Positions 1 to 64,000 of a stretch of 64,000 nt of DNA are shown in pieces. Numbering within the stretch: the stretch's first letter is position 1; each line of letters opens with the position of its first letter. The position numbers and the translations under genes are program-made. Under the pieces are notes generated by a model. It worked only from the letters and a program-made list of their open reading frames with translations, was not told the origin of the DNA and did no database searches. Origin of the DNA: Lentisphaera marina (GTDB lineage Bacteria; Verrucomicrobiota; Lentisphaeria; Lentisphaerales; Lentisphaeraceae); the NCBI RefSeq assembly GCF_028745505.1, contig NZ_JAQZZL010000001.1, positions 248,001-312,000 on the forward strand, given 5' to 3'.

Positions 1-240
1 AATATCATTGCCGAAAAAGAATGGAAAATTTACGTCTCTAATCTGGCTTGGAATAATGTGAAAGACGAATTCCCACAACGCTGTAGAGAAATTTTTGAAG
101 CCTCCATTCATGAAGCAAATAATGAAATCTTAGCCAAACGCTTTGATATAACTGAAAGCTCCGTTCGCGTTTATAAGTCTCGAGTCAAAAAAGTCTTGCT
201 CCGAGAAATGTCACGCTTAAACCACGACCTAGGAGCTTAG
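1..240 (+). CDS. ECF-type RNA polymerase sigma factor, C-terminal part (partial, 5' end outside window)
   Basis: The reading frame is open from base 1, so only the last 79 residues are present. They contain a helix-turn-helix like sigma region 4: ...EIFEASIHEANNEILAKRF followed by the recognition-helix-like ITESSVRVYKSRVKK. Region 4 contacts the -35 element. The stop lies 10 bases before a Ser/Thr kinase gene, and a sigma factor followed by a kinase is a common pair in Lentisphaerae and Planctomycetes, so a kinase-linked ECF factor is likely. The in-frame GTG at 58 is probably internal, because the frame continues upstream with plausible sigma sequence. The assignment rests on region 4 alone. 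Confidence 0.72.
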   Translation, partial: NIIAEKEWKIYVSNLAWNNVKDEFPQRCREIFEASIHEANNEILAKRFDITESSVRVYKSRVKKVLLREMSRLNHDLGA

Positions 241-250
241 TCGTCCAAAC

Positions 251-2341
251 ATGAGTCAAGGTAATGAGTATTTCGATGAAAAATTAGCTGATTTCTTTGA
301 TGAGCTCGATGACCTCGATAACTTACCGATCCTCGATACTATTGCCTCCATCACCGAGCGTTATTGTGACTTCAAATATCTTGATGAGGGTGGAATCAAA
401 ATCATCCATAGTTGCCGTGATTTAAAAACTGGTCGTGAAATAGCCATGGCCAGTTTAAAGGAATCTGCCAAAGACCCTGAAAAAGAATTGTTTTTAAAAG
501 AAGCTCGCCTAACGGCAGCTTTGCAACATCCAAATATCATCCCATTACATGATTTAGGACTCAAGGGCGAGCAGCCCTGGTTCACAATGAAACTGGTTTC
601 TGGAGCATCTTTAGAACAAGTTTTAAAAAACCTAAAAAACGGTAAATCTCAGCAACTCGACAATCTCAGTGAACGCTTAGATCTTTTCTTAAAAGTCTGT
701 GATGCCATTGCTTACGCACATTCTAGGGGTGTCCTTCACCTCGATATTAAGCCCGATAATATACAAATTAGCGATTATGGCGATGTCTTAGTCTGTGATT
801 GGGGACTCGCCAAAGTTATGGCCTCAGTTTGTGACGAAGAACTTCTAGAATGTTACACCTTTAATCCCAAGGATATTGATTTAACTATTGATGGCCTTGT
901 TAAAGGAACTCCAGGCTATATGGCTCCCGAACAAACCCGTTTGATAAAAGCTAAAAAAGGTATTCATACCGACATCTTTTCTTTGGGCTGTGTGCTCTAC
1001 AAGATCTTGACTTTAGAAAAGCCCTTCAAGGGTGCCGACTTAATGTCGGTGATGAATAATACCGTCAATGGTAAATTTCCTAAACCCAGCGAGATCAATC
1101 CCAATGTTCCTTTATCCCTCGAAGCCGTTTGCTTAAAGGCTCTCTCCACTGATCCACAAGATCGCTATGCGAAGGTCATTGACTTACAGAAAGAAATTTC
1201 AGATTACCGCCAAGGCTTTGCGACCAACGCAGAAAATGCCACATTATTGACTTTAACACGCCTTTGGTATAAACGGCACCGTACGCTCAGTATTGCCTCG
1301 ATAATTATCACTATCATCAGCCTTTGCACCGCCTTTTTTGCCTTCAACAACCTTAAACTCGAAAAACTTAATGCCCAACAAACTTCCGTAAGATTAAAAC
1401 TCGAAGCGGACAAACTGCAGTTGGAAAATGAATTTCATAAAAAATTTAATAAGGGTGCCGCTCCACGTTTTCTGCGAAGAGCTCAAATTGCTTTCGACAC
1501 CTATAATTTTGACGACGCCGTAAACTTTTGTGATAGTGCAGTAGAACTCGACCCGAGTTTAAGCGATGCCTGGGCTTTAAAAGGCCTGCTTCACATCATT
1601 CACGAAGAATTCGGTGCAGCGGTATATGCCTTAAATAAAAGCCAGCAAAAAAACACTTTAAATCAACTAGCTAATGATTTTTTCCAAATAAAAAAAGACG
1701 ATCAACAAGCGCTCTCCCTCGAGCATTTTGTGGACTTATTTCATCGATCGACAAATTCTGGTCTAATGAACTTAAGTGGAGCTTTAATTCATAACAAAGC
1801 CTATAGCAAGGTCCCCCTCAAGGAACGTATTGAATTTTGTAAAGCCATCATTCCAGTTCACAACGAAAAAAGTTTACGCAGACATCGCGGTAATAAAAAT
1901 TTGAACTTCTCCTATGATCCAAAACTTAAAAAACTTGACCTCTCGAATAATCCTTGGGTGCAAGCTGCTTTAATTGTACAAAATTTCCCCGCTCATGTTG
2001 CCGATTTCTCTCATACAGGAATCAAAAACTTCATCTGTTTTAGGCATCAACCACTCCGTTCACTCAATGTAAGTGGAACACAAATTATTGAGCTTCGAAC
2101 TTTAGAAAACAAAGATTTAATAAGCTTAAATCTCTCTTACACTTCAATTGGAAACCTCACCAAATTAAGAGAACTCCCCCTGCTAAAAAAGCTCAACATC
2201 AGCCACTCTGCGGTAAGAAACACCGGTATTTTAAAAGAGCTCCAAGAGCTAGAGAGCCTCACCATTCACCCAGGACAACTCACAGCTCAGGACCTAAAAA
2301 AATTAAATCCTGCGACAAAAGTTATTTATTCAACAAAATAA
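251..2341 (+). CDS. Membrane Ser/Thr protein kinase with TPR-like and LRR-like C-terminal region
   Basis: 696 residues. The kinase domain spans about 40-320: catalytic loop HLDIKPDN (163-170, Asp165), DWG in place of DFG (183-185), GTPGYMAPEQ activation segment, and DIFSLGCVLYKI in helix F. One membrane segment follows at about 344-365. The outer half has a TPR-like stretch (about 405-465) and four LRR-like repeats near the end (LRSLNVSGTQI, LISLNLSYTSI, LKKLNISHSAV, LESLTIHPGQL). Oddities: HRD has become HLD, the Gly-rich loop is degenerate, and the beta-3 lysine is not in the usual A-x-K position (IAMASLK). The sigma factor just upstream is a likely partner. Cytoplasmic kinase with an extracytoplasmic sensor is inferred. 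Confidence 0.9.
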   Translation: MSQGNEYFDEKLADFFDELDDLDNLPILDTIASITERYCDFKYLDEGGIKIIHSCRDLKTGREIAMASLKESAKDPEKELFLKEARLTAALQHPNIIPLHDLGLKGEQPWFTMKLVSGASLEQVLKNLKNGKSQQLDNLSERLDLFLKVCDAIAYAHSRGVLHLDIKPDNIQISDYGDVLVCDWGLAKVMASVCDEELLECYTFNPKDIDLTIDGLVKGTPGYMAPEQTRLIKAKKGIHTDIFSLGCVLYKILTLEKPFKGADLMSVMNNTVNGKFPKPSEINPNVPLSLEAVCLKALSTDPQDRYAKVIDLQKEISDYRQGFATNAENATLLTLTRLWYKRHRTLSIASIIITIISLCTAFFAFNNLKLEKLNAQQTSVRLKLEADKLQLENEFHKKFNKGAAPRFLRRAQIAFDTYNFDDAVNFCDSAVELDPSLSDAWALKGLLHIIHEEFGAAVYALNKSQQKNTLNQLANDFFQIKKDDQQALSLEHFVDLFHRSTNSGLMNLSGALIHNKAYSKVPLKERIEFCKAIIPVHNEKSLRRHRGNKNLNFSYDPKLKKLDLSNNPWVQAALIVQNFPAHVADFSHTGIKNFICFRHQPLRSLNVSGTQIIELRTLENKDLISLNLSYTSIGNLTKLRELPLLKKLNISHSAVRNTGILKELQELESLTIHPGQLTAQDLKKLNPATKVIYSTK

Positions 2342-2418
2342 GCTGCTTTGGCTGTATAAACACAGCAATAGACTGTAAAATCCATTGATAGACAAATTCT
2401 GCACTCTACATTTACTTC

Positions 2419-3198
2419 ATGAATTTTTATCAAAATAGTCCATTCACTTTCCTCGAAGGAAGTCAAATAAATTTTGACTCCTCTTGGATAAAAGAGCTCG
2501 AAAGTTCCAGCTCATACAAACTCATATACCTGAATGAAGGCGAAATCACTCTCTCCGTCAGTGGCAATAGCATCCCACTAAAAAAGCGATCTCTCTACCT
2601 TATACCCCCTAATCAGGCCATTAGCTTTCATAGTCAATCGACTGGAGAAATCTTTCATTGTTCCTTTGAATGCTCCTTTCCCAAACAACTTGATCTTTGC
2701 GCTCACCGCAAAAGTTTTGAGAGCCTACCCTCAGAGAATCCCGTTTTCAGCCGAGAACTTTTCAATCGACTCATCAACCCAGATTTGGATGATTATGAGC
2801 GTTCTAGCATCCTTCAACTTTTGCTCTACCCCTTCATTAAGCAAAGCCAACGCAAGAGCCAATCAAAAGCATTCCATCGCTTGCAAGTAGTTTTTAATTA
2901 CATCGACAAAAATATTAACTACTCACCAAGAATCGAAGATTTGGCGAAGCTGCTTGATCTTGATAAAAACTATTTCTCTAGCTTCTTCCGTAAAAACATG
3001 GGCGTTTCCCCCGGCCAATATATTCAGCAAAGAAAAATCCTCGTAGCTTGTACGATGCTACAAAATCACTCCAGCGTATCAAAAATATCTAAAGAACTCG
3101 ATTTCTACGACACCGCGCATTTCTGCCATATCTTCAAAAAAGAAATGGGCGAAACCCCGAAAAATTACTTGAAGAGAATTAATGTTAGCTCTAAATGA
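2419..3198 (+). CDS. AraC-family transcriptional regulator
   Basis: 259 residues. The N-terminal 140 or so look like a cupin-type ligand domain (GEITLSVSGNSIPLKKRSLYLIPP). The C-terminal 100 residues form the double helix-turn-helix of AraC/XylS proteins: IEDLAKLLDLDKNYFSSFF as the first HTH and the family signature running through FYDTAHFCHIFKKEMG near residues 230-245. Such regulators often sense sugars and control nearby polysaccharide genes, and the sulfatase/glycosidase operon starts about 3 kb downstream on the same strand. Control of that operon is inference only. No signal peptide. A 7-bp inverted repeat without a T-run (3209-3215/3226-3232) follows the stop. Confidence 0.9.
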   Translation: MNFYQNSPFTFLEGSQINFDSSWIKELESSSSYKLIYLNEGEITLSVSGNSIPLKKRSLYLIPPNQAISFHSQSTGEIFHCSFECSFPKQLDLCAHRKSFESLPSENPVFSRELFNRLINPDLDDYERSSILQLLLYPFIKQSQRKSQSKAFHRLQVVFNYIDKNINYSPRIEDLAKLLDLDKNYFSSFFRKNMGVSPGQYIQQRKILVACTMLQNHSSVSKISKELDFYDTAHFCHIFKKEMGETPKNYLKRINVSSK

Positions 3199-3306
3199 AA
3201 AAGCTTATTTAGAGCTCCAGACTTCGCTCTAATACCGACAAACACAAGATATTTATTAAACTTGTAGGTTTATTTTAGCTGATTTTTGAAACAGTATTAT
3301 TAAACC

Positions 3307-4077
3307 CTATTTTGTCGCGTCCCACATGCTGCCTCGAACGTCATTCAGTATAGCCCCGTAAGGCACCACTGTACTCATAAGCTGCAAGCCCTCCACGTGT
3401 CCATCAACCATAAGGTAATTCAGCTTATTACCTCCATCATGTAGCATTGGGTTCACCGAGTTATTAGAATTAAGATGTGCGCCTGATCGAGCACTTAGGT
3501 ATTTTCTACCTAAATGGTTACTTGAATGAATATATTCATAAAGCATGATGGTTTCAGCTGGATCACCTATTTGGCTAAGGTTGGATGAATCACCGTTATT
3601 GTTATTGTGAATACCTATCTCACGATTATTAACCCCTGTATAATAACTCGGGATATAAGTACGACCTACCCTGGCACCCCACCTGCCTGGTTCTTCAACT
3701 GGACACCTATACACGGCACCATAATCATCACCATAGGTAGCTAGCGCTAAGCCATTCGCCTGTTTTTCTGTATCGCTTAAAGTTTCACGACCATCGTAGC
3801 CCGCGAGTTGATCATCCCAAGTCCTTCTACTAGGACTGATAGAAGATCCGGGGAAATAGCCCTCGCCATCAGTTGTATAAATGAATATGGCTGTCCCTAG
3901 TTGTTTTAGTTGGTTAACACATACGGCGTTTCTAGATTTTTCCCGTGCTTTACCAAGAGTAGGTAAAAGTAGAGATGCGAGAATACCGATAATGGCCACC
4001 ACCACGAGTAATTCAATCAATGTAAAGGGCTTGTGTAAACACCTTCCATTTTTACTTTTCGATAATACCATTTTCAT
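3307..4077 (-). CDS. Prepilin-like protein, H-X9-DG family
   Basis: 256 residues. A short basic leader is followed by the type IV prepilin/pseudopilin signature [20 protein letters not shown], where a prepilin peptidase would cut before Phe and methylate it. The hydrophobic stretch doubles as membrane anchor and assembly helix. The body ends with a His/DG block ([11 protein letters not shown]) and the tail GSMWDATK, shared with seven other intact genes in this window. ATG at 4077 is used; an ATG two codons in (4071) is possible. Its upstream region is interrupted by an IS1380-family element at 4162, which may have silenced or altered expression. Whether it forms a pilus, pseudopilus or surface display protein is unknown. 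Confidence 0.9.
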
Positions 4078-4136
4078 AAAGGCCTCATAAGTATTTGATT
4101 AGATTAAACTATCAAACCCACAAAAAAGCCCTCTGA

Positions 4137-4161
4137 TACTGTATGGTAATATTTATATACT
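4137..4161 (-). promoter_or_regulatory. Upstream element TACTGTA-N14-TACT, cut by an IS
   Basis: TACTGTA at 4137-4143 is followed 21 bases later by TACT at 4158-4161, where the IS1380-family element begins. The complete second TACTGTA reappears directly after the element (5818-5824). The uninterrupted site was therefore TACTGTA-N14-TACTGTA, two copies two helical turns apart, upstream of the minus-strand pilin gene. The same pair with the same 21-base period lies upstream of the other minus-strand pilin (32473-32500). Operator or promoter function is inferred. Confidence 0.55.
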
Positions 4162-4203
4162 CCTGAATCCGTGAGCTGATCTTAAAAAACAGCTTAAAAA
4201 CAA

Positions 4204-4263
4204 GAAAACCTGTTGGTTTATAGTAATTTAAGTTACGACACCAAAATCACCCAACAGGTTTTC
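4204..4263 (+). promoter_or_regulatory. Inverted repeat immediately upstream of IS1380 transposase start
   Basis: GAAAACCTGTTGG (4204-4216) and its exact complement (4251-4263) could form a 13-bp stem with a 34-base loop. The right arm ends two bases before the transposase ATG, so it covers the ribosome-binding region. In a transcript entering from outside, this would hide the start. That is a known way for insertion sequences to limit transposase; its action here is inferred. Confidence 0.6.
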
Positions 4264-4265
4264 TC

Positions 4266-5585
4266 ATGAATAAAGCATTTAAACTCGACACAGGCAATGA
4301 TTCCCTTCACAGTATTGGCGGAATATTTTTAGGTGGCCAAGTCCTTCAACAAAGTGAAATTGACGATGAGTTCAATACAGATCACAAGGCCAATCATATC
4401 TTTCAAGATCTAGATATTTTCAAATCACAGGTGGGGTTACTGATTCAGGGGCGTGAACGCTTCACAGATATTAGTCAGTTTCGTGAAAACGAAGTCTTTA
4501 TGAAATCACTTGGATTAAACAAAGTTCCATCCGAGGAACGTTTGCGTCAACGACTAGAAATCATGTCTTCTGAGCATGAAGTGCATTTAAAATCAGCGAA
4601 TACAAACCTGCTCAAAAAACAGTGTATAGGTAATATATCAAAAGGGGGGATGAATTTTATTCCACTCGATATGGATGTATCACCCATGGATAACTCCGGT
4701 AGCCATAAAGAAAATGTGAGTTGGACATATAAAAATCATGACGGATTTTCTCCCATGTTTGCCTACCTTGGAACTGAGGGCTTTATGCTAAATAATGAGC
4801 TGCGTCCAGGTTCACAGCATGCACAAAAAGGGATGCCAGAGTTCTTAGATGACAGCTTTACTATGATCAAAAAATTAAAGCTTAAGCACCCCGTACTACT
4901 TCGTTTAGATTCCGCTCACGATGCTGAGGTTAATTTCGGACACCTTCCTGATGATCAATATTTTCTGATTAAACGGAACCTTAGAAAGGAATCTAAAGAA
5001 CAGTGGCTATCCAACGCACGGCGTTTAGGGCGACAGCTTAAATCTCGAGATGGTAAGAGTGTCTTTGTCGGTGAACTCCATCACAAACATCCTGGAAACA
5101 ATGAAGAACATAAAGTGGTTCCTGTTATTTTTAAAGTTACGGAACGACTCGAAGATCAAGATGGCAATCGACTTTTGATGCCAGAAATCGAAGTGGAGAC
5201 CTATTGGACGAATTTACCTTTAGAAGCCGAGGATGTGATCGAACTTTATCACGATCATGGAACCAGTGAGCAGTTCCATAGCGAATTGAAGAGCGATATG
5301 AATGTAGAGCGTTTACCCTCAGGGAAATTTAAAGCGAATCAATTCTTTTTGCACTGCGCTATGCTCGCTTTTAATGTGCTCAGAGTCATTGGTAATCACC
5401 TTATCCATAATAAATCTTTGGCTCCAATTAAAATCAAAGCCCAACGACGCCGCCTACGGTGCGTGATACGTGACTTGATTTTAACCGCTTGTAAACACGT
5501 AAAGCACGCAGGAGATGAAACTCTCAAGTTTGGTCGACATAGCCCTTGGTTTAAGCTGTATCAAAAAATATCATTTAGCCTTTAA
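4266..5585 (+). CDS. IS1380-family DDE transposase
   Basis: 439 residues, typical for the family. The DDE-type core is visible: PLDMDVSPMDNSG near residue 135, LLRLDSAHDAEVNF near residue 215, and the C-terminal acidic helix region GTSEQFHSELKSDMNVERLP near residue 335. The gene lies between the two terminal inverted repeats of its element and is not frameshifted. The start codon sits at the foot of a perfect inverted repeat, which may limit translation from read-through transcripts. Confidence 0.93.
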   Translation: MNKAFKLDTGNDSLHSIGGIFLGGQVLQQSEIDDEFNTDHKANHIFQDLDIFKSQVGLLIQGRERFTDISQFRENEVFMKSLGLNKVPSEERLRQRLEIMSSEHEVHLKSANTNLLKKQCIGNISKGGMNFIPLDMDVSPMDNSGSHKENVSWTYKNHDGFSPMFAYLGTEGFMLNNELRPGSQHAQKGMPEFLDDSFTMIKKLKLKHPVLLRLDSAHDAEVNFGHLPDDQYFLIKRNLRKESKEQWLSNARRLGRQLKSRDGKSVFVGELHHKHPGNNEEHKVVPVIFKVTERLEDQDGNRLLMPEIEVETYWTNLPLEAEDVIELYHDHGTSEQFHSELKSDMNVERLPSGKFKANQFFLHCAMLAFNVLRVIGNHLIHNKSLAPIKIKAQRRRLRCVIRDLILTACKHVKHAGDETLKFGRHSPWFKLYQKISFSL

Positions 5586-5817
5586 TCCACTAATAAGAAG
5601 TTTATTGCAAAGCTCTTTTATTGAGTTTTGTGCTTTACTCTGTCCAAGTTGGGTGAATTGCCTTAGAAATTGCTATATTTACTATCCTTAGACACCTGAT
5701 CACGAGCGATAGGCTTAAGAAATAAGGACATCTCACAATCTGGGATAAAAACGATCTAAGAATTACTCGACCAAACAATTATCTCATGAATCTCAAAACC
5801 TGATCACGGATTCAGGT

Positions 5818-6122
5818 TACTGTATAATTATTATTTATTTTATGATTAGGCCTAAATTAAATCGACCTCCATAAAGAACGATTATCAAAAAGACAAGCGA
5901 CCAATAAACACAAAAATATACAATTTTATAAAATCTAAATATTTCCTTTTTCTTCGTGATTAGTAGTAGCAAACTGGAAAAGTTCTGGTTAGTCAGTGAC
6001 AAAGCAAATAATTAAATCAGCTAAACATCAATACGATTTATAGAATTATATCAGTTTTGAATTACAGCCCGTATACTTAACAAGTGCCAAACAGCTAAAA
6101 ATAGAATTAACATGGAAGCCAT
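5818..6122. other. Intergenic region upstream of the large degradation operon
   Basis: AT-rich, with no coding potential that I can support. The first bases (5818-5824, TACTGTA) are the displaced half of the element upstream of the pilin at 3307. The distal part should hold the promoter for the plus-strand operon beginning at 6123. TATACT at 6072-6077 is a possible -10 box, but no convincing -35 box is seen. GGAAG at 6113-6117 is a plausible ribosome-binding site. Confidence 0.4.
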
Positions 6123-7697
6123 ATGAATTTTCTTAACACTCTCAATCGCTTATCTAGCCTCATTATTTGCACTAGTTTTAGTCTATATGCAGCTAATGAA
6201 ACCACCTCAGAAAATAAAACTTGGCGTATCGCGAGCTCTGAAGAATGGGCCCAAGCCTCGGATGAAATCCAAGGCCTCACAACTGAAAACGACCTCCTCA
6301 GCCTTCGTGATCAAGCAGGACTCTACAAAAGCAAACTGCAAAGATTTAATTCAAAGAGCTCGGCTCAATCATTAACCATCAGTGCATCAACAATGTGGGA
6401 AAACTGGGAGCCAACAAAGACAAAAATAACTCCACCCACCCTTGGTGACGCCCCCATTTTCCTCGTCAAAGGCCCCAATGATTATTGGATTATGGGCCGC
6501 AATAAAGCAGCTAAAGGCAAGTCTAAGAAATTTAAAGCAAAAGAAACAACCCTAGAAGGTTTTGATACTCCACTAAAAACCACCCCCTTCCCCAATCTTT
6601 TCAATGCTCCCGGCGGCTTGACCAAATCGCAAGGAGGCTACCACGCCTGGCAGAGCCGCGATATGGTTAACTGGGTTCATCATGGCTCAGTCACTCCCAA
6701 GCACGCAAAATGGTCCACCACGGCCGAATTTGTCGATGGGAAAACCTACATTTATTATGACTTCCCCAATGATCAGGACCCCCACCTCTACATCGACGAC
6801 GACCTCACTGATGGCAAACCTGGCAAGGATATGGGCATGGTTTTCAAAGACCCCTCCGATGGCTCAGATTGCGCCATCATTCGCGACCTCGACGGCAAAT
6901 TCCACCTCATTTATGAAGATTATAGCCCCATCAATGCAAGGAAACATTCCTGGGATTCCCCACTAGCGGGGCATGCCGTCAGTGAAGACGGTAAAGACAA
7001 GTTCAATATCCTTTCTCCTGCCGTAGATGATCGTACCGAACCCACCGGGAAATTTGCTGAATACCCCCACCCCCACTGGCATCTTGAAGATCCGAAAAAC
7101 TTCCCTGGAAAAACGATACAAGAAGAAAATCGCGAGTATCGCCTTAAAAAGGGCGATACTCGAGCCTTTGCTAAATACGAAATACACGCGCCCGAACAAA
7201 ATGCCTATGGTGATTGGGCGGCTATTTCCATTGGCGGTCAATACTACCTCGTGGGTGACTATCATCCCGCTCATAAAAAAATCCGCATCGGCATTTTTAC
7301 CTCTCCGAGCATAGATCAAAAATTTGAACTCATCGGTGAATTGGGAGATGGCCACCCCGACCCAGACATCGGCTTTGCCGAAGGTAAATTCTACCTCATC
7401 AACCAAACCAAACATGATTACGTCAGTCCTGGTCCATGGGTCGAGAAAGTAGAAGCTCGCGTCGGTGTCGACACCACCAATGATGGCAAAGCCGATAGTT
7501 GGAGTGATTGGCAAGAAATCAAGGAAAGCTACGACTACATCAAAGGCTTCTCCAAGCAAGTCAAACGCATTCCCGCATCAATGGATTTGAGTCAAGTCCC
7601 CGAGGGCTATGGTTTCTGCTTTGAACTCAAACTTAGCGATACCACCAAAAACAAATCAAAACCCATGCTCGATAGTATCAACATCGAGTTTAAATAA
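6123..7697 (+). CDS. Secreted beta-propeller glycosidase-like protein (GH43/GH117-like)
   Basis: 524 residues with an N-terminal signal peptide (about 1-24, cleaved near SLYAA). The middle has repeating blade-like segments typical of five-bladed propeller glycosidases: GYHAWQSRDMVNWVHHG, AEFVDGKTYIYYDF, CAIIRDLDGKFHLIYEDYS, WAAISIGGQYYLVGDYH, DPDIGFAEGKFYLINQ. The short SRDMVNW segment resembles the S-x-D-x-x-N-W element common in GH43-related enzymes. The exact family and substrate cannot be assigned by eye. First gene of a dense plus-strand operon with sulfatases and an alpha-fucosidase, with the next gene only 18 bases on. Action on a sulfated algal-type polysaccharide is inferred. Confidence 0.65.
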   Translation: MNFLNTLNRLSSLIICTSFSLYAANETTSENKTWRIASSEEWAQASDEIQGLTTENDLLSLRDQAGLYKSKLQRFNSKSSAQSLTISASTMWENWEPTKTKITPPTLGDAPIFLVKGPNDYWIMGRNKAAKGKSKKFKAKETTLEGFDTPLKTTPFPNLFNAPGGLTKSQGGYHAWQSRDMVNWVHHGSVTPKHAKWSTTAEFVDGKTYIYYDFPNDQDPHLYIDDDLTDGKPGKDMGMVFKDPSDGSDCAIIRDLDGKFHLIYEDYSPINARKHSWDSPLAGHAVSEDGKDKFNILSPAVDDRTEPTGKFAEYPHPHWHLEDPKNFPGKTIQEENREYRLKKGDTRAFAKYEIHAPEQNAYGDWAAISIGGQYYLVGDYHPAHKKIRIGIFTSPSIDQKFELIGELGDGHPDPDIGFAEGKFYLINQTKHDYVSPGPWVEKVEARVGVDTTNDGKADSWSDWQEIKESYDYIKGFSKQVKRIPASMDLSQVPEGYGFCFELKLSDTTKNKSKPMLDSINIEFK

Positions 7698-7715
7698 TAA
7701 AAGACGACGGGACCA

Positions 7716-8672
7716 ATGAGAATATTCAGACTCATTTTTATTTGCTCGACCTTAGTAAGCGCTATGGTTTTACAGGCTAATCAAAGCTCGGAACAGACAG
7801 CAATCAATCTAAAAGCAGACATCGTCTACAAGACGATTGCGGATAACAAGCTACACCTAGATCTCTTTTATCCAGCGTCTGAACTTAGCGGTCCTTACCC
7901 CCTAGTCATCTACACTCACGGCGGAGGGTGGGCTGCGGGCAGTAAGAATAAGGCTCAAGGCCGTTCAAATATCGCCAGAACCGTTCGCGGCCTAACTGAC
8001 GCCGGCTTTTGTGTCGCTGCAGTTCAATACCGCCTCTGCAAAGATGGAAAAACCAGCATCCGCGATTGTGTCACCGATTCTATCGATGCCCTACGCTACT
8101 TGGCCAAAGAGAGCAAAGCTCTCCATCTCGATCCAAACCGAGTTTTCACTTATGGCGACTCTGCGGGTGGCCAGCTAGCCCAAATGTTACTGCTTAGCCA
8201 AGCAAGTGACTTTCCGGGGGCTGCTGAACTCGCGGGGCAGCACTACACCATGCTTGGCGGTGTTTCCTGGTATGGTCCCTGTGACTTCGAGAAAACCCAG
8301 CTCTTCAATCACGATGACCGTCCAAAATTCCGCGATCGCTTTGGACCTCGAGTCCTCAAGTCTGAAACTAAGCCTAAAGATAAACTGCGCTTGTACCGTG
8401 AAGTCAGCCCCGTTAATTACCTTCAAAAAACTAGTCCCCCATTGCTCATGATTCAGGGTGACGGAGATACCACTATTCCCGTCAAGCACGCCTATTACAT
8501 GAAAGAAAAGGCTGATCTGATTGAAGCACCCGTAGAAATTATGATCATCAAAAATGCTGGACACAATTGGCGAAAGGCCGATGGCTCAAGCCCCATTGAA
8601 CCATCCCACGATGCTATCATCAAACGCACCATTGACTTCTTAGTCAGTGAACTAAACCGAAGTAGAGACTAA
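7716..8672 (+). CDS. Secreted alpha/beta hydrolase (carbohydrate esterase-like)
   Basis: 318 residues with a signal peptide ending near residue 21. It has the oxyanion-hole motif HGGGW (68-72), nucleophile elbow GDSAG (147-151, Ser149), acid region QGDGDTTIPVKHA and catalytic-histidine region NAGHNW. This layout matches lipase/esterases of the BD-FAE or acetyl-xylan-esterase-like group. It starts 18 bases after a glycosidase gene and ends 2 bases before a sulfatase gene, so co-transcription is likely. Removal of acetyl or other acyl groups from a sulfated polysaccharide is the likely job, but the substrate is inferred. Confidence 0.87.
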   Translation: MRIFRLIFICSTLVSAMVLQANQSSEQTAINLKADIVYKTIADNKLHLDLFYPASELSGPYPLVIYTHGGGWAAGSKNKAQGRSNIARTVRGLTDAGFCVAAVQYRLCKDGKTSIRDCVTDSIDALRYLAKESKALHLDPNRVFTYGDSAGGQLAQMLLLSQASDFPGAAELAGQHYTMLGGVSWYGPCDFEKTQLFNHDDRPKFRDRFGPRVLKSETKPKDKLRLYREVSPVNYLQKTSPPLLMIQGDGDTTIPVKHAYYMKEKADLIEAPVEIMIIKNAGHNWRKADGSSPIEPSHDAIIKRTIDFLVSELNRSRD

Positions 8673-8674
8673 CA

Positions 8675-10147
8675 ATGAGAAACAGCGCCTTATCGAACAT
8701 TATTTCTATGACCATGATTATTGGGATAATAAGCTCTTTTATCACTAATGTAATGGCTGAGGAAAACACGGTTTATAAGCCCAACATCATCTACATTATG
8801 GTAGATGACCTCGGCAAAGAATGGATCAGCTGCTACGGCGCCGAAGACATTCAGACTCCAAATATTGACGCCCTGGCTGCAACAGGAATGAAATTTAATA
8901 ATGCTTATTCCATGCCCGCATGTACACCTTCGCGCACGACTCTTCTAACTGGCAAATACCCCTTCCGAACGGGCTATGTCAATCACTGGGATGTGCCGCG
9001 CTGGGGAATTGGCTATTTCGACTGGAAACAGAAAGAGAACACCACCTTTGCTCGTTTGATGAAAGAACAAGGCTACGCCACTTTTGCAACAGGTAAGTGG
9101 CAACTCAATGATTTCCGGCTAGAGCCACTAGCGATGCAGAAACACGGCTTTGATGATTGGGCCATGTGGACGGGTTGTGAAACTTCAAAGGATAAACAAC
9201 ACGAGAAGAAATCGACCCAACGCTACTGGAATGCTCATATCAACACCAAAGAGGGATCAAAAACCTACGAGGGTAAATTCGGGCCAGACATCTACACCGA
9301 TCACCTAATCAAGTTCATGCGTCAGCACAAAGACAAGCCCATGTGCCTCTATTACCCCATGGTACTACCTCATACACCTGTGGCTGCCACCCCTGACGAA
9401 CCCAAGGCCAAAGGCGTGCTCGGCAAGCACAAAGCCATGGTACGCTACATTGATAAGATGGTGGGTAAACTAGTAAAAGAGTTGGATGATCTCGGTATTC
9501 GTGACCGCACTATTATAATTTTAACTACGGACAACGGCTCTGCACCGCCTCCTCGTGGTGTCATTGGCACCCGAAATGGAAGAAAAATTGTGGGCGCAAA
9601 ATCGACGGAAACGGAAGCCGGCGTCAACGCTCCCTTTATTGTTAACTGCCCGGGGCTCGTCCCAGCTGGAGTCGAAACTGATGCCCTCACCGATTTTACG
9701 GATATCCTCCCTAGCTTTGTAGAACTTGGCGGTGGTGAAGTCCCTAAAGATCTTATTATCGACGGCTCCTCTTTTGCGCCCTTAATCTTGGGTGAAAAAC
9801 AGGATTCAGATCGCAAGTGGATCATGGCTCTTGGCTATGGAAGTGCTACCTTAGATGATAAGGGTGTGCGTGGAGCAAAAGATTTTTCCACTAGAGTGAT
9901 TCGCGATAAGCGCTACAAGGTCTGGATTTCCAATGAGAGACAAATCATTCGTTTACACGATCTCAAAAAAGACCCATGGGAAGAAAACAATCTCATCACT
10001 ATTGATAAGCCAGAACACAAAAAAGCTCTAGAGAAATTTCAAAGTGTGCTCGATTCTCTCCCAGAAAAGGATGCCCGCCCTTTGTATGAAGCGAGGGCAG
10101 CCAATCCCTGGGATCGAAATCTTATAAAAAGAAAAAAGAAAAAATAG
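8675..10147 (+). CDS. Secreted sulfatase (formylglycine type, S1 family)
   Basis: 490 residues with a signal peptide or anchor (about 5-28). Metal-binding DD pair at 44-45 (MVDDLG). Signature C-T-P-S-R at 83-87, where Cys83 would become formylglycine, then TTLLTGKYP. Further conserved parts are GKWQLNDF, a His-containing LPHTP and TTDNGS. Length is normal for S1 arylsulfatases. It closely resembles the next gene (shared SWHWDVPRWG-like region, GKWQ motif, matching C-terminus), so the two are a tandem duplicate. It probably releases sulfate from a polysaccharide fragment outside the cytoplasm. The positional specificity is unknown. Basic C-terminal KRKKKK tail. Confidence 0.94.
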   Translation: MRNSALSNIISMTMIIGIISSFITNVMAEENTVYKPNIIYIMVDDLGKEWISCYGAEDIQTPNIDALAATGMKFNNAYSMPACTPSRTTLLTGKYPFRTGYVNHWDVPRWGIGYFDWKQKENTTFARLMKEQGYATFATGKWQLNDFRLEPLAMQKHGFDDWAMWTGCETSKDKQHEKKSTQRYWNAHINTKEGSKTYEGKFGPDIYTDHLIKFMRQHKDKPMCLYYPMVLPHTPVAATPDEPKAKGVLGKHKAMVRYIDKMVGKLVKELDDLGIRDRTIIILTTDNGSAPPPRGVIGTRNGRKIVGAKSTETEAGVNAPFIVNCPGLVPAGVETDALTDFTDILPSFVELGGGEVPKDLIIDGSSFAPLILGEKQDSDRKWIMALGYGSATLDDKGVRGAKDFSTRVIRDKRYKVWISNERQIIRLHDLKKDPWEENNLITIDKPEHKKALEKFQSVLDSLPEKDARPLYEARAANPWDRNLIKRKKKK

Positions 10148-10151
10148 ATTC

Positions 10152-11564
10152 ATGATGAAAAGTAAACTTTTAAGCCTTTTATTTTTCTTAAGTTCTTTAT
10201 CAATTTGTGCTGATGAAGATAAAAAAATAAGCCAGCCCAATATCCTTTTCATCATGTTGGATGACCTCGGCAAAGAATGGCTGAGCTGCTACGGTGCCGA
10301 AGACATCAAGACCCCAAATATTGACGCCCTAGCAGATGGTGGCATGATCTTTAACAATGCCTACTCCATGCCCTCCTGTACACCTTCGCGAACGACAGTT
10401 CTAACTGGCAAATATCCCTGGCGTACCGGTTGGACCAGTCACTGGGATGTTCCGCGCTGGGGTGTGGCTTACTTTGATTGGAAGAAAAAGGAAAACACCA
10501 CCTTTGCCAGCCTCATGAAAGCCAATGGCTACTCCACTTGCGCTGTGGGTAAATGGCAGATCAATGACTTTCGGCTTGAGCCTCAGGTCCTGAAAAAACA
10601 TGGCTTCGATAAATGGGCCATGTGGACGGGCTTCGAAACGGGCAATCAAGCCAGTGCGGATCGCAATTACAGCCCTTATATCAATACCCCTGAAGAGGGC
10701 AGTAAGTCATATAAAGGGAAGTTCACGCCTGATGTCTGTACTGACTACTTACTCAAATTTATTCGTCAGTACAAAGACAAGCCCATGTGCCTTTATTACC
10801 CCATGCCGCTCCCCCACCCTCCACTCGTTGCCACCCCTGATGAGCCTGAGGCAAAAACCCGCCTCGATCGGCACAAAGCCATGGTACGCTACATAGACAA
10901 AACTATCGGCCAGATAGTTACGACTCTTGAGAAGCTAAAAATTCGTGAGCGCACCATCATCATCTTTTCAACAGATAACGGCACCATCCCCGGCATGACG
11001 GGCACAGTGAATGGACAGCCCATCAGGGGCGAAAAGGGAAGAACTTCTGAACGAGGCGTTTGTGCTCCTTTTATTGTCAACTGTCCAGGACTCGTTCCAG
11101 CAGGAGTCAAAAGTGATGCCCTCACCGATTTCTCTGACTTATTACCTACTTTTGTAGAACTCGCCGGTGGCGAGATTCCTAAAGACCTCATCATCGATGG
11201 CAAATCATTTGCGCCTTTAATTTTGGGTAAGAAAGAGGACAGCCCACGCGAGTGGATCATGTCAATCGGCCAAGGCGACGCTCAACTCACTAAGGACGGC
11301 GTTCGCAACAAAGATGCCTTTGGCAAACGCGTCATTCGTGATAAGCAATTCAAAGTATGGGTCTCGGAGAAAAAACTGATCATTCGCCTGCACTACCTTA
11401 AGAAAGACCCAAGAGAAAAAACCAATCTTCTCAATAGCAATCTTCCAGAGCACAAATTGGCCCTCAAGAAGTTCCAGGACATCGTCGACTCTCTTCCCGA
11501 TAAAGATGCCAATCGAGCATATACGCCCAGGACCACAAACCCCTGGGATATGAAACTCAAATAA
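10152..11564 (+). CDS. Secreted sulfatase, tandem paralogue
   Basis: 470 residues with a clear signal peptide (1-20). LDD metal ligands at 36-38. Signature C-T-P-S-R at 76-80, predicted formylglycine at Cys76. GKWQINDF and STDNGT follow, as in the gene just upstream, with which it shares most of its length. Divergence is visible around residues 170-180 and 280-295, which may shift specificity. It starts 4 bases after the previous stop. A sulfatase pair of this sort could remove sulfate from different positions of the same sugar; that is inference. Confidence 0.94.
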   Translation: MMKSKLLSLLFFLSSLSICADEDKKISQPNILFIMLDDLGKEWLSCYGAEDIKTPNIDALADGGMIFNNAYSMPSCTPSRTTVLTGKYPWRTGWTSHWDVPRWGVAYFDWKKKENTTFASLMKANGYSTCAVGKWQINDFRLEPQVLKKHGFDKWAMWTGFETGNQASADRNYSPYINTPEEGSKSYKGKFTPDVCTDYLLKFIRQYKDKPMCLYYPMPLPHPPLVATPDEPEAKTRLDRHKAMVRYIDKTIGQIVTTLEKLKIRERTIIIFSTDNGTIPGMTGTVNGQPIRGEKGRTSERGVCAPFIVNCPGLVPAGVKSDALTDFSDLLPTFVELAGGEIPKDLIIDGKSFAPLILGKKEDSPREWIMSIGQGDAQLTKDGVRNKDAFGKRVIRDKQFKVWVSEKKLIIRLHYLKKDPREKTNLLNSNLPEHKLALKKFQDIVDSLPDKDANRAYTPRTTNPWDMKLK

Positions 11565-11592
11565 ATCAAAAAAGGTACTAAGAGGTATATAA

Positions 11593-13101
11593 ATGAAATG
11601 TCGAACGATGAGCACTAAGCTTACACAAACCATTAACTTTTTCGTGGTCATAAGCTTGCTGAGCTCAAGCGCAGTGCTTGCCAAAGACATCAAGCAAAAA
11701 CCAAACTTTGTCATCTTGCTAGCGGATGACGTAAGCTCAGATAGCATCGGCTGTTATGACTCTCCCAACCCCCACACGACGCCCCATATCGATAACTTGG
11801 CCCAAAACGGCATTAAATTCACTAATATGTTTCTTAGCGAAGCCATGTGCGCACCCGCAAGAGCAGAATTGTACACCGGTTTAATGCCCCAAAGAAATGG
11901 CACTTATCGCAATCACAAGGCTTCAAATCCCAATATTAAAAGTGTAGTGCATTATCTGAACGATCTTGGATACCGCGTTGGCCTCGCAGGAAAAAAGCAC
12001 ATCTCACCCGAGAAAGTATACCCATTTGAAACGGTTCCTGGTATTTGTGGTAAAGCTGCTGAAGCAAATCCCAAAGCCGATGACTGGAGCGGAGTTCAAA
12101 GCTTTATCAAACGCGATGCCAAGCAGCCCTTTTGTCTTGTCATTGGCTCCATTCATGCCCATTCACCCTGGACTGTCGGGGATACCAAATACTGGAAAGA
12201 AGAGGACGTCGTCCTGCCGCCAAATTTAGTTGATACGCCACAGACAAGGTCTGCTTATTGGCACTACCTGGCTGAGGTAAGGGAATTTGATCGACAAGTA
12301 GGTGACACCCTGAAAATTCTCAAAGAAAATAATAAACTGGATAACACAATCATTATTGTACTGGATGAAAATGGCACTGGTATGGTGGGAGGTAAATGGA
12401 CGGTCTTTGACTGGGGAGTTCGCTCAGCCTGTGTCATTAAATGCCCCGATAGCTGGAAAGCTAACTTTGAGACGGACGCCATCGCTCAGTACTGTGATAT
12501 CGTGCCGACTTTGATTGATGCCGCTGGTGGTACGCCCCCCTCTAGTCTAGATGGTAAAAGTTTACTCCCTCTCATAAAAGGGGAAACAAAGGACCATCGC
12601 AAACAAGCCTTTTTCCTCTTTAATAGCCGCGTCCATGAAAGCAAAGGCGACCCTCATTTCAGCATACGAGCCGTGACCAATGGTAAATATAAATTGATTT
12701 GGAATCTTACACCAGAAAATCTTTATGTGGTCAATGTCACTTCCACCGATTTAACTGGCAGAGTACGACCCACAGATCATGGCCGCATATATGCATCCAT
12801 GATTGATCGCATGAAGACGGATGAACATGCCAAAGCAATGGTCAATAGGATCCGATCCAGACCTCAGTATCAACTCTATGATTTACAAAACGATCCCTAT
12901 GAACTCAATAATTTAGCAGAAAATCCCGAATATTCTGCCATGATTTCAAAATTCAAAACAGAGATCAAAAAATGGATGAACGATCAAGGCGATGACGGCC
13001 ATGTAGATCCTGAGGGAATGAACGTCATCAAGTATAATGAGTATCAATTCCCCTATCCCAGAAAAACGAAGTTAATCGATGAAAATAGGACTAAAAAATG
13101 A
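11593..13101 (+). CDS. Secreted sulfatase with C-A-P-A-R signature
   Basis: 502 residues. The leader includes a signal peptide ending near residue 30; ATG at 11608 is an alternative start with a more compact leader. Metal ligands are in LADDVSSD (44-46). The active-site motif is C-A-P-A-R-A-E (Cys86), where Ala replaces the usual Ser. This still fits the broader C-x-P/A-x-R formylglycine consensus. GKKHISPE replaces GKWH, and the late metal motif DENGTG departs from the usual DNG. It differs clearly from its neighbours, so it probably attacks a different sulfate ester. The last codons overlap the next start by 4 bases. Confidence 0.92.
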   Translation: MKCRTMSTKLTQTINFFVVISLLSSSAVLAKDIKQKPNFVILLADDVSSDSIGCYDSPNPHTTPHIDNLAQNGIKFTNMFLSEAMCAPARAELYTGLMPQRNGTYRNHKASNPNIKSVVHYLNDLGYRVGLAGKKHISPEKVYPFETVPGICGKAAEANPKADDWSGVQSFIKRDAKQPFCLVIGSIHAHSPWTVGDTKYWKEEDVVLPPNLVDTPQTRSAYWHYLAEVREFDRQVGDTLKILKENNKLDNTIIIVLDENGTGMVGGKWTVFDWGVRSACVIKCPDSWKANFETDAIAQYCDIVPTLIDAAGGTPPSSLDGKSLLPLIKGETKDHRKQAFFLFNSRVHESKGDPHFSIRAVTNGKYKLIWNLTPENLYVVNVTSTDLTGRVRPTDHGRIYASMIDRMKTDEHAKAMVNRIRSRPQYQLYDLQNDPYELNNLAENPEYSAMISKFKTEIKKWMNDQGDDGHVDPEGMNVIKYNEYQFPYPRKTKLIDENRTKK

Positions 13102-14075
13102 ACATAAGAAGTCTAACCATATTTTTGACTTTTGTACAAGTGCTTGCGAGTTGCGCATACGCTCAAACTGAAGCACCCATCATGAAGGTCATGAGCTACA
13201 ATATTCATCGTGGGGGCACCGTCCACCTCAAGCAACCCTTATCTCAAACGGCTAAGGCCATAAAACTTGCCAAAGCGGATATTGTCGGCATCCAAGAACC
13301 AAGAAGTCCAAAAGGATTCACTACGAAAAAACTAGCTGAATTATTGGGCTGGAATCACTCGGCGAACATTAGAAAAGGAATCATCTTGACGCCTTATGAA
13401 ATTGTCAAAAATCTCGATAATGGCATCAAAGTCAAATTACCTACGGGCCAAGAAGCTTATGTATTTAGCTTGCACTTGCCCTCACATCCCTATCAACCTT
13501 ATCAACTCTTAGGCATCCGACCATCATGGCATAAGCACACCAATGACATCGAATTTATCAAGACTGAAGCCGAAGCTATTCAATGGGCCAAAAAGGCCCG
13601 TGGAGAACTAATTTCAGACCTTCTCAAACAAATAAGTGAGCTCCCCGACAATGAGGCCCCCGTTTTCGTTGTCGGTGACTTCAATGAACCCTCACACCTG
13701 GATTGGACCGAAGCAGCCGCCAAAGCCGGTCGTCATCCCATAAAAGTCGCCTATCCAACTTCCTCAGCCATGGTCAAAGCTGGCTTTAAGGATTCTTACC
13801 GCGTCATTTATCCAGACGAAATGAAAAACCCAGGCTTAACCTGGTCACCTAAATACAAAGCCGATGATCCCACAACCCATCTCGATCGCATCGATTTTGT
13901 TTACTTCAAAGGCAAAAACTTAAAAGTAACTGATGTGAAAATTGTCGGCGAAAACAAAGAGAAGGCCGATATCGTCATATCTCCCTATCCCTCTGACCAC
14001 CGCGCCGTGGTAGCCACTTTTACTCTAGCCAAGCAAGCAGACCCAAAGAAGCCTCAAACTCGCGACAGCAAATAG
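13098..14075 (+). CDS. Secreted endonuclease/exonuclease/phosphatase (EEP)-fold protein A
   Basis: 325 residues, signal peptide to about residue 23. The EEP catalytic set is present: MSYNIHRGG (Asn), VGIQEP (Glu), VVGDFNEPSHLDW (Asp, Asn) and YPSDHRAVVATF (Asp-His near the end). The EEP fold covers DNase I, sphingomyelinase and inositol-phosphate phosphatases, and all act on phosphate esters with a divalent metal. It overlaps the preceding sulfatase by ATGA, so translation is probably coupled. Being exported inside a sulfatase operon, a role on a phosphorylated or phosphodiester-containing glycan is more likely than DNA repair, though extracellular DNA degradation cannot be excluded. Confidence 0.88.
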   Translation: MNIRSLTIFLTFVQVLASCAYAQTEAPIMKVMSYNIHRGGTVHLKQPLSQTAKAIKLAKADIVGIQEPRSPKGFTTKKLAELLGWNHSANIRKGIILTPYEIVKNLDNGIKVKLPTGQEAYVFSLHLPSHPYQPYQLLGIRPSWHKHTNDIEFIKTEAEAIQWAKKARGELISDLLKQISELPDNEAPVFVVGDFNEPSHLDWTEAAAKAGRHPIKVAYPTSSAMVKAGFKDSYRVIYPDEMKNPGLTWSPKYKADDPTTHLDRIDFVYFKGKNLKVTDVKIVGENKEKADIVISPYPSDHRAVVATFTLAKQADPKKPQTRDSK

Positions 14076-14112
14076 CCGCCCCTGCGCAGCTATTAACACA
14101 GGATAATTAGAT

Positions 14113-15075
14113 TTGAATAAGAATAGATTACGCACAACTACTGCCACAGCAATGCTGCTCGCTGCAGTGGCGTCTTTGATCACGCCTCTGCAGGCTGAAC
14201 CGAAAAAGCAAGAGGATGCGTCCATCGTAAGAGTCATGACCTATAATGCCTGCCGTGGCGGCACGGCTCAGGGACAAGCCCTGTCCCAGTCAGCCAAGCT
14301 GATCGAGATGGCAAAAGCGGACATTGTGGGCATGCAAGAGATCGGGACGAATATTCCAAAACTAGCCAAACTGTTGGGCTGGAATCATTGGGGGACCTTT
14401 CTTAGCCGATATGAAATAGTGGATCATGCTCAGGGTATTGGTAAAAGACCGTGGTATGGGATAAAAGTAAAACTGCCATCGGGTCAGCATGCCTATGTCT
14501 TCAACGCTCACCTCCCCAACCCACCCAATCAGGCCTATCAGCTTCTGGGGCTTAAAGGTGGCTACCGAGTCTACCCCAAAATTGATACCGAAGAAGAGGC
14601 GATAGCCGGGGCAAAAAAAGCACGTGGAAAATACATCAGCCGCCTTCTCAAGCTCATCAAAAGTTTCGCGCTTACTGATGATCCTATTTTTGTGGTCGGG
14701 GATTTTCATGAACCCTCCCATCTCGAATGGACCGAAGCCGCGGCCAAAGCTGGACATCACCCCATAAAAGTGGCATTCCCCACCTCGCTGATGATGGCCG
14801 AGGCAGGCTTCACTGACTCCTATCGCACGATCCATCCCGACGAAGTAGCAAAGCCCGGTCTCACTTGGTCACCGGTGTATGAACCTGCACACCCCGATCA
14901 CCACCTTATGCGTATTGATTATGTGTATTTCAAAGGCAAGGGCGTCAAAGTCATCGACTCAAAAATTATCGGCGAAGATAAAGAACATGCCGACATCGTC
15001 GTTTCGCCCTATCCCTCAGACCACCGCGCCGTGGTGGCCACTTTTACTCTAGCCAAGTCAATTGAAAACGACTAA
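14113..15075 (+). CDS. Secreted EEP-fold protein B (paralogue of A, altered catalytic motif)
   Basis: 320 residues starting at TTG, because no ATG gives a complete signal peptide (n-region NKNRLR, cleavage near LQAEP). It is very similar to the gene upstream: MTYNACRGG, VGMQEI, EPSHLEWTEAAAKAG and YPSDHRAVVATFTLAK. The GDFN motif has become GDFH (nucleotides 14699-14710), replacing a catalytic Asn that is nearly invariant in DNase I-like enzymes. The protein may have a changed reaction or be a binding subunit. A local duplication is evident. Spacing of 37 bases suggests the same operon. Confidence 0.87.
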   Translation: MNKNRLRTTTATAMLLAAVASLITPLQAEPKKQEDASIVRVMTYNACRGGTAQGQALSQSAKLIEMAKADIVGMQEIGTNIPKLAKLLGWNHWGTFLSRYEIVDHAQGIGKRPWYGIKVKLPSGQHAYVFNAHLPNPPNQAYQLLGLKGGYRVYPKIDTEEEAIAGAKKARGKYISRLLKLIKSFALTDDPIFVVGDFHEPSHLEWTEAAAKAGHHPIKVAFPTSLMMAEAGFTDSYRTIHPDEVAKPGLTWSPVYEPAHPDHHLMRIDYVYFKGKGVKVIDSKIIGEDKEHADIVVSPYPSDHRAVVATFTLAKSIEND

Positions 15076-15135
15076 ACTAGATGCAGACAAAATCAAATAA
15101 CAAAGTATCCACAAATCTCCAAAGGAATCGTAAGA

Positions 15136-17037
15136 ATGAACCCTAAAAACAAGAGATTGAGTCATATGAAAAAAATATTCCTAATAGGATTGCTGACGGC
15201 AGCTTGCTGTTTTGCCGCCCGTCCTGAAAAACCCAACGTGATCCTGCTCTTGACTGACGACCTCGGCTGGCAAGACGTGAAGTGTTACGACATCGATGCG
15301 CCCTCCCCCATGGAGACGCCCAATATTGATAAGCTAGCGAAAAAGGGTGTGCAGTTCTGGCAGGGCTATTCACCCGCACCGAGCTGTGCGCCGTCGCGAG
15401 CTGCGATCCTGAGCGGAATCCATCCCGCTCGAGCTCAGCAAACACATGTTTCCGGAGGCACCCCACCAGCTCCATATCACAAGACGCGGCACCGTATGAT
15501 GCCCCCCTGGTATAGAGCAAGTATGCCCATAGAAACCTTTACACTTGCCCAAGCTCTACGAGATAATGGCTACATCACCGGACATAGTGGCAAATGGCAT
15601 TTATCTAAAGTTTATGGTGGCTATCCGCAACCGCAGGATCATGGCTTTGATTGGAGCCGTAATAACCACGGAATTCTCACTGCAATGAAACCTCATCGCT
15701 TAAGCGGATTTGCCACAAATCAGGCCGACGACCCCTATCGCCTCGACGAAAAGGGCTTCTGTACCGACCAAAATAGTGAAGACGCCCTCACTTTTGTTCG
15801 CGAAAATAAAGACAAAGCCTTCTTCCTCTATTACGCCACCTTTCTCGTTCATACCCCAGTTCAAACACGCAATGAACGACTGCTGAAAAAATATTGCGAT
15901 AAATTGGGAGTGAAACTTCCTAAAAACCCTAAGGAGTGGAAGGGAGAGGGACAAACAAACCCCTTTTACTGTGCCATGGTTGAAGAACTCGACTATTATG
16001 TAGGCGAGCTATTCAATTATCTCGATACCACCGAGGATCCGCGTTGGCCGGGACACATGTTAAGCGAAAATACCTATATCATTTTCACCTCCGATAATGG
16101 CGGCATGGAAAAAATTCCTGGCGAGATCATCACCGATAACTTCCCCCTGCATCGCGGCAAAATCTCAGCTATGGAGGGCGGCGTCCGTGTTCCACTCATT
16201 ATTACCGGCCCTGGAATTGCCGCCGGTCAGCAATCCGATGTCATGATTAATGGCCTCGATTTTTATCCCACCATCCTTTCCTGGACGGGAACTCAAAAAC
16301 CCAAAGATAAAAGCTTGGATGGTTGCGATATTTCCACTCTACTAGCAAAAAATCCCGCTGACCCAGCCCTAGTCCGAGAGCAAAATGGATCGGTTCGCGA
16401 CACAATGATTTGGCACTTCCCATGTAGTGTGGCCTTGGAAAGCACAATCCGCATCGGCGATTATAAACTGATCCGTAATTATGATCACTTCAATAATACA
16501 CATGCGCCCGAGTTAGAGCTCTATCGTTTATACGAAACTCGCGAGGGCAAACAAGTCCGCAGTGACATCGAAGAATCGAAAAACCTCGTAAACAGCATGG
16601 CGGAAAAAGCCCAATCAATGAATCAAAAACTTACTGAAATCCTGGAAGGTATGAAGGCTAGCTATCCCTATTACAACCCTCATTACAAAAATCCCCTTCC
16701 GGGCAAAGAGCAAGTGCCTACGGTACTATCCCACAAGCAGCAAGGCTCGGTAGTGGAATTTACTTATCAGGAAAATGGGGCAAAAGTACTGCGGGCCAAC
16801 CTCCTGTATACCCTAAACGGTGGCGAGCCTGCAGAAGAATGGTTCCGAATACCCGCCGAGCTCATGACCGGGATGAAGGTTAGGGCCTCACTGCCTAAAG
16901 GGACGACACACTACCTCATTAACTTAATTGATGAAAACAATTTCCTCGTCAGTTATCCTAATATGGATAAGCCTACACATAAGAAGCCGGCTTCAGCTAA
17001 AGCACTTGTCAGTAGCGAAGCAGTCTACTCTCAATAA
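15136..17037 (+). CDS. Secreted sulfatase with C-terminal extension
   Basis: 633 residues, longer than the usual 450-520. AAGGA about 10 bases before the ATG at 15136 supports that start; the ATG at 15166 would give a cleaner signal peptide. DD at 41-42, signature C-A-P-S-R at 84-88 (formylglycine at Cys84), GKWHLSKV and TSDNGG follow. After about residue 520 there is an extra beta-rich domain of about 100 residues (GAKVLRANLLYTLNGGEPAEEWFRI), probably carbohydrate-binding or structural. Residues 110-130 hold an insertion rich in His, Arg and Pro. Probably the fourth sulfatase of the operon. Substrate unknown. Confidence 0.93.
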   Translation: MNPKNKRLSHMKKIFLIGLLTAACCFAARPEKPNVILLLTDDLGWQDVKCYDIDAPSPMETPNIDKLAKKGVQFWQGYSPAPSCAPSRAAILSGIHPARAQQTHVSGGTPPAPYHKTRHRMMPPWYRASMPIETFTLAQALRDNGYITGHSGKWHLSKVYGGYPQPQDHGFDWSRNNHGILTAMKPHRLSGFATNQADDPYRLDEKGFCTDQNSEDALTFVRENKDKAFFLYYATFLVHTPVQTRNERLLKKYCDKLGVKLPKNPKEWKGEGQTNPFYCAMVEELDYYVGELFNYLDTTEDPRWPGHMLSENTYIIFTSDNGGMEKIPGEIITDNFPLHRGKISAMEGGVRVPLIITGPGIAAGQQSDVMINGLDFYPTILSWTGTQKPKDKSLDGCDISTLLAKNPADPALVREQNGSVRDTMIWHFPCSVALESTIRIGDYKLIRNYDHFNNTHAPELELYRLYETREGKQVRSDIEESKNLVNSMAEKAQSMNQKLTEILEGMKASYPYYNPHYKNPLPGKEQVPTVLSHKQQGSVVEFTYQENGAKVLRANLLYTLNGGEPAEEWFRIPAELMTGMKVRASLPKGTTHYLINLIDENNFLVSYPNMDKPTHKKPASAKALVSSEAVYSQ

Positions 17038-17121
17038 AAAGAGTAGCAGTCCTCAAAAAAATTGGTTTAGTAGTCTAAAGACCTTTGTCTAAACACACTT
17101 TAAAACGAAAGGAAAACCGAG

Positions 17122-18075
17122 ATGCCCATCACACTTCCTCCCATCACTCGTCGGCAATTCGTCAAGCATTCGCTCGCTCTAGGTGGTACGACTTTAATAG
17201 CGCCTAGCGCCTTGGCCTCCGCGGAGGGTGAAACCGTAGCCTTGGATCCTAACCGCGTCGCTTTGTTTTCGGATACTCACATCAGTGCCAACCCCAAGCA
17301 ATCTTACCCAGGAACCAAGTGGCCAGGCTCACCCGTTGCGGAATCTGATCATGAATGGGTTAACATGGCGGATGCTTTTACTCAGGCAGCCAATAGCGTC
17401 ATTGCACTCAATCCGCGACCAGCTCATCTCATCATCAATGGTGATTGCGCACTCAGCAATGGTAAAGAAGGCGAATACAAAGAGCTATTTAGACTTATTG
17501 AGCCGTTGCGTATGGCAGGAATAACTGTTCATGTGACGATTGGCAATCACGATAATCGTGAGAAGTTGTGGGAATTGCTCCCCTTCCTAAAGAAACAGCA
17601 AATGGGCATTCATGCAGATGTGATTGAGCTGCCGCATGCAAACATCATACTTTTAGATTCAAAGACCCGTTCCTTAGGTGGCAAGCAGTTGACCTGGCTC
17701 AGCAATCAACTCGACCAACGAGCCGACAAGCCCGCCCTCATTTTTAGTCATTATAATCCCTATCCCAATCGTGGCGTGCGTCCCATCCCTGGCCTGCGCG
17801 ATGGCAAAGCACTCTTAAACCTCCTTTCCAAACGCAAGCACGCAAGGGCCTACATTTATGGCCATACTCATGAGTGGCAACACGATCAACAGGATCATCT
17901 CCATATCGTAAATCTCCCCGCGGTCGCCTACTACTTTGGCAAAGGTCACGCCAATGCTTGGGTTGATATGAAACTTTCAGAAAATTCCGCTGACCTCGAG
18001 TTACAATGCATTAATCCCAAACACAAGCAGCATGGTGATCGGAGACAGCTCATATTAAAAGATAAGGTCACATAA
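17122..18075 (+). CDS. Tat-exported calcineurin-like metallophosphoesterase
   Basis: 317 residues. The N-terminus carries a twin-arginine signal (TRRQFVKHSLALGG, Arg10-Arg11), so it is exported folded with its metals. All metallophosphoesterase motifs are visible in order: D-x-H (FSDTHIS, 51-53), GD (INGDCALSNG), GNHD (IGNHDNRE), H (FSHYNP) and GHTH (YGHTHEWQ). Two bases separate it from the next EEP gene. A phosphatase or phosphodiesterase acting on an exported substrate is clear at family level. The sugar-phosphate or nucleotide target is not known. GGA at 17111-17113 is a reasonable ribosome-binding site. Confidence 0.92.
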   Translation: MPITLPPITRRQFVKHSLALGGTTLIAPSALASAEGETVALDPNRVALFSDTHISANPKQSYPGTKWPGSPVAESDHEWVNMADAFTQAANSVIALNPRPAHLIINGDCALSNGKEGEYKELFRLIEPLRMAGITVHVTIGNHDNREKLWELLPFLKKQQMGIHADVIELPHANIILLDSKTRSLGGKQLTWLSNQLDQRADKPALIFSHYNPYPNRGVRPIPGLRDGKALLNLLSKRKHARAYIYGHTHEWQHDQQDHLHIVNLPAVAYYFGKGHANAWVDMKLSENSADLELQCINPKHKQHGDRRQLILKDKVT

Positions 18076-18092
18076 AATTGCAGAAACTTAAA

Positions 18093-18911
18093 ATGAACTC
18101 CATTAAATTATTAACCCTTACTTTTGCCTGCTTGTGCATCTTCCCAAGCAATCTCACCGCTTCAAAGGCTGACAAATCCATTACCGTGCGTGTCGCTTCT
18201 TATAACGTGGAATTCGGCAAAAGCGCCACTCCGGAGCAAATTGGCGAAATGTTCAAGCCCTACAAATTAGACATCATCGGTTTTGACGAAGCTCCCAATG
18301 GTGATTGGACCGCTCGCGTCGGCAAAGTCCTAGGGATGAAGTATAGCTTTGTGGGTAAAATATCTTCAGCCAATCACAAGGACAAATACAAGACGATTCT
18401 CAGTCGGACACCTCTGGAAGGAAAAGTCGAGCACGATCTAAGTGTTGAGCGTAGACGCTGCTGGAACCCCGCATCGGCAGTCAGAGCAGTGACTAAAATT
18501 GATGGTGTTACCATCGCATTTTACTCTCTTCATATCTGTAGTTCACGAGATCGCGAAAAGACTGGCCATGCCTACAAGCTTGCCAATGAAGTTTTGCCGA
18601 AAGAAACGACAGAGAGGGTGATCATCGTCGGAGATTTTAACAACAATATCGGTGACAAGGCCATGAACACTATTGAGAAAGCAGGCTTCAAAGCAACGTG
18701 GAAAGACCTGAAGATTGATCCCGCCAAGGAATACACCTACAATGCCTTTGATCCAAAAAAAAATCATGGTGTCATCGATCATATCCTCTACAAAACGGCT
18801 ACAAAGGCTAAGACCACTGACGGTGGCATCATCGAACTCAAGAAGCCCTTGTCTGACCACAAACCCATCTGGGCAGAAATCGTTTTTGATTCAAAATCAA
18901 GCAAGAAATAG
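18093..18911 (+). CDS. Secreted EEP-fold protein C
   Basis: 272 residues from the ATG at 18093. A TTG at 18078, 2 bases after the metallophosphoesterase stop, would add five residues and is favoured by translational coupling. Signal peptide to about residue 25. EEP motifs: VASYNVEFG, DIIGFDEAP, IIVGDFNNNIGD and LSDHKPIWAEIVF. Unlike EEP protein B it keeps the GDFN motif, and it is only distantly related to A and B. Placed between a metallophosphoesterase and a fucosidase it probably belongs to the same extracellular degradation pathway. Substrate unknown. Confidence 0.87.
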   Translation: MNSIKLLTLTFACLCIFPSNLTASKADKSITVRVASYNVEFGKSATPEQIGEMFKPYKLDIIGFDEAPNGDWTARVGKVLGMKYSFVGKISSANHKDKYKTILSRTPLEGKVEHDLSVERRRCWNPASAVRAVTKIDGVTIAFYSLHICSSRDREKTGHAYKLANEVLPKETTERVIIVGDFNNNIGDKAMNTIEKAGFKATWKDLKIDPAKEYTYNAFDPKKNHGVIDHILYKTATKAKTTDGGIIELKKPLSDHKPIWAEIVFDSKSSKK

Positions 18912-19019
18912 ATGTGAACTATTTAACAAGAAAAGCACCTTTGACAGTTACACAGTCTTAGCCTCGCTCGTTTATAATTATGGAAAATTAAATTCATATC
19001 AAAACTGGACTTAGAAACA

Positions 19020-20759
19020 ATGAAAAAATTATCACTTATTCTGGCAATATTAGCCATCATTCCCATCTCTTTTGCAAAAGAAAACCAAGAGCAATTCGAT
19101 TCTCGAATGCAGTGGTTTGACGAAGCTAAGTTCGGCATGTTCATCCACTGGGGTTCTTATTCTACTCTCAAGGGCATTTGGAAGGGGGAGCCTATAAAAA
19201 AGTACGCTGAATGGATTCAGGCTAACGCAGATATTCCCAAAGAAGAATATGCTCCTATTGCCAAGCAATTTAATCCCTCAAAATTTAATGCTGACGAATG
19301 GATTCGAATTGCTAAAGAAGCGGGGATGAAGTACTTCGTTATCACCAGTAAACATCATGAGGGCTTTTGCCTATGGGATTCAAAATACACAGAATACGAC
19401 ATCAAAGATGCCTCGGGTGTTGACCGTGACCTTCTTGGAGAACTCAGTGCAGCCTGTAAAAAATACGGTGTGAAATTCGGTACATATTATTCCATCATCG
19501 ACTGGCACCATCCAACTCAGAAACCGCGTAAATCTGGTAATGCCTGGAACAAGTGGGGTAAACCGGAGTGGGCAAGCCCAATAGCAAAAGATGAATATGT
19601 GAAGTATATGAAGGCTCAACTTAAAGAACTCGTTGATCTTTATGATACGCAAATCTTTTGGTTTGATGGCGATTGGTGGCCCAATTGGAGCATGGAAGAT
19701 GGTGAGGATCTCTATGCCTACCTTCGCCAAATTCAACCCAATGCCATCATCAACAATCGAGTAGGAAAACGCGATCGTTCCAAAATCGATTTTGGAACAC
19801 CAGAGAATTTTACGCCAGGCTCTAAACTCGATTATTACTGGGAAGCGTGTTGGACAATCAATCATTCCTGGGGTTACAAAGAGCACGATAAAAACTGGAA
19901 AACGACTAAGGAGCTGGTTCAAAAACTCGTGGCCATTAATTCAAAAGGTGGCAACCTCCTACTCAATATAGGCCCCACTGCTGAAGGTGAATTCCCTCAT
20001 GGCTGCCTTGATCGCTTAGCGGGCATGGGCGATTGGCTTAAAGCCCATTCCGAAGCTATTTACAAAACGAACTTTCCCGAAGTCCCCCTTCAATCTTGGG
20101 GACGAGTACTTCAAAGAGGTAACAATTATTACTTCCACGTCTTTGAGTGGCCTAAAAATGGCCTCATCGAAGTGCAAGGCATGAACGCCGAAGTTGAATC
20201 CATCAGTCTAATGAATTCCGATGCGAAAATTTCTGCTCAAAATAAAGCAAGCTCCATGACTCTCACGGTTCCCAAAAATGGTACTAACCCTTATAGCTCC
20301 GTCATTAAACTCGTTGCTAAAGCTAAGTCGGTAAAAACTTTTGATAAGAATAATGACATCCCTCTCAGAAATGGTGATTTACTCCTTTTAGCCAACAAAG
20401 CTAAGATCTCTGGCAAAGGTGATTTAAGATTCGAGACTAAAGGCAAGAACCTCGGGTACTGGACATCTACGGGAAATATAGCGAGCTGGAATCAGGAAGT
20501 CGTTATTCCAGGAAAATATGAGGTCATCTTTGTTTATGCCTCAAAAGGTGGTGGCAGCACTTTTGAACTCCGAGTGAAAGGGCAAAAACTATCTAAGAAG
20601 ATAAAGAACACTGGATCTTGGACCGTTTATAAAACTATGAGTGCAGGCACCGTCAACCTGCCCGAACTCACCAACTACAACTTCAAAGTCAAAATGGTCG
20701 AGAAGAAAGGCGAGGCCTTATTCAACCTTAAATCCATTATTCTCCGCCCAAAAAAGTAA
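19020..20759 (+). CDS. Secreted alpha-L-fucosidase, family GH29
   Basis: 579 residues with a signal peptide (1-19). The N-terminal catalytic domain has all GH29 hallmarks: FGMFIHWGSYS (about 38-48), YFVITSKHHEGFCLWDSKYTEYD (about 105-127) and FWFDGDWW (213-220), in which Asp216 is the probable nucleophile. After about residue 360 come a beta-sandwich and a C-terminal domain of about 120 residues, probably carbohydrate-binding. It hydrolyses terminal alpha-L-fucosyl residues with retention. Its place at the end of the sulfatase operon points to a fucose-containing sulfated polysaccharide. Whether sulfated fucose is tolerated cannot be read from the sequence. Confidence 0.95.
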   Translation: MKKLSLILAILAIIPISFAKENQEQFDSRMQWFDEAKFGMFIHWGSYSTLKGIWKGEPIKKYAEWIQANADIPKEEYAPIAKQFNPSKFNADEWIRIAKEAGMKYFVITSKHHEGFCLWDSKYTEYDIKDASGVDRDLLGELSAACKKYGVKFGTYYSIIDWHHPTQKPRKSGNAWNKWGKPEWASPIAKDEYVKYMKAQLKELVDLYDTQIFWFDGDWWPNWSMEDGEDLYAYLRQIQPNAIINNRVGKRDRSKIDFGTPENFTPGSKLDYYWEACWTINHSWGYKEHDKNWKTTKELVQKLVAINSKGGNLLLNIGPTAEGEFPHGCLDRLAGMGDWLKAHSEAIYKTNFPEVPLQSWGRVLQRGNNYYFHVFEWPKNGLIEVQGMNAEVESISLMNSDAKISAQNKASSMTLTVPKNGTNPYSSVIKLVAKAKSVKTFDKNNDIPLRNGDLLLLANKAKISGKGDLRFETKGKNLGYWTSTGNIASWNQEVVIPGKYEVIFVYASKGGGSTFELRVKGQKLSKKIKNTGSWTVYKTMSAGTVNLPELTNYNFKVKMVEKKGEALFNLKSIILRPKK

Positions 20760-20800
20760 ATCATTTCACCTGAACAAAAAAGCTAATCACTAACAAGGGG

Positions 20801-20836
20801 AGAATAAGGGACAGCTGAAGAATAAGGGACAGCTGA
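20801..20836 (+). repeat. Two perfect tandem 18-bp repeats near a REP-type transposase
   Basis: AGAATAAGGGACAGCTGA occurs at 20801-20818 and again directly at 20819-20836. GGGACAGCTGATTTT (20826-20840) reappears in inverted form with one change on the far side of the transposase gene (21955-21970). Short GGGACAG-containing repeats around such transposases are known in many bacteria and are probably end or target sequences. Confidence 0.75.
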
Positions 20837-21050
20837 TTTTGAGGTAGAAATAAGATCTTTGTAGAATTTGTTGCTTATATATCGGTGAATATGGTGGGAC
20901 TAGGCAAGCAAAGGCCTTTTAATGACTCTTAGTTTTCTTAGCGTAGGTCTCGAGCTTTATTTTCTTGTTGTTTTTGAGGTTTTTTGTGTTCAAATGACTT
21001 AATTCAAGCAAAGCAGTAGCTAGGATTTAAAGTCTTATGTATTGCTTGTT

Positions 21051-21878
21051 TTAGATGAAGCAGATATCACTTGTGCTTTTTATGTCCGGAGAAAGCTGAC
21101 AATACTTTTTGATTAGCTTAGTAATGAAGTTTTTACTACCTATAATTTTACTATGAGTCCAAATGGATTGACGTGTACTGAATTCTTTTGTTGATGCATC
21201 ACAGATTATTGTTTCAATAGTTTGATGAAAGCACCTTATTGTTTTTTTTGATTTTGAGCCTAATGCTGTTGGTAGATGTTTAAGCAGATTTGCTTCTAAT
21301 GGATGTTTTTTACTTGTCTTATAAATGCCATAAGATGAATAAATATAATTATTATTTTCATCTAAGATATCGGCTCTGAGTGGGTTTAATTCAACATATT
21401 TAATACAGCGAAGTAGGGAGTTTCCTCCTCCCAGAATAACACTTTTAAAACGATCTGCCCAAAAATGGCCACGCCTATTATGAGTTCGATTATACCAAGC
21501 AGTAAATGACTGCTGAAGAACTTTCATAAAGTCGGAAACATCACTCAAACGTTGCCCCCATTGTTCAATTGTCTTTGGAGATTCCCATAAGGGTTCAGGG
21601 TGATAATGTCCTTTTGAGTGTCCGTAGAAATCTTGCCAACGATTTTTTATTTCTTCTGTGGAGATTCTTCCTGGGCTGTAAAGAACCAAATGAAAATGAT
21701 TGGACATAATGCAGTAAGATAAGAGCTCAATTTTATAGAGCTTTAAATACTTGTTCATTAGATCAATGAACATTTGTTTTTCCTTATGATCAAATGGGTA
21801 AAAGTTCTTTTCTCCCGCAATACGGTTCATCACATGGTAATAGGTCCCACTGACTGGTTTTAGTCTAGCTAATCTCAT
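21051..21878 (-). CDS. REP-associated tyrosine transposase (RAYT, Y1/HUH type)
   Basis: 275 residues. The start MRLARLKPVSGTYYHVMNR is typical. The HUH motif is in MSNHFHLVLYSP, and the catalytic Tyr is probably in AWYNRTHNRRGHFWADRFKS. CIKYVELNPLRA is a further family signature. Such proteins are single-copy relatives of IS200/IS605 transposases that process REP-like hairpin repeats. It is flanked by inverted copies of a GGGACAGSTGATTTT element, with a tandem 18-bp repeat on the left. About 200 bases without features (20841-21050) separate its stop from that repeat. The frame is complete. Confidence 0.9.
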   Translation of the reverse strand: MRLARLKPVSGTYYHVMNRIAGEKNFYPFDHKEKQMFIDLMNKYLKLYKIELLSYCIMSNHFHLVLYSPGRISTEEIKNRWQDFYGHSKGHYHPEPLWESPKTIEQWGQRLSDVSDFMKVLQQSFTAWYNRTHNRRGHFWADRFKSVILGGGNSLLRCIKYVELNPLRADILDENNNYIYSSYGIYKTSKKHPLEANLLKHLPTALGSKSKKTIRCFHQTIETIICDASTKEFSTRQSIWTHSKIIGSKNFITKLIKKYCQLSPDIKSTSDICFI

Positions 21879-21954
21879 ACAAATTCCTCCACAGAATATA
21901 CTAATAAATATATGTTATATGATGATTTGATAAAAGGCAACTCTTATCCTTTTT

Positions 21955-21970
21955 AAAATCACCTGTCCCC
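21955..21970 (-). repeat. Inverted copy of the RAYT-flanking repeat
   Basis: On the minus strand this reads GGGGACAGGTGATTTT, matching GGGACAGCTGATTTT at 20826-20840 in opposite orientation with one difference. The two copies bracket the transposase gene. The rest of 21879-22245 is AT-rich, with no coding sequence supported. It must contain the promoter of the pilin gene at 22246. Confidence 0.6.
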
Positions 21971-22245
21971 ATCCATTCCATAGTTGGCCCTCGTGTTCCT
22001 GTCCGCAAGATACTGCCGTATAGGAAAATGCTTTTTATCCTCCTATCTAACCATATCTTTTACTAGGCGACTGAGGCTCTGCTCCTTTGCGTGAGAAAAT
22101 CCTTATAGTTTTTGACGAAAAAGTTACAATTTATTTACTTTCATATATTTATGAAATAAAATATTAAACTTTTTTGTAAAAATACATAGCACCATAACAA
22201 ATATTGGGTTTATCAAAAAAAACTAATGAACAGGATATTTAAACG

Positions 22246-23037
22246 ATGAATAAAAGCATGGCAACAAATAAATTTACTCTCATCGAATTACTTGTGGTTA
22301 TAGCCATCATCGGCATTTTGGCATCACTCCTTCTTCCCGCTCTAGGAAAAGCACGTAAGAAGAGCCAAGCTGCCGTTTGCCTAAGTAATCTAAAACAAGT
22401 CGGCATTTCCTTATATTCGTTTGCAGACGACAATGATTTTTACGCACCCTATACGGGCCTGGATCCGAACCCGGGAGCGAACCCGAACACACCTGGTAAA
22501 TATACTTGGGATGATTATTTAGCTGGTTATGATGGGCGTGATAGTTTAAGCACTGCTGAGTTTGGAGCACATAAGTTTAGAATTAGTACTCATGGCGAAG
22601 GCTATGGTTCTCTTTATCGTTGCCCAGCAGATGCTGTAGAAAGAGATCATGGGGGGCCAGATGTTTTGGGAAGAAGCTATACAATAACGCCCTTGACGCA
22701 AGGTTATAAGGACCCAGATCAAGGCTTCTTAGGTATGTCATCCAACAAGAAAAGAAGAAATCTTGGTGAAATTTCTAATGCTTCCAACACCATAACACTC
22801 TTTGAATATCATTATAAACATAACCTTTTAGGTAATCAGTTGAGGGATGACTTAAATGCTCAATACTATTACGATCAAGAACAATTAGGCGCTACAGCAC
22901 ATGATGACAAAGCTAATTTTCTCATGGCAGATGGACATGTAGCAAAATTTACCCTGAATCAAACCTTGCAAAGGTCTGATGGTTCTATGGCTAGCCCTGA
23001 CGATATTTCCACCACTGCCTGGGATGCTACTAAGTAA
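22246..23037 (+). CDS. Prepilin-like protein, H-X9-DG family
   Basis: 263 residues; the ATG at 22258 is an alternative start closer to the signature. Leader [21 protein letters not shown] with the class III prepilin cleavage site before Phe. The body begins with a conserved cluster (AAVCLSNLKQVGISLYSFADDND). A Cys-containing SLYRCPAD motif lies mid-protein. The C-terminus has HDDKANFLMADGHV, an exact His-X9-Asp-Gly spacing, and tail TTAWDATK. It is isolated between a RAYT and an esterase gene. No partner pilus assembly genes are nearby, so assembly proteins must be encoded elsewhere. Confidence 0.91.
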   Translation: MNKSMATNKFTLIELLVVIAIIGILASLLLPALGKARKKSQAAVCLSNLKQVGISLYSFADDNDFYAPYTGLDPNPGANPNTPGKYTWDDYLAGYDGRDSLSTAEFGAHKFRISTHGEGYGSLYRCPADAVERDHGGPDVLGRSYTITPLTQGYKDPDQGFLGMSSNKKRRNLGEISNASNTITLFEYHYKHNLLGNQLRDDLNAQYYYDQEQLGATAHDDKANFLMADGHVAKFTLNQTLQRSDGSMASPDDISTTAWDATK

Positions 23038-23048
23038 AATAATACACG

Positions 23049-23102
23049 CTTGTTTGCGAGGCAATGTGTGCTCCCACCAGAGCTGAAGTATCTACAGGAT
23101 GG
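23049..23102 (+). pseudogene. Sulfatase active-site fossil
   Basis: Translation in this frame gives LVCEAMCAPTRAEVSTGW followed by a stop. It matches the active-site region of the sulfatase at 11593 (LSEAMCAPARAELYTG) almost residue for residue, including the formylglycine Cys. No start, metal-binding DD or downstream body is readable, so it is a remnant of a deleted sulfatase gene. Further sulfatase-like words (SSIGQVV at 23145-23165, plus strand) could be from the same gene. That stretch also reads plausibly on the other strand, so it is left out. Confidence 0.55.
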
Positions 23103-23352
23103 TAATCAGAACTCAACAACACAGTCGACAAGGCCTTGCACGGTAGCTCCATCGGCCAAGTAGTACTTGGCTAATCCTACACCTCCCCGCAAGTTGATTT
23201 GAGTGCAAAAATCATGAGATAAAGATCAAAATAGTAGTATCACTCATAAAAAGTTAGGGTTAATCGCTTTCAAACACTTTTATAGTAACACACTCTGAAC
23301 TCAAACCCTAAAAAACTACAAGCGCAAAGAGTAATACGCTTAAGAATAAAAT

Positions 23353-24297
23353 ATGAGACGAAGATTACCTAGTTTGATTCTGGCTTTGATGGCCTTGAGC
23401 TCGACCTCCACGGCAGAGCAGTCGAGTTCTCCTGTGAAGGCTCCCGCCTACCATGCATCCGTTCCAAAAGCAACTTTCTCAAACATCCCCTATGGTAAAC
23501 AGCAAAGACATATCCTCGATTTTTGGCAAGCTGTCTCTAACAAGCCGACGCCACTAGTTTTCGTCATTCACGGTGGTGGCTGGAAGAATGGCAGTAAAGA
23601 ACGTCTCAATCGCTTTGTCGATGCCTCTGCATTATTAAAACAAGGCATCTCAGTCGTAGCCATTAACTACCGCTTAATTAGAAAAGACACCGATATCAAA
23701 CCACCCGTCAAAGCTCCCTTATATGATGCCGCTCGTGCTTTACAGTTTGTCCGTAGCAAAGCGAAAGAATGGAACATAGATAAGAATCGCATTGCGGCCG
23801 CAGGAGCCTCTGCAGGTGCTTGCTCAAGTCTTTGGTTGGCCTTTCATGATGACCTTGCCGACCCGGAGAATGCTGATCCCATTGCCCGTGAATCAACACG
23901 CCTTTATTGCGCGGCCGTGAATAATGCTCAAACAACTTTAGACCCAAAGCAAATGAAGCAATGGACCCCCAATAGTAAATACGGCGGTCATGCGTTTGGC
24001 CTCCAAAATTTCGATGAGTTCCTCGCCGAACGAGCCGAGATATTACCGTGGATACAGGAGTATTCACCTTATGCTCTTGTTTCACCTGACGATCCACCCA
24101 TTTTTTTATCTTATAAGTCAGCTCCCGCTCTTGGTAAGAAGCAGAAAGACCCCACCCACACAGCTAATTTTGGCGTGAAGCTTCAGGAGCGTTGTATGGA
24201 ACTGGGAGTCAAGTGTGAACTCGTTTATCCAGGGGCTCCTAAGGTCAAATATAAAACAGCGACTGATTATTTAATTGCAAAATTGACAAACCCCTAA
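23353..24297 (+). CDS. Secreted alpha/beta hydrolase (esterase-like)
   Basis: 314 residues with a signal peptide (1-21). HGGGW oxyanion motif at 73-77 and nucleophile elbow GASAG at 151-155 (Ser153). The surroundings RALQFVRSKAKEWNIDK and DPIARESTR are nearly identical to the esterase at 35504, so these are paralogues. At the C-terminus, where the paralogue has DIAKHQ and the 7716 esterase has NAGHNW, this protein has YPGAPKVKYKT with no obvious catalytic His. A His in DPTHTANFG might serve instead, or the enzyme may be impaired. Next gene is a sulfatase 67 bases on. Deacylation of a polysaccharide is inferred. Confidence 0.85.
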   Translation: MRRRLPSLILALMALSSTSTAEQSSSPVKAPAYHASVPKATFSNIPYGKQQRHILDFWQAVSNKPTPLVFVIHGGGWKNGSKERLNRFVDASALLKQGISVVAINYRLIRKDTDIKPPVKAPLYDAARALQFVRSKAKEWNIDKNRIAAAGASAGACSSLWLAFHDDLADPENADPIARESTRLYCAAVNNAQTTLDPKQMKQWTPNSKYGGHAFGLQNFDEFLAERAEILPWIQEYSPYALVSPDDPPIFLSYKSAPALGKKQKDPTHTANFGVKLQERCMELGVKCELVYPGAPKVKYKTATDYLIAKLTNP

Positions 24298-24364
24298 AGA
24301 ACTGAGCAAAAATGATCATTGAAGTTAAGTGCAAATCCTGTGACAATATAGAGATATCAATTTA

Positions 24365-25906
24365 ATGAAAAAATACCTTTATCTAAGTACAATCTTATTA
24401 ATCGTGAGTTTAAACCTCTCGATAATGCACGCAAAGGGAAGCAGTAAGCACCCCAATATTGTCATTATTTTGACCGATGACCTGGGTTATGGCGACGTCT
24501 CATTCTTGAATCCTGAATCGAAAGTGCGGACTCCGCATATGGATGCTTTGGCTAAAGCAGGCACCTGGGCTACAGATGCACATTCGCCGAGTACAGTTTG
24601 CAGCCCTAGTCGTTATTCCCTACTTACGGGTCGCTATGCCTGGCGTGGAAAATTGCGTTCTGGCCGTTTGAATCCCTGGGAAGAATCCGCCATCGAAAAA
24701 GATCGAGTGACACTACCAAAAATTTTGAAGAACAAAGGCTACTTTACCGCTTTGATCGGTAAATGGCATTTAGGTTTTGAATGGCCATGGAAAGGGGGTG
24801 AAAAACCGCCGGAATCCGTCATTGGCAAGGGCACGAGCAAAGCAACCTGTGATATGTTTGACTGGTCCAACCCCATTGAAGGTGGGCCATTGGGCGCTGG
24901 CTTTGACTATTACTTTGGAGACGATGTACCCAACATGCCTCCCTATGCCTTTATTGAAAATCAGCACTTAACTTGTGATCCCATTGATGTGGATGGGCGA
25001 AAATTCATGAAACAAGAAAGTATGAGGGCAGGTTATATCCATGGTGTCGGGCCTGGTGAGAAAGACTGGCAACTAGAAAAAGTCATGCCCACGATTACGG
25101 CCAAAGCCGTCGAATTTATTCAACAAAGAAGTAAAAAAGAAAATCCCTTTTTCCTCATGTTCGCTCAAACTTCACCACATAGTCCCATTGTCCCGCTCAA
25201 GAAATACCAAGGTCTGAGTCAAGCTGGTCCCTACGGGGACTTCATCGTACAAACGGATGATTCAATTGGTCAAGTTGTTGCGGCATTGAAGAAAGCTGGC
25301 GTTTATGAAAACACTCTCTTAGTTATCTCCAGCGATAATGGCCCTGCCCCCTTCATGCGCGAGCGTATCCAATCTCATAATCACAACCCCTCGGGACCCT
25401 TACGTGGTTTAAAGCGCGACCTACTTGAAGGTGGACATCGCGTACCATTTATTGCCTCCTGGCCCAAAGGTGGAATCAAAGGCGGTCGCAAAATTGATGC
25501 CCTACTCTCCCAAACTGACCTCTTTGCCACTATTGCAAAAATCATTGATCACCCACTCGCCGATGGTGTTGCAGAAGATAGCCTGAATATTTTACCGACA
25601 CTTCAATCCAACGAGTCCGTACGGCAGGAGCTCGTCTATCACGCGGCCAATGGAAAGCTGGGACTTCGCCAGGGATCATGGGCTTATTTACGCCGAGGTG
25701 GAATCAGTTCAGAGCCCGAGTGGTTCAAAAAATTATGGCAGGGTGGCTCTACTGATGTACCCGGCTTATTGTTCAACCTTTCCAATGATCTCGGCCAAAG
25801 GATCAATTTGTATGATAAATCACCAGAACGTATTCAGCGTATGGAGTCTCGTCTCGCTGAAATTCAAAAAGGTAAATCCACGCGCCAAGCACAAAAATCA
25901 AAATAA
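24365..25906 (+). CDS. Secreted sulfatase (arylsulfatase A-like)
   Basis: 513 residues with a signal peptide (1-23). LTDDLGYGDVS carries the metal ligands (38-39). Signature C-S-P-S-R at 79-83 is the most classical in the window, with SLLTGRYAWR following. GKWHLGFEWPW, SPHSPIVP and SSDNGP complete the active site. Length and the RLNPW insertion resemble exo-acting arylsulfatase A-like enzymes. It is followed after 31 bases by the giant GH95 protein, with which it is probably co-expressed. It may remove a sulfate that blocks fucosidase action, which would explain the pairing. Confidence 0.94.
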   Translation: MKKYLYLSTILLIVSLNLSIMHAKGSSKHPNIVIILTDDLGYGDVSFLNPESKVRTPHMDALAKAGTWATDAHSPSTVCSPSRYSLLTGRYAWRGKLRSGRLNPWEESAIEKDRVTLPKILKNKGYFTALIGKWHLGFEWPWKGGEKPPESVIGKGTSKATCDMFDWSNPIEGGPLGAGFDYYFGDDVPNMPPYAFIENQHLTCDPIDVDGRKFMKQESMRAGYIHGVGPGEKDWQLEKVMPTITAKAVEFIQQRSKKENPFFLMFAQTSPHSPIVPLKKYQGLSQAGPYGDFIVQTDDSIGQVVAALKKAGVYENTLLVISSDNGPAPFMRERIQSHNHNPSGPLRGLKRDLLEGGHRVPFIASWPKGGIKGGRKIDALLSQTDLFATIAKIIDHPLADGVAEDSLNILPTLQSNESVRQELVYHAANGKLGLRQGSWAYLRRGGISSEPEWFKKLWQGGSTDVPGLLFNLSNDLGQRINLYDKSPERIQRMESRLAEIQKGKSTRQAQKSK

Positions 25907-25937
25907 TTATTAGCTAAATATTTAGGAAACAAAAACA

Positions 25938-28900
25938 ATGAAAACCATCATCATGCTGACTTTATGTCTAGCACTCGCGTCGCTCGGCAATTCATCACCG
26001 AGAAAATACGAACTCTGGGAAGTAAAACCCGCGCCCAATAATGGCAGGACGAAATGGGAAGAAACAAAAAAGAGCAGACGACCCAATTCCTATGATAAAG
26101 ATTGGGAACGTTGGTCTTATCCGATCGGCAATGGCTACACAGGGGCTAATCTTTTTGGGCGGACGGATACCGAGCGTATTCAGATCACTGACAAAACCCT
26201 TCATAACAGAGGTAAATATAACAAGGGTGGACTGACTAGTTTCGCGGAAATACTGCTAAATTTCAGACATCATAAATTTACGGATTATCGTCGCTCACTC
26301 AATTTAAACGAGGCCATTGCCCATGTGACTTATTCACATCGTAATGTGACCTACAAGCGCGAGTATTTCGCCTCATACCCAGATAATATTGTCGTGATTC
26401 GTCTTACAGCTGACAAAAAAGCTTCGCTTTCATTTGATCTTCGTCCTGAAATCCCTTATTTGGAAAAAAAAGAGCGAACTGGCAAAGTTTCTGTAGATAA
26501 TAACCTTCTGACCCTCAAGGGAAGCATCCCTTTATTCAGCTGTAATTTTGAAGGCCAGATTAAGGTTTTAAATGAAGGTGGCACTATATCGCAACATCCA
26601 ACTCAAGGCATGATTAAAGTCAAGAATGCGGATGCAGTCACACTTCTTATTGCCACTGGCACCAATTACCGCCTCCATGAAAACACCTTCCGCAATGCGC
26701 CCGCAAAAAAACTTAACCCTAAAGAATCCCCTCATGAAGCTGTTTCTGCCCGCATGCAATCAGCTGAAAAACTGGGCTATGACCAACTCAAAGCCAGACA
26801 CCTTGAAGATTACCAAAATTTATTTGGCCGCGTTGCAGTCAATCTTAATTCAAAGCCTTCAATAGATCCCACTCACCTACTTTTGGAAAAATATAAAGCT
26901 GGCAAAACAAACACCTGGCTAGAGGAACTGATGTTTCAATATGGTCGCTACCTACTCATTTCTAGCTCGCGCGAAAAGAGTCTGCCCGCTAACCTACAAG
27001 GCGCTTGGAGTCAGGATTATTTCACACCCTGGTCAGGCGGTTTTTGGCACAACATCAATGTGCAGATGAATTACTGGGGCTCCATGAGTACTAATCTTGC
27101 CGAGTGCTTTCAATCCTATACTAATTTTTACAAAGCCTACCTTCCCATTGCTCGTGAACATGCTACAGACTATGTCCGCAAATATAATCCCACTAAGGTA
27201 GTAGAAGGTGGTGATAATGGTTGGATCATTGGTACTGGTGCTAACGCCTATCTCATCCCAAGTGCTGGTGGCCATTCGGGTCCAGGCACGGGAGGTTTTA
27301 CGGCTAAACTGCTCATGGATTATTATTTATTCACTAAAGATAAAAAATATCTCGAAGAAGTCGCCTACCCAGCGATGTTATCCTTGAGTAAATTTTACTC
27401 AAAAGTCTTGGTTCCCCATGAGGACAAACTTTTAGTCGAACCATCCGCCTCACCAGAACAGCTTGCCAAGCCTGAGCAAGTGAAAAACATGCCGGGAACA
27501 CTCAAGGGAGGTAAATATTACGTCACAGCGGGTTGTACCTTTGACCAAGGTTTCGTTTGGGAAAGCTATTCCGATACACTCAAACTAGCTGATGCCTTAG
27601 AGAATACGGATCCTTTCCTCGATACGATTCGTACTCAAATCGACAAGCTCGATCCGATTTTAATTGGTGCCGATGGTCAGATCAAAGAATACCGCGAAGA
27701 AAATCATTACAGTGATATCGGTGATAAAAGACACCGTCATATCTCTCATCTCTGTCCCCTCTTCCCCGGAACGCTGATCAATACTAAGCCCGACTGGATG
27801 CTGGCATCAATCAAAACCCTCGATCTCCGCGGCGATAAAACCACTGGTTGGGCATTGGCTCACCGCATGAATTGTCGCGCTCGACTTGGTGAAGGCGAGA
27901 AAGCCTATGAAGTTTATAAGCGTTTTATACGTGAACGCACCGTGCAGAATCTCTGGACCCTGCACCCACCCTTTCAAATTGACGGTAGCCTCGGCACCAT
28001 GGCAGGCGTAGCAGAAATGCTTCTACAGAGTCACAATGATTCTATCTCCGTCCTGCCTGCCTTGCCAAAAGCCTGGAAAAACGGGCATTTTGATGGCCTA
28101 GTCGCACGAGGAAATTTTGTGGTCTCCGCAAAATGGCAAGAGGGCAAGGCCAATTTAATTTCTATCCAGTCACGCAGTGGTGGTCAATGCCGCGTCAACT
28201 ATCCTGGAATCGCAAGTGCCACTATTACAGACAGCAATGGAAATACAGTAGAAGTCACGGGTGACGAAAAAGATCAGATTCACTTTTCTTCCACACTCGG
28301 AGAAATTTACCATGTTAAATTTGATCAAGAACTGCAGGCCAATACCAATCAGATCAAATTATTTGTCAGCCCTCAAGGTAATGATACTTCCGCAGGTACA
28401 AGTAAAGAAAAGCCTTTGGCATCACTCGCCCAAGCTCGTAAGCTCGCTCGCAGCTATGCAGGAAAACAAGCCGTCAGCATACAGGTCGCCGACGGGGTTT
28501 ACTACTTGCCCGAAACTTTAAGCTTCTCACCCGAAGACTCAGGAACGGCTGAATTCCCCATTGTTTACCATGCCGAAAATGAAGGCGGTGCAGTTCTGAG
28601 TGGTGGCTCTAGACTCGAACTTGAATGGAGCGCTCACAAAAACGGCATCGTCAAAGCACAAACTCCGCAAGACTTAGAAATTGACCAAGTCTTTATCAAC
28701 GGAAGTGCCCAGCGCATGGCGCGTTACCCGAATTACGACCCAAAAAAGAAAACCGATGCTTATCAAGGCTTTTCCGCCGATGCTTTTTCTAAAGATCGCG
28801 CGGCCAAGTGGGCCGATCCAGTAGGTGGCTATATTCACGCCATGCATGTTCACCGCTGGGGTGGCTATCACTACCGCATTACGGGAAAAGACCCTAAGGG

Positions 28901-31199
28901 TGAAGTGACTTATGAAGGCGGCTGGCAGAACAACCGTCAAATGGGCATGCACAAAGACTTCCGTATGGTAGAGAATATTTTCGAGGAACTCGATGCCCCA
29001 GGCGAATGGTTCCACAATGCCAAGACCTCTACCCTCTACTACATGCCCGCACCCGGCATAGATTTAACAAAAGCTAAGCTCGAGGTCGTGCGTCTCCGTC
29101 ACCTCATAGAATTCAAAGGAACACAACAATCTCCTGTGAAGCACATCTCTCTCCAAGGCTTTACGCTGCGCCACACCGCAAGAACTTTTATGGAGTGCAA
29201 AGAGCCTCTATTGCGCTCGGACTGGGCAATCTACCGCGGTGGCGCCTTTTTACTGACGGGAACAGAGGATATCAATATTCTTGATTGCGAATTCGACCAA
29301 GTCGGCGGCAATGCCATTTTTGTGAATAACTACAATCGTCGTGTTCAGGTTAAAGGTTGCCATATTCACGATGCAGGTGCTAGTGGCGTCTGTTTTGTTG
29401 GCGATCCAAAAGCCGTGCGCAATCCACTTTTTGAATACAAACAGGTCACTTCATTCGAAAAAATCGACCAAACTCCAGGACCAAAAAGCGATGATTACCC
29501 AGCCGACTCAATCGTCGAAGATTGCCTCATCCACGGTATTGGCAGAGTTGAAAAGCAACCCGCTGGGGTTCAAATTTCCATGGCTCAGGGCATCACTGTT
29601 CGTGACGTCTCCATTTACGACTGTGCACGTTCAGGCATTAATATAAGCGAAGGAACTTGGGGTGGCCATTTAATCGAGGGCTGTGACGTCTTTGATACCG
29701 TCTTAGAGACTCATGACCATGGCTCATTCAACTCCTGGGGACGCGATCGCTTCTGGCACCTCAAAAATGCACCCGCAGACAAGCTTCCCGAATTAGCCTT
29801 ACTCGATGCAGTAAAAACGAGCACCATCCGCAATAGTCGCTGGCGCTGCGACCACGGATGGGATATTGACCTCGATGATGGCTCAAGCAACTACGACATC
29901 TATAATAACTTGCTACTCGCCAGTGGCCTCAAATTGCGTGAGGGTTTCCGTCGCCACGCTTGGAATAATATCATGGTGAATAATGGTCTACACCCCCACG
30001 TTTGGTATCTTGGCAATGGGGACGAAGTTCACGGTAATATCCTCATGAGTCGACATCGCCCGGCACGGATGAAACGCCCCAATGCCGATGCTGCACGCGT
30101 TGATAAAAATTTCTTTTATGTTGCCAATGAAGCTCCAGTTAAAGCGACTTCAAAAACTTTAGGCTGGGACAAAAACTCGATCTTCGGCAACGCACAATTT
30201 ACTGACCCAAGCAAGGGTGATTTTTCTGTCAAAGACAATTCGCCCGCTCTGAAAATTGGCTTCAAAAACTTCCCCATGGACCAATTCGGGGTTAAGAAAC
30301 CTTCGCTCAAAAAGATCGCTCGTACGCCAAATTTACCTACTGTAAAAACTCAATCCGAGCCACAACCTCAGAAACGGACCCCCTTAGCGGACAGCTCTCA
30401 AATTATATGGTTCGGTGCAAGTATCCAAACCTTAGCAGGCGAAGAATTCTCCGCCTATGGCGTCAGTAAAGATGATGGTGGTGTGGTTTTAGTTGAGGTA
30501 TCCACAAATTCCGAGGCGGCTCGTCATGGCTTCGAAGAAGGTGATGTGATTCAGCAAATCAATGGCAAAGCTATTCGCACAAGTGAAGACCTGATTCAAA
30601 CTTATACTACAGCTGGAAAAAAAGCCCTCAAGATCAAATTGGTTCGCGCTCAGCAAGCGAAGGAAATCCTCATTGAAAAACATAGCTGGATCCAGATTGA
30701 GAACGCAGAGTCGCAAGCTGACTTTAAGCAAATACCTTTGGCCGCAGCCCAGAGTTTTCCTATCACGAGTAATAGTAAAACCGATAATGACCCCTTAAAA
30801 TCTTTAGTAGATGGAAAATTAGCGAAAAGCTATGGCCCCGTTTTTGCCAATGGAGTCAAGAGTGGTGCCTACAGAGTTGATTTGGGAAGTAATAAAACGA
30901 TTTCGGCTATTAACACATGGTCATATCATCTTGGTCCACGTGGTGAACAAAAACTTACTCTCTATGGCAGTGCGGCAAAAAAAGCACCAGGCTGGGACTC
31001 TAATCAGTGGACGGCTATCGGCAGTATCGATACCAGAGGACAAAAAAAGCGTGACTTTACCGCCGTTTCTCTACGCGCTACTGAAGGTAAATCACTCGGT
31101 GAATTCCGCTGGATCATGTGGAAGGTCGCTCCCGTTAGCTCCCGCAAAGAAAACACCGCCTTTCAGGAACTTCAGCTTGAATTCATGGGCAACAATTAA
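25938..31199 (+). CDS. Giant secreted enzyme: GH95 fucosidase + GH141-like beta-helix + PDZ + discoidin-like domain
   Basis: 1753 residues with a signal peptide (1-19). Residues 20-790 are GH95: ERWSYPIGNGYTGANLFG near the start, NINVQMNYW (Asn372, Asn374), VEPSASPEQ (Glu501) and FQIDGSLG (Asp682). These are in the order of the catalytic Asn/Asn/Glu/Asp set known for the GH95 1,2-alpha-L-fucosidase. From about 808 to 1470 is a right-handed beta-helix beginning LFVSPQGNDTSAGTSKEKP, with an architecture like GH141, a family with fucosidase members. A PDZ domain (about 1488-1578, VSTNSEAARHGFEEGDVI) and an F5/8C-like domain (about 1600-1753) follow. There is no internal stop or frameshift. The GH141 label is by pattern and less certain than GH95. 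Confidence 0.88.
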   Translation: MKTIIMLTLCLALASLGNSSPRKYELWEVKPAPNNGRTKWEETKKSRRPNSYDKDWERWSYPIGNGYTGANLFGRTDTERIQITDKTLHNRGKYNKGGLTSFAEILLNFRHHKFTDYRRSLNLNEAIAHVTYSHRNVTYKREYFASYPDNIVVIRLTADKKASLSFDLRPEIPYLEKKERTGKVSVDNNLLTLKGSIPLFSCNFEGQIKVLNEGGTISQHPTQGMIKVKNADAVTLLIATGTNYRLHENTFRNAPAKKLNPKESPHEAVSARMQSAEKLGYDQLKARHLEDYQNLFGRVAVNLNSKPSIDPTHLLLEKYKAGKTNTWLEELMFQYGRYLLISSSREKSLPANLQGAWSQDYFTPWSGGFWHNINVQMNYWGSMSTNLAECFQSYTNFYKAYLPIAREHATDYVRKYNPTKVVEGGDNGWIIGTGANAYLIPSAGGHSGPGTGGFTAKLLMDYYLFTKDKKYLEEVAYPAMLSLSKFYSKVLVPHEDKLLVEPSASPEQLAKPEQVKNMPGTLKGGKYYVTAGCTFDQGFVWESYSDTLKLADALENTDPFLDTIRTQIDKLDPILIGADGQIKEYREENHYSDIGDKRHRHISHLCPLFPGTLINTKPDWMLASIKTLDLRGDKTTGWALAHRMNCRARLGEGEKAYEVYKRFIRERTVQNLWTLHPPFQIDGSLGTMAGVAEMLLQSHNDSISVLPALPKAWKNGHFDGLVARGNFVVSAKWQEGKANLISIQSRSGGQCRVNYPGIASATITDSNGNTVEVTGDEKDQIHFSSTLGEIYHVKFDQELQANTNQIKLFVSPQGNDTSAGTSKEKPLASLAQARKLARSYAGKQAVSIQVADGVYYLPETLSFSPEDSGTAEFPIVYHAENEGGAVLSGGSRLELEWSAHKNGIVKAQTPQDLEIDQVFINGSAQRMARYPNYDPKKKTDAYQGFSADAFSKDRAAKWADPVGGYIHAMHVHRWGGYHYRITGKDPKGEVTYEGGWQNNRQMGMHKDFRMVENIFEELDAPGEWFHNAKTSTLYYMPAPGIDLTKAKLEVVRLRHLIEFKGTQQSPVKHISLQGFTLRHTARTFMECKEPLLRSDWAIYRGGAFLLTGTEDINILDCEFDQVGGNAIFVNNYNRRVQVKGCHIHDAGASGVCFVGDPKAVRNPLFEYKQVTSFEKIDQTPGPKSDDYPADSIVEDCLIHGIGRVEKQPAGVQISMAQGITVRDVSIYDCARSGINISEGTWGGHLIEGCDVFDTVLETHDHGSFNSWGRDRFWHLKNAPADKLPELALLDAVKTSTIRNSRWRCDHGWDIDLDDGSSNYDIYNNLLLASGLKLREGFRRHAWNNIMVNNGLHPHVWYLGNGDEVHGNILMSRHRPARMKRPNADAARVDKNFFYVANEAPVKATSKTLGWDKNSIFGNAQFTDPSKGDFSVKDNSPALKIGFKNFPMDQFGVKKPSLKKIARTPNLPTVKTQSEPQPQKRTPLADSSQIIWFGASIQTLAGEEFSAYGVSKDDGGVVLVEVSTNSEAARHGFEEGDVIQQINGKAIRTSEDLIQTYTTAGKKALKIKLVRAQQAKEILIEKHSWIQIENAESQADFKQIPLAAAQSFPITSNSKTDNDPLKSLVDGKLAKSYGPVFANGVKSGAYRVDLGSNKTISAINTWSYHLGPRGEQKLTLYGSAAKKAPGWDSNQWTAIGSIDTRGQKKRDFTAVSLRATEGKSLGEFRWIMWKVAPVSSRKENTAFQELQLEFMGNN

Positions 31200-31229
31200 G
31201 ATTCTAATCAAACAAATTAGCTTAAGGCA

Positions 31230-31250
31230 CGGACTCATCTAATGAGTCCG
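31230..31250. terminator. Hairpin after the giant glycosidase gene
   Basis: CGGACTCAT and ATGAGTCCG form a perfect 9-bp stem with a 3-base loop, 30 bases after the stop codon. There is no T-run, so a terminator or mRNA-end stabiliser is inferred. Confidence 0.45.
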
Positions 31251-31264
31251 AGAACATTATGAAC

Positions 31265-31290
31265 TATCCTGTGGCGTAAGCCACAGGATA
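31265..31290. terminator. Second hairpin, 11-bp perfect stem
   Basis: TATCCTGTGGC and GCCACAGGATA pair perfectly around the loop GTAA. It directly follows the first hairpin. Two successive stems suggest a strong transcript end, though no T-run follows. Confidence 0.45.
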
Positions 31291-31631
31291 TTCGTGAAAA
31301 TGTTAATAAGGGCTCACTTGTGAGTCCAGCATTAAAGTGTCGAACCCAAAATTGGGCCCTTTCTGATTGCTAGGGAGATGGTACATGTACCTCACGGTAG
31401 CATCTTATACTCTATCGCTGCGATGCACCTAAGTCTGAAACTCCGCAATCTAACGCTTAGTCGCAGGGCTAATGAAGCGAAGTCAGTGCTCAAACCTTCG
31501 GAGAGGGTGACTATGATTAAAATATCCTAGATCAGAAAGATATGATAAATTTCATTCTCGATAAGGATGAATGAATTGTCCCCCCCCTCTTCAATGATAT
31601 TAATTTGGTGGCTAGAAGTTTTAAAAGCAGC
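31291..31631. other. Gene-poor spacer between giant glycosidase and pilin
   Basis: No intact reading frame is supported. A weaker stem (GGCTCAC/GTGAGTCC, about 31312-31326) follows the two hairpins. Near 31407-31443 the plus strand reads ILYRCDAPKSET, which recalls the LYRCPAD motif of the pilins and may be a decayed piece of one, but it is too short to be sure. Confidence 0.3.
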
Positions 31632-32435
31632 TTATTTGTACACATCCCACATACTGCCATTAGATCTCCAAGCAGTCGCACCATAGGGAATAAGAGTCGA
31701 ATAAAAATCCATACCCTGAACATGCCCGTCGACAAAAAGATAGTTCACCTCATAGAAACCGTGCATCATGCCATCGCTTTGTAGTGTTTCCCACTTTTCA
31801 AGATCTGTTGCTCTAACGATATTATCGACATTTCTGCCCATTCGGGTAGTATTACTTGAACGGTTATAGTCAAAAAGCATTATTGATTCAGCAGGCACCG
31901 TTACATTACTAAGTTTTGCAGCATAACCAGAATTATTCATAATTCCTTGTCCACTAAACCATTGTGTCTCGGGCTCAGGTGCTTTAAACTGGGAGATAGC
32001 ATAAGACATTTCTACATAAGTAGCAGTAGCAGTTTCCTCATAAAGTGGGCACCTATAAACTTGAGCATAGCTGTCCCCAAAATCACTTTTAGGGAGGTTG
32101 TTCGGAGTTTTTTGCGCGTCTGTTAATGTCGGGCGACCATCGTAGCCAGAAAGTTGGTCGTCCCATGACACATGAGCGCTAGGTGAGGGCACATAGCCAT
32201 CATTATCATCCGTAAACATGACTAGGGCATAATTTATTTGCTTTTGATTACTCGTGCATACGGCAATCCTGGCTTTTTTCCGCGACTTACTGAGTGTAGG
32301 CATAAGTAATGAAGCCAAAATGCCAATAATGGCCACGACAACCAGTAATTCAATTAAGGTGAAAGATTTATTGCAGTTCTGTCTTATTCTCTTTTCACAA
32401 GCGACATTTCTCATCATAAGCTCCAAGTAGTTCAT
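31632..32435 (-). CDS. Prepilin-like protein, H-X9-DG family
   Basis: 267 residues as drawn; starts at 32417 or 32414 would shorten the leader. [21 protein letters not shown] is the prepilin signature. Unusually, the following helix reads MPTLSKSRKKARIAV where the others have LGKAREKS. Mid-protein YRCPLYEET, C-terminal NYLFVDGHVQGMDF and tail GSMWDVYK. The His before DG is at a spacing unlike the strict X9 form. Upstream lies a TACTGTA pair with 21-base period (32473-32500), shared with the pilin at 3307, so these two minus-strand genes probably share regulation. Confidence 0.9.
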   Translation of the reverse strand: MNYLELMMRNVACEKRIRQNCNKSFTLIELLVVVAIIGILASLLMPTLSKSRKKARIAVCTSNQKQINYALVMFTDDNDGYVPSPSAHVSWDDQLSGYDGRPTLTDAQKTPNNLPKSDFGDSYAQVYRCPLYEETATATYVEMSYAISQFKAPEPETQWFSGQGIMNNSGYAAKLSNVTVPAESIMLFDYNRSSNTTRMGRNVDNIVRATDLEKWETLQSDGMMHGFYEVNYLFVDGHVQGMDFYSTLIPYGATAWRSNGSMWDVYK

Positions 32436-32472
32436 TCAATATAACTAATAAACCCATGTAAAATCAAGATGA

Positions 32473-32500
32473 TACTGTATAATTATTTTTATTTACTGTA
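32473..32500 (-). promoter_or_regulatory. Paired TACTGTA element upstream of pilin
   Basis: TACTGTA at 32473-32479 and 32494-32500, exactly 21 bases apart, about 40 bases before the pilin start. The same pair with the same period existed upstream of the pilin at 3307 before an IS split it. Conserved spacing of two helical turns suggests a dimeric regulator site. Function is inferred. Confidence 0.55.
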
Positions 32501-32643
32501 AAAAGATTATATATACTTTTTATTCCAAATTTTTTGCGAAATCGTGACAGGCATTAATGAATGCTCATACCTCGTATGTAGTCCACTCTTGGAGCCTGTG
32601 TAAAAAACAAATAATCATTTGAATCAAGCCTCTTCACCAATAT

Positions 32644-32808
32644 TCATTGGTGAAGGCAGGGGTAAAGCGTCCCTGCTTTCCACTGAAACTCCCCATTGGT
32701 GCGCTCATGAACTTCTTTGATAATTTCATAGCCATACATCTCTCTTTCATTGAGCAATCTCAATACAACGGGGACTGCAATACTTCTTAATAAATCACCT
32801 TCGAACAT
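32644..32808 (-). pseudogene. Truncated PadR-family regulator
   Basis: The frame encodes 54 residues and was found by reading the spacer. It begins MFEGDLLRSIAVPVVLRLL, continues GYEIIKEVHERT and ends GTLYPCLHQ before a stop. These are the first three helices of the PadR winged HTH, where intact members continue with a wing and a dimerisation helix (total about 100 residues or more). Downstream in another frame RGLIQMII resembles the expected next segment, so a small frameshift broke the gene. A strong AGGAG ribosome-binding site sits 7 bases before the ATG. It may be a pseudogene or yield a short DNA-binding fragment. Confidence 0.72.
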
Positions 32809-32836
32809 AATAAACTCCTTTTTATACTTTGTCTGT

Positions 32837-32876
32837 CTAGGTATTAAATTACATACCTAGCCTCACTAGGTGTCAA
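32837..32876 (-). promoter_or_regulatory. padR promoter with overlapping palindromic operator
   Basis: On the minus strand TTGACA (32871-32876) and TGTAAT (32848-32853) are 17 bases apart, a good sigma-70-type promoter. CTAGGTAT (32837-32844) and ATACCTAG (32853-32860) form a perfect 8-8-8 palindrome over the -10 box, the expected layout for PadR autorepression. The half-like CTAGGTG at 32867-32873 overlaps the -35 box. Confidence 0.65.
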
Positions 32877-33114
32877 GGGCTGTTTTGGTTTTTCTATAAA
32901 TCCATGTGTCAAAGGCAGCTTTGAAAACAATTTATCATTAAAGCTATATAATTAGGAATATCATAGCGTTAATATTGTCCTTAGATTATTTATTTCATGG
33001 ACAAGAAAACACTATATTAATCCGGGATATGAATCACTTAAAGCTAAGTAATACTCATAAAATGAACGCAAGAAAACTTTAAGATTTCAGCAAGCTTACA
33101 GATAAAAGGGAAAA

Positions 33115-34599
33115 ATGAAATACTTACTCATATTGTTATTATCTTTGACGAATTTAAATGCTAAAGAGGATGAAAAACCCAATATTGTTATCATCCTTCT
33201 AGATGACATGGGTTATTCCGACATCGGCTGTTTTGGCGGTGAAATAGAAACTCCAAATATTGATCAATTAGCTGCTACGGGAGTTCGATTTAATCAATTT
33301 TACAACACAGGTCGTTGCTGTCCCTCACGTGCTAGCCTCATGACTGGAATGTACTCACATCAAGTCGGCCTCCCTGGAATGATACCTCAAAATAATTTCA
33401 GTAATGATTGCACCACAATTGCGGAGGCTCTATCCTCCAATGGCTATCGTTGTATAATGAGTGGAAAATGGCATTTAGGTACTCGTAAAGGCGATAACCC
33501 TTGGGAAAGAGGTTTTGATAGGTTCTACGGCATTCCTAAGGGTGGAGGCGTTTATTTTTGGCCCAGCACTCTTGATCGTGATATCATTCGCTATGACAAA
33601 GAGCATGGCCCAATTGTTACAAAACCGAAAACAGGTTTTTATTCTACGGATGACTTTACCCATTATGCCATTGCCCAAATTGAAGAGGCCAAAGAAGATA
33701 ATGTGCCATTTTTTTTATATCTGCCTTATGTCGCGCCTCATTTTCCCCAACAGGCTAAAGAGCAAGATATTCAAAAGTATTTAGGACGATATAAAGCAGG
33801 ATGGGAAAAACTTCGCGAAGAGCGCTACCAACGACAAATTGAAATGGGAATCATCTCAGCTCAACATGAACTTAGTCCCTTTGATGGTGCCCCCTGGGAC
33901 AGCCTTTCATCAAAACAACAAACTGCCATGGATCGACAAATGGCGGTCTATGCGGCACAGATGGATAATCTCGATCAAAATGTTGGCAAAATATTAAATT
34001 GCCTAAGCAAGCAACAACTAGAAGACAATACGCTCGTCCTCTTCCTCTCTGACAATGGCGGTCAACTCAACGCTAATCTTGGCTTCGAAAAAAACAAAAA
34101 AGCTATATTTGGTAGTGCTCAATCATTTGGTGGCTACGCAAAAGGCTGGGCCAATATGAGCAATACTCCCTTTAGAAAATTTAAAATCACCGAACACGAA
34201 GGTGGCAACACCTCGCCTCTGATCGCCCGCTGGCCAGCTCGAATCAAAAACACCAAGGCAATCTGTCCTCAAGTTTCCCATATTATTGATATTATGCCCA
34301 CTTGTCTCGAAATTGCTGGTGTCAAAGAAGATAAGCTAGAAGGAAAAAGTATCCTCCCCTATTTAATTAACCCCGAAAAGGAACCCGAGTCACGTCAGCT
34401 TTTCTGGGAACATTTTGGCAATCGAGCCGTGCGTATTGGTGATTGGAAAATGGTTGCACTCAAGAAAAAAGCGTGGGAACTCTATAATATGAATGATGAT
34501 CGTACCGAACTTAGAAACCTCATAGAGACACATCCCGAACGAGCCAAAGAACTCCTTAAAGCTTATAAAAGCTGGGAAGCTCGCTGCAAAATGAAATAA
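33115..34599 (+). CDS. Secreted sulfatase with C-C-P-S-R signature
   Basis: 494 residues with a short signal peptide (1-16). LLDDMGYSDIG supplies the metal ligands (30-31). Signature C-C-P-S-R at 68-72; formylglycine is expected at Cys68. GKWHLGTRKG, LPYVAPHFPQ and LSDNGGQ follow. The family resemblance is to arylsulfatases acting on larger or aromatic-like substrates, and it is not close to the tandem pair at 8675/10152. It ends 15 bases before a convergent gene (34615). It has its own upstream region; no clear promoter was identified. Confidence 0.94.
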   Translation: MKYLLILLLSLTNLNAKEDEKPNIVIILLDDMGYSDIGCFGGEIETPNIDQLAATGVRFNQFYNTGRCCPSRASLMTGMYSHQVGLPGMIPQNNFSNDCTTIAEALSSNGYRCIMSGKWHLGTRKGDNPWERGFDRFYGIPKGGGVYFWPSTLDRDIIRYDKEHGPIVTKPKTGFYSTDDFTHYAIAQIEEAKEDNVPFFLYLPYVAPHFPQQAKEQDIQKYLGRYKAGWEKLREERYQRQIEMGIISAQHELSPFDGAPWDSLSSKQQTAMDRQMAVYAAQMDNLDQNVGKILNCLSKQQLEDNTLVLFLSDNGGQLNANLGFEKNKKAIFGSAQSFGGYAKGWANMSNTPFRKFKITEHEGGNTSPLIARWPARIKNTKAICPQVSHIIDIMPTCLEIAGVKEDKLEGKSILPYLINPEKEPESRQLFWEHFGNRAVRIGDWKMVALKKKAWELYNMNDDRTELRNLIETHPERAKELLKAYKSWEARCKMK

Positions 34600-34614
34600 G
34601 AAGTTTATTGGAAT

Positions 34615-35451
34615 TCATTTTCGAGGAATATGAGTCAGAGAAATAGACTTGTTTTTTATGATACCCCAGAGAAGAGGCGTTTTTGAGGAGCGATCCCAAG
34701 CAATGGCCTGCCCATAAAAACCAAGCTTATCTTCTGTCCTCACATAAGTTAATTGATTATTTTTATCGATGCTTAAGACATAAGCTCGATTATGATCATG
34801 TCCCGTGGTATAGAGTAATTTATCTTTTCCCCAAGAACCGCCAGAGCAACTCCACCTCCCCCACTGAGCAATTACTACTTTAGGGAAAAACCAAGACTCC
34901 ACTTCGACAAATTCATTTTTATCATAACGGTATTTCACTAACTTTGTACGATGATTATCCTTCCCATAAACCGCGTAACACATCCACCAAAAACCATCAG
35001 GACTACGATCTATCCAAGTTAAAGAACCATATTTTCTGGGCAGGCTAATGCTCCGCTCATGTACGAGTACTTTTCCCTTTACATCCCATATCTCCACCGT
35101 GCAGTCATTGGGATCCACCGCAAAACGCGAATGAGCGCAATAGAGTTTTCCTTCTATCACGGTTCCGCTATTCATGTGTTTGAAATGTTTAAACTTTTCA
35201 CCCCGAGCATGCCAAGTCGCCACCAGCTTATTGTTGAGCTTATTATGCTTAGTGATTTTTGTGTTGCTAATCGCGTAGAAGTAATGCTCATCCACTGCCA
35301 CACCCTGACTGGCTTTTATGGGGATCTTTTTTAAAACTTTATTGCTCTTGGAGCTCGGCAGATCATCACCCAAGAGGGGCGAACTGCAGATCATCATTAC
35401 AAGGAATGAATAGCTGATTAAAAGAACTCGTGTTTTAAAAAGTGGAATCAT
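34615..35451 (-). CDS. Secreted protein of unknown function, beta-propeller-like repeats
   Basis: 278 residues with a signal peptide (cleavage near LLGDD). I do not recognise a family with confidence. It contains repeated strand-like segments with aromatic/Asp content (GVAVDEHYFYAISNTKI, GTVIEGKLYCAHSRFA, GSLTWIDRSPDGFWWMCY, KDKLLYTTGHDHNRAYVL). This resembles a six-bladed YVTN/NHL-type propeller and could bind glycan or act as a lyase-type hydrolase. It is 52 bases downstream of an esterase gene on the same strand, probably in one transcript. Confidence 0.7.
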   Translation of the reverse strand: MIPLFKTRVLLISYSFLVMMICSSPLLGDDLPSSKSNKVLKKIPIKASQGVAVDEHYFYAISNTKITKHNKLNNKLVATWHARGEKFKHFKHMNSGTVIEGKLYCAHSRFAVDPNDCTVEIWDVKGKVLVHERSISLPRKYGSLTWIDRSPDGFWWMCYAVYGKDNHRTKLVKYRYDKNEFVEVESWFFPKVVIAQWGRWSCSGGSWGKDKLLYTTGHDHNRAYVLSIDKNNQLTYVRTEDKLGFYGQAIAWDRSSKTPLLWGIIKNKSISLTHIPRK

Positions 35452-35503
35452 CTAAGTCCTGGATTATTTCGAATTTAACTAGCTTGCTTAAAGATAAAGC
35501 AAA

Positions 35504-36412
35504 TTATTTCTCACCCAAGAGGATCGCATAAATAAACGCTTTTTGATCGGCATAAAATTTATTTTTTTGATGCTTGGCAATATCGAGAAAAACTTTATCG
35601 TGCCCTACTTTTTGGGACTTCTCTTTCATCTTCACGCCAAACATGCCGTGATGAATCCCACTTCCGAAAGACTCCGCAGGAACTTCCATGTGATTGCCAT
35701 AAGATAAATACAGTGGTGGATCATCCTTGCTGAGGTGATTGATGGGTGAAAATTCTTTAAAGAGCTTTGCGTGCTTCGCATAATTTTTAAATACTGCATC
35801 AATATCCTTTTCTCCCACGGCTTGAATAATCATGCCATGGTAAACTTTTGGGCCAATCCACGGTCCCGCTTGCTTGGGGTCAATGGATGTTTGTCCTCCC
35901 GCGACCACAATGCCAGAAATTCGAGTCGATTCACGTTCGATTGGATCACTTGATTCGGGCTTAGCTAAATCATCGTGACAGGCAATCCACATGGCTGAAC
36001 AGGCTCCCGCACTATTCCCTGCCAGAAGAACTTTACTTTTATCTATATTCCATTCTTTAGCTTTGGAACGAACAAACTGCAGGGCTCGCGCGGCATCATA
36101 AACTGGTGCGGGTAAGATATCCGTACGGGTGCGACGATAATTAATTGAGACGACAGAAATTCCCTTGTCCAAATAATCTTGGACGCGAAACACTCTCGAT
36201 TTATCGCCATTAATCCAGCCACCACCATGAATGAAAAAGTAAAGCGGGCGAGGCCCTTCTCCCGGCGCTTGCCAAAAATCCAAAACATTGCGTTCATGGG
36301 GCCCATAAGCCACATTCCTATGAGTGGCTTCGGAATTCTTATTGGCTGGATTCGCCATGAGGCTTGAGCTAATCATAAATAGGCTGAGTAAAGTAAACAA
36401 GTTTGATTTCAT
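35504..36412 (-). CDS. Secreted alpha/beta hydrolase (esterase-like)
   Basis: 302 residues with a signal peptide (1-20). HGGGW at 62-66, nucleophile elbow GNSAG at 132-136 (Ser134), and AKHQ near the C-terminus as candidate catalytic His. Very close to the 23353 gene across ALQFVRSKAKEWNIDK and IERESTRI, but with a clearer triad. An IS1182-family element sits 81 bases upstream of its start and reads in the same direction, so it may have separated the gene from its original promoter or supply a new one. Probable carbohydrate deacylation. Confidence 0.87.
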   Translation of the reverse strand: MKSNLFTLLSLFMISSSLMANPANKNSEATHRNVAYGPHERNVLDFWQAPGEGPRPLYFFIHGGGWINGDKSRVFRVQDYLDKGISVVSINYRRTRTDILPAPVYDAARALQFVRSKAKEWNIDKSKVLLAGNSAGACSAMWIACHDDLAKPESSDPIERESTRISGIVVAGGQTSIDPKQAGPWIGPKVYHGMIIQAVGEKDIDAVFKNYAKHAKLFKEFSPINHLSKDDPPLYLSYGNHMEVPAESFGSGIHHGMFGVKMKEKSQKVGHDKVFLDIAKHQKNKFYADQKAFIYAILLGEK

Positions 36413-36487
36413 AAAATGAGTTCTTTAATTAATTGAGGATTAATAAACACCCTTGAATTAAGCTTTTTAGATTTTAAATCACGCACA

Positions 36488-38086
36488 CTAAAGAGGCTGT
36501 GTGAAAAACAAGCGCCGTACTTCATCCCGGCTAAATTTTGTAGAGCACATGAATTGTGTTGTACATTTATCAAAAATAATCTCCAAAGCGAAGGTAATGT
36601 ATTTATTATACTTTGATAAGGCCATTAATTTGCAATATGTACTCATCTTTTCGTCAAGGATTTTCATCAAGTCATCAAATTTCATAATGTTTAGAACTCG
36701 TTTCAAATTATAGGCCAAATGTGCAAGCGAGCATTCAGCCTGGACCATTTCCTTACCGCGAACTAAAAAACCATTGGTAAGAAACTGAGTTTTAATTGTC
36801 CCATATGGGTGCTCAACAGTTCCTTTACGTGTTGCCATCATCTCTTTGTTTTCGAGAATCCTTTGTGTTGCTCGTTCTTGATATTGCTCATGCTCCCAAC
36901 GTGATAAAATGCGTTTTTTTGCTTTCGTACAACGGTGCTTTATCGAACAGGTTTCACATGCACTTTTGTTAGCATATTGATTAAATAATCGGCCTCTTTG
37001 GGATGTAGTTCTAATTTTCTTTAAAGTACTTTTATTGGGGCACAGATAAGTATCTTTTTGAGGATCATAAATAAAGGCTTCTTTCCCATACATTCCTTGT
37101 TGTACATTTGATGACTTATTAACTGTCGGTAAGTAGGGGATCATCCCCATATCTTCGCAATCCTTCAGATCATCTAAGACATAGTAACCAGAATCCGCAG
37201 GAAGATTACATGGTTCTTTTAGGTTCAGTAATTTTTTTGTTTTTTTAGCCATTGGAGCAAGAAGTCCTAAATCATTGACTTTGTCCGTGACTTCACAGCA
37301 TACTATGAGCTTATGAAGACTATCAACAGACGTTTGAACATTATATCCTACAGAGGACCTGCCTCTTTTATGGATTGATTTACTATCTGTGTCAGTTAAA
37401 GAAAGATGATTATTAGGGGATTCATCCAAAGACTTTTTAAGTGCACTGAGTCTTTCTTTTTCCCGCTGTCTATATTCCAACTTGTGCTCTATATCTTCCT
37501 TACGTTGGTTTTTATCTGGTGCGGGATCATCATCCAACTTCTCAAGTTCTTTAAGGTAGCGTTCGACTAGATCTTCATTTTCCTTCAAGTTCTTCTCAAG
37601 CTTATTTGAGCTCCAGCTTTTAGAAATATTATTTGAGGCTTTTATTATTGTTCCGTCGACAGCAATTGTTTCCCCTGCAATGAGCTTTAATTCACGGCAT
37701 AATAATGTGAATTGAGCTGTTGCTTGTTTAAAAGCTTTTCGATTGTTTTTGCGAAAGTCGCAAATAGTTTTAAAATCAGGTTTCAAGCGCTTTAACAGCC
37801 ATATCAATTCGAGATTAATGTGACAGTTTTTTTCCAGTTTGCGCCCTGAACGAACACCATTGAAATATCCGTAAATAAAAAGTTTCAGTAAATCCGCAGG
37901 ATTATAAGCCGCGCGACCACGTCCCTGCGGATCTTCTTTGGGAAATTTAAAACCACACTCCCTTAAATTGAGAGAGTCAACAAAATGATCAATTATCCGT
38001 ACTTCACTATCCGAGTCAATGTAATCATCTAGGCATTGAGGAAAGAAAATACTTTCTCTCCGATCATCACCTTGTATCAAGTTCAT
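36488..38086 (-). CDS. IS1182-family DDE transposase (reads out of the element)
   Basis: 532 residues. DDE residues fit AVDGTII (first Asp), LPADSGYYVLDDL (second) and TVEHPYGTIKTQF (Glu). A conserved CxxC-type cluster appears in ACETCSIKHRCTK. The last six residues (FFTQPL) are encoded by the terminal inverted repeat. The TAG stop lies just outside the element, formed partly by the target duplication TAAA. Translation thus depends on the insertion site to terminate. Otherwise intact. Confidence 0.92.
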   Translation of the reverse strand: MNLIQGDDRRESIFFPQCLDDYIDSDSEVRIIDHFVDSLNLRECGFKFPKEDPQGRGRAAYNPADLLKLFIYGYFNGVRSGRKLEKNCHINLELIWLLKRLKPDFKTICDFRKNNRKAFKQATAQFTLLCRELKLIAGETIAVDGTIIKASNNISKSWSSNKLEKNLKENEDLVERYLKELEKLDDDPAPDKNQRKEDIEHKLEYRQREKERLSALKKSLDESPNNHLSLTDTDSKSIHKRGRSSVGYNVQTSVDSLHKLIVCCEVTDKVNDLGLLAPMAKKTKKLLNLKEPCNLPADSGYYVLDDLKDCEDMGMIPYLPTVNKSSNVQQGMYGKEAFIYDPQKDTYLCPNKSTLKKIRTTSQRGRLFNQYANKSACETCSIKHRCTKAKKRILSRWEHEQYQERATQRILENKEMMATRKGTVEHPYGTIKTQFLTNGFLVRGKEMVQAECSLAHLAYNLKRVLNIMKFDDLMKILDEKMSTYCKLMALSKYNKYITFALEIIFDKCTTQFMCSTKFSRDEVRRLFFTQPL

Positions 38087-38166
38087 TTTGTTCTCCTAAT
38101 TAATACTAATATAAAATACCATGTATATATTAGTATTAAAGTTGTGTTTGTTTTTCACACAGCCTC
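36493..38166 (-). mobile_element. IS1182-family insertion sequence, complete
   Basis: About 1674 bp with 19-bp perfect terminal inverted repeats (36493-36511 and 38148-38166; left end GAGGCTGTGTGAAAAACAA). Flanked by the 4-bp direct repeat TAAA (36489-36492 and 38167-38170). Without the insert the target reads CACACTAAAGTGTG, a palindrome, so the element went into a hairpin-like site. One transposase gene on the minus strand. Confidence 0.88.
38100..38139. repeat. 14-bp perfect inverted repeat upstream of IS1182 transposase
   Basis: TTAATACTAATATA (38100-38113) and its complement (38126-38139) lie between the right end of the element and the transposase start. The transcript could form a 14-bp stem with a 12-base loop. 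It may protect the element from outside transcription, as in the IS1380 copy; alternatively it is part of the promoter. Confidence 0.5.
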
Positions 38167-38378
38167 TAAAGTGTGTACTACATACAGAAAAAGGTACCTA
38201 GTTCAAACTTCAGTTTGTTAACTTTTATCTCAATTCAATTGCATTAATAAACAGCGTATATCCATACTTGATACAGAAATAAGAAATTCTGTTTCTAAAC
38301 ACACCTCAGAATGCAAACACAAATTACTCATCTAACAAGCATTGAGGATTAAATTCGACTAAAGTAACTTATGCACAT

Positions 38379-38422
38379 GGTCAAGGAATGGTAATCCCTT
38401 GCAGAGCTTGGGGCAGAGCCCC
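38379..38422. repeat. Intergenic double-hairpin repeat, copy 1
   Basis: GGTCAAGGA...TCCCTTGC followed by GGGGCAGAGCCCC forms two adjacent stems. A related copy is at 48132-48185 with the same order (GGTCAAGGA, TCCTTGC, GGGGCAGAGC). This looks like a small REP-like family of this genome. The remainder of 38171-38505 shows no gene. Confidence 0.5.
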
Positions 38423-38505
38423 ATACATAATTAATAAAATAAGCTTAAATGCCCATCCATTAGGGGAGCTCGAGGAGGACGGCGTCCCTCTCGATTTCTA
38501 TCAAC

Positions 38506-39888
38506 TTAAGAAAGTTCTTTTCCTTTGTGGATGACCGCGGCTACGCTACCAGGAAAGGTTTCACCGTGGAAAGGAGTCCATGATGAACGGCTTTTAATTT
38601 CCTCGTTCTTGGCGGTCCAAGGTGTATTGGGATCGATGACTGTGAATGAGCCAACATAACCTTCGGCAACTTTACCGAAAGGAGCTTCGATAAACTGATC
38701 GAACTGATTCACAAAATTACCTGGATTCCAAGCGGTGACTTTTGCGACATCCGCAGAAGTAAAGCCCTGCTCCTTCATAAGCCAAGTGGTGAAAGCTCCG
38801 TAAGTATCCAATTGTGACGTACCCGAAACACCATCAATATCTGCGAGACCCGCAAAGCCTTCCTTATCTTCCGCTTTCATCTTCTCAAAGTTCTCAAGGC
38901 AGATGCGATCGAGCTCAGTAATTTCTTCTAAGCTAAGAGCAGCAAGGTTGCCAATCTTTTTTCTGATTCCCATGGGTTGATAACGACCGAGTTTTTCGCA
39001 AATTCTATGGGGTGCATGATCCGTTGCAATAAAGTCAACCGTGCCATCAAGTAAGCCAGCAAGAAGTCCCTTGCGATCAATTTCATCGCGGAAGGCCGGA
39101 TTCATCTGCAACCAGGGTTTATTATTCTCATCAAGTGAAGAAGTATCCCAGTAGAGTTGCTGGGGAGTTGTTTCGACTGTGACGGAAACTCCTCGTGCTT
39201 TAGCCGCACGAACGAGTTCCAAACCATCGCCCGTAGAGAAGTGGCAGAGCTTGCCATTGAGCTCGTATTTTTCAATGAGGTAAAGGGCAAAAGCCGTTGC
39301 GGTGTTCGCAGCACCACGAGGACGTCGTTCACTATGAGTGCCATTATCTTTTGAAGTCTCAAGAATATAGGGATCTTCGCAGTGAAAACTTACGTGGCAA
39401 CCTTTGTAGCGCTTAATTGTTTCCTCTAACTCTTGCTGCGAGTTAAAAAACAAATCACCAATAGAAGGCCCCATGAAAGCCTTGTAAGGAACTTTTTGAG
39501 AAAGAGGATTGGTATCGGGTCCAATACCTGCATAAAGAGTGAAGTGAACGTCTATATCTTTGCAGAGTTCGCATTTTTTTGCGTACTTCGCATCATCTAC
39601 AGGAGCCTCAGGATTATTGGGCATGTCGGCAACGTGAACAACCCCACCGTGAACGGCTGCCGCAGAAGCCGTTGCAAAAGATTCTTTATAGAGTTGCTTA
39701 CCAGAAACATCTTCACGAGCATGGATATGAATATCGCCCATACCTGGAAAAATCATTAGACTCTCATCGTATTTAAAGTCAGCTGTGCCCAGTCCCTTGC
39801 CGATGGCCTCAATTACGCCCTTATCATTTACTTGTACCTGACCACAAAATTCGCCATCGTGGTTACAAAATCTGCCTTCAATAATCAT
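38506..39888 (-). CDS. pyrC: Dihydroorotase-family amidohydrolase
   Basis: 460 residues. The cyclic amidohydrolase hallmarks are present: metal motif D-x-H-x-H in GDIHIHARED (52-56), substrate Asn region HVADMPNNPEAP, and DFIATDHAPH with the catalytic Asp-containing motif near residue 296. Dihydroorotase closes carbamoyl-aspartate to dihydroorotate in pyrimidine synthesis in the cytoplasm. Length fits the long bacterial class. The PyrC name is likely, but other members (allantoinase, hydantoinase) share the fold. No neighbouring pyrimidine gene. Housekeeping gene standing alone among mobile DNA. Confidence 0.85.
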   Translation of the reverse strand: MIIEGRFCNHDGEFCGQVQVNDKGVIEAIGKGLGTADFKYDESLMIFPGMGDIHIHAREDVSGKQLYKESFATASAAAVHGGVVHVADMPNNPEAPVDDAKYAKKCELCKDIDVHFTLYAGIGPDTNPLSQKVPYKAFMGPSIGDLFFNSQQELEETIKRYKGCHVSFHCEDPYILETSKDNGTHSERRPRGAANTATAFALYLIEKYELNGKLCHFSTGDGLELVRAAKARGVSVTVETTPQQLYWDTSSLDENNKPWLQMNPAFRDEIDRKGLLAGLLDGTVDFIATDHAPHRICEKLGRYQPMGIRKKIGNLAALSLEEITELDRICLENFEKMKAEDKEGFAGLADIDGVSGTSQLDTYGAFTTWLMKEQGFTSADVAKVTAWNPGNFVNQFDQFIEAPFGKVAEGYVGSFTVIDPNTPWTAKNEEIKSRSSWTPFHGETFPGSVAAVIHKGKELS

Positions 39889-40079
39889 CTTTCTTCATTC
39901 CTTAATTTTTTGCTGACAACTCTAGCTCATGCAAGCCGAGAGGCAAATGACAAATATTAATATCCTCGCTTCTCTACTTAGCTACACTCGGAAAAATCAA
40001 AAAACCCAAACCAATTTGATGTGTCATAGTTTCGATTCGCGAGAATTAACTTGTATTGAGTTAACTTAAAGCGAGACAT

Positions 40080-40217
40080 AATGGTGTAAGCGGATCAAAT
40101 TATTTATATACAGATGGACATGTATCAAAAAGTCAGTTTTTTCAGGCAATTACAAAATCAGATGAATCAATTGCAGGCACATCAAATATAACAGATACCC
40201 AGTGGGCTGCAAAATAG
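40080..40217 (+). pseudogene. Pilin 3' fragment (duplicated cassette remnant)
   Basis: In two frames separated by one extra A it reads [11 protein letters not shown], then SQFFQAITKSD and IAGTSNITDTQWAAK before a stop. This is nearly identical to the end of the pilin at 44270 ([35 protein letters not shown]). Similarity continues past the stop into the following spacer. This is the tail of a lost pilin copy, just upstream of the intact pilin at 40507, as 44270 is upstream of 45336. Spacer 39889-40079 shows nothing else. Confidence 0.8.
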
Positions 40218-40423
40218 GAGATATTAAAATAAATAATTTTGTTTTATTAGAGGAGACCGATTTAGGTGATTATGCAAATAAGTGATCACTACTCCTCAAC
40301 AATATTTGTTTTGGAGCACTAATTAAGTCTGTGCGCAACAAGAACCTCTTTTCGAAAATACACCTAAATATGAATTAATAGCCATAAACTCATGTTCAAA
40401 AATTATCAATCAATTGAAAAATA

Positions 40424-40506
40424 TTAATTTTTTCAAAAAAATGTAGCGCCCGACAAAAAAACTTGCTTACTTTATATTATAAATAAATTTATTCTCGGAT
40501 AAACAT
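40424..40506 (+). promoter_or_regulatory. Conserved upstream block of pilin gene
   Basis: TTTTTTCAAAAAAATGTAGC, then CTTGCTTACTTTATA and TAAATTTATTCTCGGATAAACAT directly before the ATG. The same ordered words appear upstream of the pilins at 44270 and 45336. Probable promoter and leader; the -35/-10 pair cannot be fixed. Confidence 0.45.
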
Positions 40507-41286
40507 ATGAAACGCAAGTCTTTTACATTGATTGAACTACTCGTTGTGGTTGCCATTATTGGCATCCTGAGTTCTCTATTACTCCCCTCTTTAGGCAAAG
40601 CTCGCGAAAAAGCAAAAAAAGCCGTATGTAAAAACCATTTGAAACAACTTTCCATCGCCAGCTACTCTTATCAAGATGATAATGATGGCAACTTCTCTTC
40701 TGGTGTTACAAGTACCTCTGGCATAAGTTGGGATGATTTACTGAGCTTATACGATGGGCGAAACTTAACGCTTGCTCAAATGCAAACCGGTCATGGAGTT
40801 AATGGAAGATGGGGGATGAGAGTTGAAGATATGCCAGAAGGCGCTGATCACGGCCCCATGTATCGTTGTCCTTCAGACCCAACTATTAACACAGGTGGTA
40901 TTCTTCTTAATTATTACCCGACTCAAAATAACAATTCTTCTTCTGCAGGCGATTCCTATAATGGTATATTTGGCATTGAATCTTGGATCGATCCTGTTGC
41001 CACTTTTTGGTCAAAACGTGTAAATGATATCAGTCAAACTTCACAAACTATTGTCTATACTGAAGCGCCAGCCAAACTCAATATGGGAACTTCATACGAA
41101 TGGGGAGGCATCACTGCCGACAATATGATGAATTCAACCATCCTTCTCCATAATAATGAATCCAACTACCTCAAAGCTGATGGTTCCATTGAATCCATGA
41201 CTCCTTTACAATCTTTAGTCAAAAATGATGGTTCTATAGGCGGTACATCTAATATAACAAATACCCAGTGGGACAGTTTTAAATAA
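40507..41286 (+). CDS. Prepilin-like protein, H-X9-DG family
   Basis: 259 residues starting [19 protein letters not shown]. The first 62 coding bases plus 23 bases of leader (40484-40568) are identical to the pilin at 45336, a sign of recent duplication or gene conversion. The body then diverges. Mid-protein MYRCPSDPT, then [19 protein letters not shown], where [12 protein letters not shown] keeps the exact His-X9-Asp-Gly spacing. Tail NTQWDSFK. Probably exported and processed by prepilin peptidase. Conserved head with variable body suggests variation at a surface-exposed region. Confidence 0.91.
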
Positions 41287-41549
41287 GCGTATACTGGATT
41301 CATAAAACTAATTTGTTATTTAGTTTGGTGACATGACATATTATAATAAGTCCGCCTTATTCTTTGAGAAAAATTGTTTCTAACTATCACTAATAATTAG
41401 TTCTACCACAACATACCCTCAAACTCTTTGTCCTTAATTTTTTATGTTAGATGACCATTTCGCAAACATGGGATGATGGCTTGTGCTGCTTCAGCGGAAA
41501 TTAGACAGTTAGGCATTTTTTCTTAGCTGAGATTTGTTACATTACTGGC

Positions 41550-42416
41550 TTATGAAGCTTCTGCAAAGAACTCTAACCTACGAATTTTTGCCTCAGCGAG
41601 TTTTCTTTTTCTTTCTTGAATAATACTCACATCTTTACCAATAAGTTTATCGCTTGGAGTAATGAAGCCAATAGAACTATGAAGACGGGTGTTGTTATAG
41701 TACTCCACGTACTGCGTGACAACTCTTCTCGCATCCTCTACACTCAAGGGAACTTTTGGCCGGATTGAGCCCTCTTTCAAAGTGTAATGAAAACGTTCTA
41801 ACTTTCCATTGCTCTGTGGATAATATGGAGAAGTTCTAACATGAGTGAGACCATGGATGGCAATGAATTTTTTGAATTCCTGCCCTGTATACTGAGAACC
41901 ATTATCAGTAATAATCCTAGGTCTTGCTTCTGGAAACTTCTCCAAAGATCTTTTAACCACTATTTCGGCATCCTGCTCATCCATTGATTCTCGAATTTCC
42001 CAATGAAGTAAACAACGACTATAACCATCTAAGACGCCTATAAAGAAGTAAAACCTTTTATTGATCTTCACGTAAGATATATCAGTATGCCAGTGTTCAT
42101 GAGCTTGTAGTGGTTGCTCAAATCCATTTCCTTTACTGGATTTCTTTGTGGTTTTAGTACGCATAAGCCCTACATCTGATAAAATACGATAAACAGAGGA
42201 GCAACTCATATACGCAATATCTTCATCAATCATCATATACGTCACAGCTCGGTAGCCTTCTTGATGATGAGACTGGTAATACTCAATGACAGTTCGTTTT
42301 TCATCTTCAGTAATCCAAAAATCCTTGGGTTGTTTACCATTATGTTGATTATCCTTGCCTTCTCGTATTTTCCATTGATAAAATTTACTAGGATGAAGGG
42401 CTAAGGTTTTGAGCAT
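41550..42416 (-). CDS. IS3-family transposase OrfB (catalytic part)
   Basis: 288 residues from its ATG, but the frame is open further upstream to the A6G site, encoding ETWPDLNGNWVSKNIRDQ and more. The main product is therefore probably an OrfA-OrfB fusion made by -1 frameshift. The rve integrase core is complete: HWHTDISYVKI (first Asp), RIITDNGSQYTG (second Asp) and YPQSNGKLERFHYTLK (Glu). An HTH_21-like segment precedes it (YYQSHHQEGYRAVTYMMI). Confidence 0.93.
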   Translation of the reverse strand: MLKTLALHPSKFYQWKIREGKDNQHNGKQPKDFWITEDEKRTVIEYYQSHHQEGYRAVTYMMIDEDIAYMSCSSVYRILSDVGLMRTKTTKKSSKGNGFEQPLQAHEHWHTDISYVKINKRFYFFIGVLDGYSRCLLHWEIRESMDEQDAEIVVKRSLEKFPEARPRIITDNGSQYTGQEFKKFIAIHGLTHVRTSPYYPQSNGKLERFHYTLKEGSIRPKVPLSVEDARRVVTQYVEYYNNTRLHSSIGFITPSDKLIGKDVSIIQERKRKLAEAKIRRLEFFAEAS

Positions 42417-42505
42417 ACTACGAAGACTGATTTGCGTACGCTCATGCCAACTATACAGGTATTGAACGACCTGATCTCGGATGTTTTTACTAACCCAGTT
42501 TCCAT

Positions 42506-42814
42506 TTAGATCAGGCCACGTTTCTTTTTTAAGCTTATATTCTCCGCCACGAGTTCAGCGATAACATCATTTTTCTGTGAAGTAGTCGCTTGGAGTAGTG
42601 TATTTTCTTTTTCTACCTTCTTTAAATTACTATCGTTATCCTTGGTGAAGGCTCGAGAACCATTTTCAAAGAACTCTTTTTGCCAACGATAAAATAGCGT
42701 CGTTGTAATATTGAGTTCATCACAAATATCAGATACAGGAGTTCGCTCAAGTAGGTGTTTACGAATGGCGACAACTTTCTGGTCGGCACTAAAATAACGG
42801 CGTTTTTTAGACAT
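42506..42814 (-). CDS. IS3-family transposase OrfA
   Basis: 102 residues. N-terminal HTH_Tnp_1 domain (MSKKRRYFSADQKVVAIRKH, then SDICDELNITTTLFYRWQKE) for end binding, and a C-terminal leucine-zipper-like segment (VEKENTLLQATTSQKNDVIAELV). It ends KKKRGLI just after the A6G slip site shared with the orfB frame. The ATG follows GGAAATGAATT, with GGA as the ribosome-binding core. It can act alone as inhibitor or as the head of the fusion. Confidence 0.92.
   Translation of the reverse strand: MSKKRRYFSADQKVVAIRKHLLERTPVSDICDELNITTTLFYRWQKEFFENGSRAFTKDNDSNLKKVEKENTLLQATTSQKNDVIAELVAENISLKKKRGLI
42524..42530 (-). promoter_or_regulatory. A6G programmed -1 frameshift site
   Basis: On the minus strand the sequence is AAAAAAG inside TTAAAAAAGAAACG, near the end of orfA. 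Slipping back one base moves ribosomes into the orfB frame, which then has no stop up to its main body. Same site type as in many IS3 elements. Confidence 0.75.
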
Positions 42815-43232
42815 AATTCATTTCCTTTTCGGAGGGTTACAATTTTAAAGTAACTCAACTAAGAAAAAAAGTGATGTGTCCTATTTCAACTGAAGCGTAA
42901 CAGGCTCACTTGCCAGTGCTAGCGACGTAAGTGGATCAATATGGGATTCCACTAGGTAGTTTTTAAATTATCATCATAAACCTTATTGCCTTACCTCAAT
43001 TTACATATGCGTAAATCCCTTGAGTAAATGCTAGAAGCGCTCAAGGCTTAACTCACGAATATCCACACATGATAAATGTGTGGGAATTGTGTTAAAATAC
43101 TTAGAAACAACATAAGACAAGCTAGTTAAAAATCATAAGTGTATCATTAATAACAACTTAACAAATAAATATATTTATTGGAATATCATATTCTTGTTTA
43201 TGTCCACAAAGCATAAAAATAAGGACAGAAAA

Positions 43233-43991
43233 ATGAAAAAACAATTTTCACTCATAGAACTCTTAGTAGTGGTAGCAATCATCGGAATTTTGGCCTCTCT
43301 AATTCTTCCGACTTTAGGAAAAGCTAGAGAACAAAGTAAAAAAGCACTCTGCAAAAGCAATCTCAAACAACTGGGATTGACTATGTTTATGTATGCTGAT
43401 GATAATAACTACAAGGCGCCTTTTACTAGTCGTGCTTGGGGTGGACGACAAACTTATGACGATTTCCTCTCTGGCTACGATGGTCGCGACACTCTAACAA
43501 ATGCACAATTAGCAGCCGCAATGTTAAGTAGTAACACTTTTGGAGAAGGCTCCACAGAGATTTATCGTTGTGCCTCAGATGATTCTAAATGGAAATACGG
43601 CAACAATTCAACTGCGCTTGGAAGAAGTTATGCCATAACAGAGATGAGAAATAATGATAACAATAAAAGGTTCCTCGGTATGTCACACGGGACTATAAGC
43701 AGAGAATTTAATGAATTAAACAAATCGAGTAACACGATATTACTGGTAGAATTTCACACAGCTGGAAATTTATTGGGCAATGGCTGGAACGATAATAAAA
43801 GAGCGCAAACCTATAATTCTAATGATGCACAAGGCAATACTCCCCACGACAGTAAGGCCAATTTTTTAATGACCGATGGCCATGTGGAATCATTGACCGC
43901 AAACCAAAGCCTGATAAAATCTGATGGTTCTATGGCCAGCACAAACAATATCTCCAACACAATGTGGGATGCCAGTCCAAATAGAAATTAG
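43233..43991 (+). CDS. Prepilin-like protein, H-X9-DG family
   Basis: 252 residues from the ATG at 43233, which has AAGGA eight bases before it. The longer frame (TTG at 43194) lacks that support. [21 protein letters not shown] signature. Mid-protein [17 protein letters not shown]-terminal [16 protein letters not shown] has exact His-X9-Asp-Gly spacing. Tail [11 protein letters not shown] is longer than usual. Closest in the body to the pilin at 22246 (RFLGMSH vs [16 protein letters not shown] vs NTITLFEYH). Preceded by 270 bases without a gene (42960-43232), partly AT-rich. Confidence 0.91.
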
Positions 43992-44189
43992 TAGAATACC
44001 AAGCTTATCAATGCATTGTTTTAAACTAGCCAATGACCTCAGTGGGTTGCTCATAAAGGCGGATAAAGTCTTTACTCAAAAGACATCTTAGCTTAGCAAA
44101 ACTCTATGGGCGATATTCATCACCAAGGCCTCATAAATCTGATAATAAATTGTTGATATATAACTATTAATAAAAAGAAAATTATAGTT

Positions 44190-44269
44190 TTTTTTCAAAA
44201 GAGGTAGCACACCTATAAAAATGCTTGTTTAATTTTTATTATAAGCAAATTTATTTTGGGAATAGGCGT
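44190..44269 (+). promoter_or_regulatory. Conserved upstream block of pilin gene
   Basis: TTTTTTCAAAAGAGGTAGC, TATAAAAATGCTTGTTTAATTT and AAATTTATTT occur in the same order as before the pilins at 40507 and 45336. It probably carries promoter and leader. TATAAA could be the -10 box with TTTTCA as the -35 box (16-base spacer). Confidence 0.45.
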
Positions 44270-45043
44270 ATGAAACAACTAAAATTTTCTCTCATCGAGA
44301 TACTGGTCGTTGTGGCTATTATTGGTATCCTGAGTTCTCTATTACTTCCGTCATTAGGCAAAGCACGTGAAAAAGCTAAATTAGCAGTATGTAAAAATAA
44401 TCTAAAACAAATTGCTATTTTTTTCGAGTTAAATGCAGATGATAATGAAGGACGTTTTCCTGAATCCACTAGTCATCAATGGCCAGGTTATGGGCCCGTC
44501 TCGTGGGATGACAACTTAGGAGATTATGATGGGCGTAACTTATCAGACACTCAAAAAAATGCAGGAAAGCTAAATGGAAGTGATTTTAATAACGATTCCG
44601 GTATATATCAATGTCCAACTGACGATGTCGTAAGGTTATTTGGAACTGATGCAGACTGTCTGCCTTTGACATATAGCGCATCTTCATTTTTTGATAATAA
44701 TGGAATTTCTAATAATAGCAGAGGCATTATTGGAGTTACCTGGGTCGGTAGAATGCCTTATGCGATAAAATTTAATGAAATTAGTAAGCCCAGCAACACA
44801 ATAGCTTTGGCTGAGCTCATGAGAGAGGGTCAAATGGTAGGTAGATACTGGGGTAGTGGTGTAAATGCTGACACGATGAACAGTACCCCAGAAATAATAC
44901 CTCATGATGGTGTAACTGGCTCCAACTATTTATATACAGATGGACATGTATCAAAAGTCAGTTTTTTTAAGACAATTACCAAACCAGATGGATCAATTGC
45001 AAGCACATCAAATATAACGGGTACTCAGTGGGATGCACAATAG
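44270..45043 (+). CDS. Prepilin-like protein, H-X9-DG family
   Basis: 257 residues from the ATG at 44270; an upstream start at 44225 has no good ribosome-binding site. [21 protein letters not shown] signature, with Ile replacing Leu in IEI. Mid-protein IYQCPTDDV, where Gln replaces the common Arg. C-terminal [15 protein letters not shown] and tail [21 protein letters not shown] departs from the X9 spacing. The tail and downstream spacer are duplicated at 40080-40300, showing that this gene with the pilin after it was copied as a unit. Confidence 0.9.
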
Positions 45044-45255
45044 GATATATTAAAATAAATGGTTTTGTTTTATTAGACGAGACTAATTTAAGTGACTATA
45101 CAAAAATGAAATTGCTAAGCAGCATTTGTTTCGCAAAAGACATCTTAGTTTAATAAAACTCTGTAGCTCACAGCTTCGTGCCGAAAACACACAAATTTAT
45201 GCTTAAATAGTCATAAATATCTGTATTTTAATAAGTAATGATTTAAAAAAATTGA

Positions 45256-45335
45256 TTTTTTTCAAAAAAACGTAGCAATGCTATAAAGATTCTTGTTTAA
45301 TTTACGTATAGGTAAATTTATTCTCGGATAAACAT
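45256..45335 (+). promoter_or_regulatory. Conserved upstream block of pilin gene
   Basis: TTTTTTCAAAAAAACGTAGC, TATAAAG, TTCTTGTTTAATTTACGTATA, and then TAAATTTATTCTCGGATAAACAT adjoining the ATG. From 45313 on it is identical to 40484 onward. Candidate boxes TTTTCA and TATAAA are 17 bases apart. Confidence 0.45.
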
Positions 45336-46067
45336 ATGAAACGCAAGTCTTTTACATTGATTGAACTACTCGTTGTGGTTGCCATTATTGGCATCCTTGC
45401 ATCTCTTCTTTTGCCGTCATTAGGCAGAGCCCGTGAAAAGGCAAAAATGGCCGTCTGTAAATCTAATCAAAAACAAATTTCTATAGCTCTCTTCAATTTC
45501 ACCGATGACAACGATGACTACTACCCCATTAATCAGGCGAATGGTTGGTCATGGGACGATCAGCTTGGGACTTATGATAGTAGAAACCTATCCGATGCCG
45601 ATAAATCTCTAGATGGACTTAGTAATGGTTCGTCGGGAGTCTACCTATGCCCCTCAGATCAAACCACTCGTAGTGACGCCTCTAAGCTCACCTTGAGCTA
45701 CGCTTTAAGTCTTGGTCGTGGGGAGCCTGGAGCCTGGCTGTTCAATTATCCAGGTATCACTTCCTGGCCAGGAGGAATGACAACTGGGTCGTCACGCCAA
45801 TCAGATATCATCGACCCTTCTAACGTCATTGCTATGGCAGAGCGCCCCACGGCAGGCAACATCTTAGGCACAAGTTCAATTCATGAAAATTTAACTGCAC
45901 AACATGTGCAATCAGGAATCACAGATCACCATAAAGGTTTAAACGGTACCAATTATCAATTAATTGATGGCAGTGTTCAACTTTTAAGCTTTAACGAAAC
46001 CGCCGCAAGTTCCCTTGGAGGTTACCAAGCTCATGGCAGTATGTGGGATGCTCATAAAGGCGAATAA
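45336..46067 (+). CDS. Prepilin-like protein, H-X9-DG family
   Basis: 243 residues. The head through the first 62 coding bases is identical to the pilin at 40507, after which the two differ strongly. LYLCPSDQT-like mid segment ([11 protein letters not shown]). C-terminal [22 protein letters not shown] departs from the strict X9 spacing. Tail [10 protein letters not shown]. The swap of a shared head onto different bodies is the clearest here. Export and assembly through a type II/IV-like machine is inferred. Confidence 0.91.
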
Positions 46068-46173
46068 ATTCTTTACTCCCAAGATATCCATTCAATTAGA
46101 TATAGCTACATAGCTTTCCCCCCAGTGAATTTAATGTTGAAAGTTCTCATTTTATAACACACTCATAAAAACA

Positions 46174-46242
46174 AGTGGAACTAGCGTACTCGCGACAATC
46201 ACTAGTGATGTTTCAGATAGCTACTGGGATTCATCTAGATAA
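46174..46242 (+). pseudogene. Pilin tail fossil
   Basis: Reads SGTSVLATITSDVSDSYWDSSR and stop, in pieces matching GSLASASDVSGSIWDSTR at 42903 and the tails of intact pilins. Nothing else of the gene is recognisable in 46068-46323, so only the end of a deleted pilin copy survives. Confidence 0.55.
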
Positions 46243-46323
46243 ATATTTCAATTATTTTCAATAATCCATGTGTCAAAGCTCACCGCCGTGACAATTCCTT
46301 GAAAACAAGACAAGGAATTAAAC

Positions 46324-48120
46324 ATGGACAGAAGACAATTTATTCGTATTATTGGTGGAACTTCAATCGTAACGGCGGCCGCTCCGGCCTATGGCTTTAG
46401 TAAATCAAAATACTCCACAAAAGGCGTTTTAGTTGAAGCCTGTCAATTCCAAAAAACTGGCGGTTGGGTTCTCGACACTCAGTTCTACCAGCAGATGGGT
46501 GGCAACCAACTTCTGGCTCACGGCATGGGCATTCCAGTTGAGGATGCACTCACCAGTGCAAAAATTTCTGAAGCGGGAAAATATTATATCCACGTTCGCA
46601 CGCGCGATTGGTGTCCAGGTGAATGGGGTGCTCCCGGACAATTTAAAATTTCTATCAATGGACAGAAACTTACACCTACTTTCGGTACTGAACCAGGCTG
46701 GGCCTGGCAAAAGGGCGGTAGCGTAGAACTGCCAAAAGGACAAACAAAGATTCAACTTCATGACCTCACTGGTTTCGAAGGTCGCATTGACGCTATTTAT
46801 CTCTCCAAGGAAGAAAATCCGCAACTGCCCAATAATGCCAAAGACGTGATTGAATGGAAGGATGAAGCCTCGGGTCGCAGTCAGTTGAAAATCGAAGAAA
46901 ACGATTTCGATCTCGTTGTTGTTGGCGGTGGCATGTCAGGCTGTGGTGCTGCGATTGCCGCAAAAAAAGCTGGCCTCAAAGTAGCCCTCATTCAGGATCG
47001 CCCCCTCTTTGGTGGTAATGCCAGTTCAGAAGTTCGTGTTCATACACTTGGAATTAAAGGCAAGAATGAGTCCTTAATTAAACTGATCGATACCAAGCAC
47101 TGGCCAAATGGTCACGCCGATGCTATAAAAGACCAGGCTAAGCGTGAAAAAAACATGGCTGAGAGTGGTGTTGACCTTTTCCCAAATGAAATGGCTATTG
47201 GCCTCAGTAAAACGGGCAAGGCTATCAACTCCGTTGATGTTCGTCACACCAAGACTGGTATCATCACACGCTTTAATGCTCCCGTATTCGTCGATGCCAC
47301 CGGTGATGGCTGGCTCGGTTTCTGGTCAGGAGCTGAATTCCGCTACGGTCGTGAGGCAGCTTCAGAATTTAATGAGGCCTGGGACAAACACGGTGATCTT
47401 TGGAGTCCAAAAGTTGCGGATAACAAAGTCATGGGTACAAGTGTTCTCTGGAATTCACACAAAGGTAAAAAGCCTTCCCGCTTCCCATCTGTACCCTGGA
47501 CAAAACCCGTAGCGAAAAATTCAGCTAAAATTCAAGGTGAATGGTTCTGGGAATACTCTCATAATGATCTCAACCAAATCGATGATGCCGAGCAAATTCG
47601 TGACCACATGTTCCGCGCGATTTACGGCAATTTTGCCAATGCTAAAAAATCTCCAAAACACGCATTACAAGAACTCAAATTTGTGGCTCACATTGGTGGG
47701 CGCCGCGAATCACGTCGTATTATGGGCGATCACATCTACAAGATGAGCGATGCCACCAGTGGTAAATATTTTGATGATACGGTAGTAGAAGAAAAACGTG
47801 AGTTAGACACACACTTCCAACGCAAAGAAATCGGGGATTCTGCAGACTACCTCTCGAAAGCACTGTTTCATCATACCAAAAAATACTATATTCCCTTCAG
47901 AAGCTTTTATTCCAAGGACATCTCTAATCTCATGATGGCTGGCCGTTGCTTCAGTTGTACTCACATTGGCCTCACTGGCCCACGCGTCATGAATACTTGT
48001 GCGCAAATGGGGATTGCGACGGGTTATGCCGCTTCTCTTTGCAAGAAATACAAAACAAGTCCACGCGAAGTTGGTAAAAGCCATATCAAAGAACTACGTT
48101 CTCTCATCGGCTATTCTTAA
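46324..48120 (+). CDS. Tat-exported FAD-dependent oxidoreductase with N-terminal carbohydrate-binding-like domain
   Basis: 598 residues. A twin-arginine signal (MDRRQFIRIIGG, Arg3-Arg4) exports it with FAD bound. Residues about 35-165 look like a beta-sandwich binding domain (YYIHVRTRDWCPGEWGAPG, QTKIQLHDLTG). The FAD-binding motif GGGMSGCG begins at residue 201, followed by FGGNASSEVRV, typical of the FAD_oxidored (PF12831) group. GRCFSCTHIGLTGPRVMNT near the C-terminus is the second FAD contact region. Possible substrate: a sugar or sugar acid outside the cytoplasm. The neighbour at 48211 may accept its electrons. Confidence 0.85.
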   Translation: MDRRQFIRIIGGTSIVTAAAPAYGFSKSKYSTKGVLVEACQFQKTGGWVLDTQFYQQMGGNQLLAHGMGIPVEDALTSAKISEAGKYYIHVRTRDWCPGEWGAPGQFKISINGQKLTPTFGTEPGWAWQKGGSVELPKGQTKIQLHDLTGFEGRIDAIYLSKEENPQLPNNAKDVIEWKDEASGRSQLKIEENDFDLVVVGGGMSGCGAAIAAKKAGLKVALIQDRPLFGGNASSEVRVHTLGIKGKNESLIKLIDTKHWPNGHADAIKDQAKREKNMAESGVDLFPNEMAIGLSKTGKAINSVDVRHTKTGIITRFNAPVFVDATGDGWLGFWSGAEFRYGREAASEFNEAWDKHGDLWSPKVADNKVMGTSVLWNSHKGKKPSRFPSVPWTKPVAKNSAKIQGEWFWEYSHNDLNQIDDAEQIRDHMFRAIYGNFANAKKSPKHALQELKFVAHIGGRRESRRIMGDHIYKMSDATSGKYFDDTVVEEKRELDTHFQRKEIGDSADYLSKALFHHTKKYYIPFRSFYSKDISNLMMAGRCFSCTHIGLTGPRVMNTCAQMGIATGYAASLCKKYKTSPREVGKSHIKELRSLIGYS

Positions 48121-48131
48121 TCCTTCCTCCT

Positions 48132-48185
48132 GGTCAAGGACTAGCAAGTCCTTGCGGGGTGCGCGAGGGGCAGAGCTCCCTCGCC
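48132..48185. repeat. Intergenic double-hairpin repeat, copy 2
   Basis: First stem CAAGGACT/AGTCCTTG (48135-48142, 48147-48154), second stem GCGAGGG/CCCTCGC (48163-48169, 48178-48184). It shares order and core words with the repeat at 38379-38422. It lies between two genes of a probable pair and could attenuate or stabilise the transcript. Confidence 0.55.
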
Positions 48186-48210
48186 ATTAATCCATTAGGT
48201 ATACTCTTAA

Positions 48211-49146
48211 ATGCGCCACTTCGTTAATATCGCTTTACTCCTCTGCTTTGCGACCCTCGCAGTTAGCGGCATCATGTCCTATGCCTTGCCCTTCGACATC
48301 GATACCGCACGCGTGCATATTGTTTTCGGTTTGGCCACACTCATTCTCATTGGCCTGCACTTGTTTGGTAAAGGCAAGTACTTCAAAGCTATTTTATCTT
48401 CTAAATCGAAACTCTCTGTCCCAAAAAAAAATCTTGCCCTCATTTTTATTGCTTGGCTCGGTTTGCTCTTGGCTTCGATCAAAAATGCGGAGCCCGCAAA
48501 ATTGATTATATCTCAGAGTTACGAATCACGTCGTGCCCATGAGATTGTGCGCCCCAATCCACTCATTCAATCAATGACTGATAAAAACTCCCATAACACC
48601 ACCCGTATCAAAGAGTCTAATCAGCAAAAAGCCCTTGCGGTTCACCTCAATTTTAATTCCAAACTAAAAGCCCCTCCGGCACTCGCCATCTGGGCCGAAT
48701 CTAAAGCCGGAACACTCATCGAAACTTTGTATATCTCACCTGAACTCGCCTATTCCGAGAAAGTCACTTGGAATGGAACTCCGGCTGAACGTCAGGACTT
48801 GCTTCCCGTCTGGCGTCATCGCTATACCCTGCTCACGGGTATTGACCCCGATGGTGAGCTCGATCTAGTTAGTGGCGCCACCTCCAACCATAGTTTTTCC
48901 CTTGAGAAGTACCTCAAAACTGACGGCGATGAATACGCCTTATTCGTGGAAATTAAAGAGCCAGGCTTTGACTCAGTAATCTACTCCACATACGTCGACC
49001 ATAGCGAAGAGAAAAAGTTCCGTCTCCTAGAAGTCACCGGAAGTAGTAAACATATCGAAGACACCACTAAAGGCAGTATCAACTACGACACCGAAGTCAT
49101 TAAAAATCACCCACTTGATCTAGGGTTAATTGAAAGTCTTAACTAA
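48211..49146 (+). CDS. Membrane cytochrome/flavin-type protein (DUF4405/DUF2271-like)
   Basis: 311 residues. Three hydrophobic segments (about 4-26, 31-53, 73-90) with His3, His35 and His47 as possible haem ligands, resembling DUF4405-type membrane cytochromes. An outer domain follows (about 120-300). It contains LDLVSGATSNHSFS, similar to the S-G-A-T-x-x-S/T motif to which ApbE attaches FMN, and resembles DUF2271 proteins of extracytosolic flavin electron transfer. Placed 90 bases after the FAD oxidoreductase. Electron transfer between membrane quinones and that enzyme is plausible, but the flavin site is inferred from the motif only. Confidence 0.65.
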   Translation: MRHFVNIALLLCFATLAVSGIMSYALPFDIDTARVHIVFGLATLILIGLHLFGKGKYFKAILSSKSKLSVPKKNLALIFIAWLGLLLASIKNAEPAKLIISQSYESRRAHEIVRPNPLIQSMTDKNSHNTTRIKESNQQKALAVHLNFNSKLKAPPALAIWAESKAGTLIETLYISPELAYSEKVTWNGTPAERQDLLPVWRHRYTLLTGIDPDGELDLVSGATSNHSFSLEKYLKTDGDEYALFVEIKEPGFDSVIYSTYVDHSEEKKFRLLEVTGSSKHIEDTTKGSINYDTEVIKNHPLDLGLIESLN

Positions 49147-49303
49147 ATCTTCACATAAATCACACGAAAGCATATGTGACATTTCGCACAAAATTATTTT
49201 TTAATAGTTGTAAACAACTATAAACAATAGACTTAAGATCCTTAAATAAGTATTGGCATGAACTTTTCATATACATCCTTATCTTAAAATTCGGAGACAA
49301 AAA

Positions 49304-49933
49304 ATGAAAAAGAAATTCAGCCTAATTGAACTGCTAGTAGTTATTGCTATCATTGGTATTCTCGCAAGCATAATCTTACCAGTACTTGGTAATGCTCGTG
49401 AGTCTGCTGTAAGAACCAGTTGTAAAAACAAACTTAAGCAAGCTACTTTTGCCAACATCATGTATGCAGATGATAATAATCAATATATTTTTCCGTCTAC
49501 TAACGGGACAATCAAATGGAATAAACAACTATTTGAATCTGGTTATTTATCTAAAAGTGGTCTAAAAACAGATAATCACCCATTTCATTGTCCAAGTGGT
49601 GTGACATTCCAATGGAATTACGAAACTAATTATTCTATGAATAAAAATTTAACTCTTGCTACAGGCTCTAATAAACCAAAAAGCTTGGCATCTACACATT
49701 CTTCTAAAACATTATTCATGATTGATGGTTATAATAAAAGCAATATAATTTGGCCTGCACACTTAAAAGATGTAAATAAAGTTTTGAAAGATACTGCAAC
49801 AAAACGCATGGCCAGACATGATGGTAAACTCAACATTACTTACATTGATGGACATCTAGAATCACTTGATGGAAATCAAGCGTTAAGCATTGGGAACAAC
49901 TCAAATAACTCAAGTCAACTTTGGACTCCATAA
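49304..49933 (+). CDS. Short prepilin-like protein
   Basis: 209 residues, the shortest of the eight. [21 protein letters not shown] signature. [19 protein letters not shown] replaces the YRCP region. C-terminal [18 protein letters not shown] fits His-X9-Asp-Gly, counting from [12 protein letters not shown]. Ends SSQLWTP instead of WDATK. GGAGA precedes the ATG by 6 bases. An inverted repeat TAGTTG-TAAA-CAACTA (49205-49220) lies upstream and could be an operator. A terminator follows the gene. Confidence 0.9.
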
Positions 49934-49957
49934 AAAAAGTAGATCTGTCCCGAAGTG

Positions 49958-49985
49958 AGAGGCCGCTGCAATGCGGTCTTTTGCT
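49958..49985 (+). terminator. Intrinsic terminator after pilin gene
   Basis: AGGCCGC and GCGGTCT pair (one G-T) around TGCAAT, with TTTTGCTTTT behind. It is 25 bases after the stop codon at 49933. Confidence 0.7.
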
Positions 49986-50088
49986 TTTCAACTATATTCA
50001 ATCAAAGTATTAATTAGAAGTTAGAAATCGTCTTTGGCCTACGTAGTGATTATTGAAAACTCATGATCAACTCAAAGCAAGGCACAAC

Positions 50089-51240
50089 ATGAAATTGAAT
50101 AAAACCTTATTAAGTTCAGTAAATTATTTAATCATATCAGTCAATTTGTTAGCTCAAAGTCTACCTACATTGGATCAGAATTTAGACCAAAAAAATCAAT
50201 CGAGTAAAGAACAAAAGAAAATTTCTTACTTAAGTTCCGCATACGCAAGCACACGTCCCGCGGATCTAAAAGATGGTATCAAAGTCGGCAGCTGGGATAA
50301 AACAGGAGTGGACGAAGCCGTCCAATCTTTCCTCGCCGACGACAAGAAAGGGAAGTACCAAAATTTGGACAGCCTACTGATTCACAAAGACGGCAAACTC
50401 ATTTTTGAAATGTACAATCGCCGTGGCCGTGTCGATGGGCCACATTACACCATGTCGATCACCAAAACCATGACTTCTGTTTGCCTGGCTAGGGCCATAC
50501 AACTTGACTTGTTATCTATCAATGATTTAGATCACCCCATCATCGATTTCATGCCCGGAATTGATAGTACAAAAATACAAAAAGGGGTTGAGACCATCAC
50601 TCTACGCAATGCATTATTCATGAAATCGGGGCTCAGATTCAAAAGTAAAAACATTATGCTTAGCTTAGAAAAAAAGTATCAAAAGCAAGCCTACTTTCAA
50701 AAGGTTTTCGAAGCTACTAGTCCCATCACTGAAGCGAGTAAAGAATATAAGTACTCTGGACTCGACGCCACCATGATCATGATGATTATTGATATCAAGA
50801 CTAATGGTCAGGTCCAAAAATGGATCGAAACTGAAGTCACCAATAAACTCGGCACGGTTTATTGCTGGAATGATAAAACTAATGCTATCCCCGCCTGTGG
50901 AGCAGGCAGTAATTTCACCTCCCGCACACTTATCAAAGTGGCTAATTCCATACTTAATGGAGGGCAATTAAATGGCCAGCAGTGGTTATCCCCTGAATAC
51001 GTAAAACTCATCATGGATAGCAATAAAGGCGAAGGCTACTTTTACTATTTTCATAATCGCCGTAAATTTACCAAAGGTGATAAAGTTAATTTTATTAGTG
51101 GCATTGGTGCGGGAGGTCAGTACATGAGTATTTACCCGAATCACAATATGATTATCGTTGCAACCTCACACAATAAAAAAGCAATTGATGCTCCTTTAAA
51201 AGCCATTGGCGACCACTTTATTAAACTCTTAGAAAAATAA
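50089..51240 (+). CDS. Secreted serine hydrolase, beta-lactamase fold (class C-like)
   Basis: 383 residues from the ATG at 50089; the frame also has a TTG at 50053. Signal peptide to about residue 24. The S-x-x-K motif is SITK (Ser123, Lys126). YSG in YKYSGLDAT is the likely Tyr motif, replacing the usual YxN. GAGSNFTSRTLIKVAN is a further family element. Such proteins include esterases, D-aminopeptidases and true beta-lactamases. With a SASA-type esterase 11 bases downstream, an extracellular esterase role is more likely than antibiotic resistance. Substrate unknown. Confidence 0.85.
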   Translation: MKLNKTLLSSVNYLIISVNLLAQSLPTLDQNLDQKNQSSKEQKKISYLSSAYASTRPADLKDGIKVGSWDKTGVDEAVQSFLADDKKGKYQNLDSLLIHKDGKLIFEMYNRRGRVDGPHYTMSITKTMTSVCLARAIQLDLLSINDLDHPIIDFMPGIDSTKIQKGVETITLRNALFMKSGLRFKSKNIMLSLEKKYQKQAYFQKVFEATSPITEASKEYKYSGLDATMIMMIIDIKTNGQVQKWIETEVTNKLGTVYCWNDKTNAIPACGAGSNFTSRTLIKVANSILNGGQLNGQQWLSPEYVKLIMDSNKGEGYFYYFHNRRKFTKGDKVNFISGIGAGGQYMSIYPNHNMIIVATSHNKKAIDAPLKAIGDHFIKLLEK

Positions 51241-51251
51241 GGAATCACATC

Positions 51252-52010
51252 ATGAAAATCAGTTCATTAATCATTTGTTTCGTATCCCTTCTCTCCACTT
51301 ATGCAGAAGAAGGTAAGTACCTCTTTATCCTCTCTGGGCAATCCAACATGCAGGGTATGAACCAGAAATTCACTTTTGAACCACGCGTTAATAAAGAATT
51401 CGGTAAAGACAAGGTGCTTATCGTTAAAGAAGCCATTGGTGGGCGTCCGATTCGCATGTGGGTTCACGATTGGAAGCCCGCACCTGATTGGAAAATTGAT
51501 CCCAATATCCCCAATACAAAAGACCCTAAACCAGCAGAAAATGGCGTCATGTATAAAAGCATGATGAAAAAAATTGAGAAGGCTACCAAAGGACAGAAGC
51601 CCAAGGCCATCGCTTTTTGTTGGATGCAGGGCGAGCGCGATTCACGCGAACGTCATTCAGCGGTCTATGAACGTAGCCTAAAAGCCCTTTTCGCTCAACT
51701 TAAGGACGATTTCCCCGATACACCCATAGTATTCGTGATTGGTAAGCTCAGTGATTTTGGCAAAGGCAACAAAGAAGCTCTTTATCCCGAGTGGGAAGAA
51801 ATCATTGCCGCACAAGAAAAAGTCGCTCGCGATACTCCGAACTGTAAAATTATTGAAACTCATGATCTCAATACGGGTGATTCACCGCCACATTGGAAGA
51901 CTAAAGAAATCCGCAAGTATGTCGATGATCTGCACATGACTGATGAGGGATACAAAATTTTGGGGACACGTTTTGCGGAAGCCGCCATTGAATTACTAAA
52001 AAAACAATAA
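51252..52010 (+). CDS. Secreted sialate O-acetylesterase-like (SASA/SGNH) carbohydrate esterase
   Basis: 252 residues with a signal peptide (1-18). ILSGQSNMQGMN gives the nucleophile Ser in S-G-Q-S-N-M, FCWMQGERDS the second block, and DLHMTDEGYKILG carries the catalytic Asp-x-x-His. This is the plan of CE6 and sialate O-acetylesterases, which remove acetyl groups from sugars. It begins 11 bases after the serine hydrolase stop, so the two form an operon. An acetylated, perhaps sulfated polysaccharide is the inferred substrate. Confidence 0.9.
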   Translation: MKISSLIICFVSLLSTYAEEGKYLFILSGQSNMQGMNQKFTFEPRVNKEFGKDKVLIVKEAIGGRPIRMWVHDWKPAPDWKIDPNIPNTKDPKPAENGVMYKSMMKKIEKATKGQKPKAIAFCWMQGERDSRERHSAVYERSLKALFAQLKDDFPDTPIVFVIGKLSDFGKGNKEALYPEWEEIIAAQEKVARDTPNCKIIETHDLNTGDSPPHWKTKEIRKYVDDLHMTDEGYKILGTRFAEAAIELLKKQ

Positions 52011-52206
52011 TTGCTGATCATAGATAAAAAAACTTTATAATTGCTCAAATAATGACTGCTTTTTCTCCAAAGCCCCGCTTTGCTTACTTGTCAGTCATTA
52101 ATTTCATAACTTTCTTATGGTCTAATGTAATATTATTGATCTGAAGTTCGATATATTCATAAGCTCCTCATTAGAGGATGAATTTAATAAATAACAAAGG
52201 TACCAC

Positions 52207-52533
52207 ATGAAAAAAATTCTAAGTCTCCTACTTATCTTACTTATGGCTTCTCCACTTATGGCTGCAGATAAAAAAGCGAAAGCAATTAAGGGTAAAGTTA
52301 TCAGCATCACTGCTGATGCCATTAAAATTAAAGTTAAAAAAGAAGAAAAAGAATTTAAGATCGACGAGAAAACAAAAATCACTGACAAAGAGGGAAATGC
52401 CGTTGCCGCTGCTGATGCTAAGTTTGCTATGGCGATGGTAAAAGCTTCTAAAGCTGACCCTAGCATTGCTGGACAAATCAAAGAGTTTGCTGGCAAAGCT
52501 CCAAAGGGAAAGAAAGAAAAGAAGGCTGAGTAA
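52207..52533 (+). CDS. Small secreted lysine-rich protein, unknown function
   Basis: 108 residues. A clean signal peptide (1-20, MASPLMAADKK). The mature part is rich in Lys and Glu with alternating hydrophobic positions (IKGKVISITADAIKIKVKKE), suggesting a small beta-barrel like those in RNA-binding or ion-binding folds, then an Ala-rich helix and a KGKKEKKAE tail. No family recognised. AAAGG seven bases before the ATG is a fair ribosome-binding site, and a terminator follows. Probably expressed alone. Confidence 0.7.
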   Translation: MKKILSLLLILLMASPLMAADKKAKAIKGKVISITADAIKIKVKKEEKEFKIDEKTKITDKEGNAVAAADAKFAMAMVKASKADPSIAGQIKEFAGKAPKGKKEKKAE

Positions 52534-52554
52534 GCTTTCTTCCGGTCCACTTTC

Positions 52555-52589
52555 AAAAAGTCTCCTAATTCACTTAGGGGACTTTTTTT
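52555..52589. terminator. Bidirectional intrinsic terminator
   Basis: AAAAGTCTCCT pairs with AGGGGACTTTT (one G-T), with A-run before and T-run behind. It lies between convergent genes ending at 52533 and 52605 and can serve both. Confidence 0.8.
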
Positions 52590-52604
52590 GTACTCACAGC
52601 CTAA

Positions 52605-53969
52605 CTAAGCCGCCAACGAAGGCAAGTAAAGTACGATTGAAGGGAATAAGAAAATGAGTATCAAAATCAAAACCTGAAGAAGAATAAAAGGTATGACCCC
52701 CTTGTAGATATGCTTCAGTTCAATTTCCGGTGGTGTCACTCCCTTGAGGTAAAACAAGGCAAAGCCTACTGGAGGAGTTAAAAAGGAAGTCTGTAGGGTA
52801 ACTGCTACGAGTATGGCAAACCAAATTAATTCGGCCTGCTCTAATCCGTGTCCAGGCATTTCTAAACCCATCGCGGAAATAATTGGTGCAACAATGGGAA
52901 TCATCACTAGAGTAATTTCGATCCAATCCAAGAAAAAGCCCAAAAGAAAAATCATTGCGAGAATCGCTAAAATAATGCCCGTATGGCCGAAGGGTAAGGC
53001 CATAATATTTTCACGAATAATTTCATCACCTTCAAGTTCTTTTAGGGTCAAAGAAAAACAGGCGGCCCCAATGAGAATCGCCATGATAAAACTCGTTGTT
53101 TTCCCCGTTTCCATCACACTCAGACGCAAAGTTTTATAGTCCAGTTTCTTACTCGTAAAGGCCAAAACTAAGGCACCGAAAGCTCCCAGACCACTCGCCT
53201 CAGTAGGTGTGGCAATACCAAAGAAAATGGAACCTAAAACTAAGATCATGAGTAGCATTGGAGGGATTATCGCGAGAAAAAGTTTTTTTAGGTCTCCCTT
53301 CTCTAAGGGCACGACGCTTGCACGATCAACTTTTTGAGCTTTAAAGAAAATGTAGATGCAATAAGATGCAGTCAATAAAAGACCAGGAATAACTGCGGCG
53401 TGAAAGAGATCACCCACCGAAACACCCGTTTGACCCGCCAATAAAATCAGCATTATACTCGGGGGGATTAGAATCCCCAAACAGCCTGCCGAGCACACGG
53501 TTCCACAGGCAAGTTCTTTACTGTAGCCATTTTTCAACATGGTCGGGATCGACATCATGGCAAGTAAGACAACCGAAGCCCCTATAATACCTGTCGAAGC
53601 AGCCAAAAGTAAACCTATTAAGGTAACCGCGAGAGCGAGGCCACCACGTACAGAGCTAAAAATCTTTTGGAAGGACTCCATCAGGTTTTCTGCTAAGCCC
53701 GATTTCTCCAACATAATACCCATAAAAACAAACATCGGCAAGGCCACGAGTAGACTGCTCGACATCAAGGAATAGACGCGATTAACGAGCAGGCCCAAGT
53801 TATTAAAATCCGCAAAGAAATTGGTCTCGAAATACTTATTGCAGATAACGCAAAGGGCCGTGGTCAACATTCCCGTCCCTGCAATTGCGAAGGCAATGCG
53901 CACACCGAGAAAAATAAATAAGAGTAGGATGCCAAACATGGCTATGAGCATTAATTCTTCAGGATACAT
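52605..53969 (-). CDS. dctM: TRAP transporter large permease
   Basis: 454 residues with about 12 membrane segments. The DctM family is clear from LVALPMFVFMGIMLEKSGLA, TGIIGASVVLLAMMSIP, GCLGILIPPSIMLI and TPTEASGLGAFGALV. It forms the main Na+-driven channel with DctQ. Overlaps the DctQ gene by 11 bases, third gene of a dctP-Q-M transcript. The order and the binding-protein type suggest uptake of an organic acid. Confidence 0.95.
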   Translation of the reverse strand: MYPEELMLIAMFGILLLFIFLGVRIAFAIAGTGMLTTALCVICNKYFETNFFADFNNLGLLVNRVYSLMSSSLLVALPMFVFMGIMLEKSGLAENLMESFQKIFSSVRGGLALAVTLIGLLLAASTGIIGASVVLLAMMSIPTMLKNGYSKELACGTVCSAGCLGILIPPSIMLILLAGQTGVSVGDLFHAAVIPGLLLTASYCIYIFFKAQKVDRASVVPLEKGDLKKLFLAIIPPMLLMILVLGSIFFGIATPTEASGLGAFGALVLAFTSKKLDYKTLRLSVMETGKTTSFIMAILIGAACFSLTLKELEGDEIIRENIMALPFGHTGIILAILAMIFLLGFFLDWIEITLVMIPIVAPIISAMGLEMPGHGLEQAELIWFAILVAVTLQTSFLTPPVGFALFYLKGVTPPEIELKHIYKGVIPFILLQVLILILIFLFPSIVLYLPSLAA

Positions 53970-54465
53970 TTTTAGCTCGCAAAGAATCGATTACACGTAA
54001 AATTTTTGCGACTGCCGCGAAATTAATCAGTAAACAAGCCAAAGGAATCAAAGCCTTAATCAAGCAACGGTATGGTAAGCCTCCTGGAGAACTCGACATT
54101 TCACTTACTGCGTAGGAACGTTCTACATAACTTATACTATATAATAAAATCAATGAAAAGAAGGGAATCACACAGAGTCCCATTGTGACCAACTCAACAA
54201 TCCCTTGCCATTTTTTTGTGAATTTTGCAAAGAGTATATCGGCCCTTACATGGCTCCCTTCAACTATTGCATAGGCCACTCCAGTGAACATCGCCAAGGC
54301 AAAAAGGTGCCATTGTAGCTCTTCCAATGAAGCCCAAGTAAAATTGAAGACATAGCGCGCCACTACCTGGAAAACAATTAGAAAAATGAGTAGAAAATTG
54401 GCCCACAAGCAGCATTCGCAAAACTTCTTGAGAGCGTTTTCAATCCAATTGGCAAATTTGCTCAT
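53959..54465 (-). CDS. dctQ: TRAP transporter small permease
   Basis: 168 residues, four membrane segments (about 12-35, 50-70, 88-110, 135-155). WASLEELQWHLFALAMFTGVAYA is the DctQ signature. Overlaps both neighbours (4 bases with dctP, 11 with dctM), so translation is coupled. It holds the complex together in the cytoplasmic membrane. Confidence 0.92.
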   Translation of the reverse strand: MSKFANWIENALKKFCECCLWANFLLIFLIVFQVVARYVFNFTWASLEELQWHLFALAMFTGVAYAIVEGSHVRADILFAKFTKKWQGIVELVTMGLCVIPFFSLILLYSISYVERSYAVSEMSSSPGGLPYRCLIKALIPLACLLINFAAVAKILRVIDSLRAKNVS

Positions 54466-55556
54466 TTCCGTTTCCGAGGTAAATAAGCATTATCTTCCCA
54501 AAGAGCATAATTTTTTCGGAACTGCGATAAGTCGGTCCAAACTTCATTAAAAAACTGATCTTTTGATGATTCTTCTTGTACAACTTCCTTCCAAGCTTGT
54601 TCATAAGCATGCAACATGGCATCATCCCAGCGCTTGATATTCACATCATATTTTTCCACATTATCGCGCATTACCTGAAATTGACTACCTTCTCCCTGAG
54701 CTAATGAATTCATCAAACTCTCGTTACAAGCCATTTCGATGAGGGCTTTTTGCGACTCTGGCAACTGATTCCATTTATCCTTATTGATGATCAATTCTAG
54801 CAAAGTGGATTGCTGGTGCCAACCAGGGAAATAATTATATTTAGCAATTTTATAGAGACCAATCTTTTTATCAATCACGGGCATAGAAAATTCGGTCGCA
54901 TCGATCACGCCCTTCTCCATCGCAGGATAAATTTCTCCTCCGCCTAAAAGCATGGTGGACACATCCATTTTTTCCATGACACGAGCACCCAAGCCAAAAA
55001 ACCTCATCTTGAGTCCTTTTAAGTCGTCTGGATTATTGATTTCTTTTTTAAACCAACCCGAGGTCTCAGGGGGTAAAACTGTGCATAAAAGGACTTTCAC
55101 ATTATAGCCAGCATCATCGTACATGCGTTGATAAAGCTTCATGCCATTGCCCTGCTTCATCCACGCTAAATAAGGCCCTGCTTCGGGGCCAAAAGGCACC
55201 GAAGAAAAAAGAGGTCCTGCAGGAAGTTTCCCCGCCCAAAAACCCGCTGAACCATAACCCGCATCAACTTTTCCTGAACTAACAGCTTCCAAAATCGCCT
55301 GTAAACCACCGACATCTTGTGGCTCCATGAGGCGCACCGTGATCGCACCCCCACTCGAAAGCTCCAAACGATCTGCCATGATTTTTACTGAATCGCCTAA
55401 AATTGGTAAAGCACTATTATATGAAGAAGCGATTTTGAGACGTGTTTTCACGCCTCCATGCGCCGCTTCTTTTTTGCGACGAACGCAAGCACCAAAGCTG
55501 AGGCTCAGCACTATAAATACAAGAATTAACTTTTTCATTCTCATCCCATTTAACAC
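54462..55556 (-). CDS. dctP: TRAP substrate-binding lipoprotein (TakP-like)
   Basis: 364 residues. Lipobox LSFGAC follows a signal peptide; starts at 55556, 55544 or 55538 are possible. DctP motifs: KGLKMRFFGLGARVMEKMD, LGGGEIYPAMEKGVIDATEF and YNYFPGWHQQSTLLELIINK. The GGEI...GAIDATE and YYPGWHE-like blocks are typical of the alpha-keto acid/lactate-binding TakP branch. Binds its ligand outside the membrane and delivers it to DctQM. The keto-acid label is by motif similarity and not proven. Confidence 0.9.
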   Translation of the reverse strand: MLNGMRMKKLILVFIVLSLSFGACVRRKKEAAHGGVKTRLKIASSYNSALPILGDSVKIMADRLELSSGGAITVRLMEPQDVGGLQAILEAVSSGKVDAGYGSAGFWAGKLPAGPLFSSVPFGPEAGPYLAWMKQGNGMKLYQRMYDDAGYNVKVLLCTVLPPETSGWFKKEINNPDDLKGLKMRFFGLGARVMEKMDVSTMLLGGGEIYPAMEKGVIDATEFSMPVIDKKIGLYKIAKYNYFPGWHQQSTLLELIINKDKWNQLPESQKALIEMACNESLMNSLAQGEGSQFQVMRDNVEKYDVNIKRWDDAMLHAYEQAWKEVVQEESSKDQFFNEVWTDLSQFRKNYALWEDNAYLPRKRK

Positions 55557-55719
55557 TTAATTATCAACGCTAAACACAATGCGTGAAGTCATAAAATCTG
55601 CAAGCCCTTGATAATAGTGACTAAGCTCATTAAGTAGTTGAAATTTACTTTACAGAGCCATTTAAACGTACTTTATTGAAGCTCAGTTATAAATACAACT
55701 AACCCCCTCTCAGGTGTCT

Positions 55720-56352
55720 ATGAAAAAATTTCTTTTTATCTTTACAGGCTTAATCCTAACTTACTTTGTCCTAACAGATTCAAGTTCACCCTTAAATATT
55801 AGTTCGAACCGCGCTCCTCACCCTGGGGCAGTCGAACAGGAACCTCAACAGGTCCAAATCACTACGCCAAGTAAAATTAAGATGGGGGCTTACACAATTC
55901 ATGAGCTCGCTAAGTTTCGCATTCGCGCCCGTATACTCTCGAAAACTAATTATCACATGGGTCGAGAAACCGACCTCTCGCCCACTGACTTGGCCTTGGG
56001 TTGGCAAAAAATGTCGGATCTAAAAGTTTTGGATAAAATATCCATCAGTCAATCTGGGCGATGGTATTATTGGCGAACCTCCAACTTTCCCATCCCACGC
56101 CGTGACATCGAAACGATGAGTGCCAATATGCACCTCATCCCTGCTAACGATGCCATTGAAGATCAAATTGAGGAAACTCAGGAAGGCGATATCATCGAAA
56201 TCACTGGCAGCTTAGTGAAAGTCACTTCAAACACAGATAATTGGAACTGGAAAAGCTCACTCACACGTAGTGACACGGGCAATGGAGCCTGTGAAGTCAT
56301 CCTCGTTAAAGAACTTAAAATAACGGGGACCAATGAAGCTCAAGTACGCTAA
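55720..56352 (+). CDS. Conserved membrane-anchored protein of unknown function
   Basis: 210 residues from the ATG at 55720; a GTG two codons earlier (55714) is possible. The N-terminal hydrophobic segment (about 3-20) is a signal peptide or anchor. The rest has a pattern I have seen in uncharacterised proteins of other bacteria: RWYYWRTSNFPIPRRDIE, SANMHLIPA, GDIIEITGSLVKV and SSLTRSDTGNGACE. This suggests an OB-like fold. No function known. Convergent with leuB, sharing a terminator. Confidence 0.75.
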   Translation: MKKFLFIFTGLILTYFVLTDSSSPLNISSNRAPHPGAVEQEPQQVQITTPSKIKMGAYTIHELAKFRIRARILSKTNYHMGRETDLSPTDLALGWQKMSDLKVLDKISISQSGRWYYWRTSNFPIPRRDIETMSANMHLIPANDAIEDQIEETQEGDIIEITGSLVKVTSNTDNWNWKSSLTRSDTGNGACEVILVKELKITGTNEAQVR

Positions 56353-56356
56353 AAAT

Positions 56357-56390
56357 AAAAAGCTCCGTGGCCGAGGCCACGGAGCTTTTT
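56357..56390. terminator. Strong bidirectional terminator
   Basis: A 16-base arm (56357-56372, core AGCTCCGTGGCC) and its exact complement (56375-56390) form a GC-rich stem flanked by A-run and T-run. It lies between convergent genes ending at 56352 and 56416. Confidence 0.9.
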
Positions 56391-56415
56391 AAAGACTTGT
56401 TGGTAAGCTTAGAGC

Positions 56416-57492
56416 TTAGAGCTTAGACGCTACAAGTGCACCCATTTCAGAACATGATAGACATTCTTTGCCGTCTTCCATGATATCTGCAGTGCGGTAG
56501 CCCTCAGCGAGAACTTTTGCTACTGTGTCTTCAATGAGATCAGCTTCAGTATCGAGATCGAAGCTATAGCGAAGCATCATTGAAACAGAAAGGATTGTTG
56601 CAAGTGGGTTAGCTTTGCCAGTACCAGTGATATCTGGAGCAGAACCGTGAATTGGCTCATAAAGGCTTACTTTGCCATCGCCAATTGATGCTGAAGGAAG
56701 CATGCCAATTGAACCAGTGATCATTGATGCTTCATCAGAAATGATATCGCCGAAAAGGTTACCTGTCACGATTGTGTCGAATTGACCTGGGTTGCGAACG
56801 AGCTGCATTGCTGCGTTATCAACATACATTGTGTGGTAATCCACGTCAGTGTAGTCTTTTGCAACTTCTTCAGCAACTTCGTTCCAAAGCTGAGATACGT
56901 CAAGAACGTTAGCTTTCTCTACTGAGTGAAGCTTGTTACCGCGCTTGCGAGCGATTTCGAAAGCAAGCTTTACAATGCGCTTAACTTCTGACTCTTTGTA
57001 AACCATTGTGTTATAAGCATAGCGCTCGCCATTCTCGTCAACGCCTTCACCACGTGGCTCACCGAAGTAGATACCACCGATAAGTTCACGAACAACCATG
57101 ATGTCGAGACCATCGCCAATCACTGAATCTTTGAGGAAAGAAGCGTCTTTGAGCTCTTCCCAGAGTTTTGCAGGACGTAGGTTTGCGTAAAGACCAAGAG
57201 CCTTACGAATACCAAGAAGACCACGCTCAGGACGGATTGACTTGTCAATTTTATCCCATTTAGGCCCGCCGATAGCGCCCATAAGTACAGCATCAGAAGC
57301 GAGACACTTGTCGATTGTATCTTGTGTAAGAGGTGTGTTGTGAGCATCGATAGATGCGCCACCAATGATTGCCTCGTCGAGTGTTAAGTTGTGACCAAAT
57401 TTCTCACATACTTTTTCGAGGACTACTACAGCTTGTTCGATGATCTCGGGTCCGATACCATCACCAGGTAATACACAGATTTTTAAATCCAT
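56416..57492 (-). CDS. leuB: 3-isopropylmalate dehydrogenase
   Basis: 358 residues. [18 protein letters not shown] start, [23 protein letters not shown] and the signature [25 protein letters not shown] are diagnostic. NAD-dependent oxidation and decarboxylation of 3-isopropylmalate to 4-methyl-2-oxovalerate in leucine synthesis, cytoplasmic. Two bases after leuD in a leuC-leuD-leuB transcript. leuA is not in this window. Full length with no change in key motifs. Confidence 0.97.
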
Positions 57493-57494
57493 TA

Positions 57495-58046
57495 TTATTC
57501 TCCCATCTGCTTAGCGTATTTGAAAACGTCACCAGCTTCCATAATGGCTTTAATATCACCAAGTGGATTGAGATCGTATTCTTTACCTGAAGTCAGATTC
57601 TTTAGTTTATTAATTTCAAGATCGATTTCGAGTTCGTCACCAGTAGCAACTTCCTCATTGATTTTTACGGGTGTCTCAGAAGGAACGAGGTAGCCACCAT
57701 TTACACTATTACGGAAGTAGATACGTGCGAAAGATTGAGCAACTACGATTTCTGCGCCAGCTTCTGCGAGTGCAAAAGGAGCGTGTTCACGTGATGAGCC
57801 ACAACCAAAGTTTTCACCAGCAATAATGATATTGTAATCAGATTTATAACCTTCGCTTACATAGCGAATATCGCCACCGGGGTAACCTGACTCGCCTTCG
57901 GGTACACCGAAGAGAGCGAATTTACCAAAGTATTTCTTCTCTTCTTCGTTTGAAGGGTCGTAAGAAAGATATTTTGCAGGGATAATTTGATCCGTATCAA
58001 TATTATCTCCAAGAACAAATGCTTTACCTTTGATGAGTGAATTCAT
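57495..58046 (-). CDS. leuD: 3-isopropylmalate dehydratase small subunit
   Basis: 183 residues. [15 protein letters not shown] and [14 protein letters not shown] are the LeuD hallmarks. With LeuC it isomerises 2- to 3-isopropylmalate. Starts one base before the leuC stop ends and is followed by leuB after 2 bases. Length fits the bacterial/archaeal LeuD type that works with the 420-residue LeuC class. Confidence 0.96.
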
Positions 58047-59350
58047 TATTTTGACTCCAAGTATTCATCAGGTTGAGTAATAACACCAGTTAAGGCACTT
58101 GCCGCAGCAACATAAGGTGATGCGAGGTAAACTTGTGCTTGCATAGAACCCATACGACCTGGGAAGTTACGGTTAGTGGTAGAAACAACAATCTCATTGC
58201 TATTAGCACGACCGAAAGTATCTTCTGGTCCACCGAGACATGCTGCACAACCTGGAGGGCCGATTCGGCAGCCCGCTTCAAGAAAGATTTCCATGTAGGT
58301 CTTATCTTTGTATTTAAGTGTGCGAAGATCTTTTTCTACGAAAGTTGTTGAAGGCACCACAAAAGTATCCATCGCAACTTTCTGACCATACATAACTTCT
58401 GCGGCAGCCGCGAAGTCTTCTGTTTTACCACCAGTACAAGAACCGATATAAGCACGTGTTAATTCAGTACCTTTAATCTCGCTAACGCCTTTGCGCTTAT
58501 CGGGAGCAGAAGGAATCGCTACTGTTGGTTCAAGCTCACTGCAGTTGATCACATAAACGTCTTTGTAGTCTGCATCAGCATCAGCTTTAAATAAAGTGTA
58601 CGGAACATCTGTACGCTCTTTCACGTAAGCTTCAACTTTTGCGTCAGCCGCAATTACGCCGTTCTTACCGCCAGCTTCAATTGCCATGTTGCAAATAGTC
58701 ATACGCTCTTCGATTGAGAGCTCATCGATAACTGGGCCTTCGAATTCCATTGCACAGTAAGTCGCGCCAGAGAAACCGATCTCACCAATCATGTGAAGAA
58801 TGAGGTCTTTTGCCATCATTGTCTTAGGGAGCTTACCTTCGAGGACAAACTTAATTGTCTCTGGAACTTTTAACCAAGTTCTACCTGTTCCCATTGTGAA
58901 AGCAGCATCAGTATTACCAATACCTGTTGCAAAAGCACCAAGTGCACCATGCGTACATGTGTGTGAATCTGTCCCAAGAATGATTTCACCAGGACGAACG
59001 TGACCTTTTTCAGGAAGAGTTACGTGGCAAACACCCATATACGTGTCTGTACCTGGTTGGTAGTAGTGAGGAAGCTCCTGCTCTTTGGCAAAATCCGTTA
59101 GGATATCGATATTACGGAGAGCACGTTTATCTTCCGTGAAGATGTAGTGATCAGGAATAATCACAACGTTTTCTTTGTCGAAAACTTTGGCATCAGCACC
59201 AAATTTATCTTTGAAGATACCAATTGTACCAGGTCCACAAACGTCGTGAGTCATTAGAACATTGACGTTCACCCAGACATTCTCACCAGCTTTTACAGAG
59301 TCACGCCCTGCAGCATTGGCAATAATTTTTTCAGTTAAGGTCATTCCCAT
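58046..59350 (-). CDS. leuC: 3-isopropylmalate dehydratase large subunit
   Basis: 434 residues from the ATG at 59350, which has GGAGA 7 bases before it. The longer frame to 59479 adds hydrophobic, non-conserved residues and is unlikely. MTLTEKIIANAAGRDSV start, GTDSHTCTHGALGAFATGIG, SCTGGKTEDF and PGCAACLGG carry the 4Fe-4S ligands. Aconitase-type enzyme of leucine synthesis, first gene of the leuCDB transcript. Type like HacA/LeuC2, usual length about 420. Confidence 0.96.
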   Translation of the reverse strand: MGMTLTEKIIANAAGRDSVKAGENVWVNVNVLMTHDVCGPGTIGIFKDKFGADAKVFDKENVVIIPDHYIFTEDKRALRNIDILTDFAKEQELPHYYQPGTDTYMGVCHVTLPEKGHVRPGEIILGTDSHTCTHGALGAFATGIGNTDAAFTMGTGRTWLKVPETIKFVLEGKLPKTMMAKDLILHMIGEIGFSGATYCAMEFEGPVIDELSIEERMTICNMAIEAGGKNGVIAADAKVEAYVKERTDVPYTLFKADADADYKDVYVINCSELEPTVAIPSAPDKRKGVSEIKGTELTRAYIGSCTGGKTEDFAAAAEVMYGQKVAMDTFVVPSTTFVEKDLRTLKYKDKTYMEIFLEAGCRIGPPGCAACLGGPEDTFGRANSNEIVVSTTNRNFPGRMGSMQAQVYLASPYVAAASALTGVITQPDEYLESK

Positions 59351-59661
59351 GAGGAAGTCTCCATTGTTTTTTAATAAAAATCTCTCATGTCCTAAAAATA
59401 TTGAATTTTTACTGACATAAATAATAGCCCATAGTTTTAGCACAAGCACATAAAAAAGCAACTCGAATATCTGCTCCAAAAGCCATATTGAATTCTTATC
59501 TAAAGACTTTTAAATCAATGTCCTAATCCGAAAACTCAGCAAGACTTGATAAATCTTTGATTAAAATGCCTATTTGTTTTCATCATCTCACAATTTTTTT
59601 CTTGGTTTTAATCTTTTAAAGCCATAGCTTTTTAAACTAGGATGTGTCAGAAGGAGTCAAA
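59351..59661. other. Divergent spacer between leuC and HTH gene
   Basis: AT-rich, about 310 bases, with no reading frame supported. It should hold promoters for leuCDB (minus) and the HTH gene (plus). No leucine leader peptide or T-box was recognised. Confidence 0.4.
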
Positions 59662-60009
59662 ATGAAAACATACGATTGGTCAGAGTTAGTTAGCGATATC
59701 ATTGGGCATTTGCATATAACCCAATCACAACTCGCAGAAAAATGCATGGTAACCCAACAGTCTATTTCCAACTGGAAGAAGGGTTCGCGTAAGCCGGGAG
59801 TCTATGCTCAAGAAAAAATCTTTTCACTTTGCCAAGAGGCAAACTTAGAATTGAGTAATTATGTCGAGATCCACAATTGGGAGGAACTCGACCCCAAAGA
59901 CATGATACGTTCATGTCTCAAAGGACTGCATAAAGATCAGCAAAAAATTGCCCTGCACATGCTCTTAACCCTCACAGAAGATTTCCGTCAGCAAAATCTG
60001 ATGGAATAA
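59662..60009 (+). CDS. Small HTH (XRE/Cro-type) DNA-binding protein
   Basis: 115 residues from the ATG at 59662, which has AAGGAG just before it; a GTG at 59644 is less likely. HTH about residues 14-45: HITQSQLAEKCMVTQQSISNWKKG, a typical XRE pattern in pieces. C-terminal helical part (DPKDMIRSCLKGLHKDQQKIALHMLL) for dimerisation. A transcriptional regulator by family; targets unknown. An imperfect stem (60036-60045/60049-60059) follows. Confidence 0.85.
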   Translation: MKTYDWSELVSDIIGHLHITQSQLAEKCMVTQQSISNWKKGSRKPGVYAQEKIFSLCQEANLELSNYVEIHNWEELDPKDMIRSCLKGLHKDQQKIALHMLLTLTEDFRQQNLME

Positions 60010-60130
60010 GCTCGCTTAGAAAGCTCCTTTCATCACCCTATTGATAAAATCAATGAGGGGTATAACAATAATTCATTGCATATATGGGCATTGAGTCGCT
60101 ACAGTCCATGAATCACATAGAGGAGTCCTT

Positions 60131-62644
60131 ATGAATAAATTAATATCACTTTGCTTACTACTAAGTTTCACAGTTCTTGCTGAAAGTAAAAACGAACTCA
60201 ATTGCTACATTTCACCTACTGAGGAGTTCGCTCTAGTAGAAATAAAACAAGCTAATTATTATGGCAAGGTAGCTATTCGCCCAAACAAAAAACACCCATT
60301 GCTCTACCCTGTATTCATTAAAAATGGCAAAGAAATTCATTGCCTAGCTTTGAGTCGCAAAGAATTTATTCCAAATGTAAAAGAAGACTTCCCTTGGAGC
60401 CTAACACAAAACCCTAAAAACAATAAACAAAATCGCCAGAAGATCACCGACAAGCAACAATATGAAAAAATACACCAAATTTGGCAAGAACAATTTCGCA
60501 ACAACCTTAATTCACGGGCAAAACTCTACGAAGATTCCGAACTAGAATACCTACTGCACCTTAAATTTTTCAAAACTCCCATTACAGGCTCATATAAATC
60601 CTGGAAAAACGATAAGCTAAGTAATTTAATCTGGAGTTTTAGCGGTTTACAGGACATTCGTTACGCCATCCCTTTAAATAAAACGACACCACTAAAAAAT
60701 CACGAGTATACAGAGCTCCCTCCAAAAGCCATTTCCCTACCTCAGGTTAACAACAATGTACCTGAAGCGAAAGCTGAGCAATATCCCTTAGCCTGTTTAA
60801 CGCCACGCAGCTGTTACTATTGGGAATTTTCGAGCCTCGAAGAAATGAAGCAGCTTATCCAGCAAAGTTCAGATTTATTTAATCAATGGTCACCGGGGAC
60901 TTATCCAAAGACTTTTCAACAAGCACTAGATCAAATCTTTAAAGACATGAACATTCAGCTCGACACATTAAAATCAGAAGAGCACGGTCGCATTGCCATT
61001 GCTGGTTGGGATCCCTTTTTCCAATCCGGTACAAGCTTATTGATTATCAGCGAGAAAGCCCCTTTAAGTGACAACCAAGCTTTTTCTTTTAGTTCAAATT
61101 GGGGTCATGCGACCAGTAACAGCCTCAAACTTCTCAACATGGCAAAGTCAGCTTTCCTCAAGAAAAAAAGCCTTTATCACGATAGCAACTTCATTCATGC
61201 ACGTGCAAAAATCCCCAAGGATGAAACTGAACGTCTTTACTTTTACCTCAGTGACTATTGCCTCAGCAACTTCCTTTCTCCTCGTTGGCAAATCCTCAAC
61301 AAGCGCCTAATTCAGTGTGATGCCCGTATTCGACTTGCCACTTTATTACGTCTTGTAGAAAAAAAGGAACAGGGACTCAAAGAACTACCTAGCTTAAACG
61401 CCCTCGAAGAACAGTACAAAAACCATCCACAAATCACCTATTTACTTAAAGATTTGATACTTGATAAACGAAATGATTCCATCGTTCACCGCGAACTAGG
61501 AGGGCTTTATCAGCACCCTGCCATAGATCAAATCAAGTTTGATAAAGTTTCGCCAGTAGAGAAAAAATTCTATGATAACTTTGCCCAAATGTACATGCGT
61601 AATTGGCGAGCTATGGACCCTATTGCTTGGCAACTAAATCAAGAAAAAAACACTTTTAAGAGCCGGCTCTACATATCCCCTATTAGTAGACTTTCCGATT
61701 TTCGAGAAATTTCGCAAGTAGTTCTAGCCGAAAAGCAAAAACATCAACTTAGAGAAATACCACAAACGGCAGCAGGCATAAGCCTAATTTTTCAAACCCA
61801 ACTCATGGCACCATTCGTCAGAAAGAAAATCCCACAACAGATACAAGTTTCGGCACGCAGCTACGACTTTGCTCCACGTGTCAATTCACTACAAGCCATC
61901 CACAAAAAGGATACAGGACTGGATCCATGGTCTTATATTCGCACCCCCGCCCTCATCGAAATCCCTACTTTAATTGCTCAATTAGGTTTAACTATGTCGA
62001 ACTCACAGATCCAAGACTGTGAATACAAAGGGCTTCGCGAACTAAACCTAAGATCCAATGATTGGCTTCATCGCATTTTTACTCATACGGGTGATCAAGG
62101 CTACACTCGTGTTAGTTTACACCCAAGCATCCTGCAGAATGCCACTACTCAAATGGGTGAGCTTAAAGAAACGACTATCCCGTCAGACATCTATGCTTAC
62201 CTAGATTTTAAGAAAGCTTACCTAATGCACCGCTTTCTCTTAATTGAGGCCGCCAAAAACCGTATTTACGCACATTGGCGCCGTCATCAACGCCTGCGCT
62301 GGATTGAACAACAACTCGGTAATGATTTTGTCCAAAAAAATCTTTTCCCACTACCACAGCAGGCTTATAAAGGAGCCTATTTCAACCTTCCTGAACCCGA
62401 TTCAGATTTCAAGTCATATTACCGCAGCATTGGTCCCTCGTCCTACACCAAACATCTCCCCCCCGTACTCAAACGCTTAGACAAGCTTGAACAATTCATC
62501 TCAGTAGAGCCTAATGCCTTATTCTTTGAAACTCATCTCAAGCTCAAAGATAAACCCGCTGCGACGAAGCCTCTACAGGCTCCCGCCGTTGTCAATCCAC
62601 AAAATGCACAAAGTGACGGCGTTTTGGATTTCGATAGCGAATGA
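60131..62644 (+). CDS. Large secreted protein of unknown function
   Basis: 837 residues, signal peptide to about residue 18 (LLLSFTVLAESK). No family recognised. The sequence is rich in Gln, Leu and aromatic residues without low-complexity tracts. WEFSSLEEMKQLIQQSS and GRIAIAGWDPFFQSGTSLLI look like ordered domains, and KNRIYAHWRRHQRLRWIEQQ is basic and helical. The last 30 residues are Pro/Ala-rich and disordered. AGAGGAG seven bases before the ATG is a strong ribosome-binding site. It stands alone between an HTH gene and a topoisomerase gene. No glycosidase or protease motif seen. Confidence 0.8.
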   Translation: MNKLISLCLLLSFTVLAESKNELNCYISPTEEFALVEIKQANYYGKVAIRPNKKHPLLYPVFIKNGKEIHCLALSRKEFIPNVKEDFPWSLTQNPKNNKQNRQKITDKQQYEKIHQIWQEQFRNNLNSRAKLYEDSELEYLLHLKFFKTPITGSYKSWKNDKLSNLIWSFSGLQDIRYAIPLNKTTPLKNHEYTELPPKAISLPQVNNNVPEAKAEQYPLACLTPRSCYYWEFSSLEEMKQLIQQSSDLFNQWSPGTYPKTFQQALDQIFKDMNIQLDTLKSEEHGRIAIAGWDPFFQSGTSLLIISEKAPLSDNQAFSFSSNWGHATSNSLKLLNMAKSAFLKKKSLYHDSNFIHARAKIPKDETERLYFYLSDYCLSNFLSPRWQILNKRLIQCDARIRLATLLRLVEKKEQGLKELPSLNALEEQYKNHPQITYLLKDLILDKRNDSIVHRELGGLYQHPAIDQIKFDKVSPVEKKFYDNFAQMYMRNWRAMDPIAWQLNQEKNTFKSRLYISPISRLSDFREISQVVLAEKQKHQLREIPQTAAGISLIFQTQLMAPFVRKKIPQQIQVSARSYDFAPRVNSLQAIHKKDTGLDPWSYIRTPALIEIPTLIAQLGLTMSNSQIQDCEYKGLRELNLRSNDWLHRIFTHTGDQGYTRVSLHPSILQNATTQMGELKETTIPSDIYAYLDFKKAYLMHRFLLIEAAKNRIYAHWRRHQRLRWIEQQLGNDFVQKNLFPLPQQAYKGAYFNLPEPDSDFKSYYRSIGPSSYTKHLPPVLKRLDKLEQFISVEPNALFFETHLKLKDKPAATKPLQAPAVVNPQNAQSDGVLDFDSE

Positions 62645-62887
62645 ATATCAAAAGGCAGTTCTAACCAGGCATTAAATGAGGGGCATTTTACCTCACAGAA
62701 GATTCCCGTCAGCTAAACTCATTAGTAAGTGACTTATTGTAAGTCAAAATTTGACATTGCTCGTCTTCGACACCCCATGCCCTTAATAAAAGCTAAGCAA
62801 AGAGGAAAAGCTTCTGAGCTCAAATTGACAAAGAAAAAGCACCATCTTATATTCCTAGATATTACTTGATCCACAAAACACACGGGA

Positions 62888-64000
62888 ATGTCAATGGCCG
62901 ATAAGAAATCTCCTGCCGAGTACGACGAAAGCAAGATCCAAACACTTGACCCTTTAGAGCACATCCGCAAAAGACCGGGTATGTACATCGGGCGCCTCGG
63001 CAACGGCACCAATCAAAATGATGGCATTTACGTCCTACTGAAAGAAGTCGTCGATAACTGTATCGATGAATTCATCATGAATCACGGATCAAAAATCATT
63101 ATCAAAATCGACATTGAAGCCGGCACTTTTTACACACGTGACTTTGGTCGAGGCATCCCTCTTGGTTCTGTAGTAGACTGTGTTTCAAAAATGAATACCG
63201 GGGGTAAATACGAAGGCAATACTTTCGAATTTTCTGTTGGTCTCAATGGGGTAGGTACCAAAGCAGTTAATGCCCTTTCAGCTTTCTTTCGAGTCAAATC
63301 CTTTCGCGATGGCAAATTCAAAGAAGCTTATTTCGAAGAGGGTATACTAGTCAGAGAGAACGAAGGCTCCACCGAGGAAGAAAATGGTACCGAAGTCGAA
63401 TTTTCTCCCTCTCGCGAAATTTTCCCAAAATTCAAAATCGATCTTGGTTTTATTGAACGGCGTATGTGGGGCTATGCTTACCTCAACCGCGGATTGAGCC
63501 TTCAGCTCAATGGGCAAAAATTTTATTCTCGCAATGGTCTACGTGACTTTATTGAAAAAGAAATCAATGACGAAAAGCTCTATGATGTCATCTATCACCG
63601 TGACAACACCATCGAATTTGGTTTTTGTCACACCCCGAACTACGGTGAAAACTATTACTCATACGTCAATGGTCAATACACCAATGATGGTGGCACTCAC
63701 CAACAAGCCTTTCGCGAAGGCATCCTCAAGGGCGTCAATGATTACGCTGGCAAAAACTTTGATGGTTCAGATGTAAGAGATGGCCTCTTTGGCGCCGTTG
63801 CCGTCAAAATCAAAGAACCGATTTTTGAATCTCAAACCAAAAACAAATTGGGCAATACCGAGATCCGCTCCGAAGTCGTCAGTAAAGTAAAAACTTTTTT
63901 AACTGACTTCCTTCACAAAAATAAAACTATTGCTGATCGTCTTTTAGAGAAAATCACTCTCAATGAGAAGATGCGCAAAAACATTACTGATCTAAAGAAG
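62888..64000 (+). CDS. parE: Type IIA topoisomerase subunit B (ParE/GyrB-like), partial at window end
   Basis: 371 residues are inside the window and the frame stays open to its last base. ATG at 62888 or 62894. GHKL ATPase motifs: HIRKRPGMYIG, EVVDNCIDEF (Glu/Asn), DFGRGIPLG and GLNGVGTKAVNALS. The transducer contains FESQTKNKLGNTEIR with the QTK lysine. It supplies ATP-driven strand passage for chromosome decatenation or supercoiling. The insert-free head resembles the ParE type of Bacteroidetes-like lineages, but GyrB cannot be ruled out without the C-terminus. Cytoplasmic housekeeping protein. Confidence 0.88.
   Translation, partial: MSMADKKSPAEYDESKIQTLDPLEHIRKRPGMYIGRLGNGTNQNDGIYVLLKEVVDNCIDEFIMNHGSKIIIKIDIEAGTFYTRDFGRGIPLGSVVDCVSKMNTGGKYEGNTFEFSVGLNGVGTKAVNALSAFFRVKSFRDGKFKEAYFEEGILVRENEGSTEEENGTEVEFSPSREIFPKFKIDLGFIERRMWGYAYLNRGLSLQLNGQKFYSRNGLRDFIEKEINDEKLYDVIYHRDNTIEFGFCHTPNYGENYYSYVNGQYTNDGGTHQQAFREGILKGVNDYAGKNFDGSDVRDGLFGAVAVKIKEPIFESQTKNKLGNTEIRSEVVSKVKTFLTDFLHKNKTIADRLLEKITLNEKMRKNITDLKK

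Follow-up and report, generated by a model that had tools for sequence, protein, structure and literature searches.

What does an exported bacterial protein do when it carries two glycosidase units, a PDZ domain and a discoidin-like tail on one chain? Such a protein is encoded in the window analyzed here, a 64,000-nucleotide stretch of Lentisphaera marina DNA. The first-pass annotation described a single unbroken frame of 1753 residues, with a GH95 domain followed by a GH141-like beta-helix, a PDZ domain and a discoidin-like domain, and suggested that two fucosidases act in turn. The frame and the domain order were both borne out, the last domain proving to be CBM32-like, while the functional proposal had to be revised.

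Domain organization of the fused protein

The frame (25938-31199, + strand) starts with ATG and contains no internal stop. A Pfam scan of the 1753-residue protein found the N-terminal, catalytic and C-terminal domains of GH95, Beta_helix and PDZ_2. The layout is as follows.

25938..31199, +: whole gene, 1753 residues (signal peptide, GH95, GH141-type beta-helix, PDZ, CBM32-like tail)
25938..25997, +: probable N-terminal signal peptide, residues 1-20 (sequence inspection)
25998..28322, +: GH95 half, residues 21-795 (Pfam PF14498, PF22124 and PF21307; phmmer matches to 7zo0, 2eab and others)
28323..28352, +: fusion linker, residues ~796-805 (comparison of four fused genes)
28353..30317, +: GH141-type right-handed parallel beta-helix, residues 806-1460, of the Wf141_3 type, probable endo-fucanase
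30318..30401, +: linker, residues 1461-1488 (pLDDT below 50 at model residues 668-681; conservation 0.37)
30402..30677, +: HtrA/DegQ-like PDZ domain, residues 1489-1580, with a W-F-G-A carboxylate-type loop at 1491-1494
30705..31187, +: C-terminal CBM32/F5-8C-like beta-sandwich, residues 1590-1750 (Foldseek fold match, below-cut-off profile)

Inspection of the N-terminal signal region (residues 1-20) revealed no lipobox. An AlphaFold2 model of residues 806-1753, built with 56 sequences, had a mean pLDDT of 91.7 and a pTM of 0.82. Values of pLDDT below 50 were confined to the linker between the beta-helix and the PDZ domain, which is poorly conserved and probably flexible.

Is the fusion genuine? 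A chance or assembly artefact was rejected because the fusion recurs in another species of the same genus (G002) as well as at two further loci (L061 and L074). Two separately translated chains were also rejected: residues 771-830 hold a single in-frame start, a TTG at 827, and this codon falls inside the beta-helix, past its start. No second signal peptide was visible by inspection at the GH95/beta-helix junction of the window gene.

The GH95 half

The GH95 catalytic-domain profile of Pfam matched residues 280-695 with 396 bits, and the profiles of the N- and C-domains also scored above their cut-offs. Alignment with the GH95 fucosidase BbAfcA located the catalytic residues.

27051..27059, +: catalytic N372 and N374, equivalent to BbAfcA N421 and N423 by alignment
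27456..27458, +: general acid E507, equivalent to BbAfcA E566, in place of E501
27981..27983, +: D682, taken as BbAfcA D766 (PPFQIDG motif aligned with other GH95 chains)

D766 of BbAfcA is named as a GH95 catalytic position, and the mutant in structure 2ead is E566A (PMC10154630). The sequence SPEQ of the wild-type BbAfcA chain (2eab) is SPAQ in the mutant chain, and the Glu of SPE is present in all nine aligned GH95 sequences. E501 is confined, among the same nine, to the window protein and its orthologue in a sister species (G001). Because the two BbAfcA chains differ at the SPE position and E501 is not conserved, the general acid is taken to be E507 rather than E501. Of the Asn/Asn/Glu/Asp set listed in the first-pass annotation, N372, N374 and D682 therefore stand, and its Glu moves from E501 to E507. 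By homology, the catalytic set N372/N374/E507/D682 is complete.

GH95 is an inverting family with alpha-L-fucosidases or L-galactosidases as its members. Residue 370 of the window protein (27045-27047) is Trp, as in two GH95 paralogues of the same genome. The aligned residue is His in BbAfcA, FucOB and sequences from L053, L077, L089 and L103, and Thr in the solved GH95 structures 4ufc, 2rdy and 7kmq. With Trp in place of His, the sugar-binding site may be altered, and the target sugar of the GH95 unit could differ.

A beta-helix half of GH141 type

A Foldseek search with the 806-1753 model placed chains of 5mqp, the structure of BT1002, at ranks 1-4 (best E 6.2e-28). The best chain had a TM-score by target of 0.64 and was ~18% identical in the Foldseek alignment. 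A profile of eight close relatives (A1), searched against the PDB, recovered 9rx2 (E 1e-63), then BT1002/5mqp (E 5.5e-39), then HtrA-type PDZ domains. The closest PDB chain by sequence is thus 9rx2, entitled 'parallel beta-helix repeat protein', which outscored 5mqp; no mention of a function for 9RX2 was found in the open-licence literature. Alignment of the beta-helix with six GH141-type sequences by hhalign gave 100% probability over 608 columns. The Pfam profile GH141_M fell below its cut-off (19.6-21.3 bits vs 27), and its score is near or under the cut-off in many other GH141-like frames too. Residues 806-1460 are a GH141-type beta-helix; the Foldseek and profile matches to BT1002 uphold the resemblance noticed at first pass, and in the alignments made D1313 and probably D1260 correspond to the catalytic Asp pair. 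The outcomes named at first pass as refuting the reading, a beta-helix without GH141 matches or with its catalytic residues lost, were thus not observed at the level of alignments.

These residues were placed by comparison with BT1002, in which D523 and D564 are the essential Asp residues (PMC10154630). The spacing of 41 residues between them fits the motifs YDVAG and YTDEGSS in the BT1002 chain.

29715..29717, +: D1260, probable counterpart of BT1002 D523
29874..29876, +: D1313, counterpart of BT1002 D564 (LDDGSS / YTDEGSS)

D1313 lies opposite D564 in every alignment that covers the site (full-length and sub-region hhalign, 4 of 4 MAFFT modes), so that its assignment, though alignment-based, is firm. 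D1260 is the likely counterpart of D523. The two were paired in three of the four MAFFT modes and in two sub-region hhalign runs (probability ~2%, E 0.02 and 0.007); the pairing was absent from the remaining MAFFT mode and from full-length hhalign, where an insertion shifts the register, and a third, shortest sub-region run gave no information. This variation among alignments could be taken to mean that the beta-helix half has no catalytic activity and binds substrate only. However, D1260 and D1313 are invariant in 56 sequences, as are large parts of the motifs DHGSFNSWGRD and DLDDGS, and a relative 62% identical to this half, Wf141_3, is reported to be active. A dead beta-helix is accordingly regarded as highly improbable. 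Three more distant relatives carry Glu at the D1260 position.

A probable endo-fucanase rather than a second fucosidase

What does the beta-helix half cut? Four GH141 proteins of Wenyingzhuangia fucanilytica were reported in December 2025 as endo-fucanases without alpha-L-fucosidase activity (PMC12786026). One of them, Wf141_3, was assigned to GH141 by its authors and was reported to break fucoidan, including that of brown algae, into oligosaccharides. According to the same report, the Wf141_3 preparation was not homogeneous, and detailed study was limited to Wf141_1 and Wf141_2 (PMC12786026).

The Wf141_3 gene was located by means of the primers in Table 1 of that report. Of 397 genomes searched, one contained an exact match to the gene-specific portion of the Wf141_3 forward primer, and the 20 kb around the match contained both primers of Wf141_2, Wf141_3 and Wf141_4; the Wf141_1 primers were not found within those 20 kb. 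This genome (G450) was taken as W. fucanilytica on the basis of the primer matches and the construct boundaries. The Wf141_3 frame (L162 8407-10779) encodes 790 residues, and the published construct, L23-K687 (PMC12786026), fits it exactly; its end lies 12 residues short of the PDZ motif, which is at residue 700. The reported Wf141_3 activity is thus that of a PDZ-less construct, since L23-K687 stops upstream of the PDZ domain. In the same cluster, a GH95 gene (L162 17283-19988, - strand) encodes HDTNVQMAY and LFQADAN in place of the HNINVQMNY and PFQIDGS of the window protein, and the activity of its product may be altered.

Window residues 806-1579 are 62% identical to Wf141_3, with the same motifs and a PDZ domain in both. 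This value falls within the 50-85% identity to Wf141_3 given in PMC12786026, and the window beta-helix is placed in the Wf141_3 type. The report sets Wf141_3 apart from the GH141*6 branch that holds Wf141_1, Wf141_2 and Wf141_4 (PMC12786026). In keeping with this, alignments showed the xHQxWxxxD and xRxDx motifs of that branch to be absent from the window protein, which has the stretches LLRSDWAIYRG and IDLDDGS.

By extension from Wf141_3, the beta-helix half is a probable endo-fucanase. The protein is read as an exo-fucosidase joined to an endo-fucanase, not as two fucosidases, because of this identity. Two exo-alpha-L-fucosidases acting in turn on two fucose linkages, as first proposed, would agree with the fact that the characterized BT1002 is a GH141 fucosidase whose Asp pair has counterparts in the beta-helix. 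However, BT1002 is distant (18% identity, Foldseek alignment), whereas Wf141_3, the nearest tested relative found, is reported to be endo-acting and to lack alpha-L-fucosidase activity. A pair of exo-enzymes is therefore considered quite unlikely.

The PDZ domain is a recurrent accessory

The PDZ_2 profile of Pfam scored slightly above its cut-off (29.2 vs 27 bits), and the fold matched the HtrA2 PDZ domain in 2pzd (Foldseek, TM-score by target 0.65), a structure solved with a peptide ligand. The first-pass annotation was right that a PDZ domain in an exported glycosidase is unusual, but the combination is not peculiar to the window protein. A search of the host phylum with the beta-helix alone matched 30 of 387 genomes, own genome included, at E <=1e-60. 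Taking one locus per genome, the PDZ domain was present in 28 of the 30 (the exceptions being L178 and L191) and the tail in 13. A profile search of contigs recovered at least 570 confirmed relatives, of which 80 loci were kept; 78 of these loci yielded 81 frames, while L089 and L112 gave no frame by the criterion used. The PDZ domain was present in 80 of the 81 frames and the tail in 52, in a search whose query alignment held the PDZ domain. A ranking artefact was rejected as the source of this prevalence, given the outcome of the beta-helix-only search. The record titles of the relatives (at least 570) name Planctomycetes, Verrucomicrobia, Lentisphaerae, Bacteroidetes, an Armatimonadetes and a gammaproteobacterium. 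Open reading frames in relatives were called mechanically.

The window genome has 14 PDZ places, this one included; three of the others lie in a tricorn-like protease, a DUF6288 protein and a tail-specific protease. No published discussion of a PDZ domain on GH141 was found in the open-licence literature, where PDZ and fucanase were found mentioned together, in the text available, only in a diplonemid genome paper.

What does the PDZ domain bind? The first-pass annotation suggested C-terminal peptides of neighboring proteins. Anchoring of the enzyme to proteins from the same locus would fit the peptide-bound HtrA2 structure and the conservation of the loop (W-L-G-A among relatives), in which conservation reaches 93% for W, 80% for G and 82% for A. 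Among the PDZ domains of relatives, it also extends to SAxG and to the R and Q of VRxQ. However, the alpha-B helix, which usually sets PDZ specificity, is variable, and no ligand signal was found in the C-termini of neighbors: a hydrophobic C-terminal residue is present in 12 of 85 adjacent co-directional proteins, compared with 91 of 391 other open reading frames of the same loci. In other words, such ends are rarer next to the gene than elsewhere in the loci. The suggestion thus gained no support, and anchoring to products of the same locus is very unlikely. The PDZ domain is probably a conserved, flexibly tethered accessory of the Wf141_3-type group of GH141 that is dispensable for catalysis in vitro, since the tested Wf141_3 construct stops before it. 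Most likely it binds a partner protein within the cell envelope.

The C-terminal tail and other extensions

The F5/8C profile of Pfam fell below its cut-off on the tail (19.6 vs 27.8 bits). The predicted fold matches CBM32 modules (Foldseek, 7d29, TM-score by target 0.73, 18% identity), and the tail is modeled as a galactose-binding-like, CBM32-like fold. A tail 45% identical to it ends a GH29 protein in G002 (L056). A tail with the same identity to that of the window protein occurs in a 1269-residue sulfatase-GH29 fusion of G020 (L053 6281-10090, - strand).

Some relatives extend beyond the tail, with a SASA esterase and F5/8C (L082), GH16, CBM4_9 and GH129-like domains (L128) or a weak, sub-cut-off TAP-like match (L070 and L072). 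At the other end, a 1208-residue beta-helix-PDZ frame (L193, G771:C242) has an N-terminal domain of ~400 residues. A Pfam scan of a slice missing that domain returned Beta_helix only. The domain presumably resembles a GH43-type glycosidase, and L193 is perhaps another fusion of the beta-helix-PDZ group. N-terminal extensions of L088 and L110 were rejected as fusions: they match no Pfam family, and their composition is like that of a spurious open frame.

Gene neighborhood

The window genes around the fusion were assigned with Pfam.

7716..8672, +: second BD-FAE-type esterase
8675..10147, +: sulfatase
10152..11564, +: sulfatase
11593..13101, +: sulfatase
15136..17037, +: sulfatase
19020..20759, +: GH29 alpha-L-fucosidase
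23353..24297, +: BD-FAE-type esterase
24365..25906, +: sulfatase directly upstream of the fusion, with orthologues also upstream in G002 and G001
33115..34599, +: downstream sulfatase

The window open reading frames that were scanned include genes for at least six sulfatases, one GH29 fucosidase, two esterases and one AraC-type regulator. The loci of relatives supplied 137 adjoining open reading frames, of which 89, all co-directional and no more than 400 bases away, were scanned. These 89 genes included 13 sulfatases, 11 GH29, 5 GH95 and 4 GH43.

Other genes are interspersed. Endonuclease/exonuclease/phosphatase-family genes lie among the sulfatases (13098-14075, 14113-15075 and 18078-18911), and transposase genes lie in and around the sulfatase and fucosidase genes (4266-5585, 21051-21878 and 36488-38086). 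A set of related genes begins at window positions 3307, 22246, 31632, 40507, 43194, 44225 and 45336; those at 22246 and 31632 have N_methyl matches (Pfam), one of them with DUF1559 as well.

History of the fusion

The fusion was found in three genomes besides that of the window. G002 carries it whole at 80% identity, while the fused copies at L061 and L074 are cut by contig ends at the 5' and 3' end, respectively. In the sister species G001, GH95 (80%) and beta-helix-PDZ (81%) are encoded by two genes that are separated by a GDSL-type hydrolase gene. The orthologous sulfatase and one more sulfatase lie upstream of them. Two unfused genes also lie side by side, 49 nt apart, at L063, in the same MAG as L061. 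The separate forms at L047, L063 and L049 have similar signal peptides.

At the fused junction, the stretch from GE to VSP (VGP in L074) is 25 residues long and gapless in all four fused genes. This equal length points to one fusion event for the four. In trees of 25 and 13 rows, fused and unfused forms are intermingled, and two or three changes are required; the long branches of L090_1 and G003_L050 probably come from trimming. Later splitting or gene conversion is likely because of this mixing.

A model for fucan hydrolysis

From the architecture, the residues assigned by homology, the recurrence of the fusion and the gene neighborhood, we infer activities, a substrate and an order of action. 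The favored reading, which we hold to be reasonably probable, is an exported, bifunctional fucan hydrolase that combines an exo-fucosidase (GH95) with an endo-fucanase (GH141-type) and has a PDZ accessory. The Wf141_3-type beta-helix would cut the alpha-L-fucan backbone internally, probably by means of D1260 and D1313, and the GH95 unit would take terminal alpha-L-fucose off the resulting fragments. The CBM32-like tail may keep the enzyme on its substrate, and the nearby sulfatases, esterases and GH29 enzyme would strip sulfate, acyl groups and fucose.

Which fucan is attacked? Brown algae are rare in lakes and ponds, and lake- and pond-derived records occur among the relatives. Together with Trp370 and the many sulfatases near the gene, these records would suit an exo/endo pair for another sulfated polymer (a diatom fucan, a sulfated galactofucan or similar) instead of brown-algal 1,3/1,4-fucoidan. 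The close identity to Wf141_3, reported to act on brown-algal fucoidans, argues against such a polymer, which is an unlikely though serious candidate.

The bifunctional fucan hydrolase would be made of known families in a probably new combination, with an exo-fucosidase and an endo-fucanase on one chain; GH95 and GH141 together were not found among the matches listed from the open-licence literature. Fucans belong to the algal polymers that are broken down slowly, and they are relevant to marine carbon storage (PMC12786026). An exo/endo fusion that occurs in nature predicts which pair of activities works together, and it offers a single-gene tool. Most Wf141_3-type enzymes found carry the PDZ domain, yet it was omitted from the published construct. 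One speculative and improbable extension is that a large group of fucan endo-hydrolases from several phyla uses the C-terminal PDZ domain to hold partner enzymes in an envelope-bound complex, as a PDZ counterpart of dockerin assemblies. The GH95 fusion would then be such a partnership made permanent.

Comparison with known systems

The GH95 half has the same domains and catalytic residues as the fucosidases BbAfcA (2eab) and FucOB (7zo0). It differs from them in being fused to GH141 and in having Trp370 where they have His. The beta-helix half shares its fold and the probable Asp pair with BT1002 (PDB 5mqp), a GH141 alpha-L-fucosidase. However, the two are only ~18% identical, other motifs flank the Asp residues, and the aligned BT1002 chain has neither the GH95 fusion nor the PDZ domain of the window protein.

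Wf141_3 has the motifs and the C-terminal PDZ domain in common with the window protein, and its locus holds two sulfatase genes and a GH95 gene within the same 20 kb. In contrast to the window protein, it is unfused to GH95 and has no CBM32-like tail. It was tested without its PDZ domain, and the word PDZ is missing from the main text of the report (PMC12786026). Lastly, the window PDZ domain resembles those of HtrA/DegQ in sequence and fold. In HtrA/DegQ such a domain accompanies a protease, whereas here it comes without one, and a linker that is probably flexible ties it to a glycosidase.
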